A stretch of 35,203 nucleotides of DNA from an uncultured Kangiella sp. (GTDB lineage Bacteria > Pseudomonadota > Gammaproteobacteria > Enterobacterales > Kangiellaceae), in the NCBI GenBank assembly GCA_950096615.1, contig CATNCP010000030.1:1-35203 (forward strand). Reading direction: 5' to 3'. The notes under the pieces were generated by a model. That model did not search any database. It was not told the origin of the DNA and worked only from the letters and a program-made list of their open reading frames with translations. The translations under genes were made by a program, and so were the position numbers. How positions within the stretch are numbered: the stretch's first letter is position 1; each line of letters opens with the position of its first letter. Shown in pieces: positions 1 to 35,203 of this stretch.

Positions 1-557
1 GCTTTATGATACAAGCCTAAACGCTCAATATTGATTTCAGCTACCGTTAGCGCATCTTCTGATATATCAGACATCACGACTTCTGCATCTTCGATATAAG
101 CTGCCGTAGCAAGACCAATGCAACCACTACCACAGCATAAATCCAACACTTTTGGATTATCGGCTTCGAGCCATGGATAAAAATCATTATGGATAAGTTC
201 AGCTATTGGCGAACGCGGCACCAGAACTCGTTCATCGACAAAGAACTCCAAGCCAGCGAAATAGGCTTTGTTGGTGATGAAAGCTAGTGGTTTGCGCTCT
301 GAGACGCGAGTTTTGATGGCGTGAATCAAGTGCTTCTTTTCTTCTGTAAGCACCTGAGCACCCAGCATGCTTTGAGGATAATCAGCTGGTAAATCAAGCA
401 TTTGTAGCACCACGGCGACGGCTTCATCCCACGGATTATCAGTGCCATGACCGAAATAGAGATCCGATTGGTGGAACTGCGTTGCTGCAAAGCGCACAAA
501 GTCAGCGATGCTGCTTAACTCTTGTTCAGCTTGCTGGTAAATGTCTTGTTCACTCAT
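1..557 (-). CDS. prmB: PrmB, ribosomal protein L3 N5-glutamine methyltransferase (partial, C-terminus beyond left edge)
   Basis: Reading the minus strand from the ATG at 557-555 gives 185 complete codons that run off the left edge. Residues 106-120 (FFVDERVLVPRSPIAEL) match the segment before the Rossmann fold in HemK/PrmB methyltransferases. Residues 138-150 (VLDLCCGSGCIGL) are the S-adenosylmethionine-binding glycine-rich loop. The family's catalytic NPPY motif lies further on and is outside the window. The family methylates a glutamine side chain; the PrmB branch acts on ribosomal protein L3 in the cytoplasm. PrmB is preferred over PrmC because of the roughly 100-residue N-terminal region and the RSPIAEL sequence, but the cut prevents a full check. 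The start overlaps the plsC stop as ATGA, so the two genes are probably translationally coupled, and this is the last gene of the minus-strand operon starting at 2945. Confidence 0.88.
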   Translation of the reverse strand, partial: MSEQDIYQQAEQELSSIADFVRFAATQFHQSDLYFGHGTDNPWDEAVAVVLQMLDLPADYPQSMLGAQVLTEEKKHLIHAIKTRVSERKPLAFITNKAYFAGLEFFVDERVLVPRSPIAELIHNDFYPWLEADNPKVLDLCCGSGCIGLATAAYIEDAEVVMSDISEDALTVAEINIERLGLYHK

Positions 558-1372
558 GAGGCCACCTCGCCCTGCTGTTCGCTTAACATGCTGTATAATG
601 AATTATATACTAATTCTGTTAGTTGGTTACGATCTGCCACCTCAAATTCACGACAATCAATGGCTTGACCCACCTTGACACTAACCTTTTGATTTAAACG
701 CATCTGTAGCCACTTTTTATTTGGCAATACTTTATAAATATCTTCGATCGCCACAGGAATGATTAACGCATCAGTATCGATCGCTAGTCGGATGGCTCCT
801 TTTTTCAATGGATAAAGCTTGCCATCACTGGATCGAGTGCCTTCAGGGAACATGCAAATACGAATGCCACTCTCCATTTTTGCCTTTGCCACGCTAAGAT
901 CTTTTATCGCCTGCTGTCTATTTTGGCGGTCAATAGAAAGAATTTCTGCCGTTTTCATGGCTCTTGAAAGCAATGGGATTTTGAATAACTCCTTCTTAGA
1001 AATCATGCGGATACTGCCTGGGAGCGCAGCAAAGATTAGCGGTATATCGTACGCGCTAGAGTGGTTGGCCACGATAATCACTCGTCGACCAGGCTCGGCT
1101 TGAGCCTCTAAATCACCTTCAACCGTCCAGCGCAAACGAACGGCATTAACAAGGCAAGTTCCCCAACGATAAATCACGCGGTCAATTTTAGGCCTTACGG
1201 TCTTTTTGGCCGATTCGCTGCGGTTAAATAGAGCTGTTGTAAGGGTCAATAGACTGTATTTGCCTGTTGCGGCAATAGAGACCAGTATTACCCACCAAGC
1301 TCTAAGTAGGTTAGCTTTTTTGACTGTTAGTTCGTTCAAAACTGATGTCACACAAATGTCATAGAAACGCAA
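554..1372 (-). CDS. plsC: 1-acyl-sn-glycerol-3-phosphate acyltransferase (PlsC family)
   Basis: This 272-residue protein has the hallmarks of the glycerophospholipid acyltransferase family. The catalytic HX4D motif lies in NHSSAYD (residues 103-109). Block II is near KKELFKIP (126-133), and the glycerol-phosphate-binding FPEGTRS is at 175-181. A hydrophobic stretch at about residues 22-48 should anchor it in the inner membrane. The known reaction transfers an acyl group to lysophosphatidic acid to make phosphatidic acid, an early step of phospholipid synthesis. It lies between sixA (47-base gap) and prmB (4-base ATGA overlap) in a minus-strand operon. The genome may have a second PlsC elsewhere, so whether this is the main enzyme cannot be judged here. 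The residues before about 20 are not conserved, so the exact start is less certain than the family. Confidence 0.9.
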   Translation of the reverse strand: MRFYDICVTSVLNELTVKKANLLRAWWVILVSIAATGKYSLLTLTTALFNRSESAKKTVRPKIDRVIYRWGTCLVNAVRLRWTVEGDLEAQAEPGRRVIIVANHSSAYDIPLIFAALPGSIRMISKKELFKIPLLSRAMKTAEILSIDRQNRQQAIKDLSVAKAKMESGIRICMFPEGTRSSDGKLYPLKKGAIRLAIDTDALIIPVAIEDIYKVLPNKKWLQMRLNQKVSVKVGQAIDCREFEVADRNQLTELVYNSLYSMLSEQQGEVAS

Positions 1373-1419
1373 TGCTAGCTATTTTTCTAAAGGACTTCCA
1401 GAAGATTCTTCGAATATAC

Positions 1420-1890
1420 TTACTCAGGCGCTTGGAACGCCAATTTTCTCGCGCCATTATTCGAACTATCAAGCACTAGATTTCCAATCGCAGCAGTTGG
1501 GAAATATTGGCTCTCACCTTTTATCCAGCCCGCCCATAAATGCGAAACCAGTGGCATATGGCTTATTAGTACAGTATTGCCCTCTGTCGCTTCTTCGACG
1601 TAGGGAGTTGTCATGTCAGGATTGGAGTCTGAGCTTAACAAAGATTCTGTTTGGCGCTGCCAACGGTAGTCGACTAAAGAAGATAAAGCTTCTTCAAACG
1701 TATCAGCGGTTTGCTGTGCACGTAAAATTGGGCTCACCAATAAGGTATCCAGCCTCAGCTCATGCTTTAACAGGTATTCAGCAAACCAGCGTGTCATCTG
1801 CTTGATTTGCTGATGTCCCATGTCAGAAATTTGACGCTCCCCATTTATATAAGGAGCGTCGCCATGCCTCATGATAAAAATATGTCTCAT
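1420..1890 (-). CDS. sixA: SixA-type phosphohistidine phosphatase
   Basis: The 156-residue product begins MRHIFIMRHGDAPY. The RHG signature at residues 8-10 carries the nucleophilic histidine of the histidine phosphatase superfamily. A second conserved histidine is in LISHMPLVSHL near residues 109-119. The length agrees with E. coli SixA (about 160 residues), which removes phosphate from histidine phosphotransfer domains and the nitrogen phosphotransferase system in the cytoplasm. The true substrate here cannot be read from the sequence. It follows the kinase gene by 41 bases and precedes plsC by 47 bases on the same strand, consistent with one transcript. Confidence 0.88.
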   Translation of the reverse strand: MRHIFIMRHGDAPYINGERQISDMGHQQIKQMTRWFAEYLLKHELRLDTLLVSPILRAQQTADTFEEALSSLVDYRWQRQTESLLSSDSNPDMTTPYVEEATEGNTVLISHMPLVSHLWAGWIKGESQYFPTAAIGNLVLDSSNNGARKLAFQAPE

Positions 1891-1931
1891 AAAACACTCT
1901 CTAACTGTTAATCCTTAACAAGGTTTATGGC

Positions 1932-2945
1932 TTATTGAGTAGAAAATTCTTTCTCAACAAACTGTTTTAGTTCTGCCACCGCCTCTGGCTTTAAACGCGG
2001 TCCGAACTGTGTCACGAGGTGAGCTGATGAAAAGCTTGCTAACTTCCCTGTATCCGCCCAGCTCAAACCGTTAGTTAAGCCGTACATAAATGCTCCTGCG
2101 AACATATCGCCAGCACCATTGGTATCAAGTGCTTTTACATTAAATGGCTCAATCGTTTGTACTTTCTCGCCATCGAAGCTTAACGCACCTTCTTTGCCTA
2201 GAGTAATCACAACTTGCTTCGCTTGCTGCGACAAAATAGTTAGAGCTTTCTCTACATTTTCGGCGCCTGTGTACTCTAAAGCCTCGTCATCATTACAGAA
2301 TAATAAATCGACCCCACCATCAAGTATCTGCTCAATCTCTGGCTTAAAAAAGCGGACCATGTTTGGATCCGATAAAGTTGTTGCAACCTTAACACCTTTC
2401 TCTCTAGCAAAATCACGCGCTTTAATCGCTGCGAAATGCGCGTCAGGGGAGCTAACCAAGTAACCTTCAATGTATAAATACTGACTGTCGCCAAGCGCTT
2501 CATAATTGATATCTTGTTCCTTAAGTTCACTACTAATGCCTAAGAAGGTATTCATGGTGCGGTCGGCGTCAGGGGTAATCATGACCAAACATTTTCCTGT
2601 TGTACCTTCGTTACCTTCTAGTTGGCTCAAGGTATTGGTGACACCAGCATCATCAAGATCATCGGAGTAAAAGACTCCTGCTTCATCTTTAGCAACTTTG
2701 CATGAATGAAACGCTTTACCACCAAGCTGCGCCAGCGCGATAACGCTGTTGGCTGCTGAACCGCCAGATGCTCTCTGGTGAATATTACCTTTGAGGTGGC
2801 CTAATAAGTAATCATGGCGCTCTTCATCAACCAGTGTCATCACACCCTTTTCAACGCCTAAACGCTCTAGCTCAGTTTCATTGACTTCGATTTCAACATC
2901 AACCAAAGCATTACCGAGCGCGTACAAGTCATATTTTTTTGTCAT
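1932..2945 (-). CDS. PfkB-family carbohydrate/nucleoside kinase (adenosine kinase-like)
   Basis: The 337-residue protein has the two PfkB signatures. GGSAANS (residues 61-67) is the substrate-side glycine motif. DTNGAGD (274-280) is the C-terminal signature whose last aspartate is the catalytic base and whose glycines form the anion hole. The region around residues 215-225 (LFCNDDEAL) matches the family's N-x-x-E segment. Proteins of this subgroup are usually annotated as adenosine kinase, which would convert adenosine to AMP, but ribokinase-like sugar kinases share these motifs and the substrate is inferred. It is the first gene of the minus-strand operon with sixA, plsC and prmB. It starts 83 bases from the divergent pterin-synthase-like gene, so that gap should contain promoters for both. 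Confidence 0.83.
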   Translation of the reverse strand: MTKKYDLYALGNALVDVEIEVNETELERLGVEKGVMTLVDEERHDYLLGHLKGNIHQRASGGSAANSVIALAQLGGKAFHSCKVAKDEAGVFYSDDLDDAGVTNTLSQLEGNEGTTGKCLVMITPDADRTMNTFLGISSELKEQDINYEALGDSQYLYIEGYLVSSPDAHFAAIKARDFAREKGVKVATTLSDPNMVRFFKPEIEQILDGGVDLLFCNDDEALEYTGAENVEKALTILSQQAKQVVITLGKEGALSFDGEKVQTIEPFNVKALDTNGAGDMFAGAFMYGLTNGLSWADTGKLASFSSAHLVTQFGPRLKPEAVAELKQFVEKEFSTQ

Positions 2946-2978
2946 CTTTAAAATCTTGATTAGAGTTTGCCCTGATTA

Positions 2979-2987
2979 TGCTATAAT
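2979..2987 (+). promoter_or_regulatory. Extended -10 promoter for the pterin-synthase-like gene
   Basis: The sequence TGCTATAAT is a perfect extended -10 element (TGnTATAAT). It would start a transcript near 2994, about 35 bases before the ATG at 3029. No good -35 hexamer lies at the usual distance, which extended -10 promoters tolerate. The same 83-base gap must also hold the promoter of the divergent kinase operon, for which I see no strong candidate. Confidence 0.6.
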
Positions 2988-3028
2988 TCATCGCAAGATT
3001 AAACGTTAACCACTCCTTGGTTTTGGCT

Positions 3029-3880
3029 ATGCCTGCACTCTTTGTTGACCAACTTACTGTAATTGACTTTGCTTTTTTTGATATTCACCGCGGAATCGTT
3101 GGCGAAAGCTGGATCGTTGACCTTGTTCTGGAAGGCGAGCTAGATGATCAGGGGATGGTATTCGACTTCGGTGATGTGAAGAAACGCATCAAACAAGCCA
3201 TCGACGCGACCGTTGATCATAAGTTTGTGGTTCCGGCCAACAGCAAGCACGTGGACACTGAAAAAAACGGGCAAGGATTGAAACTCACCCTATCAGACAC
3301 GGCTGGGCACCGTTACTACCACCAATCGCCTGATCAAGCTGTTGTGTTACTGGACGCGGAAGAAGTGACCATGGCCGATGTTATCAAAGTATTGAATAAA
3401 GCATGTTTAGAAGTGGTTCCAGCTAACGTCGCGAAAATCAGCCTTAAGCTCAGTACCGAAGCTATCACTGGTAACTACTATCACTATGCCCACGGCTTGA
3501 AGAAGCATCTCGGTGACTGCCAGCGAATTGCTCATGGCCATCGTTCACGCATTCATATTTTCGATAATGGCCAACGAAGTCAGAAGCTCGAAGCTTTCTG
3601 GAGTGAGAAGTGGGAAGATATTTACATTGGTACCGAAGAAGACTTGGTTGACCCAGAAGTCGAAAGTTCAAATGATTATTACCGCTTCGCCTACACCAGC
3701 GAACAAGGGTATTTTTCTCTAGAAATCCCTAAAGCTCGATGTCATATCATGAAAAGTGACTCTACCGTAGAGTTGATTGCTCATCATATCCTCAAGCAGC
3801 TAAAAGCCTTAGAGCCAGAAGCAAAGCTAGAGGTCAAAGCTTTTGAAGGCGTTAACAAAGGTGCTATCGCCAACGGTTAA
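3029..3880 (+). CDS. Tandem 6-pyruvoyl-tetrahydropterin synthase / QueD-like protein
   Basis: From the ATG at 3029 the product has 283 residues, about twice a single QueD/PTPS domain. The C-terminal half carries the metal site: H155 in YYHYAHGL, then GDCQRIAHGH with C164 as candidate catalytic cysteine and H169/H171 as ligands. It ends with an AFEG segment (E273) resembling the family's final glutamate. The N-terminal half lacks HGH but keeps the GMVFDFGDVK segment (42-51) and the DH pair (63-64). The family makes 6-carboxy- or 6-pyruvoyl-tetrahydropterin from dihydroneopterin triphosphate; which one is unknown here. A TTG at 3017 would add four residues, but the ATG suits the promoter distance and the family start better. 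Its stop overlaps the convergent AsmA gene by 4 bases. Confidence 0.8.
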   Translation: MPALFVDQLTVIDFAFFDIHRGIVGESWIVDLVLEGELDDQGMVFDFGDVKKRIKQAIDATVDHKFVVPANSKHVDTEKNGQGLKLTLSDTAGHRYYHQSPDQAVVLLDAEEVTMADVIKVLNKACLEVVPANVAKISLKLSTEAITGNYYHYAHGLKKHLGDCQRIAHGHRSRIHIFDNGQRSQKLEAFWSEKWEDIYIGTEEDLVDPEVESSNDYYRFAYTSEQGYFSLEIPKARCHIMKSDSTVELIAHHILKQLKALEPEAKLEVKAFEGVNKGAIANG

Positions 3881-6800
3881 TTAGAATTAGAGTTATCGGC
3901 TTCTTTTAAATCAGCATCGTCCTCTTCTGCACCGTTTTCTGAGTCGCCTTCTGCATTTGGCTCAATCGTTCTTTGTTGGTCTTTCGGTATAATTTCAGCA
4001 CCATCTTCTGGATGAGGAACCACGCCCTCATAGACAGCCGAACAAGCGCCACCTGTAATCAGGCCAACACCTTGCTTGAACAGCCCCGTAATAGAACCGG
4101 TGACAGCATCAAACGCTGCAGTGAAGGTTTCTATTTCAGGGGAAAGCAAGCTACCGTTAAGAGTCTGACCGTACTCACTACAGCCCTTCTCATTGATAAT
4201 ATCAAACTCAAAATCCTTAAATTCCTGCTTGCCTAAGTCAACCTGACCGTTAAATGCAAAGCGATATTTCAGCGTGGCTGCGGCGACATCTTTAGTCGTC
4301 AGGACACCATCTTTGATATCCATATCCACATTGAAATGTGAAAAGTGAGTGTCACCTTTATCAGCACCCAGCTGACTCAGTGTGTCTTGGAGGTTAACCC
4401 CCTGTGATGCCAAAAGACCAAGCGGGCCTGCTAGCAAAAAGCCTCCAACATCCAGTAAGCCGAACTTCTGAGTGTCCAAAAAGCTTCTCAATACTTTATT
4501 CACATTCAAACGGTGTAAGGTCACAGGCGTTTGATTGCTTACTAGAAGCCTACCATTAAGACTGTTCATTATGGACTCTGAATCTAGGCCAGAAAACTCA
4601 ATATCAATGTCACCTTGCAAGTTCCCTGACATCGCAACGCTACTCTCATCAGCGGGGTCAACCAGCTTATCTAGTGACAAATTATTAAAGTCAGAAATAT
4701 AATTTGACCTATAGGGCTGCTGACTCAAGTCAATCACCCATTTCGCGCTAATCGGCGCTTCATTGACCGTCATTCGCAGTGGCTCGACGGTGATTTTTTG
4801 ACCACTTTGTACCGCTGTCACAGTGAGGTTATTAACATCGTTTTGCTCTTGAGCAATTTTCTCAACCTTTAAGGCCACTAAAGTAAACGCATTCTCAAGT
4901 TGTGAACCATACCATTGGTCAATCGTTTGATGATTTTTAGCAAGCAACAATTCTGTTGCCCCTAAATATAAATTCTTCACTAAGTAGGTTTTAGAGTCTT
5001 CGCCAGCTTCTTGAGTAAACTCAGCATTAATATTACGTAACTTCAAATCGCCAATTTTCACTGTACGCAAAGCAAACTTTTGTGGCTTTTCTTGCTTTTC
5101 CAAGGTTTCCTGTTGGTCACTCTCGGGGGACTCAGTATCTACTTGCTTCAAGGTTAAATCCGCTGAGTTTGTCCGCAAGTAATCCAGCATCAAGTCTTTG
5201 TTACGCAATGTACCTTGCGACTCTAAACCAGTTACCTTTCCTTCCGGCGTAATCAGTTCTGCAACATTCAGGCTCATACGGTTAGCCGTTCCATCGAAAT
5301 GCCGCATTGGCTCACTCACCAGCTGACCTTGTCTTACTAGCGGAAAGGCTCCTAGTGCTAAATGACCATCTACTATTTGATAGCGAACATCATCATTCTG
5401 ATACTTTAAGTTCACTTGTTGCAGATCAATATTGTTAAGCTGTACGTAATCAATCGGCAAGTTATCGCTGGATGGCGACGACTGGTCAGCATCATCGGCT
5501 GCGGCATTAATCGTTAAGTCAGCGCCAGCTAGATCGACTTGCGTCAGCGTTAACTGATTATTTACATACTCAGAGCTGAGCGACAAACCTGACAAACGTC
5601 CTTGCGGTACCTCAACAGACTGAGCGCTGACTACTAGGTTGATTTGCTCTTGCCACCTATCAGGACTGGCTACCCTCCACTCGCCTTGCTCATAAAGCGG
5701 CACTCCAGACAATTCTACGTTCACCCCTTCGCCCACATAGGAGTCGTCATTAACCGCCAAATCAACAGAAGCATTATCCACTTTTAGGTTACTCAAACTG
5801 ATAGTGGAAACGGGTAATTGCCCTTTATTTTCTGATCCGGCTTCTGAAGCGGTTTCTGAGGCTGGGCCTGACTGACTATTCGCCTCACTAGACACTTGAT
5901 ATTGAATATCGGGATTAGTTATCGCTAAACCTCTAATCTCTGCAACTGAGTTTGTTAGCACCAGCGTCGAGGTCAATTTATCAATGGTGCCGTAAGCTCC
6001 AGAATAAGCTGCATTATTCAGTGCGACAGATGCTTCTTCGCCTCCGACATCAAGCGACTCAATAGCAAAAAGCGGTCGATGATTCATAATTAGAGGAATA
6101 TTTGCTAATTCAACCTCGATATCAGACACAGAGTGCTCTTCGTCATCAGTGGTAAGCTGTAGCTCGCCTTGCTCTATTGTTGCATTCGCTAAACTCGCTG
6201 CTTTAAACGGCAAATGCCAGGCGTTGCTCCCGCTAGTTTCTAGTTCACCAGTCGAAGTCGCTTCGTCTGTATTGTCGTCTGTATTAATTCTGACTAACGG
6301 CTTTATTAAGTTTAGTTTGGGTATAACAAACTGCCCTTGCTTCAACTCTCCTTCTAAGCTTAAGGATTCAAAGCCCAAAATATCAGACTGCATCGATTGT
6401 GAGCTTAAAGTGAAGTTACTGTCTTGCGCTTTGTAGAAAGCAGGCCAGTCTAACCATAAGGCTTTTTTATCTTTTACTAGTAACAACTCAGAAAACTCTG
6501 CTTCAATCGCCTTTATCGACAACTCTTGCTTATCTTGAATGGCTAGATCGGTTTTGCCTAAGTCGATAGTTTTAATGACGACATCACTAAAAGGCAGGTC
6601 CAGCTCGTCTTTTTCAGGCGTTACCGCTGCAGTTACCTTTTCATCTTCAGCCGCGGCAGCAATCCCTTGAGAGTGGTCTAAAAGATTAATGTTGATAGAC
6701 GACTGTCCCGAATTGATTTCATCGATGATCAGTCTTTGCTCTTCGATATGAGCATTTAAACTCAGTTGATTAAGCTCTGTTTTATCTGAACTCAATGTTT

Positions 6801-7389
6801 TTAGTTCAGCTTGGAGGGTGGTTTTACTGGCTTTAACGAGTCGTTGTAAATCTTCAAACAGTAAAAAACCATCTTCAGCCACAGGTAAATTTCTGACTTT
6901 AACATTCGCGCCTTCGGCAAAAAGCGACACTTCGCCTCGATACTCAAAGTCGAGATTATTAACATCAATAGCTGCGACATCGATAAAGTCAAACGGTAGT
7001 GAGGTTGCCTCAGCCCTTTCTTCACTCTCTTTAAGCTTAAACTCGAACGGGTAGCGTACCTTTGCATTAGTTAGCTGGAGCAACTCAACCGTCAGTTGGC
7101 TTGACCATAAGTGGCTATAGTCGAGCTCTCCTTCTAATTGCTCAAACTGGATGAAGGGGTCATCCTTGGGACCTATAACGCTGGAACTCACCTTTACAGT
7201 TCCGCTAAGTAATGACACGTCCAGCTCACCGACTTGAACCTCGACGCCTAGGTTTTCCTTTAAATAATCCTCAAGGTAGGATTCGGAATTTATGATATAG
7301 ACGAAAACGGAAACAGCCAAAAACAGCAATACAAAGAGCCCTAACAGAACCCACAATATCCTTTTTAACCATTTCCAACTTTTCGTCAT
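3877..7389 (-). CDS. AsmA-family periplasmic protein
   Basis: The 1170-residue product has one N-terminal membrane segment at about residues 10-33, followed by a very long region of alternating beta-strand character and no further membrane helix. This is the architecture of AsmA-like (AsmA/DUF748) proteins, which are anchored in the inner membrane with a large periplasmic body. The C-terminal region (about residues 960-1120) has the usual pattern of the family, including LAGPLGLLASQG, DVDMDIKDG-like and LNGSLLSPEI segments. Known relatives such as AsmA, TamB and YhdP affect outer-membrane lipid transport; that role is inferred here. Two cysteines near the C-terminus (NEKGCSEYG and TGGACSAVY) could form a disulfide, and the last 45 or so residues are hydrophilic and very acidic. 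The gene begins 9 bases after xthA. Confidence 0.8.
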   Translation of the reverse strand: MTKSWKWLKRILWVLLGLFVLLFLAVSVFVYIINSESYLEDYLKENLGVEVQVGELDVSLLSGTVKVSSSVIGPKDDPFIQFEQLEGELDYSHLWSSQLTVELLQLTNAKVRYPFEFKLKESEERAEATSLPFDFIDVAAIDVNNLDFEYRGEVSLFAEGANVKVRNLPVAEDGFLLFEDLQRLVKASKTTLQAELKTLSSDKTELNQLSLNAHIEEQRLIIDEINSGQSSININLLDHSQGIAAAAEDEKVTAAVTPEKDELDLPFSDVVIKTIDLGKTDLAIQDKQELSIKAIEAEFSELLLVKDKKALWLDWPAFYKAQDSNFTLSSQSMQSDILGFESLSLEGELKQGQFVIPKLNLIKPLVRINTDDNTDEATSTGELETSGSNAWHLPFKAASLANATIEQGELQLTTDDEEHSVSDIEVELANIPLIMNHRPLFAIESLDVGGEEASVALNNAAYSGAYGTIDKLTSTLVLTNSVAEIRGLAITNPDIQYQVSSEANSQSGPASETASEAGSENKGQLPVSTISLSNLKVDNASVDLAVNDDSYVGEGVNVELSGVPLYEQGEWRVASPDRWQEQINLVVSAQSVEVPQGRLSGLSLSSEYVNNQLTLTQVDLAGADLTINAAADDADQSSPSSDNLPIDYVQLNNIDLQQVNLKYQNDDVRYQIVDGHLALGAFPLVRQGQLVSEPMRHFDGTANRMSLNVAELITPEGKVTGLESQGTLRNKDLMLDYLRTNSADLTLKQVDTESPESDQQETLEKQEKPQKFALRTVKIGDLKLRNINAEFTQEAGEDSKTYLVKNLYLGATELLLAKNHQTIDQWYGSQLENAFTLVALKVEKIAQEQNDVNNLTVTAVQSGQKITVEPLRMTVNEAPISAKWVIDLSQQPYRSNYISDFNNLSLDKLVDPADESSVAMSGNLQGDIDIEFSGLDSESIMNSLNGRLLVSNQTPVTLHRLNVNKVLRSFLDTQKFGLLDVGGFLLAGPLGLLASQGVNLQDTLSQLGADKGDTHFSHFNVDMDIKDGVLTTKDVAAATLKYRFAFNGQVDLGKQEFKDFEFDIINEKGCSEYGQTLNGSLLSPEIETFTAAFDAVTGSITGLFKQGVGLITGGACSAVYEGVVPHPEDGAEIIPKDQQRTIEPNAEGDSENGAEEDDADLKEADNSNSN

Positions 7390-7398
7390 AAATTATTA

Positions 7399-8217
7399 CT
7401 ACTTCTTTAAATTGAACTCCGTCCAAACTGGCGCATGGTCCGATGGACGCTCCATACTGCGAATTTCGTAATCGATATCTGACGCAACCGCACGTTGATT
7501 AAGCCAGTCACAGGCAAACACTGAGTCAATACGCAATCCACGCTTAGGATCACGCTCAAAACCGCGGCTACGGTAATCAAACCAGCTGAACTTATCATCT
7601 TTATCAGGATTGATCGTACGATAGGTATCATACAGCCCAGCACTTAACATGCGCTGAACCCATTCACGCTCTTCAGGTAAAAAGCTGCACTTCCCTTCTC
7701 TTAGCCAACGTTTACGGTTTGGCTCACCAATACCGATATCAATATCAAGCTGCGAAATATTAATGTCACCCAGAACAATGGTTCTGATATTTTCAATGTC
7801 ATGACTTTCTAAGTAGTCTTGCAAGTCTTGGTAGAACTTTTGTTTGTATGGAAACTTGGTTGGGTGCTCACGGTTTTCACCCTGTGGGAAGTAACCATTC
7901 AATACTTTAATCGTTTCATCACCATACTGGAATGTGGTAATAATCATTCGACGCTGGGCGTCTTCAGCATCATTAGGAAAGCCTTTTTCTACAGCAATAG
8001 GCTTCTGTTTACTGAATGTCGCCACACCATAGTGAGCTTTGCCACCATGAATTTCTATGTGGTAACCCAAGTCTTTGTACAAATCAAAGGGAAACATATC
8101 GTCATGGACTTTGGTTTCCTGAATACAAATAATGTCAGGATCATGCTTCTCAACCAACGCTTCCATTTGATGAGCACGAGTACGAATACTATTAATATTA
8201 AAAGTCACAATTTTCAT
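7399..8217 (-). CDS. xthA: Exodeoxyribonuclease III
   Basis: The 272-residue protein aligns by eye along its whole length with E. coli XthA (268 residues). Active-site residues of the exonuclease-endonuclease-phosphatase fold are present: N7 in FNINS, E34 in [12 protein letters not shown]109 in NGYFPQGE, D151 and N153 in GDINIS, and D260/H261 in PSDHAPVW. The enzyme cuts DNA at abasic sites and degrades 3' ends during base-excision repair in the cytoplasm. It begins 5 bases after the M61 peptidase stop and is followed 9 bases later by the AsmA-family gene, so the three are almost certainly co-transcribed. Confidence in the function is high. Confidence 0.96.
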
Positions 8218-8222
8218 AGTGT

Positions 8223-10058
8223 TTATTGTCCAGAATTTTTCATGTTTAACCAGTGTTCAAAGTTACTCTGATGTTTATCGAAGTCATCAGCATAAGTGAT
8301 ATAGGCAGTATCACATTCTGCTGCTTCCAGTGCCACCTTAAACGTCATCAGTTCATCACGTCGGAAACCAACAATATCGATACTTTCGCCAACTGGCACC
8401 TGTTTAACCTCACGATCAAACGTTGACGCATTAATGCGCAGTCCGTCCATTGCGACTAAGTGATCACCTGCTGAGATGCCCGCCTTTCCGGCTGGGGAGT
8501 CAGCGTAGACATTCTTAATCACAACGCCCGTAGCTTTTGATTTATACTCCAGCCCTAAGTCAGCCAAATGTTCATCCTGTGGCAAGGTAGCTTTAAAACC
8601 ACCGCGATCACTTCTATCCGTACGCGGCAGGTACGCTAAGCGTAACCCCAACCGAGACAATAGAGCTTCTGTAGGCAATGGATTGGTACTGTATAACGCA
8701 ACCTCAAAAAACTGCTTGATATCATCGTGAGACGTTTCAGGTGTTTCTTCTAAAACAAGTGCTTGAATGGTGTCGTTTTCAACACCCTTTTGGACTTTGC
8801 CATACTCTGCCCATAAACGGCGCATGATATCTTTTAACGACTTTTTCCAGTCAGTTTTTTCTCGTATCAGCAAGTCTAAGCAGAAAGCAATTTCGGCACC
8901 TTTCGTGTAATAACTCACGACAGCATTGGGTGCATTTTCATCTTGCTTATAGAATTTAGTCCAAGCATCAAAACTCGAATCCGTTACCGTTTGAATCAAA
9001 CGACCCTTAGAGCGCCTAACGGAAGTTAAGGTTTTTGCTAAACGGGTTAAGTACTCTTCCTTATCAATGCACTGTGTTTGAGCTAAAGCCAAATTATCGT
9101 AATAAGACGTAATACCTTCGAAAGCCCACAATAACTCCGTATAGCTTTCGTTTTGAGTGTCGTACGGCAAAAACTCCGCTGGCTTGATTCGCTTAACGTT
9201 CCAAGTATGGAAGTATTCATGAGAACATAAATCTAGGAAAGTTTGATAGGTATCTTTAACCTTGTCTTGGTCATCCGTTTCTAAAGGCAGATCTTCGCGA
9301 CTACAGTGCAAAGCAGTCGAATTTCGGTGCTCTAAGCCGCCAAAACCACTACCCAAAACATAGGTCATAAAAATATAGCGCTCCATTGGAGCTGCTTCAC
9401 CAAAGAAGCGAATGTGGTGCTCACAAATCTTAGTAAGGTCATCCGCTAAACGCTTTTCATCAACCTTATGGCGACCTGTTAATGCCATATGATGCGGCAC
9501 GCCACCAGCTTCGAAACTGATAAGGTGGAAGTCAGACATTTCCACGGGGCAGTCAATCAGCTCGGCGTAATCCAATGCTTGATAGCGACCGAATGCAAAC
9601 TCACTAGTGCCTTCGATAGGTTTTAGCCCTGTCGCCACACGCCAGTGGACGTAATCTTCGCCGTCAGGACGGCTGATATCTAAGGTACAGGTTTCATCCT
9701 CGCGCCCGGAGACGGCAAAAAAGACACAGGTGCCATTAAAGAAACCATGGGTTTGATCAAGGTGCGCCCCTCTCACCGATAGATCCCAGGCATACACTTG
9801 ATAAGTCACCGTCACAGGACTGTCAGAAGTTGGCAATTTCCATGTCGACTTGTCGACTCGACCTAATTCTAGTTGGCCTTTAGCATTCTCTGCCTTGATC
9901 CACTGAATATGCTTTGAAAAGTCCCTTACCATATAACTTCCAGGGATCCAGTTCGGCATGTAAAGCAATTGCCCGTCGGCTCCGACCGCTTCTAAAAAGA
10001 GCTTAACTTCAAATAAATGTGCTTCAGGATTTACAGGATGGATCTGATAATGAATCAT
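8223..10058 (-). CDS. M61-family metallopeptidase (glycyl aminopeptidase-like) with C-terminal PDZ domain
   Basis: The 611-residue product has an N-terminal beta-rich domain (about 1-180). A gluzincin-type catalytic region follows, with zinc motif HEYFH at residues 280-284 and the downstream glutamate in WAFEG (E314). The GLEHRNS block (241-247) lies before the zinc motif. Residues of about 500-580, including [14 protein letters not shown], form a PDZ domain. Family M61 includes the glycyl aminopeptidase of Sphingomonas; the natural substrate here is unknown. No signal peptide is visible, so it appears cytoplasmic. It is the first gene of the peptidase-xthA-AsmA operon. No convincing ribosome binding site precedes the ATG, so the start is moderately certain. 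Confidence 0.88.
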
Positions 10059-10157
10059 AAACTAGACTTTTGCCCAATCACATTGTAGATTTCGTTGATT
10101 CAATTATAGAGATTTAAACCCTGAATTACAGGGGTAAGTGCAAAAGACTGTGAAGCC

Positions 10158-10556
10158 ATGTCCAAAACCGAACTTTCAGAGCTAAAACTTAAACAATTAA
10201 CACCAGAACAACGGTTGAAAATCACCCAAGGCATCGTTGACGATCTCGTTCGCGCGTTGAATGTAGGGAACTATTCGCTGGTTTGGCGTTATTTTAGCGA
10301 CCAATTTAGCCAAGAAATGGGGGCGGCTGAATTTACCTCATTACACGAGAAGCTCATCAATCAGTACCAAAAGCTGAGCGTACTAGAGCAAATAAACTCG
10401 CGTCTTGATGATGGCCAAATATTTGAACATTGGCATATTTCCACTGACAGCTCCCAGACTCTATCAATGAAACTAGAGCTAACCTCGGTTAAAGAGTTTC
10501 TGGTTATTGAGCGTCTTTCAATCGAAAAAGCATCCGGTGACACCAGTAAAATCTAA
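10158..10556 (+). CDS. Small protein of unknown function, possibly NTF2-like
   Basis: This 132-residue protein is not one I recognise. It is hydrophilic, with no signal peptide or membrane segment. An N-terminal helical part (residues 1-45) is followed by ALNVGNYSLVWRYFSD and alternating strand-like segments (EHWHIS, LSMKLELTS, EFLVIERLSI). This resembles the cone-shaped NTF2/SnoaL-like fold used by many small stress and binding proteins, but that is a guess from pattern only. It stands alone on the plus strand, divergent from the M61 operon and convergent with the B12 operon. A short hairpin (CCCTG, loop, CAGGG) at 10119-10133 lies in its leader, and the Shine-Dalgarno sequence is weak. Confidence 0.6.
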   Translation: MSKTELSELKLKQLTPEQRLKITQGIVDDLVRALNVGNYSLVWRYFSDQFSQEMGAAEFTSLHEKLINQYQKLSVLEQINSRLDDGQIFEHWHISTDSSQTLSMKLELTSVKEFLVIERLSIEKASGDTSKI

Positions 10557-10590
10557 TTTACACTGCAAATATCAGCATTTACTTTTTAAC

Positions 10591-11127
10591 TCAATTGCTT
10601 GTCCGGCTAATATCTAAGGTGTAGCGTCCTAGCGATTTGGCGAAATACCAATAACTGATAAACAAAACACCATTGAAGAAGAGGTCACCAAAAAGAGTGC
10701 GTTGGAAGAATGGGATTGCCATGGTGAAGCAGGTTGCTAACCCCTGCCATGTGTTTGGATAATAATCGCTAACCGCCCACACACCAAAGTTTGTAATCAC
10801 AAAAAAGAGTATAGAGCCAGCCACGGAAGCGCCGATCACCTTCAACGGACTGACAGAGTCTCTGAGTAAAAAGCCAATCGATACCGCAACCAAAATCGCG
10901 CCATAAACGAACAACATGGTGTTATGAAAGCCCAAGAAGATATCCGCTAAAAACATCGACAACATAGGTATTACAAAGGCCATCCATTTTTTATCAAAAT
11001 AAGTCCCGGCAAAAAGCCCCATTGCCATCACAGGGGTTACGTTGAACGGATGTGGAAACAACCGGTAAGCGCCAAGCGCTAAAATGATAGTCACTAATGT
11101 AATCGTTTTAATCGATATTTTACTCAT
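10591..11127 (-). CDS. DUF6580-like integral membrane protein, candidate B12-related transporter component
   Basis: The 178-residue protein is almost entirely hydrophobic, with about five or six membrane segments. Recognisable blocks are FNVTPVMAMGLFAGTYF (about 28-44), SMFLADIFLGFHN (57-69), FFVITNFGVW (about 108-117) and AIPFFQRTLFGDLFFNG (138-154), a pattern I associate with the DUF6580 family of unknown function. Size and topology are like the substrate-binding S components of energy-coupling factor transporters. It is the third gene behind the cobalamin riboswitch, 43 bases after the adenosyltransferase, with a GAGAGTGAG ribosome-binding region. I infer that it may help move cobalamin or a precursor across the inner membrane. 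No transporter ATPase lies nearby. Family call moderate, function low. Confidence 0.65.
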   Translation of the reverse strand: MSKISIKTITLVTIILALGAYRLFPHPFNVTPVMAMGLFAGTYFDKKWMAFVIPMLSMFLADIFLGFHNTMLFVYGAILVAVSIGFLLRDSVSPLKVIGASVAGSILFFVITNFGVWAVSDYYPNTWQGLATCFTMAIPFFQRTLFGDLFFNGVLFISYWYFAKSLGRYTLDISRTSN

Positions 11128-11170
11128 AACTCACTCTCTAAAACTTTGTAATTGCCTTTTAGACTGGCTT

Positions 11171-11737
11171 TCATTTTTGCCACTGGGGCTCTTGTGTCGA
11201 AGCAGCTCTACCGGTTAAACGTGCGATAATAAAGAAAGCGTCCGATAGACGATTTAAATACACCAAGAGTTCTGTTGATACAGTTTCTTCTATACTTAAC
11301 CGCACCACATCTCGCTCAGCTCGCCTTGCCACACAACGCGCAAAGTGAGCGTTAGCAGAAGGCAAGTTTTGCCCAGGGATGACAAACTCCTTAAGCGCTG
11401 GTAGCGTTGCATTCCATTGCTCAATAAAGTGCTCAATATTGTCAGTAGCGGAACCGGATAGGAAGTGATTGCTAGGCGATGCTAACTCCCCTCCTACGTT
11501 AAATAACTCGTTTTGAATCTGCTGACAAAACATCTGGATATCGTCAAACTCGGAAAAGCTTGCCTTATCAAGATGTGGTAAAGCAGCCAAAAACATCCCA
11601 ATAGCCGCATTCAGTTCATCCACCGAGCCTATAGCATCGATACGTAACGATGACTTGCTGACACGTTTACCATCAGCCAAACGTGTCGTGCCTCCGTCAC
11701 CAGCGCCAGTTGTTATCTGTGTTAAGCGATTAGCCAT
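11171..11737 (-). CDS. pduO: PduO-type ATP:cob(I)alamin adenosyltransferase
   Basis: The 188-residue protein has the three signatures of PduO/MMAB-type adenosyltransferases. TTGAGDGGTT (residues 9-18) binds ATP. ARRAERDVV (137-145) contains the arginine and glutamate of the active site. LNRLSDAFF (161-169) is the C-terminal block. The enzyme transfers the 5'-deoxyadenosyl group of ATP to cob(I)alamin, giving coenzyme B12, in the cytoplasm. It is unrelated in fold to the BtuR/CobA type. It lies 17 bases after the btuB-like receptor gene and before the DUF6580-like gene, under the riboswitch at 13831-14022. The start has GGAA about 8 bases upstream. Confidence 0.92.
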   Translation of the reverse strand: MANRLTQITTGAGDGGTTRLADGKRVSKSSLRIDAIGSVDELNAAIGMFLAALPHLDKASFSEFDDIQMFCQQIQNELFNVGGELASPSNHFLSGSATDNIEHFIEQWNATLPALKEFVIPGQNLPSANAHFARCVARRAERDVVRLSIEETVSTELLVYLNRLSDAFFIIARLTGRAASTQEPQWQK

Positions 11738-11754
11738 AGAGTTCCACGCTGTCT

Positions 11755-13746
11755 TTAAAAACGATAACTCAGTTTAGCATAACCATTTCGCCCATTCGCA
11801 GGGTAATAGCCGCCAAATTGCGCATAATCGATATATTCTTTATCCAACAAATTATCAACACGAATCCCCAGTGTTAACTCCTCCCAGCGCCAGTTTATCG
11901 CTGAATTCAGGACAACATGACTCTCAATTTTGGGTAGAGCATTCGCCACATCACCTTCTTGGTAACGGTTTCCGCGATAATTAACTTCAACATACCAATT
12001 AGCGACTGTATCAATCTGCCAGTCAAACCAGCCGTTAACCGTATGCTTAGAAACGCCTGGAATATTGTTGCCCTGACTACTTGGTTCGCCCCGCTTTATT
12101 TCAGCGTCGACATAATGATAGTTGATGCCAGATGTTAGTTTAGAAGTAATATCCGTCTGATAATCAACAATAAAGCCTATTCGCTCAGACTCACCACCAT
12201 TCACATTAGCGCCTGGAAAGAAAGCTCCTGGTGGCGGCGTTGCCGATGGGTCAAAGAAAATTTCATCATCCAGCTCTAACTGGTAAGCCGATAGCTTTAA
12301 AAAACCATGGCTCAGCGTTTTCTCATAACCCACTTCCAATGAATCACCAGTTTGTGGCTCTAGGCCAATCACACCATCTGCTGTGTAAGATTGCTCATCG
12401 ACCTTGGCGAAACGGTAATTCTTACTAAATCGTGCATAGCCTTTGCTGTGTTTATCTAACTGATGACTCAACCCTAAATCGTAAGCCGTAGCAGAATTTT
12501 TTAACTTTATGCCTGCTGGATAAGCAGTAAAGTCCACTAAATCGTCCTCAACTCGTGCGTATCGCGCTGCGAGTTCAATGTCTGTGTTTTTAGATAACGG
12601 TAAAAACAACTGCGAGTAAAAGCTTTCGACTTCCTGCTCATTGCTACGCCCCAGCAACGAAAAATCATATTCCGCATGGTCATAATCAATACCGTTAATC
12701 CAGTCAATCGAACCACTGTCAGTCTGCCACTCGCCTTTAATTCGTGGATAGATACTCCACTGAGTTCTATTGGTGGTATTCACTGTGGTGGTTGGAAATC
12801 CAACAAAGCTATTGATACTGTCGATGTCAGAGTCTAAATAATTGACATCAATCGCATATTTCCAGTTATTATCGATTGTTTCTTGACCAAAAATACGCAG
12901 CACATCTTGCTGAGTATCCACATAATCATTGGCAAACTCTGGGCGTGACTGCGTTGGTTCACCCAAGTCTGATTCTAAAAGCGCACCGGGGATGTTTAAG
13001 TCTTCTCGATTTGTATTAACCTCGAACAGCCAGTCCGATGTCTCAGTTAAATAGTTAAACTTAACGGCTAACTGATGTTGCTCACGCTCGTTATGATCAC
13101 GGTAATTATCAGTCTCTAAATAGTTCGCGCTCAACAAAAATGACCAATCCTGATTCAGCGCATGATGTAGGTTCACATTGCCTTGCACAGTACCGTAATT
13201 ACCCGCAATGAGACTGGCATTCGATTCTTTACTCTTGCCAGAACGTGTCACGATATTGATCACACCAGCGACCGCTTGATCACCATATAAAGTGCTAGCC
13301 GCACCCTGAATAATTTCAATGCGCTCAATGTCCGAGACTGATACAGACTCCAGATCGGGCGCGGCAATATCCGTGTAATTCAAACGACGACCATCGACTT
13401 GAATCAATACATTATTACTCGCCTGTTCAGCTGAAATACCACGCATACTGATCGTCGTTTTGCCGCTGACAGACGATACTTGGACGCCAGCGACACGCTT
13501 TAATAACTGGACGAGTTGTGTCGCGTTGCTGCGCTCGATATCGTCTTGGGAGATGATGGTGATGTTGGTTGGCAGTCGAACATTGCGTTCTTTAAAACGC
13601 GACGCTGTAATAACGACTGTATTATCTTCCCTAACGTCCCCTTCTGTCCCAGGTTGCTCTGCTGCTTTAACCGTTGCGCTTAAGCCTAAAGTCGCCGTGA
13701 CGGCGATAGCGACTAACGTTTGAGTCGCTAATGTTGTTTCTGTCAT
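11755..13746 (-). CDS. btuB: TonB-dependent outer-membrane cobalamin receptor (BtuB-like)
   Basis: The 663-residue product has a signal peptide (about 1-28, ending SATVKA), a TonB box (TVVITASRF, 43-51), a plug domain (about 55-170, with VLIQVDGRRLN, ERIEIIQG and STLYGD) and a beta barrel ending in an aromatic residue (LSYRF). BtuB binds cobalamin at the cell surface and passes it to the periplasm using TonB energy. The substrate assignment rests on the cobalamin riboswitch directly upstream and the adenosyltransferase directly downstream. The signal peptide is odd in having no lysine or arginine before the hydrophobic core. An in-frame TGA at 13758-13760 rules out a longer start. A GAAG/GAAGAG-like ribosome-binding region precedes the ATG. 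Confidence 0.9.
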   Translation of the reverse strand: MTETTLATQTLVAIAVTATLGLSATVKAAEQPGTEGDVREDNTVVITASRFKERNVRLPTNITIISQDDIERSNATQLVQLLKRVAGVQVSSVSGKTTISMRGISAEQASNNVLIQVDGRRLNYTDIAAPDLESVSVSDIERIEIIQGAASTLYGDQAVAGVINIVTRSGKSKESNASLIAGNYGTVQGNVNLHHALNQDWSFLLSANYLETDNYRDHNEREQHQLAVKFNYLTETSDWLFEVNTNREDLNIPGALLESDLGEPTQSRPEFANDYVDTQQDVLRIFGQETIDNNWKYAIDVNYLDSDIDSINSFVGFPTTTVNTTNRTQWSIYPRIKGEWQTDSGSIDWINGIDYDHAEYDFSLLGRSNEQEVESFYSQLFLPLSKNTDIELAARYARVEDDLVDFTAYPAGIKLKNSATAYDLGLSHQLDKHSKGYARFSKNYRFAKVDEQSYTADGVIGLEPQTGDSLEVGYEKTLSHGFLKLSAYQLELDDEIFFDPSATPPPGAFFPGANVNGGESERIGFIVDYQTDITSKLTSGINYHYVDAEIKRGEPSSQGNNIPGVSKHTVNGWFDWQIDTVANWYVEVNYRGNRYQEGDVANALPKIESHVVLNSAINWRWEELTLGIRVDNLLDKEYIDYAQFGGYYPANGRNGYAKLSYRF

Positions 13747-13798
13747 TGCTAGATCTCTTCACTTCTAGCGGGCATGAGTATTATTTCATTACTGTCTA

Positions 13799-13826
13799 CC
13801 GAGCAAGAGCCCACCGATCTGCTCAG
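13799..13826 (-). promoter_or_regulatory. Hairpin in the riboswitch expression platform
   Basis: Immediately after the aptamer, CTGAGCA and TGCTCGG can form a 7-base-pair stem with one G-U pair around a 14-base loop on the btuB messenger. The loop includes CTCTT, which is complementary to AAGAG just before the btuB start. Loop-to-ribosome-site pairing is therefore a possible translational switch. This is inferred from complementarity only. Confidence 0.35.
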
Positions 13827-13830
13827 CACC

Positions 13831-14022
13831 TAACAAGGCCGGTCTCCGGACTTAAAAGCATCTCACTCCTTCACCTTCCCAAGCATACGTTCAGTTGTAT
13901 AACTCAGTGGTTTATTAATAACTCACTCGTCTATTAATAAGAAAGAAGCGCTCTTTATTACCGTTGCGGGGGCAGTACCAGAACCACACTGGTTTCCCGA
14001 TTAATCCCATGGAACCTTGTTA
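13831..14022 (-). ncRNA. Cobalamin riboswitch
   Basis: On the minus strand, the leader of the btuB-like gene holds a complete cobalamin aptamer. The 3' B12 box AAGTCCGGAGACCGGCC is at 13853-13837. The central GCCCCCGCAACGGTAA lies at about 13973-13958, and GGGAAACCAG lies at about 13998-13989. The ends pair as a perfect 8-base P1 stem (CCTTGTTA at 14015-14022 on the plus strand with TAACAAGG at 13831-13838). The core reads CAACGG where many members have CAACTG. In known cases adenosylcobalamin binding turns the downstream gene off. No T-tract terminator follows, so control of translation initiation is more likely. Confidence 0.95.
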
Positions 14023-14117
14023 GCCAATAATGACGTCGAATGTTGTTTTGAGGGAGCTTTATCTTTTCTAGGGGATAAATAACCATAAATAGGTTCACCC
14101 TTCTCCAACTCGGTGGT

Positions 14118-14146
14118 ATTATAGCCACAAGCTATTTAGACGTCTA
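14118..14146 (-). promoter_or_regulatory. Candidate promoter of the riboswitch-btuB operon
   Basis: On the minus strand TAGACG (14146-14141) and a perfect TATAAT (14123-14118) are separated by 17 bases. Transcription would start near 14111, about 90 bases before the riboswitch aptamer. The -35 matches consensus at four of six positions. Confidence 0.5.
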
Positions 14147-14169
14147 TACATCTTTTAGTTTATTGCATA

Positions 14170-14198
14170 TTTCCGATAATTCAGTGACTCGTTATAAC
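14170..14198 (+). promoter_or_regulatory. Weak candidate promoter of metH
   Basis: TATAAC at 14193-14198 fits a -10 element, with TTTCCG at 14170-14175 as a poor -35 at 17-base spacing. The resulting leader would be about 33 bases. An AT-rich stem (CTAAAA at 14207-14212, TTTTAG at 14218-14223) lies within it. No methionine repressor or other operator was recognised. Confidence 0.3.
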
Positions 14199-14237
14199 AA
14201 CGGGTTCTAAAAACAGCTTTTAGGTTTCGCATAAGCA

Positions 14238-17200
14238 ATGACAATACCAAACGAAAACAACTTAAATATTAGAGAGTTACTAAAGCAGCGCATTCTCGTT
14301 CTGGATGGTGCGATGGGCACCATGATCCAGCAATATACCCTAGAGGAAGAGGATTACCGCAGCGAGCGATTCAAAGATTGGCATTGCGACGTCAAGGGTA
14401 ACAACGACCTTCTGAGTCTATCTCAGCCGCAGATCATCAAGGATATTCACGAAGAATACCTTAAAGCTGGCTCGGACATTATCGAAACCAATACTTTTAA
14501 CGCCACTCGTATTGCCATGGCCGATTACGACATGGAAGACTTGTCGGCGGAGATAAATTTTGAATCCGCACGCCTAGCCAAAGAAATCGCAGACGAATAC
14601 TCGACGCCTGATAAACCCCGCTTTGTGGCTGGCGTGCTTGGCCCGACAAACAGAACCTGTAGTATTTCACCTGACGTTAACGATCCCGGCTTTCGAAACG
14701 TCAGCTTTGATCAATTAGCCGATGCCTATTACGAGTCAACCGATGCTCTAGTTAGAGGTGGCGCGGACTTACTGTTGATCGAAACCATTTTCGACACGCT
14801 TAACGCCAAAGCAGCTATTTATGGTGTGAAAAAATACTTTGATGATCACAAGCTAGAATTGCCGATCATGATCTCAGGTACTATTACTGACGCCTCTGGC
14901 CGAACCTTAACCGGACAAACGACCGAAGCTTTTTACAACTCAGTGCGCCATGCCAACCCTATTTCGATAGGTTTAAACTGTGCGCTCGGCCCGAAAGACT
15001 TGCGCACCTATGTCACCGAGCTCAACCGCATTAGTGAGTTTAATATTTCAGTTCACCCTAACGCAGGCTTGCCCAATGAGTTCGGAGGTTACGACGAAAC
15101 GCCACAAGACATGGCACACGAAATGATGCAGTGGGTCGATGATGGCATGATTAACATTATCGGTGGTTGCTGCGGAACCACACCTGAGCATATTGCCCAC
15201 TTCGCAGAATTAGTGCAGCACAAACAACCTCGCACGCAAGCCAATCAAGATAAAAAGTGTCGCCTGTCGGGGTTAGAGCCTTTACTGATAGATGAAGACA
15301 GTCTATTTATTAATGTCGGCGAGCGAACCAACGTCACCGGGTCTAAACGTTTTTTGCGACTTATCAAAGAAGACGATTACGAAACCGCGATTGAAGTTGC
15401 GTTGCAGCAAGTAGAAAACGGCGCGCAAATTATTGACATCAACATGGATGAAGCCATGTTGGACTCTACCGCCGCCATGCAGCGTTTTTTGAACTTGATT
15501 GCGTCGGAGCCAGATATCAGCCGCGTGCCGGTCATGTTGGATTCGTCAAAGTGGGAAGTGATTGAAGCAGGCTTGAAATGTATTCAAGGCAAAGGTGTGG
15601 TCAATTCTATATCACTGAAAGAAGGCGAAGAGATTTTCCTTGAACAAGCCAAACTCGTCCAACGCTACGGCGCCGCCGTGATTGTGATGGCTTTCGATGA
15701 ACAAGGTCAGGCTGATACCTTTAAACGCAAAACTGAAATCTGTGCGCGGGCTTATAAGATCTTAACCGAGCAAGTGGGCTTCGATCCTTGTGACATTATT
15801 TTCGATCCCAATATTTTCGCTATCGCGACCGGTATTGAAGAGCACAATAATTATGCGGTCGATTTTATTGAAGCGACCGAATGGATCAAAAAGAATTTAC
15901 CACATGCCATGATTTCCGGTGGCGTATCCAATGTATCGTTTTCCTTCCGTGGAAACGACAAGGTGCGAGAAGCGATCCATGCTGTATTTTTATACCACGC
16001 CATTAACGTTGGTATGGACATGGGGATCGTTAATGCAGGACAACTGGAAGTTTATAGCGAAGTGCCTCTCGAGCTGCGAGAGGCGGTTGAAGACGTGGTG
16101 CTTAATCGTAAAGACGATGCAACGGATACTCTGTTGGAGCTGGCAGAGCAGTATCGAGGCGATGGTACGGGTGAGAAAAGTAAACAAGATTTAGAGTGGC
16201 GAAGCTGGGAAGTTAACAAACGTCTACAGCATTCATTGGTTAAAGGTATCACTGAATTTATTGATGAAGATGTCGAAGAATCTCGCCAAGGGTTTGAGCG
16301 GCCACTGCATGTAATTGAAGGGCCCTTGATGGATGGTATGAATGTGGTCGGCGATCTGTTTGGCTCGGGACAAATGTTCTTACCCCAAGTGGTTAAGTCT
16401 GCTCGTGTAATGAAAAAAGCAGTGGCTTACCTCTTCCCCTTCATGGAGGAAGAGAAAAAACGTTTGAATCTTGCTGACAAGCCTAAAGGCAAAATTCTCA
16501 TGGCTACAGTAAAAGGCGACGTCCATGATATTGGTAAGAACATTGTAGGCGTCGTGTTGCAATGTAATGGTTATGAGGTCATCGATCTAGGCGTCATGGT
16601 ACCGACCGATAAAATTCTTGAAACCGCCATTAGCGAAAACTGCCACATCATTGGATTGTCAGGCTTAATCACGCCGTCACTAGAAGAAATGGTCAATGTG
16701 GCGAAAGAAATGCAACGCCGAGGCATGGACTTGCCACTACTGATTGGCGGCGCGACCACATCAAAAATTCACACTGCGGTTAAAATTGAACCCCAATATG
16801 AGCATGCAACCCTGTATGTCGCTGATGCCTCGCGAGTAGTTGGCGTTGCCAGCAAACTATTAGGCGATGACAAAAACGCTTTTGTTCAAGAAAACAAAGA
16901 CGAGTACGAAAAGCTTCGAGTGCAACGCGAACAGCGTATGAAAAAGAAGACATTGACTTCGCTACATGAAGCCAGAGAATTCGCGCCCGATATCGACTGG
17001 AATGCAGAAGACATCGTTAAGCCGTCTTTTCTAGGTACAAAAGTATTCTATGACTACCCTCTTGAGAACTTACTTGAACGAATCGACTGGACACCTTTTT
17101 TCCGCTCATGGCAGCTTGCAGGCAAGTTTCCGAAAATTCTAAAGGATGAAGTTGTCGGTGAAACCGCCACTAAACTGTATCAAGATGCGCAGGCCATGCT

Positions 17201-17933
17201 GAAAACCATCATCGACGAAAAGTGGTTAACTGCTCGTGCCGTTATTGGTTTTTATCCAGCGAACTCTGTTAGTGATGACATCGAAGTTTATCGCGATGAA
17301 CAGCGCGATAATACAGCTTATAAATTGCACCACCTGCGCCAACAAAAGCAAACTCGTAATGGCAAGTTTAACCATTGTCTTTCAGACTTTATTGCGCCTA
17401 AAGAAACCCAACTGAACGATTATATTGGTGGATTCGCTGTCACCGCAGGGGTTGGCATTGATGAGCATGTTGAGCGATTTGAAAAGAACCATGACGACTA
17501 CAATTCGATTCTTCTAAAATCGCTAGCGGATCGTTTGGCAGAAGCATTTGCTGAGAAAATGCATGAGCTGGTCAGAAAGAAGTACTGGGGCTATGCCAAA
17601 GATGAAAAACTGGGTAACGAACAATTAATTTCAGAAGAATATCAAGGTATTCGTCCTGCTCCAGGCTACCCTGCATGCCCTGATCACACTGAAAAAGGAA
17701 CCCTGTGGGAGATGCTAAAGCCAGATGAAACTATCGGGCTTAATATCACCGAACACTTTGCCATGTACCCTACTGCTGCAGTATCCGGCTGGTACTTCGC
17801 GCACCCGCAGTCCAAATATTTCGGTACAGGAAAAATTGAAAAAGACCAAGTCGAGGATTATGCCAATCGAAAAGGTTGGTCGTTAGAGAAAGCAGAACAA
17901 TGGCTTGCTCCGTCCCTCAACTACGATCCATAA
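14238..17933 (+). CDS. metH: Cobalamin-dependent methionine synthase
   Basis: The 1231-residue protein matches E. coli MetH (1227) in length and domain order. The homocysteine-binding zinc site has C248 in LNCALGP and C311/C312 in [10 protein letters not shown]. The pterin domain begins near [13 protein letters not shown] (about 357-370). The cobalamin domain carries DVHDIGKN with the axial ligand H763. The C-terminal reactivation domain has [12 protein letters not shown] (1139-1150). It transfers a methyl group from 5-methyltetrahydrofolate to homocysteine through cobalamin, making methionine in the cytoplasm. It is divergent from the B12 uptake operon but not itself behind a riboswitch. Its last 37 codons are duplicated in diverged form at 23805-23918, so the 3' end may have been acquired by recombination together with the macroglobulin gene. 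The Shine-Dalgarno sequence is weak. Confidence 0.97.
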
Positions 17934-17980
17934 CTAAACCAATAAATATTCTCCACGTTAAGAAGTATGGCTCACTCAAC

Positions 17981-20900
17981 CTACTCCACAGTTATCTTCA
18001 TAGAGTTACTAGAGCCATATATATCGTCATCATACATTTCCTCAATAGAAGTTGGTAACGCTGAAAACTTCCCTCGATGTGTCGCCTGAGAAATATACTC
18101 TATCTGATGTTGACCTGATGGTAATATATCGGCATAAAACTTTGCTGTCCTAACTCCAACTTGCTTCTCATTGAAATACCAACTTGACTCTAGCTTATCA
18201 AAAATAGCTTCTGGAGCTGATGTTGCCAGCGATTTGTCCTTTGGAAAAAAACCGCCCGGAACATAATCAGTTACAGCGACAAACCTTCTTTGGATAGGGT
18301 TGGTTATTTTAAGTTGAACCTTGACCCAGTCTCCTCGCTTGAAGGAGCCATCAGTTACTTTCACCCATTTCCCCTGCTTAAAAACGGAATAGACTCTTTC
18401 AATAGAAAAGCCTTTTGATTCAGACTTAGAGCTTAGACCGTCTACTTCATATTCAACAGTCGCTTCAAGGTAGCCGCTCTCTCCGCTCGGCCTATCCAGC
18501 TCAAGCTGACTGTTGCCCCGAGTATCTATCATAAGGGGCTTAGAGGTATTGTCTGTACCAACAGCCAGAGCCTGTTTTTGAATTTTAAATTGAAATTCAG
18601 AGGACTCGGACGGACTCTCATATTTATTGATATAGTCCGCAATGGCGATAGTACAGATGGCATTGCTAATCGTATTTCCAAAGTCACCTTTCTTATCACG
18701 GCGATACTCTAATGCAGTGCGCACAAATTTATGAGTGATGTTTCGCGATATATTCGAAGCTGTCATCCCCGATATAATATTGCAGTAAGTTTTTGCATTA
18801 AAATTAAAGTAGCTCCAATCTAGTGATTTATCATCCTCTAAAACTAGCTTTTTATTCGTCTCTATCGTATCTGCTAATATTTCTTCACTTAGCGTTTTGC
18901 TTTCATCAGCAAGTTCTTCATACTGTGCTAAAGACTCTAGCAAAATGCCTTTAGTAGCATGGCTAAGCTCTTCTCTTGAATTATAGGCTAGCTCAACGTG
19001 ATGTTTTGCTACCTTCTTTGATTCACTGTAGAAACTCAAAGAGATGGCAAGAAGCGCTCTCATCTCCTCTTCTATATCTCCCCTTTTTAATTCATCATAA
19101 ATAAACTTCTGCAGCTTTTCTAGAGCAATTGGGGTAAGTTCATAACCCTGTAAACGAAGTTTCTTTGCCGCATATAATGTATAAATACTTAAGAACTGAC
19201 TAACGTTATAATCATCTGGTTTAAAAAAGGCCATACCGCCGTTTGGCGCTTGAAAGTGAAGCATGGTATTAAGCGCCATATTGATGTTCATCCTTAGCCT
19301 AGACTCATCCTTCTCCGCATAATGACTAGAATTTAACTGATAAGCCGCTACTAAAGCTCTGCTTAACGTCTGTTCCCAGCAGTTATGGGGATAGTGTTGC
19401 ATATATTCATAGGCACCCGACAATTGCGAACTCATGCTGGATGACAAAGAAAGAGTTAACTCAGCATGATTATGAGCATTTTCTGGTATAGCCTCCAATA
19501 GCAGTGACTTTTGTTCTGGAAGTACGCTGTAATAAGTTTGGCTTCTCTCAATAGCAGTACCATACACAGGAATTTTGCTTAACACCCCGTCCTCTGCCCC
19601 CTCTGCAGATGACAACAGCGTTACAGTAAGGCTCTTTGTTTCAGGCACAGAAGCTCTAAACTTTACCTGTTTTTCATCAAATGGCGATACAAAATTGAAA
19701 GTCCCGATCGCTACACTCAGAACTGATTTATCTTCAGCTTTAACCTCAGCTGCAACCTCAATTTTGGGCAAAGTTTCTTCAGAGCGTGAATTTACCGTAG
19801 CATTACCCTCAAACTGGTCGCCAACAGAAACCTGCCTAGGCATACTCAGTCTTGACTCTAAGCTTTTTTGTGTTTTTACAGTGGAAGTTTCCGTCCAGAT
19901 ATCTCCACTCAAATCAGTTCCAAGGACTATGACTTTCCAGCTGGCTAAATTATCAGGAAGCTCAGCCTTTATCGTTTTCTCTTCGCCAGCCCTCACAATG
20001 ACGTTTGGGTTCCAATAAGCAGATTCTTTAAATAGTGTTCTCAACTGGGCCATGCTTATAGTTAAGTCACCCACTTTAACTCGCATACTGTTAGGACGAT
20101 GCAAACTTAGCAGGTTTGCATTAGGTGTATTCTCTTTTGGAAACAATGAAAAAGGTCTGCTCTCGGAAAAGCCTATATCTGAGCGTTTCAAACGAGATCC
20201 AGTGACCACAATTTTTTCTGCTTCGACTCCGTAGTCTGCCTCTCTATTTAATCTATCTCTTTCCATACTTCGCATAACGTTACTTGAGTATAGCTTTTCA
20301 GATAATGTGTACCTTGCAGGGTTTTCCCAAGATATTTTGTTTGGCGACAACTCTGACGAGTAGATGTCGAAGAAATCCCTGTTTTCCACTTGGTTGATAA
20401 TACTTTCATCAATAATGGCAATGGTATATTTCATCGAGTCACTATGATTATCAATAGTAATGTTGACTGACTCTCCAGGCTTTTTTTTGTCACTATCAAC
20501 AGCTAGATCAAATTTCTTAGGCTTCTTTGGAGGTGTCACCGTAATTCGCTGGGTGATGCTTGGGGAAAAATCTACCTGCACGGGATCTTTTGGGAGTACT
20601 TCTAAATCCCTAGGGAAAAGATTAACGCTAATATCAACGCCAGGAGCCATATCCTCACTAATTGCTAGTTTATAGCTTCCAAGGCTCTTGGTTACGTTTA
20701 AGACTTCATGCTTAATCTTTTTATTACGATGAACGACAATTAAAGCTGTAGCGTTTTTAAAAGGGTTACTGAATGATATATCGGCGATATCACCTACCTC
20801 ATAAACCCTTTTGTCAGCGTGGATTGTCATCTCAGCCGTATCGGATTTATCGGCACTATCGTCATAAAAGTATTGTTTCAGGCGAGAAGTTTGTTTTTCA

Positions 20901-23536
20901 CCATCAGGATAGACAATAGTAGCCAAGATATCATAATAGCCATTGACCTCAGGCATAAATGTACAGGTTTGATTAGTTCTTTGAATACATCTGATGCTTT
21001 CTATTGGATCTTCATTCTCGTCTTCCCATCGCCACGGAGAGGTAGACTTCTGTAGAGAAAAATCAACGTCTATATTATTTCGCTTTTTCCCATCTGGAGT
21101 GACAACAATAGTCTCAATATTAAATGGCTCGTTTGAAGAGCTAGACCAGCTGGAGTCTTTCACTCCTACAAAGTATGGCCTACTGGCGTAAGGTATTTTA
21201 ACCTCTCGGCTTACAACTCCTTCTTCACTAGCCCCGATAAGGGATGACTGGACAGTTACTGTTCCATATCTCACATTAGAATCAAGGATAGGTAATGCTT
21301 TGAGCGCAACTCCATTTTCATCTAACTTGCCACTTGAAAAAAATCTTGCTTCGCCACAGTCAATGCAATCATTAGCATCGAAGCGGTACTCATTAAAGTC
21401 TGACAGTTCATTTTCTATGCCAGCCTCTTCCACTCGCATCATAACTTCGACTTGGCCTTTTGAATAAGGGCCGCCAGAAAAGTACTCGGCCATAGTTTTG
21501 ATATCGACCCTATCGCTGTCAAATAACGACTCTTGCTTAATTTCAGTGCTTAATTTGACCGTGTTAGGTTTATAGTTAGCTACTGTGAAATAAGCTAAGC
21601 TATCAAAGTCGTCTGGCCCAGTAATACTTAAGTAATACTCTCCATCATCAATAGTATCAGGCAGTGTTACCTGCCCTGAATAGGTACCATACTCATCGAT
21701 CTTCGGATCGTTGACCTTATAAAAGCTATTACAATCATCGATTCTATAACAGTCATAGTCCCAGCCCCCTAGGTACAATAGTGACTCTTTTTTTAACTCT
21801 GGAATTACGAGCTTTTTATCATGAAGCTCTCGTAAATAAACCGTGTAGTGAACCACTTCACCAGGTCGATATATTGGCTTATCAGTAATTCCCCATATCC
21901 AGGCGTCTCCGTATAAAGAATAAACGTCTCTGACATAAGCAAGTTCACCTGATATGTTGCTTTTACTCCGGTGATTGCTCGTTAATAACACTTGTGAACG
22001 CCATTTGTCATCGAAGCGAAGAATTACTTTATTACCGCGATAACCCGGAGTATTCTTAAAAGCCTTCACAGCTTCACCTGTAGTTGTTGCAACCCCCTGC
22101 CTATTAGTTTGCAGCCAGACATTGTAAAGCTGCTTATCACCATCAAATATACTCGCTGCAAACTTTGTATTTCGAAGTGGCTTACCCGATTTTAAGTCTG
22201 TAACGAAGACGAGTAGCTCGTGATCACTTGTTGTCAGATGGACGTTGTAACGAGACTTTTGAATGGATAAAGGGCCAGAGGAGTCAGCCTCTCGATATAC
22301 AATCCTACCTGAGACCTGAGTAATATCCGAAAAGTCTTCAAGGCTAACTTTTGTAGAAACTACCGTATTTTTGCCAGGAGTCGTTTTTATTTCTTTATGC
22401 TGATAAGTTGGCTCATAGTTTAGGAAATCAAACTCTAATTCCACATTGTCTATATTTAAAGTATGCACTGACAAAGAAAAAGGATCATCAACGGTTAGGA
22501 CCTCTTCTGCATGAAAATTATGTGCCTTGGGCAAAAAATCATTAGCATTTACCGCAATATCTGAACGATTTAACTGTCGCCCAAAGATATCCTTCAATTC
22601 GGATAGGCACCCCAGTCTTATATCTTTATTAGCTTTGGAAACAGATAAGGTAATCTCTGAATTGATACGGTTATAGACGCTATAATCTGTGACTTCGTCA
22701 ATTGATGTTAAACAAGTTTCAACGGATGACTCATCAACAGGCACATTAAAATTAAGCCTAATACTGTTACTAGCCGTGCAGGGCTCATTATACTTTACCG
22801 GATCACGCCACCCCTCACGGCAGCTTCGCCCTAAATACTTAAAAGCTCCATAAGCTTCAAATTTTTCATCGAAAACTTTTTTTATTGATTGCAATTTGCC
22901 ATGAGGCGTTCTGATGCCTGCCGTTTGAAGTAACTCGTATGTTCGGTTGAGTTTCAACTCACTTTTCGGGGTTAATATCCAGCCTGTGTTAATGTTGTAT
23001 TCTGAAAGTTCATTTATATCGCTCTCTTTATCTGACTTTGCGGTCTTTAACTCAATCAGTTCGCCTTTATTGCTTTTTAGGAAAAGGGACTCTTCCAAAC
23101 TTGCGGGTTCAACCGATATATTAGTGTAAGCATTAAGTATTGGGTAAGTAGGCGTCTCCCAGCGTTCCACCCAAACACTGCGTACCTTCGGACGCACCGT
23201 CGAAAACTGATGCCTTATAGAAGAAACTTTCTCTCCATCAACATAGATCAACCCTTCTTTTAGAATTAATTCATAATTTGATGCAGGCGCTAGTGCAGAG
23301 GCTCCCTCCAAGTCACAACGTAACTGTTTCCTACTAACCCATACCCATATACAGTTAGAACTTGGTTGTATACTAATTGGAATTTCTTTAGCTGGTGTCC
23401 TTTGCACACCCTTTTCAAACTTAATTTTTATGTACTGATCACCATAATATTGATCAATGTCTACTGTTGTGTCAGCTGCGAGATTGCCAGATAACGCAAA
23501 CCCCATCAGAGCGGTGAGAAGTAACTTTATTGTCAT
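17981..23536 (-). CDS. Large periplasmic alpha-2-macroglobulin family protein
   Basis: The 1851-residue protein has a cleavable signal peptide (about 1-21, ending NLAA) with no lipobox cysteine, so it should be soluble in the periplasm. Macroglobulin repeats include the hallmark TDKPIYRPGE near residue 550. The A2M block (PDNLASWKVIVLGTD) is near 1190. The thioester motif CWEQ is intact at 1386-1389, and the C-terminal VTDYVPGGF region matches the last macroglobulin domain. Family members trap proteases that cut a bait region and then attach covalently through the thioester. The predicted bait region, about 280 residues before the thioester, contains IVVTGSRLKR (1109-1118), which looks like a TonB-receptor N-terminal motif. 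It is longer than E. coli YfhM (about 1650) and lacks the often adjacent pbpC. It is visibly AT-richer than metH. AGGGAAAAC precedes the ATG. Confidence 0.93.
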   Translation of the reverse strand: MTIKLLLTALMGFALSGNLAADTTVDIDQYYGDQYIKIKFEKGVQRTPAKEIPISIQPSSNCIWVWVSRKQLRCDLEGASALAPASNYELILKEGLIYVDGEKVSSIRHQFSTVRPKVRSVWVERWETPTYPILNAYTNISVEPASLEESLFLKSNKGELIELKTAKSDKESDINELSEYNINTGWILTPKSELKLNRTYELLQTAGIRTPHGKLQSIKKVFDEKFEAYGAFKYLGRSCREGWRDPVKYNEPCTASNSIRLNFNVPVDESSVETCLTSIDEVTDYSVYNRINSEITLSVSKANKDIRLGCLSELKDIFGRQLNRSDIAVNANDFLPKAHNFHAEEVLTVDDPFSLSVHTLNIDNVELEFDFLNYEPTYQHKEIKTTPGKNTVVSTKVSLEDFSDITQVSGRIVYREADSSGPLSIQKSRYNVHLTTSDHELLVFVTDLKSGKPLRNTKFAASIFDGDKQLYNVWLQTNRQGVATTTGEAVKAFKNTPGYRGNKVILRFDDKWRSQVLLTSNHRSKSNISGELAYVRDVYSLYGDAWIWGITDKPIYRPGEVVHYTVYLRELHDKKLVIPELKKESLLYLGGWDYDCYRIDDCNSFYKVNDPKIDEYGTYSGQVTLPDTIDDGEYYLSITGPDDFDSLAYFTVANYKPNTVKLSTEIKQESLFDSDRVDIKTMAEYFSGGPYSKGQVEVMMRVEEAGIENELSDFNEYRFDANDCIDCGEARFFSSGKLDENGVALKALPILDSNVRYGTVTVQSSLIGASEEGVVSREVKIPYASRPYFVGVKDSSWSSSSNEPFNIETIVVTPDGKKRNNIDVDFSLQKSTSPWRWEDENEDPIESIRCIQRTNQTCTFMPEVNGYYDILATIVYPDGEKQTSRLKQYFYDDSADKSDTAEMTIHADKRVYEVGDIADISFSNPFKNATALIVVHRNKKIKHEVLNVTKSLGSYKLAISEDMAPGVDISVNLFPRDLEVLPKDPVQVDFSPSITQRITVTPPKKPKKFDLAVDSDKKKPGESVNITIDNHSDSMKYTIAIIDESIINQVENRDFFDIYSSELSPNKISWENPARYTLSEKLYSSNVMRSMERDRLNREADYGVEAEKIVVTGSRLKRSDIGFSESRPFSLFPKENTPNANLLSLHRPNSMRVKVGDLTISMAQLRTLFKESAYWNPNVIVRAGEEKTIKAELPDNLASWKVIVLGTDLSGDIWTETSTVKTQKSLESRLSMPRQVSVGDQFEGNATVNSRSEETLPKIEVAAEVKAEDKSVLSVAIGTFNFVSPFDEKQVKFRASVPETKSLTVTLLSSAEGAEDGVLSKIPVYGTAIERSQTYYSVLPEQKSLLLEAIPENAHNHAELTLSLSSSMSSQLSGAYEYMQHYPHNCWEQTLSRALVAAYQLNSSHYAEKDESRLRMNINMALNTMLHFQAPNGGMAFFKPDDYNVSQFLSIYTLYAAKKLRLQGYELTPIALEKLQKFIYDELKRGDIEEEMRALLAISLSFYSESKKVAKHHVELAYNSREELSHATKGILLESLAQYEELADESKTLSEEILADTIETNKKLVLEDDKSLDWSYFNFNAKTYCNIISGMTASNISRNITHKFVRTALEYRRDKKGDFGNTISNAICTIAIADYINKYESPSESSEFQFKIQKQALAVGTDNTSKPLMIDTRGNSQLELDRPSGESGYLEATVEYEVDGLSSKSESKGFSIERVYSVFKQGKWVKVTDGSFKRGDWVKVQLKITNPIQRRFVAVTDYVPGGFFPKDKSLATSAPEAIFDKLESSWYFNEKQVGVRTAKFYADILPSGQHQIEYISQATHRGKFSALPTSIEEMYDDDIYGSSNSMKITVE
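20183..20212 (-). other. TonB-box-like IVVTGSRLKR motif inside the macroglobulin gene
   Basis: These bases encode residues 1109-1118 of the macroglobulin, preceded by glutamate-lysine and followed by SDIG. The same kind of sequence (xEEIVVTGSRIxR) typifies the N-terminal TonB-box region of many proteobacterial TonB-dependent receptors. It is not expected from macroglobulin folds. Its position agrees with the bait region, estimated from the distance to the thioester. Confidence 0.6.
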
Positions 23537-23584
23537 TGTTTTCCCTATTGTAATTTTTTAACAATCTATGACTGATTTTTAATC

Positions 23585-23646
23585 ACTATATTGGCCTTAA
23601 ATTGAAGTTGCAAGCAACGTTATAAAATAGCAAAGCCTGCACTCAA
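23585..23646 (-). promoter_or_regulatory. Candidate promoters of the macroglobulin gene
   Basis: Two overlapping candidates occur on the minus strand. One is TTGCAA (23613-23608) with TATAGT (23590-23585) at 17-base spacing. The other is TTGAGT (23646-23641) with TATAAC (23624-23619) at 16-base spacing. Each matches consensus at four of six and five of six positions. The leader would be about 40 to 75 bases. Confidence 0.4.
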
Positions 23647-23804
23647 GGCCTTAGTGATTAAGGTTATTGAAGATTAATGGCATAGTTTATAAACTAATTT
23701 AGAATAGGATTAAAGACACCTTGAGCTCCAGCACAACTACAACAGCCTCAATAATGAGCTATAAATACTAGTCGATAAGTGTTTTTTTGGACTAGCATGA
23801 ATGC
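23647..23804. other. Gene-free stretch at the presumed insertion junction
   Basis: I see no gene, RNA or transposase relic here. The only structure is an inverted repeat, CTAGTC (23768-23773) and GACTAG (23790-23795), enclosing a run of seven T and ending 9 bases before the metH remnant. It could be a weak terminator or part of the junction. Confidence 0.4.
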
Positions 23805-23918
23805 TTTGACACAGGAAAAATTGAAAAAGCTCAGGTTGAGGATTATGCTCAACGCAAAGATTGGAGCCTTGAGAAACCTGAGCAAGGGCTGCCACAGTCC
23901 CTAAACTACGATCCTTAA
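23805..23918 (+). pseudogene. Remnant of the 3' end of metH (diverged duplicate)
   Basis: These 114 bases encode 37 residues and a TAA stop, running from FDTGKIEKAQVEDYA to SLNYDP. They align without gaps to the last 37 codons and stop of metH (17820-17933): 29 of 37 residues and 87 of 114 bases are identical by hand count. Eleven codons differ only synonymously, which indicates divergence as functional genes before the duplication. The remnant has lost the tail's WLAP (here GLPQ). Homology stops sharply at both ends and no start codon or upstream metH sequence is present, so it is not expressed as a protein. Confidence 0.93.
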
Positions 23919-23940
23919 TTAACTGAGCAGATGTTGAACT

Positions 23941-24231
23941 ATGAACATAAACACTAAAAGGGGTGTTTTTTGGTTGGGCGGTATTGGTTTGATTTTGTCC
24001 ATTCCCCTCGTTGCTATGCAATTTACCCAAGAAGTGAATTGGTCACTCAGCGACTTCTTCTTGTTTGCAGGCTTACTTACTACCGTCGGGCTTATCTACG
24101 AGCTGGGGATACGCAAGCTCAGTTCTTCGATTAAGCGCAATCTTGTTACCCTATTATTACTCCTTACCTTCTTACTTATGTGGGCAGAGCTTGCGGTCGG
24201 TATTTTTAGCACACCTTTTTCCGGCTCATAA
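23941..24231 (+). CDS. Small three-helix membrane protein of unknown function
   Basis: This 96-residue protein has three hydrophobic segments, at about residues 9-28, 37-55 and 66-88, separated by short charged loops (ELGIRKLSSSIKR between the second and third). I do not recognise the family. It starts 22 bases after the stop of the metH remnant on the same strand. If the macroglobulin gene was inserted at the end of metH, this gene was probably the original downstream neighbour of metH. The ribosome binding site is weak (GAGCAG far upstream), which lowers confidence in the exact start, but the coherent membrane pattern supports a real gene. Confidence 0.6.
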   Translation: MNINTKRGVFWLGGIGLILSIPLVAMQFTQEVNWSLSDFFLFAGLLTTVGLIYELGIRKLSSSIKRNLVTLLLLLTFLLMWAELAVGIFSTPFSGS

Positions 24232-24288
24232 AAACGTTAACCTTAGCATGAAGTAAAGATTTAACTCACTGCTACCGACTTATGCATG

Positions 24289-24312
24289 TGGGGGATTAGC
24301 TTGAATCCCCCA
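24289..24312. terminator. Perfect GC-rich hairpin between convergent genes
   Basis: TGGGGGATT and AATCCCCCA form a perfect 9-base-pair stem around the loop AGCTTG. It sits between the ends of the small membrane protein gene and the convergent oxidoreductase gene. Neither strand has a T-tract after it, so it may stabilise 3' ends or act with Rho rather than being a classic terminator. Confidence 0.45.
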
Positions 24313-24331
24313 GCTAAACTGACGATTAAGC

Positions 24332-25318
24332 TTAATGAGTTATAACGACTTTTCCCGTCACCTTGCCACTTTCCAGTTGGGTGTGAGCTTTACCAACTTC
24401 TTCTAACTTGAACTCATGCTCATCCAGTATTGGTGATAAATGACCACCATCTACAATCTGCGTCAAAGTCGTTAAAATCTCCTGATGCTCACCGCGTTTA
24501 GTGTTGTGAATCATCGGAATTAGCATAAATACTACGTGTAATGACAACCCTTTCATGTGAGCAGTTGATAAATCCATCTCAACCAAGGAAACGGTCGTCG
24601 CTATCTGTCCATTTAATGCTGCAGCTTCAAAAGAATTCCTAAGATTTTCTCCACCAACAGAATCAAAGATCACATCAAAACCTTTTCCATCCGTGTACTG
24701 TTCAACATACGAGGATACTGATTCGTTAGTATAATTGATTCCCGTACCACCTAAGCTCTGAATAACTTGAATATGCTTATCGTTGCCCGCAGTAGAATAA
24801 ACCTCTGCGCCAAAATATTTAGCTAACTGGATAGCAACATGCCCGACACCACCTGCACCACCATGAACCAGTACTTTTTGCTCTTTGCCCACACCAGCTC
24901 TAATTAACCCTTCATAAGCAGTAATACCCACTAAAGGTAACGCAGCAGCTTCACGCATTGATAATGACTTAGGTTTATGCGCCACCAACTGAGCGTCAGC
25001 AACCATGTATTCAGCGAGACTCCCTTGTAAGTCACCTAGCCCGCCAGCACAGCCGTAAACTTCATCTCCGACTTTAAACTGCCCGACACCATCACCGACT
25101 TCTTCCACCACGCCTGCAAAATCCATGCCTAAGATAGCAGGAGTTTTTGGAGAAAACGGTAAGTCTGCGCCCATAGAGCGAATCATCGTATCGACCGTAT
25201 TGACGCTAGAAGCTTTAATATTAACTAACACATGTCCAGCTTTAGCCGAAGGCTTTTGTATATCGGTTAAATCAAATTGTTCTGCGTCGCCGTATTGATT
25301 AATTACCATTGCTTTCAT
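24332..25318 (-). CDS. Zinc-independent medium-chain dehydrogenase/reductase (quinone oxidoreductase-like)
   Basis: The 328-residue protein begins MKAMVINQYG, typical of the quinone oxidoreductase branch of the medium-chain dehydrogenase superfamily. GMDFAGVVEEVG is at 64-75, and the NADPH-binding Rossmann motif GGAGGVGH is at 153-160. The structural zinc cysteine cluster of alcohol dehydrogenases is absent. Such enzymes reduce quinones or alpha,beta-unsaturated carbonyls with NADPH in the cytoplasm; the substrate is unknown here. The gene is divergent from a LysR regulator with 99 bases between the starts, a common arrangement in which the regulator controls its neighbour, perhaps in response to reactive electrophiles. 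AGGA lies about 8 bases before the ATG. Confidence 0.9.
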   Translation of the reverse strand: MKAMVINQYGDAEQFDLTDIQKPSAKAGHVLVNIKASSVNTVDTMIRSMGADLPFSPKTPAILGMDFAGVVEEVGDGVGQFKVGDEVYGCAGGLGDLQGSLAEYMVADAQLVAHKPKSLSMREAAALPLVGITAYEGLIRAGVGKEQKVLVHGGAGGVGHVAIQLAKYFGAEVYSTAGNDKHIQVIQSLGGTGINYTNESVSSYVEQYTDGKGFDVIFDSVGGENLRNSFEAAALNGQIATTVSLVEMDLSTAHMKGLSLHVVFMLIPMIHNTKRGEHQEILTTLTQIVDGGHLSPILDEHEFKLEEVGKAHTQLESGKVTGKVVITH

Positions 25319-25375
25319 TGTGAATTCCTCATATCAAATTATGTACACAGTATATTTTCATTACCGATTAATGAT

Positions 25376-25390
25376 AATATCGATAATATT
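25376..25390. promoter_or_regulatory. Candidate LysR operator
   Basis: The dyad AATAT-CGATA-ATATT lies in the gap between the divergent oxidoreductase and LysR genes. It is a 15-base AT-rich inverted repeat of the size bound by LysR-type dimers. It is 28 bases from the LysR start, so it could also mediate autoregulation. Confidence 0.45.
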
Positions 25391-25417
25391 AGAATCACTT
25401 TTTATATTTCATTGATA

Positions 25418-26314
25418 ATGAACGTCGAACATTTAAAGCTATTTACTCGAGTGGAAGTCACAAAAAACATCAGCCAAGCCGGTCAAGAACTAGGCCTATC
25501 CCCCGCTGTTGCCAGCAATTACCTCAATAAACTAGAGCAATCACTCGGTGTTAAATTATTACACCGAACAACAAGACACGTCTCCTTAACTGAGGACGGG
25601 CAGGCTTTTCTGCCACATGCAATCGAGGTATTAGAAAGAATAGAAAGCGCGCGAGCAGCAGTGGGTGTTGGTAGTCAAACACCGCAAGGAACATTAAGAA
25701 TCACAGCGCCAGCATCTTTTGGACGAATGCATATCATTCCCGCGCTCAAAGCCTTCCTTAATAATTACCCCGATCTGACTATCGACTTAAAACTAAGCGA
25801 TACTATCGTAGATATGGTTGAAGGCGGTTTTGATATCGCCATTAGAAATGCCCAACTTCCTGACTCTTCTTTAATAGCAACTCGATTAGCCAAAGATCAG
25901 AGAGTCGTTTGCGTCTCTCCTGATTACATCAAAAAACATGGTAAGCCTACGGTTCCAAGTGACTTAAAAAATCATCAATGCGTCAATTTAGGTCAGTTAG
26001 ATGACTGGTATTTCAAAACAAAGAATGGCGATATTAACAAAATTAAAACCCACGGCACTCTCAGGGTCGATAATGGAGAGTCAATGAGAGATGCCAGCGT
26101 AGATGGCCTAGGCCTCTGCATCTGCTCAGTGTGGTGTGCTTATAAAGAATTACGGTCGGGGCAGTTAATACAAGTTCTAGAAAACCACCCTCTCGCTGAT
26201 GAGGCTGCTATCTGGGCAGTTTACCCAAGCTCAAGATTACTCGCGCCGAAAGTCAGAGCCTTTATTGATTACTTCAAAAATTTCTATGGCGAAACCGCCT
26301 ATTGGGAGCTGTAA
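25418..26314 (+). CDS. LysR-family transcriptional regulator
   Basis: From the ATG at 25418 the product has 298 residues, the usual LysR length. Residues 1-60 form the winged helix-turn-helix (MNVEHLKLFTRV, then SQAGQELGLSPAVASNYLNK and LGVKLLHRTTR). Residues of about 88-298 form the periplasmic-binding-protein-like effector domain. A longer open frame starts at 25277, but its extra 47 residues are unlike the family and overlap the divergent gene start, so the internal ATG is chosen. The protein resembles the large group of regulators controlling nearby oxidoreductases. It probably acts on the oxidoreductase gene at 25318 through the dyad at 25376-25390; the effector is unknown. Confidence 0.92.
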   Translation: MNVEHLKLFTRVEVTKNISQAGQELGLSPAVASNYLNKLEQSLGVKLLHRTTRHVSLTEDGQAFLPHAIEVLERIESARAAVGVGSQTPQGTLRITAPASFGRMHIIPALKAFLNNYPDLTIDLKLSDTIVDMVEGGFDIAIRNAQLPDSSLIATRLAKDQRVVCVSPDYIKKHGKPTVPSDLKNHQCVNLGQLDDWYFKTKNGDINKIKTHGTLRVDNGESMRDASVDGLGLCICSVWCAYKELRSGQLIQVLENHPLADEAAIWAVYPSSRLLAPKVRAFIDYFKNFYGETAYWEL

Positions 26315-26372
26315 ATTTATAGACAACTATTGATGTTGAAAGGTTTAAAGCGATTAGTGCTATAACCTCAGA

Positions 26373-26403
26373 AAATGGTCTTCTTACTCCCCCTATACCA
26401 TTT
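26373..26403. repeat. Inverted repeat upstream of the beta-barrel gene
   Basis: AAATGGT (26373-26379) and ACCATTT (26397-26403) form a perfect 7-base inverted repeat with a 17-base pyrimidine-rich spacer. It may be an operator or the 3'-end hairpin of the lysR messenger; there is no T-tract. Confidence 0.3.
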
Positions 26404-26505
26404 ACATTCCTTGCAGAAGCTAGCTCAGTATTATACATTTCACTCTGACCGCAACCTTAAAAACAAATATTAATAACTCACCAATAACTAATAGCAAGGA
26501 ATAAT

Positions 26506-27195
26506 ATGAAAAAATCACTTCTACTAATTGCTGCGCTTTTCTGTTCTACCAACTTGCAAGCAATCGAACAACAATGGACTAATGTAAAGCTTCAATACAA
26601 CGATTATTCCTATGATGGTAAAAGTAAGGCAGTACTAGGGCGTTATGAATTTATTGATAACTTTTATGTTATGGCTGACTACTTGGAGCACGAGAGTAGT
26701 TATGACCGGGTACGTTTTGATCCAACTTCTGGCACTAATATACCCGTTCACATTACACGTGACTACAATGTCTATGGTGTCGGTGTCGGCGCCTATTACG
26801 ATATTACAGATAGTTTTACTATGAATGTGGAGTTTGAGCGTAGCAAAAGTGACGACTATGAATTCTTTGTTGAAGCTGATGAAGGCTTTTACTTGAACCC
26901 ATGCCCAAGTTTCAATGAGTGTGACACCATCACTTCTGAATACGGTAGAAATGACACAAAGCTTTATAATAGCAGCCTTACAGTAAATACCAGCTGGGCT
27001 ATTACAGAGAACTTGGTATTATCTGCCGGCCTGTTAAACCGTCGTAATGATGAAAGTAGCTCGAACACGCTCCTTTATAGAGAGCTGGGGCTTTCCTACT
27101 TCTTTACCCCTGAACTTGGGTTGGAATATATTAGAGTAGAACGTAATGGCTCAGACTTCCACATTAACCGTTTCAATATTGTCTACGCATTTTAA
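26506..27195 (+). CDS. Secreted beta-barrel outer-membrane protein of unknown function
   Basis: The 229-residue product has a clear signal peptide (MKKSLLLIAALFCSTNLQA, cleavage after residue 19). Many short amphipathic strands rich in tyrosine follow (for example YNVYGVGVGAYYDI and LGLEYIRVERN). It ends in phenylalanine (NIVYAF), the C-terminal signal recognised by the BAM complex. This supports a small outer-membrane barrel of perhaps eight strands. A pair of cysteines in NPCPSFNEC may form a disulfide in an extracellular loop. I cannot assign a ligand. AAGGA lies 6 bases before the ATG and a strong terminator follows, so it is probably a single-gene transcript. An inverted repeat at 26373-26403 and a poor promoter-like pair near 26411-26437 lie upstream. 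Confidence 0.8.
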   Translation: MKKSLLLIAALFCSTNLQAIEQQWTNVKLQYNDYSYDGKSKAVLGRYEFIDNFYVMADYLEHESSYDRVRFDPTSGTNIPVHITRDYNVYGVGVGAYYDITDSFTMNVEFERSKSDDYEFFVEADEGFYLNPCPSFNECDTITSEYGRNDTKLYNSSLTVNTSWAITENLVLSAGLLNRRNDESSSNTLLYRELGLSYFFTPELGLEYIRVERNGSDFHINRFNIVYAF

Positions 27196-27211
27196 TAAAT
27201 GCAGCTATGTT

Positions 27212-27246
27212 ACAGCAGGCTAATTCTTAAAGTCTGCTGTTTTATT
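27212..27246 (+). terminator. Intrinsic terminator of the beta-barrel gene
   Basis: ACAGCAGGCT and AGTCTGCTGT form a 10-base-pair stem with one G-U pair. TTTATT follows directly. It begins 17 bases after the stop codon at 27195. Confidence 0.8.
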
Positions 27247-27429
27247 AGCAACTCTTAAAAATCCAGCAGAAAAATAACAACCAACTACCCCCCTTCAAGA
27301 TATCACTTCCTCTTTTAGTAACTTTACCTGAACCTCAGACAAAGCCTTATGCAACACTCACCGCTTATTTACGCTCCACGAATAAGGGAGCCACTCTTCA
27401 ATATAACCGAATCTTTATCAGCAATAGAA
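27247..27429. other. Gene-free stretch
   Basis: Between the beta-barrel terminator and the tRNA terminator I see no gene, RNA or repeat. A short open frame running from 27349 into the tRNA-Leu gene is an antisense artefact. Confidence 0.6.
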
Positions 27430-27458
27430 ACAAAAAAGCCTTGCATAAGCAAGGCTTT
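27430..27458 (-). terminator. Intrinsic terminator of the tRNA operon
   Basis: On the minus strand a perfect 10-base-pair stem (AAAGCCTTGC, loop TTAT, GCAAGGCTTT) runs into a run of six T. It lies 50 bases after the tRNA-Leu 3' end and closes the glyW-cysT-leuZ transcript. Confidence 0.9.
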
Positions 27459-27507
27459 GAATTCTTTATGGTCTTTTGGAGCAAGCTTTATAAATAAAGA
27501 TAAAGAA

Positions 27508-27594
27508 TGGTGCCCAGGGCCGGAATCGAACCGGCACGGTGTCGCCACCGAGGGATTTTAAGTCCCTTGCGTCTACCAATTTCGCCACCTGGGC
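27508..27594 (-). tRNA. leuZ: tRNA-Leu (anticodon TAA)
   Basis: The minus strand folds as an 87-base class II tRNA with a long variable arm. The acceptor stem is GCCCAGG/CCTGGGC, the anticodon loop contains TTAAA with anticodon TAA, the T loop is GGTTCGATTCC, and CCA is encoded. It is the last gene of the tRNA cluster, at the position of leuZ in E. coli. Confidence 0.97.
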
Positions 27595-27620
27595 AGATGA
27601 CTGTCATCAGAGAGAAATTA

Positions 27621-27694
27621 TGGAGGCTGAGGCCGGAGTCGAACCGACGTCCACGGATTTGCAATCCGCTGTATAGCCACTCTACCACTCAGCC
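27621..27694 (-). tRNA. cysT: tRNA-Cys (anticodon GCA)
   Basis: The minus strand gives a 74-base tRNA with acceptor stem GGCTGAG/CTCAGCC, anticodon loop TTGCAAA (anticodon GCA), T loop GGTTCGACTCC and encoded TCCA. It lies 26 bases before tRNA-Leu and follows the internal terminator by 19 bases, matching cysT of E. coli in order. Confidence 0.97.
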
Positions 27695-27712
27695 AAAACC
27701 GACTTCTCTGAT

Positions 27713-27748
27713 AAAAAAACCTCGGACTATTTAGCACGAGGTTTTTTA
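27713..27748. terminator. Bidirectional intrinsic terminator inside the tRNA cluster
   Basis: AAAAAACCTCG (27714-27724) and CGAGGTTTTTT (27737-27747) form a perfect 11-base-pair stem with a 12-base loop and T-tracts on both strands. It lies between tRNA-Gly and tRNA-Cys, so it should reduce transcription of the cysteine and leucine tRNA genes from the upstream promoter. Confidence 0.8.
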
Positions 27749-27753
27749 GAATT

Positions 27754-27829
27754 TGGAGCGGGAAACGAGATTCGAACTCGCGACCCCAACCTTGGCAAGG
27801 TTGTGCTCTACCAGCTGAGCTATTCCCGC
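27754..27829 (-). tRNA. glyW: tRNA-Gly (anticodon GCC)
   Basis: The minus strand gives a 76-base tRNA with acceptor stem GCGGGAA/TTCCCGC, D arm TAGCTCAGCTGGTAGAGCA, anticodon loop TTGCCAA (anticodon GCC), T loop GAGTTCGAATCTC and encoded TCCA. It is first in the cluster and follows pgsA, as glyW does in E. coli. Confidence 0.98.
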
Positions 27830-27847
27830 GTCGTTTTGATGGCGTGC

Positions 27848-27875
27848 ATTTTACTGTGAAATCATTTTGTGTCAA
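27848..27875 (-). promoter_or_regulatory. Promoter of the tRNA cluster
   Basis: On the minus strand a consensus TTGACA (27875-27870) and TAAAAT (27853-27848) are 16 bases apart. GCACGCC directly follows the -10 element, a GC-rich discriminator typical of stable-RNA promoters under stringent control. Transcription would start near 27841, about 12 bases before tRNA-Gly. Confidence 0.87.
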
Positions 27876-27979
27876 CAATAAAAATCACTTTTTTTGCACT
27901 TTTCTTACGATTGATTAAGGCTTAAACAATGTGTCGTTTTTTCGACCAAAATCAAGGTGCTACCCGTAAGAGAAGGTTA

Positions 27980-28546
27980 TTATCCGTCATTCTTCTCGCT
28001 TGTCAAGTACGGCCAGGCAGCCCTCAGGTAGACCACCATCGACCATAAGGTTAATAGTGCCGCAACCCACATGAAAATATAACCAAAGGCTTTAGGCAGC
28101 CCAAAAATAGCTGGAGATGCTATTAGCAGCAAGAAAATCGCTAATAACTGGCACATGGTCTTAATTTTGCCAATCGCAGAAACACCGACCACGGCTCTAT
28201 TGCCAAGTTCAGCCATCCACTCTCTCAGCGCAGAAACGGTAATCTCTCGACCAATAATGATCATGCCAGGAATCGCCAGCCATGGTGAGCCTTCACGGGC
28301 AATCAGGAGAATCAGGGTTATCGCCACCATCAACTTATCCGCCACCGGGTCTAAGAAGGCCCCAAACGGCGATTCAATATTCATCCGGCGCGCTAAGAAA
28401 CCGTCTAACCAGTCTGTCCAAGCAGCCGTACAAAATATTGCGAGCGTTATCCAGCGTGCCGCCACACCGTCTATAAAAAAGAAAATGACGAAAAGCGGTA
28501 TCAGCAGGATCCTAAAAAAGGTAATGATGTTGGGTATGTTCCACAT
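27980..28546 (-). CDS. pgsA: CDP-diacylglycerol--glycerol-3-phosphate 3-phosphatidyltransferase
   Basis: From the ATG at 28546 the product has 188 residues, close to E. coli PgsA (182), and begins MWNIPNIITFFRILLIP like it. The CDP-alcohol phosphatidyltransferase signature DG-x2-AR-x8-G-x3-D-x3-D is present in DWLDGFLARRMN followed by GAFLDPVADK. Four or more membrane helices are evident. The enzyme makes phosphatidylglycerol phosphate, the committed step to phosphatidylglycerol and cardiolipin, at the inner membrane. A GTG at 28576 would add 10 residues but has no ribosome binding site, whereas GGGA precedes the ATG. The gene lies between uvrC and tRNA-Gly, as in E. coli. Confidence 0.95.
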   Translation of the reverse strand: MWNIPNIITFFRILLIPLFVIFFFIDGVAARWITLAIFCTAAWTDWLDGFLARRMNIESPFGAFLDPVADKLMVAITLILLIAREGSPWLAIPGMIIIGREITVSALREWMAELGNRAVVGVSAIGKIKTMCQLLAIFLLLIASPAIFGLPKAFGYIFMWVAALLTLWSMVVYLRAAWPYLTSEKNDG

Positions 28547-28620
28547 ACAAGTCCCAGTATTGTTATCTTTTAGCACTTTAGATGTGATTTATTGTACCTT
28601 AAGAAATCACAAAAATATTG

Positions 28621-30456
28621 CTAACTGTGTAAATAATCGTAGATTTTCTGCGCGATGGACAAGCTGATTCCCGGTGCTTTAGCAATATCCTTTGGGCTGG
28701 CCTTTTCAATCTCTTGCCATCCGCCAAAGTGTCTTAACAGTGATTGTCGACGCTTTGCTCCTACACCTGGTATCTCCTCTAATAAAGACTTTGTGCCTGA
28801 CTTTTTGCGCTGATGGCGGTGCTTAGTAATCGCAAAACGATGTGATTCGTCACGAATATGCTGGATAAAGTGCAAAGCTTTCGAGTCTTCGTCCAATAAG
28901 AGTGGCCTGTGTTGGCCAGGAAACCATATTTGTTCCATTCCAACCTTTCGATCAGAACCTTTGGACACACCGATAACTGGAACGTGCGTGATATCCAGCT
29001 GATTAAACACATCTTCAGCTTTAGCCAACTGCCCCTTACCACCATCTACAATCACTAAGTCGGGAAGTGTTTTTTCATCAGCAAGCAATCGCTTGTAACG
29101 CCTCGTTAAAACCTGTTCCATGGCAGCATAGTCGTCACCCGGCTCAATTCCTGAAATATTAAAAATTCGATAGTCAGATTTTTTAGGCCCGTTCTCATCA
29201 AAAACCACACAAGACCCCACCGTTTGATTGCCTTGTGTATGGCTGATATCAAAACACTCAACATACTTCGGCATCGCTTCAAGCTGCAAGGCCTTTTGTA
29301 GCTCTAATAACCTCTTGGTGAAGTTCGACTTACTATTGAGCTTGGCTCTTAACGAATGCTGAGCGTTTTTATTAGCGAAGTCCTGCCACTCCTTAGTTTG
29401 CCCTCGACTAGCTGCTTTAAGCGTCACTTTAGACTGCTTATGCTGGGACAAGGCCTCGCTAATAGTAGCGCTATCCTCTGGCAACTTCTCTAAAAAGACC
29501 TGCTTAGGGGTTTCTGCGCCGGAGAGGTAATAGAAAGTTAAGAAAGAGCTCACAATTTCATCAAGCTCGCTGTGCTTGGGCACTTTCGGATAATAAGTTT
29601 TATTACCCACAATCATGCCGTTGCGGATAAACACTAATAGTATGCAACAAGTACCCGAAGCATAAGCCACGCCAACCACATCCAAATCGGAAGCCGTTCC
29701 ACTGATCACTTGCTGCTGCATGACATGGCGCATCTGCTTAATTTGGTCTCGAAACCTGGCGGCTAACTCAAATTCAAGGCTTTCACTCGCTTTATCCATC
29801 TTTTTCTGCAAACGGCTAATCACTTGGTCGCTTTTACCCCGATAAAATAAACGAACGTTTTCCACGTCTTTGGCGTAGTCTTCTTTCGAAATGTAGTTCA
29901 CGCACGGAGCTGTGCATCGTTTAATTTGATATTGCAGACAAGGCCGAGAACGATTAGCAAAATAGCTGTCTTCACATTGACGGATCTGAAAGACCTTCTG
30001 CATCAAGGATAAACTTTGACGTACGGCAGAAGTACTCGGGAAAGGACCAAAGTAATCGCCCTTTTCTTTCTTCGCTCCTCGATGATATCCCAAACGCGGG
30101 TAATCGCCTCCCGATAAAAAGACAAACGGATACGACTTATCATCACGGAAAATCACGTTAAAACGTGGCTTGTACTTTTTAATCAGGTTATTTTCGAGCA
30201 GTAAGGCTTCGGTTTCAGTGTCCGTTACGGTAGTGTGTATATCTTCGATATAGGTCACTAACAGCTCAGTCTTTGGCGACAAATGCTGCTTAACGAAGTA
30301 GCTTTTTACACGATTACTGAGATTTTTAGCCTTGCCCACATAAAGCGTTTCACCGTCTTTATCCAGCATCTGGTAAACACCAGGCTTTTTACTAAGGTGA
30401 GCGAGAATTTGCTTAATCTGAGGCTTAATGGTGTTTTGAGCGTCCGATTCAGACAT
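28621..30456 (-). CDS. uvrC: Excinuclease ABC subunit C
   Basis: The 611-residue protein equals E. coli UvrC (610) in length and order. An N-terminal GIY-YIG nuclease domain makes the 3' cut (KKPGVYQML, LYVGKAKNLSNRV, about residues 23-50). A UVR motif follows at about 205-245 (FELAARFRDQIKQM). Next is the RNase H-like domain for the 5' cut (VIVDGGKGQLAKA). A double helix-hairpin-helix lies at the C-terminus (EEIPGVGAKRRQSLLRHFGG and APGISLSIAQKI). With UvrA and UvrB it performs nucleotide excision repair. It starts 11 bases after the uvrY stop and is followed by pgsA, the conserved gammaproteobacterial order. Both nuclease regions appear intact. Confidence 0.97.
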   Translation of the reverse strand: MSESDAQNTIKPQIKQILAHLSKKPGVYQMLDKDGETLYVGKAKNLSNRVKSYFVKQHLSPKTELLVTYIEDIHTTVTDTETEALLLENNLIKKYKPRFNVIFRDDKSYPFVFLSGGDYPRLGYHRGAKKEKGDYFGPFPSTSAVRQSLSLMQKVFQIRQCEDSYFANRSRPCLQYQIKRCTAPCVNYISKEDYAKDVENVRLFYRGKSDQVISRLQKKMDKASESLEFELAARFRDQIKQMRHVMQQQVISGTASDLDVVGVAYASGTCCILLVFIRNGMIVGNKTYYPKVPKHSELDEIVSSFLTFYYLSGAETPKQVFLEKLPEDSATISEALSQHKQSKVTLKAASRGQTKEWQDFANKNAQHSLRAKLNSKSNFTKRLLELQKALQLEAMPKYVECFDISHTQGNQTVGSCVVFDENGPKKSDYRIFNISGIEPGDDYAAMEQVLTRRYKRLLADEKTLPDLVIVDGGKGQLAKAEDVFNQLDITHVPVIGVSKGSDRKVGMEQIWFPGQHRPLLLDEDSKALHFIQHIRDESHRFAITKHRHQRKKSGTKSLLEEIPGVGAKRRQSLLRHFGGWQEIEKASPKDIAKAPGISLSIAQKIYDYLHS

Positions 30457-30467
30457 CTGGCTGGGAA

Positions 30468-31106
30468 CTACTGCGACTCAATCACTTTATAGCGAAGGGC
30501 TAAGTGAGTTAAGCCCACGTCATTCTCAACACCCAGCTTCTCGAATAGTCGATAGCGGTAGCTATTCACCGTTTTAGGGCTTAAATGAAGCGTATCAGAG
30601 ATACTCTGCACCTTCTCACCACGAGTAATCATCAGCATGATCTGCATCTCGCGCTCAGAAAGTTTAGAAAAAGGATTGTCGTCATGGTTCTTGAATTGAC
30701 TAATGGCCATCTGCTGCGCGACTTCAGCAGCAAGATAAAGCTTACCGCGATTAACCGAATGAATCGCCTTAACCATTTCTTCGATGTCAGTGCCCTTGGT
30801 TAGATAGCCCATAGCACCGGCGCTAATAAACTGACTAGGATACGGCTCATCGCCATGGACGGTAAGCGCAATGACCTTTAAGTCGGGGTCAAATCGTAAC
30901 ATCCGGCGAGTAGCTTCTAAGCCACCAATCCCCGGCATATTAGCATCCATCAACACCACATGAGGTTGATGGGCTTTTTGTTGTGTGATGGCTTCTTCAC
31001 CTGATTTTGCTTCCCCGATCACTTCTATACCTTCCGCATCTGACAAAAGGCGACTCAGTCCGGTACGAACCAAATCATGATCATCGACTAGCAAAACTTT
31101 TATCAC
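30468..31106 (-). CDS. uvrY: UvrY/GacA-type response regulator
   Basis: The 212-residue protein has an N-terminal receiver domain (VDDHD acidic pocket at 8-12, phosphoacceptor D54 in VVLMDANMPG, T82 in ALTVHGD, K104 in YLTKG) and a C-terminal LuxR-type helix-turn-helix at about 145-210 (LSEREMQIM, LSPKTVNSYRYRLFEKL). UvrY/GacA is phosphorylated by the BarA/GacS sensor and activates small RNAs that titrate CsrA/RsmA; neither partner is in this window. The position just before uvrC is diagnostic. The start is GTG at 31106, supported by AGGGGG about 6 bases upstream. Family call is firm and the pathway is inferred from orthology. Confidence 0.95.
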   Translation of the reverse strand: MIKVLLVDDHDLVRTGLSRLLSDAEGIEVIGEAKSGEEAITQQKAHQPHVVLMDANMPGIGGLEATRRMLRFDPDLKVIALTVHGDEPYPSQFISAGAMGYLTKGTDIEEMVKAIHSVNRGKLYLAAEVAQQMAISQFKNHDDNPFSKLSEREMQIMLMITRGEKVQSISDTLHLSPKTVNSYRYRLFEKLGVENDVGLTHLALRYKVIESQ

Positions 31107-31221
31107 GCAACCCCCTACTTTCTATGACATAAATCTAAAATAGAACTTTAATTTAGCGGTTCAATTATTATGAAATTAGGTTAAGATAGCAAGCAAGATC
31201 AAGATAAGTTTGGAAGATAGT

Positions 31222-31740
31222 ATGATTATTAAACGCATTATGTTACTCAGCTCACTATTCATTATTAGCGCAAATCTACAGGCAGCTTCTAGCGCTGAAG
31301 ACTGCGCTGCTATTACGGATAATAATAAGCGTTTAGAGTGCTACGATAAATTTCTAAAAAAACAGAAAGAGCAACGTCATCAAGAAACACCCAAGCCATC
31401 AGAACCTACTGTCAAAGAGTCAGCACCAGCAGTTACTGAATCACCTGAGCCAGAATTAACCGTTGAAGAAAAGTTTGGCTCTGAAAAGCTTAAAGACCCA
31501 TCCAAAAAACCTAAAAGTGTTGATGAAATCAGTTCACGAGCTATCGGCACTTATAAAATGTGGGAAAAAGGTATACCGGTAACGCTAGAAAATGGCCAGG
31601 TGTGGGAAATCACTGATCACAGAAGCACTTATCATAAAGTTACCAACCCCATTATTACTATTGAAAAAGCACTATTCGGTAGTTATCTTCTTGGTATCGA
31701 AGGACTAAATAAGCGCTTTCGAGCCAAACGTATAAAATAA
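31222..31740 (+). CDS. Small exported protein with a CYD motif, unknown function
   Basis: From the ATG at 31222 the product has 172 residues. A signal peptide covers about residues 1-22 (MIIKRIMLLSSLFIISANLQA). Then comes EDCAAITDNNKRLECYDKF, a two-cysteine segment of the C-x(n)-RLxCYD type seen at the start of many gammaproteobacterial periplasmic proteins. A proline- and glutamate-rich linker (about 50-85) precedes a conserved-looking C-terminal part with LENGQVWEITD and a basic end (NKRFRAKRIK). I know of no assigned function for this arrangement. A TTG at 31210 would add four residues, but GGAAG is well placed for the ATG. It is divergent from uvrY and followed by a hairpin. Confidence 0.75.
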   Translation: MIIKRIMLLSSLFIISANLQAASSAEDCAAITDNNKRLECYDKFLKKQKEQRHQETPKPSEPTVKESAPAVTESPEPELTVEEKFGSEKLKDPSKKPKSVDEISSRAIGTYKMWEKGIPVTLENGQVWEITDHRSTYHKVTNPIITIEKALFGSYLLGIEGLNKRFRAKRIK

Positions 31741-31754
31741 CCCATCTATCACAA

Positions 31755-31790
31755 CTGCTCAGGCAGCGTAGCCAAACGCCTCCTGAGCAG
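31755..31790 (+). terminator. Long hairpin after the small exported protein gene
   Basis: CTGCTCAGG (31755-31763) pairs perfectly with CCTGAGCAG (31782-31790). After a two-base internal loop, GCGT (31766-31769) pairs with ACGC (31776-31779), giving 13 base pairs. It starts 15 bases after the stop, but GAACTTTCCC follows rather than a clean T-tract, so it may be a weak terminator or a stabilising structure. Confidence 0.5.
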
Positions 31791-31984
31791 GAACTTTCCC
31801 CCCCTATTCTCATTTACGATTCACCATTAATGCCAAGTTGCATTGTTTTTGCAGATTTCTCGTACAACAACTCCCTCTTTCAGCTATAGAATATCGCTAA
31901 TAATCTGCCAAGCTAGTCTAGAGGCGAGTTCTTTGTGAGAAAGCGCCTCAAACATTATGGAATACATTTACAAGGAGTTTTACT

Positions 31985-34840
31985 ATGTCACTATATAGCA
32001 AGTGGATAGTGCCTTTATGTGTGGTACTTTTTGCTGGCGGCTTACAGGCCTCAGAAAAGTATCCGCCTCGGCAGTACGATGGCTTAGCGCCTGTCGATGA
32101 TAACGGTAATGTCCAAGAATACCTAGAAACAGGTTCATCCCTCACCCTCGCCGCTTCTGGCTTAGACAAAAATCGCATCTATGAAGTCCGTTTAGGGATT
32201 GATACAGAGTATGTGGATAATTACGAAGAAGCAGTAAGTTTCGCCCGCGTAAGCACTAACGTTAATGGCGAAATACCGAACTTTGTTTTGTGGTATCACA
32301 GCGGTGTTATCGGCTGTTCTTACCGTTCCAAACGAGAACTTGAGCAACCTTTTGCTTTTCGCAGCTTTGATGAAGCAGCGGAAAAACTCGCCGGACGTCG
32401 TCTGGCAGTCAGTTTACACGAAGTTGAACGCGACGAATCAGGGCGCGTCCCGCCGATGAAGCTCGGAGTGAGCAAGCCGATTCAAACGTTACAGTTGCCT
32501 ATTATCCAAGCCAAAAAACCAACGGTTTATCCATCCGATAAAGAGGCATGCCTGCATAACAGTATGCATAGCCAAAAACAGGATCTGCATATCTCAGGTA
32601 GAAATTTCGAGCCTGGCGAAAAACTTCGCGTATCCTTAGTGCCAAATCAGCGCCGTTGGTCTATCGGAGATCAGGTCAACGACATTACAGGTGAGTTCAG
32701 CGCCGCTGCTGCTGAGTGGGTCGAAGCCGACGCTAGTGGTCGTTTTACCGTGCGTAGCTGGGATCGAGAGTTACAACGCCGTGGTGCCTACGACATCGTC
32801 GTTCAACGCGAAGATCGCGAACTGGATTATGATCGACTGGACCTAAGAGATCGCATATCTTACGGCCAAGATACTGCATTTGTACTTTATCTCTACTACC
32901 CTCCTGGCGGTCCTCTGATGGACATCGCAGGTCGTAAACTCAACGGTGGTTTTCCCTACTTTGAGTTTGCCGATTCTTTTGCCGACGAAAACGATGACGT
33001 TTGGGGCGCAGTCGATCCAACCTACGTTCAACCAAGCCATGCAGGTGGTAATTATGCCGCTTACTACGTGGTAAACCACCGTGATACGCCACAATGGGAC
33101 CCTGGTATGGGCGGGTCGACCAACCTCGTAGATGTCTCTGGTGGTATTGAAATCATGCGCGTTAAATCCGGCTGTATTAACGGTACCGATACCATTATCT
33201 GGCACGCACCTCTCAACAAGGGTGAATACGATGTGGTTGTCGATTTCGGCTCAACCGTAGCCATGACGCCTGCGGACTTCGTCACCGACAATAACTACGA
33301 TAATAGTACCGATTTCCTCGATGGCTCAACGCAAATTGGCTTTATCGTAGCAGACGATCCTTACGACTTAGGCAGCTATGCAATTGGTGAGTTCGAGTAC
33401 AGCTTTGACGATTACTTCGCGACAATGGGTAATGCTTCTGATGTCGACCTGCGTGCGATCGTTCGTTATCCCGCGACCGTCGCTGGAACCAATACACCTG
33501 TTGCCGCAGGCCAGCATCCGATATTCTTGATTCAGCACGGTAATCACCGCGTTTGTGAAATATCAGTGCCACAGCCGCATCATGTAAACTGTCCAGTTAA
33601 CCAACGGACGCCTAATCATGAAGGTTATATGCGTCTGCTGGAAACCTTGGCGAGTAACGGTGTGATTGCGGTATCAATTGATGCGTTCGACTTAAGCGGC
33701 TGGGTTCCTCAGTGGATTCCAGAGCGTGGTGAGTTAATCTTGCGTCATATGGAACTGTGGTCGCACATGAATAACGCGGCAACCTACCCAACCTACCCAG
33801 ATCCAAGTTCAGGTCTATTTACCAATCATTTGGATATGACCAAGATGGCGGTCAGTGGACACTCTCGTGGTGGCGAAGGATCTGTTGCAGCCTATGTCCA
33901 AAACTCGGCGTTTAACATTGTCGCGGTTTCTTCCATCGCCCCAACGGATCGGTATGATATGAGCAACCCACTGTATACACTGGGCGACGTGCCTTATTTT
34001 GTGATGCTGCCCGCTGCTGATGGTGATGTTTGGGATATTCGAGGACAGCGTATTTATGATCGTGCAGGCAGTACGATTAGCGATAACACGATCAAAAGTG
34101 GCTTCCACCTGTATGGCGCAAACCACAACTTCTTTAACACGGTTTGGGCTTCACACAACGATGACGCCTCTCCATCCAGGCCACAATTCATACCAGCAGC
34201 ACAGCAACAACGTGTTGGCGAAGCCTACCTAGCAGCCTTTAACTTGATTCACCTAAAAGGTGAGTCGGTTTATCAAGACATGCTACGCGGAAACTTAAGC
34301 TTCCCATCGACCGCAGGTGTTAATAACTACCACTTCCACCATGAAAAAATTCACCAAAAGGTTGAAGATGGTTCAGACAACACCACTAGCTCGACAGCAG
34401 TCAGCAAGTGGTCGGTAAATGGGCCATCGGTTCACAGCACGCAAGCACTACAAGTCGGCTGGGGCTCAAGCTCCGCAACCATGGAGTACGCCATTCCATC
34501 AGGGCAGCAAGACGTCTCAGGCTATGAAGTCCTATCGTTCCGCGTCGGCATGACCAACGCAGGATCAAACCCAGTATCAGGAACGCAAGACTTCCGTGTA
34601 GAACTCGTTAGTGGTTCAAACCAACGCTCGACACACGCCGCGAATTTCGACCAAATACCCGTACCTTATGATCGCCCAGGAACCGACCATAACGTCATGA
34701 CTACGGTCAGAATCCCGCTGCACTCATTTATCGTTAATAACTCGAATGTCGACCTAACTGACATCGACCTTATTCGATTCAAATTTAACCATCCATCACA
34801 AGGAGAAATCTATGTGGACGATATTGAATTCTCACGCTAA
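31985..34840 (+). CDS. Large secreted alpha/beta hydrolase with N-terminal and C-terminal beta domains
   Basis: The 951-residue product has a signal peptide (about 1-22, ending GGLQA). An N-terminal beta-rich region runs to about residue 470. An alpha/beta hydrolase core (about 480-760) carries the nucleophile elbow GHSRGG with S627, an aspartate in AADGDVWD (D679-D684, most likely D681) and H714 in GANHNFF. The C-terminal region from about 800 is beta-sandwich-like and ends IYVDDIEFS, a pattern common in carbohydrate-binding modules. The core resembles secreted lipases/cutinase-like polyester hydrolases, with an HGN segment as a possible oxyanion hole, but the substrate is unknown. The RBS AAGGAG precedes the ATG. 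It is followed, with a 29-base overlap, by another secreted protein gene. Confidence 0.8.
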   Translation: MSLYSKWIVPLCVVLFAGGLQASEKYPPRQYDGLAPVDDNGNVQEYLETGSSLTLAASGLDKNRIYEVRLGIDTEYVDNYEEAVSFARVSTNVNGEIPNFVLWYHSGVIGCSYRSKRELEQPFAFRSFDEAAEKLAGRRLAVSLHEVERDESGRVPPMKLGVSKPIQTLQLPIIQAKKPTVYPSDKEACLHNSMHSQKQDLHISGRNFEPGEKLRVSLVPNQRRWSIGDQVNDITGEFSAAAAEWVEADASGRFTVRSWDRELQRRGAYDIVVQREDRELDYDRLDLRDRISYGQDTAFVLYLYYPPGGPLMDIAGRKLNGGFPYFEFADSFADENDDVWGAVDPTYVQPSHAGGNYAAYYVVNHRDTPQWDPGMGGSTNLVDVSGGIEIMRVKSGCINGTDTIIWHAPLNKGEYDVVVDFGSTVAMTPADFVTDNNYDNSTDFLDGSTQIGFIVADDPYDLGSYAIGEFEYSFDDYFATMGNASDVDLRAIVRYPATVAGTNTPVAAGQHPIFLIQHGNHRVCEISVPQPHHVNCPVNQRTPNHEGYMRLLETLASNGVIAVSIDAFDLSGWVPQWIPERGELILRHMELWSHMNNAATYPTYPDPSSGLFTNHLDMTKMAVSGHSRGGEGSVAAYVQNSAFNIVAVSSIAPTDRYDMSNPLYTLGDVPYFVMLPAADGDVWDIRGQRIYDRAGSTISDNTIKSGFHLYGANHNFFNTVWASHNDDASPSRPQFIPAAQQQRVGEAYLAAFNLIHLKGESVYQDMLRGNLSFPSTAGVNNYHFHHEKIHQKVEDGSDNTTSSTAVSKWSVNGPSVHSTQALQVGWGSSSATMEYAIPSGQQDVSGYEVLSFRVGMTNAGSNPVSGTQDFRVELVSGSNQRSTHAANFDQIPVPYDRPGTDHNVMTTVRIPLHSFIVNNSNVDLTDIDLIRFKFNHPSQGEIYVDDIEFSR
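34801..34805 (+). promoter_or_regulatory. Ribosome binding site for the overlapping downstream gene
   Basis: AGGAG lies inside the last codons of the hydrolase gene, 6 bases before the ATG at 34812. This fixes the start of the next gene in another frame and implies translational coupling. Confidence 0.8.
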
Positions 34841-35203
34841 AAGCCTAATCGCAGGGATTGCCTTAAGCTTTGTTGGCGCTACTAGCCTCGCCGCTGGTAG
34901 CAACGTCCAGTACAACAAACTGGCAGCCCAAGGCAAACATGCTATTGATGTTAAAACGGCTGAAATAGTAACGCTAAACGGCAAACAGCAAGCCAGTATC
35001 TACGGCAAAAGCTCGCTAAAAAGCCTAGAGCAGGATCAAGTCGTGATAAAAGTGGTCACACAAAACCCAGTAAACTTATCACTCTCCAGCTCACCGACGA
35101 TTACCGTCAACGGCAAAGCCGTACTGACCAAGTTTGAGCCACACCAAGCAACCACCTTCTACGCCTTCGTAGACAAAGGTGTGCTACAAAAAGGCACAAA
35201 CTC
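34812..35203 (+). CDS. Secreted protein of unknown function (partial, cut by right edge)
   Basis: From the ATG at 34812, 130 codons are open to the end of the window. The first 28 residues (MWTILNSHAKSLIAGIALSF, then VGATSLAA) form a signal peptide. The mature part (for example YNKLAAQGKHAIDVKTAEIV and NPVNLSLSSSPTITVNGK) looks like alternating beta strands. I do not recognise a family in the visible portion. It overlaps the 3' end of the hydrolase gene by 29 bases in a different frame and has a near-ideal ribosome binding site, so the two are co-transcribed and both exported. A shared role such as processing an extracellular polymer or chaperoning the hydrolase is possible but unproven. Confidence 0.8.
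   Translation, partial: MWTILNSHAKSLIAGIALSFVGATSLAAGSNVQYNKLAAQGKHAIDVKTAEIVTLNGKQQASIYGKSSLKSLEQDQVVIKVVTQNPVNLSLSSSPTITVNGKAVLTKFEPHQATTFYAFVDKGVLQKGTN

Follow-up and report, generated by a model that had tools for sequence, protein, structure and literature searches.

Homology-facilitated illegitimate recombination (HFIR) of transforming DNA was reportedly described by de Vries and Wackernagel in 2002. The illegitimate join in HFIR is made at 3–10 bp of microhomology. Prophage e14 carries an integrase gene. In the parts of the sources drawn on here, HFIR is described as joining one end by homology and the other illegitimately, with insertion and deletion going together, inserts averaging ~1 kb and deletions of like size (PMC3240628). 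Natural transformation of Bacillus subtilis is described as bringing in several separate donor segments close together (PMC13344027). In Escherichia coli K-12 the 15-kb prophage e14 is described as integrated site-specifically in icd, where the element completes the gene and a 163-bp pseudogene fragment, formerly the native end, remains on the other side of the insert (PMC6379469). An attP with replacement sequence is given as usual for such integrases, with blocks of identity up to ~250 bp (PMC10111431).

The window is a stretch of 35,203 nucleotides from an uncultured Kangiella sp. (contig CATNCP010000030.1). It carries an intact, apparently mosaic metH of 1231 aa on the plus strand (14238–17933), in which five Pfam domains belonging to cobalamin-dependent methionine synthase all scored above cut-off. 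Convergent with metH on the minus strand is a bacterial alpha-2-macroglobulin-family gene of 1851 aa (17981–23536). It is the sole large cargo gene of an insert (17934–23799) which is missing from the orthologous site in relatives. Beyond the insert lies a displaced and decayed native metH end on the plus strand, comprising 37 codons, a stop and a few bases (23800–23918). As in HFIR, one side of the block in the window was apparently joined through homology, no clear homology is seen at the other side, there is no recombinase gene, and a small deletion is possible. Unlike the HFIR averages, the insert is at least ~5.9 kb long and the deletion ≤~0.25 kb (PMC3240628, as excerpted), and this size mismatch counts against the HFIR reading. 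As with e14, a housekeeping gene receives its 3' end from incoming DNA and the native end lies beyond the insert; unlike e14 as described, the cargo in the window is a single large gene, with no ORF fitting an integrase (PMC6379469). One-sided homologous import following the HFIR pattern is the favoured origin of the locus, at somewhat better than even confidence, and integration of the e14/icd kind is its chief rival.

The metH end recurs beyond the macroglobulin gene in the same orientation. An ungapped comparison of 17820–17933 with 23805–23918 gave 87/114 identical bases and 29/37 identical residues, with a synonymous difference in 11 codons and a non-synonymous difference in eight. The recount agreed to the base with the initial annotation. 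At its full extent the ungapped repeat is 123 bp with 76% identity (17815–17937 and 23800–23922). When the last 300 bases of metH were searched against the genome itself by BLAST two sites were found, metH and 23811–23918 (E 2.9e-18), and chance is ruled out as the source of the resemblance. The remnant translates as CFDTGKIEKAQVEDYAQRKDWSLEKPEQGLPQSLNYDP followed by a stop, and there is an in-frame stop three codons upstream of its 37-codon stretch. The conserved WLAP of metH, already noted as lost from the remnant, is replaced there by GLPQ. The longest common run, found by eye, is an identical stretch of 19 bp on the plus strand (17826–17844 and 23811–23829). These 19 bp are unchanged in metH of relatives G002 and G019 and are therefore no evidence of an att core.

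G002 was the nearest relative in the sample. Its metH end continues directly into the sequence found 3' of the window's remnant (415 bp, 87.7%), and no macroglobulin match was found in it (E 0.001). Over the first 60 bases past the stop, 52/60 were identical to G002 compared to 12–22/60 for the other 12 sequences. This native downstream sequence (23919–24231, plus strand) includes an ORF of 96 aa (23941–24231) with a four-fold-site identity of 82%. The remnant itself is identical to the G002 metH end at 101/114 bases. Because the G002 site is uninterrupted and without the macroglobulin gene, the remnant is taken as the native metH end and 17934–23799 as the insert. The comparison with relatives without the macroglobulin gene, proposed in the initial annotation, thus showed an empty site with a single metH end and the same downstream sequence. 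A second metH end was present in 0/12 genus relatives having metH. Among the 19 other genomes of the genus, 17 had no macroglobulin match at E 0.001 and G007 and G018 had partial matches of 24–25%; none of the 19 had the gene in place without the remnant. The insert had no BLAST match in 16–17 kb stretches of G002, G019, G004, G006, G007, and G014.

Segment trees were constructed with nine of the 13 sequences (without G001, G010, G013, and G014), and the remnant was added for the tail. Tail trees were built on 114 bases and had low supports. Six AU tests belong to this set, and with p values uncorrected for their number the remnant and the window metH end as sisters were rejected (p 0.033), a clade of the window metH end with the G002 metH end was rejected (p 0.006), and the remnant with the G002 metH end was compatible (p 0.084). 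Rejection of the sister clade bears out the earlier proposal of two orthologous ends that diverged in separate lineages, and in the suggested separate trees the remnant and the metH tail were not each other's closest relatives. The sequences closest to the remnant and its downstream region were those of G002, and those closest to the working metH end were from G004 and G019. Compared to G002, differences at the first, second and third codon positions were 5/4/4 in the remnant and 5/1/18 in the working end, giving third-position shares of 4/13 versus 18/24 (Fisher p 0.015). This codon-position pattern indicates that the remnant is drifting without constraint and that the working end is under selection. 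The random changes expected of a decaying copy were seen when the remnant was compared to its G002 ortholog, but not when it was compared to the window's own metH end, where the differences were 6/5/16. By these sequence comparisons the working metH end comes from another lineage.

Similarity to G002 is uneven along metH and its upstream neighbor. A non-native-looking block at 12451–17069, with its left edge at ~12.45 kb, covers the 5' part of a TonB-receptor gene (11755–13746, minus strand) and metH codons 1–944. Four-fold-site identity to G002 was 40% in 12451–13746 and 46% for the whole of metH, and ranged from 53 to 82% in the other compared genes save an ORF of 1170 aa (34%). Identity to G002 at codons for the same amino acid was 0.538 at 14238–17070 versus 0.690 in the backbone. 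A native-like patch follows within metH (17070–17709, plus strand), with a codon identity of 0.691; the gain in lnL was 9.4 and was matched in 27/2000 shuffles. In the tree of 17100–17819 the window and G002 were joined (support 94/93), and G002, G019, and G004 without the window were rejected as a group (p 0.043). Past 17710 codon identity was 0.515 (17/33) and then 0.471 (16/34). This is the foreign metH 3' end which completes the gene (17710–17933, plus strand). The optimum switch from native to foreign was at 17709, with an uncertain edge for which the 95% interval of 17562–17841 derives from assumed rates; recalibrated rates gave an identical optimum. Forcing the switch into the shared tail (≥17817) cost 1.85 lnL, or ~6:1, which mildly favours a small deletion at the join. 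The tree of the whole of metH (13 sequences) was compatible with the window and G002 together (p 0.404), a result that argues against a metH simply foreign from end to end. As the native-like patch lies between non-native stretches, import would have been mosaic or have taken place more than once, which weighs against the favoured reading. Judging from identity to G002, the foreign block probably extends past the metH end, taking in codons 1–944 as well as the TonB-receptor gene in its 5' part. The initial annotation proposed that foreign DNA with a metH end and the macroglobulin gene recombined at metH. That proposal is supported, with the amendment that the block is probably wider than the metH end.

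In the macroglobulin the Pfam domains bMG10, A2M_BRD, and A2M were above cut-offs while MG2 and bMG5 were below. CWEQ, a candidate thioester motif of the CxEQ form, is at residue 1386 and is present too in 3/3 relatives read. The domain set and CWEQ are common to this protein and the bacterial alpha-2-macroglobulins, and it is presumed to be a protease trap. No match was found at E 0.001 in PDB sequences or NCBIfam. The GC content of the insert was 0.39–0.41, that of the left side 0.41–0.48 and that of the right side 0.39–0.43 up to 27.5 kb. As the right flank is as low in GC as the insert, GC is weak evidence for an insert. The GC3 of the macroglobulin gene (0.366) is within the range of its eight neighbors (0.35–0.51) and composition therefore gives no sign of foreignness, so that the earlier suggestion of comparing insert and flanks yielded no foreign signal. 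Among ORFs of at least 80 aa, judged by size, none between metH and the remnant was of integrase size except the macroglobulin gene. The others touching 17934–23799 were a 147-aa ORF, inside the macroglobulin gene on the opposite strand, and a 97-aa ORF at 23737–24030.

Relatives of the macroglobulin were few. None was confirmed in viral contigs, and seven plasmid records matched with identities of 20–27%, none covering 80%. In the family 8/40 genomes had a match at E 1e-5, own genome included. Besides its own, only G033, G025, and G035 encoded near-full-length relatives, and at 32–33% identity these best full-length relatives set the window protein apart from known bacterial alpha-2-macroglobulins. 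In the order 4/295 genomes, own included, matched at E 1e-20. No metH was found near macroglobulin homologs in the stretches read (four loci, of which one was a 6.5-kb contig and two were probably the same record). No integrase was found among ten ORFs scanned near metH in G002, G019, and G007 (Pfam, 1e-5); these encoded proteases, sensors, regulators or transporters, or had no Pfam match. The macroglobulin gene apparently came from a related bacterium.

In one-sided homologous import, DNA of an unsampled, fairly close lineage would have entered the cell, presumably in linear form, and recombined at metH. The window metH end is at a distance similar to that of G004 and G019. On the metH side pairing by homology would have kept the gene whole while its 3' end became foreign. 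The opposite join, which lies upstream of the macroglobulin gene, would have been made at ~23,800 between the incoming DNA and a point within the final 40 metH codons of the host, and would have required little or no homology; homology to the native metH ends at ~23800 on the right side. The native end would thereby have been severed from the gene and left to drift as a pseudogene fragment. Host DNA lost at the join would amount to ~100 bp of metH by the best switch point and 0–250 bp over the interval. This reading is preferred because metH is intact and chimeric with the switch inside it, the G002 site is empty and the remnant is decaying, and because identity to G002 falls to the between-lineage level in 12.45–17.07 kb and after 17.71 kb. 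The empty site, the native remnant, the foreign metH end, the decay and the lack of an integrase-fit ORF are directly supported. Homology was probably confined to one side, the non-native block upstream may have arrived in the same event as the tail, and the macroglobulin gene may be what selection retained.

The resemblance to integration at a gene's 3' end with no visible integrase, remarked on earlier, holds as a description of the locus; the route itself we infer. A circular element with a replacement metH end (attP) and the macroglobulin gene could have integrated site-specifically at the metH 3' end, its integrase having been lost or supplied in trans, but this seems unlikely. Its anatomy would equal that of e14 in icd (PMC6379469, as excerpted), the 19-bp identity is near the start of the shared metH end, and two further features would fit, namely the native-like patch immediately upstream and the absence of a large deletion. 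Site-specific integration is opposed by the lack of an integrase-size ORF, the lack of a second metH end in the relatives and the occurrence of the same 19 bp in G002 and G019. The 36 pattern matches to the tail in viral contigs included none that was confirmed. Of 14 matches to the metH end in a phage collection, four were annotated as methionine synthase in records >100 kb and ten were in unannotated records of 1.6–13.8 kb. Plasmid matches to the metH end came from 49 records, and among the 40 listed the named features were methionine synthase. The end of a control gene was also doubled as often as that of metH. Integration of a non-replicating circle with the same content by a RecA-only single crossover (Campbell) would give the same product without an integrase, at a crossover position only 1.85 lnL worse. 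It is judged improbable, as the homology of ~120 bp is 76% identical today, which is poor for RecA, and the upstream non-native block is left unexplained.

Two further readings have very little probability. The copies are clearly homologous and in the same orientation, as they would be if the native metH end had been duplicated in tandem, or were an old paralogy, before the macroglobulin gene was inserted. The rejected copy-copy clade, the different nearest sequences of the two ends and the single metH end at the empty site all speak against this. It is just as hard to credit that G002 received its metH from elsewhere and that the window is ancestral. In the tree of 14238–17100 neither the window with G002 (p 0.122) nor G002, G019, and G004 without the window (p 0.295) was rejected, but of the metH ends compared that of G002 is nearest to the remnant and its downstream sequence and collinear with both, and the insert is missing from all 19 other genomes of the genus. 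Replacement in G002 may be partly true for the upstream block, and the G002 metH may itself be altered.

When 394 genomes of the order were searched with a metH-end profile, two matches were found in 5/297 genomes with any match (G000, G025, G054, G326, and G382), or in 4/296 without G000, which is the window's own genome. In G382 and G326 a whole metH, a short cargo and a displaced metH end in the same orientation are on one contig, so that the same arrangement with other cargo, which the initial annotation had suggested searching for, was found in two other genera. The cargo is a Fic-domain gene in G326; in G382 it is an ORF of 106 aa whose start looks signal-like by eye. The second metH end is at a contig edge in G025 and G054. 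As a control, the valS C-terminal domain PF10458 in a draw of equal size (394 genomes) gave two profile matches in 5/385 genomes (metH versus valS, Fisher p 0.75). A role of metH as a hotspot found no support, as the valS end was doubled as often. In a class draw of 370 genomes two metH-end matches were found in 3/239, namely G000, G652, which has two full-length metH, and G424, in which the second match is a 27-residue fragment with a stop on a different contig. It is doubtful that integrase-less cargo units with a replacement gene end recurrently add secreted or defence-type genes behind housekeeping genes while leaving these unbroken, as might be suggested by the metH cases from three genera of the order, each with a cargo unrelated to the others.

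The locus records, in a scar that can still be read, the gain of a gene without the help of any mobile-element gene, and it fits known kinds of DNA import. It accounts for a large protease-trap-like gene in one species of a genus in which the other 19 genomes have distant partial matches at most. The housekeeping gene survived since the foreign DNA restored metH. The displaced gene end orients the event and tells which metH copy is native. Such scars could be counted genome-wide, which would give a rate of gene import by one-sided recombination.

The last 37 codons and stop of metH (14238-17933, plus strand) span 17820-17933 and are repeated in the same orientation at 23805-23918. The copies are identical at 87 of 114 bases, and their codon differences comprise 11 synonymous and 8 non-synonymous changes, in exact agreement with the base and synonymous counts of the initial annotation. 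The ungapped repeat spans 17815-17937 and 23800-23922. When the final 300 bases of metH were searched against the window's own genome, the only places found were metH and the second copy, or remnant (E 2.9e-18). One large gene separates the copies. Its product is an 1851-residue member of the bacterial alpha-2-macroglobulin family, and the gene (17981-23536, minus strand) is convergent with metH.

The search took in 20 genomes of the genus, the window's own among them. metH was present in 13, with a second end in the window's genome only; a metH match was absent from the other 7, one of which is just 55% complete. No macroglobulin match at E 0.001 was found in 17 of the 19 other genomes, and two gave partial matches only (24-25% identity). 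In G002, the nearest relative among the genomes searched, which gave no macroglobulin match, the metH end runs uninterrupted into the sequence that follows the remnant. Window positions 23800-24214 form a single 415-bp match (87.7%) to the G002 metH end and its downstream sequence. In the first 60 bases past the stop the remnant shared 52 with G002 and 12-22 with each of the remaining 12 rows, one of which is the window's own metH. The remnant therefore marks where the metH end lay ancestrally, and 17934-23799 is an insertion.

Past the 96-aa ORF downstream, G002 has a block of approximately 9 kb with a subtilase-family protease, a large sensor kinase and its regulator. On the downstream side of metH, G019 likewise carries a subtilase gene and sensor genes, and G004 has ORFs of similar size. 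The regions compared were 24231-24332 in the window, 2849-11308 in locus L079 and 4164-19469 in locus L029. As only about 100 bp lie at this place in the window, it is without a protease block beside the site of macroglobulin gain. Genes for cobalamin adenosyltransferase, a TonB receptor and cobalamin-dependent metH are grouped at 11171-17933, likely a B12 cluster.

Over its last 117 bases the working end of metH had 99 identities to G004, 96 to G019, 92 each to G002, G006 and G007 and 88 to the remnant, while the remnant had 103 to G002. The initial annotation had suggested that the two ends diverged in separate lineages, and AU tests on 114 bases supported this: a clade of working end and remnant was rejected (p 0.033), as was one of working end and G002 (p 0.006). 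Remnant with G002 stayed acceptable (p 0.084); the free tree lacked this pair and had low supports. The remnant differed from G002 at 13 sites (codon positions 5/4/4) and the working end at 24 (5/1/18), a different third-position share (Fisher p 0.015). The remnant is decaying, and the working end is an ortholog selectively maintained in a different lineage.

Foreign origin holds for the insert and for the metH end. The block upstream is probably also foreign, as a mosaic, from the same event or a separate one. Four-fold-site identity to G002 was 53-82% in the compared genes outside this block, the 1170-aa ORF excepted, and fell to 40% at 12451-13746, the 5' part of the TonB-receptor gene, and to 46% across metH; the corresponding values to G019 were 46 and 42%. 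The left edge of the shift was at approximately 12.45 kb. Changes in G002 rather than the window could account for part of the drop. With rates calibrated, codon identity to G002 (backbone 0.690) along metH, on the plus strand, was 0.538 at 14238-17070, 0.691 at 17070-17709, 0.515 at 17709-17817 and 0.471 in the tail after 17817. The native-like patch at 17070-17709 gave a lnL gain of 9.4, equalled by 27 of 2000 shuffles, and its tree joined window and G002 (support 94/93). A point against a wholly foreign metH is that this pairing stayed acceptable for the whole gene (p 0.404), as it did for 14238-17100 (p 0.122). In the composition comparison proposed in the initial annotation, insert GC (0.39-0.41) was lower than the left flank but similar to the right flank up to 27.5 kb, and macroglobulin GC3 was inside the range of neighbouring genes. 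Composition does not help in judging foreign origin. The 1170-aa ORF (3877-7389) had no Pfam match at 1e-5 or NCBIfam match at 1e-10 and was similarly distant from G002 (34%) and G019 (31%) at four-fold sites. It is possibly a second replacement block or a gene evolving fast.

The macroglobulin carries a CWEQ motif and, read by eye, a signal-like start. Its closest full-length relatives, in three family genomes, were 32-33% identical, and that of Pleionea sp. CnH1-48, probably one of these genomes, was 31% identical. PDB sequences gave no match at E 0.001. Protease trapping is its presumed role, taken from the family. Residues 1105-1125 (approximately) contain the stretch IVVTGSRLKRSD, which resembles the one in the TonB-receptor plug region; VTGSR was at a similar place in one of three relatives read.

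The metH/insert/metH-tail arrangement that the initial annotation proposed seeking with other cargo was seen, on single contigs, in two other genera. In G382 (L088, 4902-6612) the last 173 bases of metH recur approximately 1.4 kb downstream (170/173, 98%), with small ORFs between, including one of 106 aa. In G326 (L089, 6836-8848) the copy, which is degenerate and contains both indels and stops, is approximately 1.6 kb downstream, past a Fic-domain gene. Among ORFs of at least 60 aa between the copies in both, none exceeded 201 aa. Two short stretches past the far G326 copy match post-metH sequence of G238; as the insert itself contains a stretch like these, native status of that copy is a lead only. 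Second metH-end matches occurred in 5 of 297 genomes and second valS-end matches in 5 of 385, so no preference for metH is visible, and scars of this type may arise at many genes.

The best native-to-foreign switch was at 17709, approximately 100 bp ahead of the remnant's starting point in metH, and forcing it into the shared end cost 1.85 lnL. This speaks mildly for the loss of a few bases where the DNAs were joined, which can occur in homology-facilitated illegitimate recombination (HFIR). The import would have paired by homology at one end and joined illegitimately at the other, as one HFIR account describes (PMC3240628). The traits usual there are a deletion as large as the insert and microhomology of 3-10 bp; compared with the average sizes in that account, the window insert is much longer and its deletion much shorter. 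A rival would be integration by a site-specific recombinase, attP supplying the replacement gene end, as for prophage e14 at Escherichia coli icd (PMC6379469; PMC10111431). The window locus has the same anatomy, but its insert lacks an integrase-sized ORF: among ORFs of at least 80 aa, none besides the macroglobulin exceeds 147 aa. Nor was a metH tail confirmed in viral contigs or repeated site use seen among the genus genomes searched. A literature search judged by titles gave no paper treating metH as an integration site.

In a 2018 Kangiella genome comparison, approximately four category X proteins per genome were read as little gene transfer. The import proposed in the initial annotation is judged correct. 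It is real and well explained as an event in which metH was made whole again while its original end was pushed aside, of a kind already known, in a new instance.
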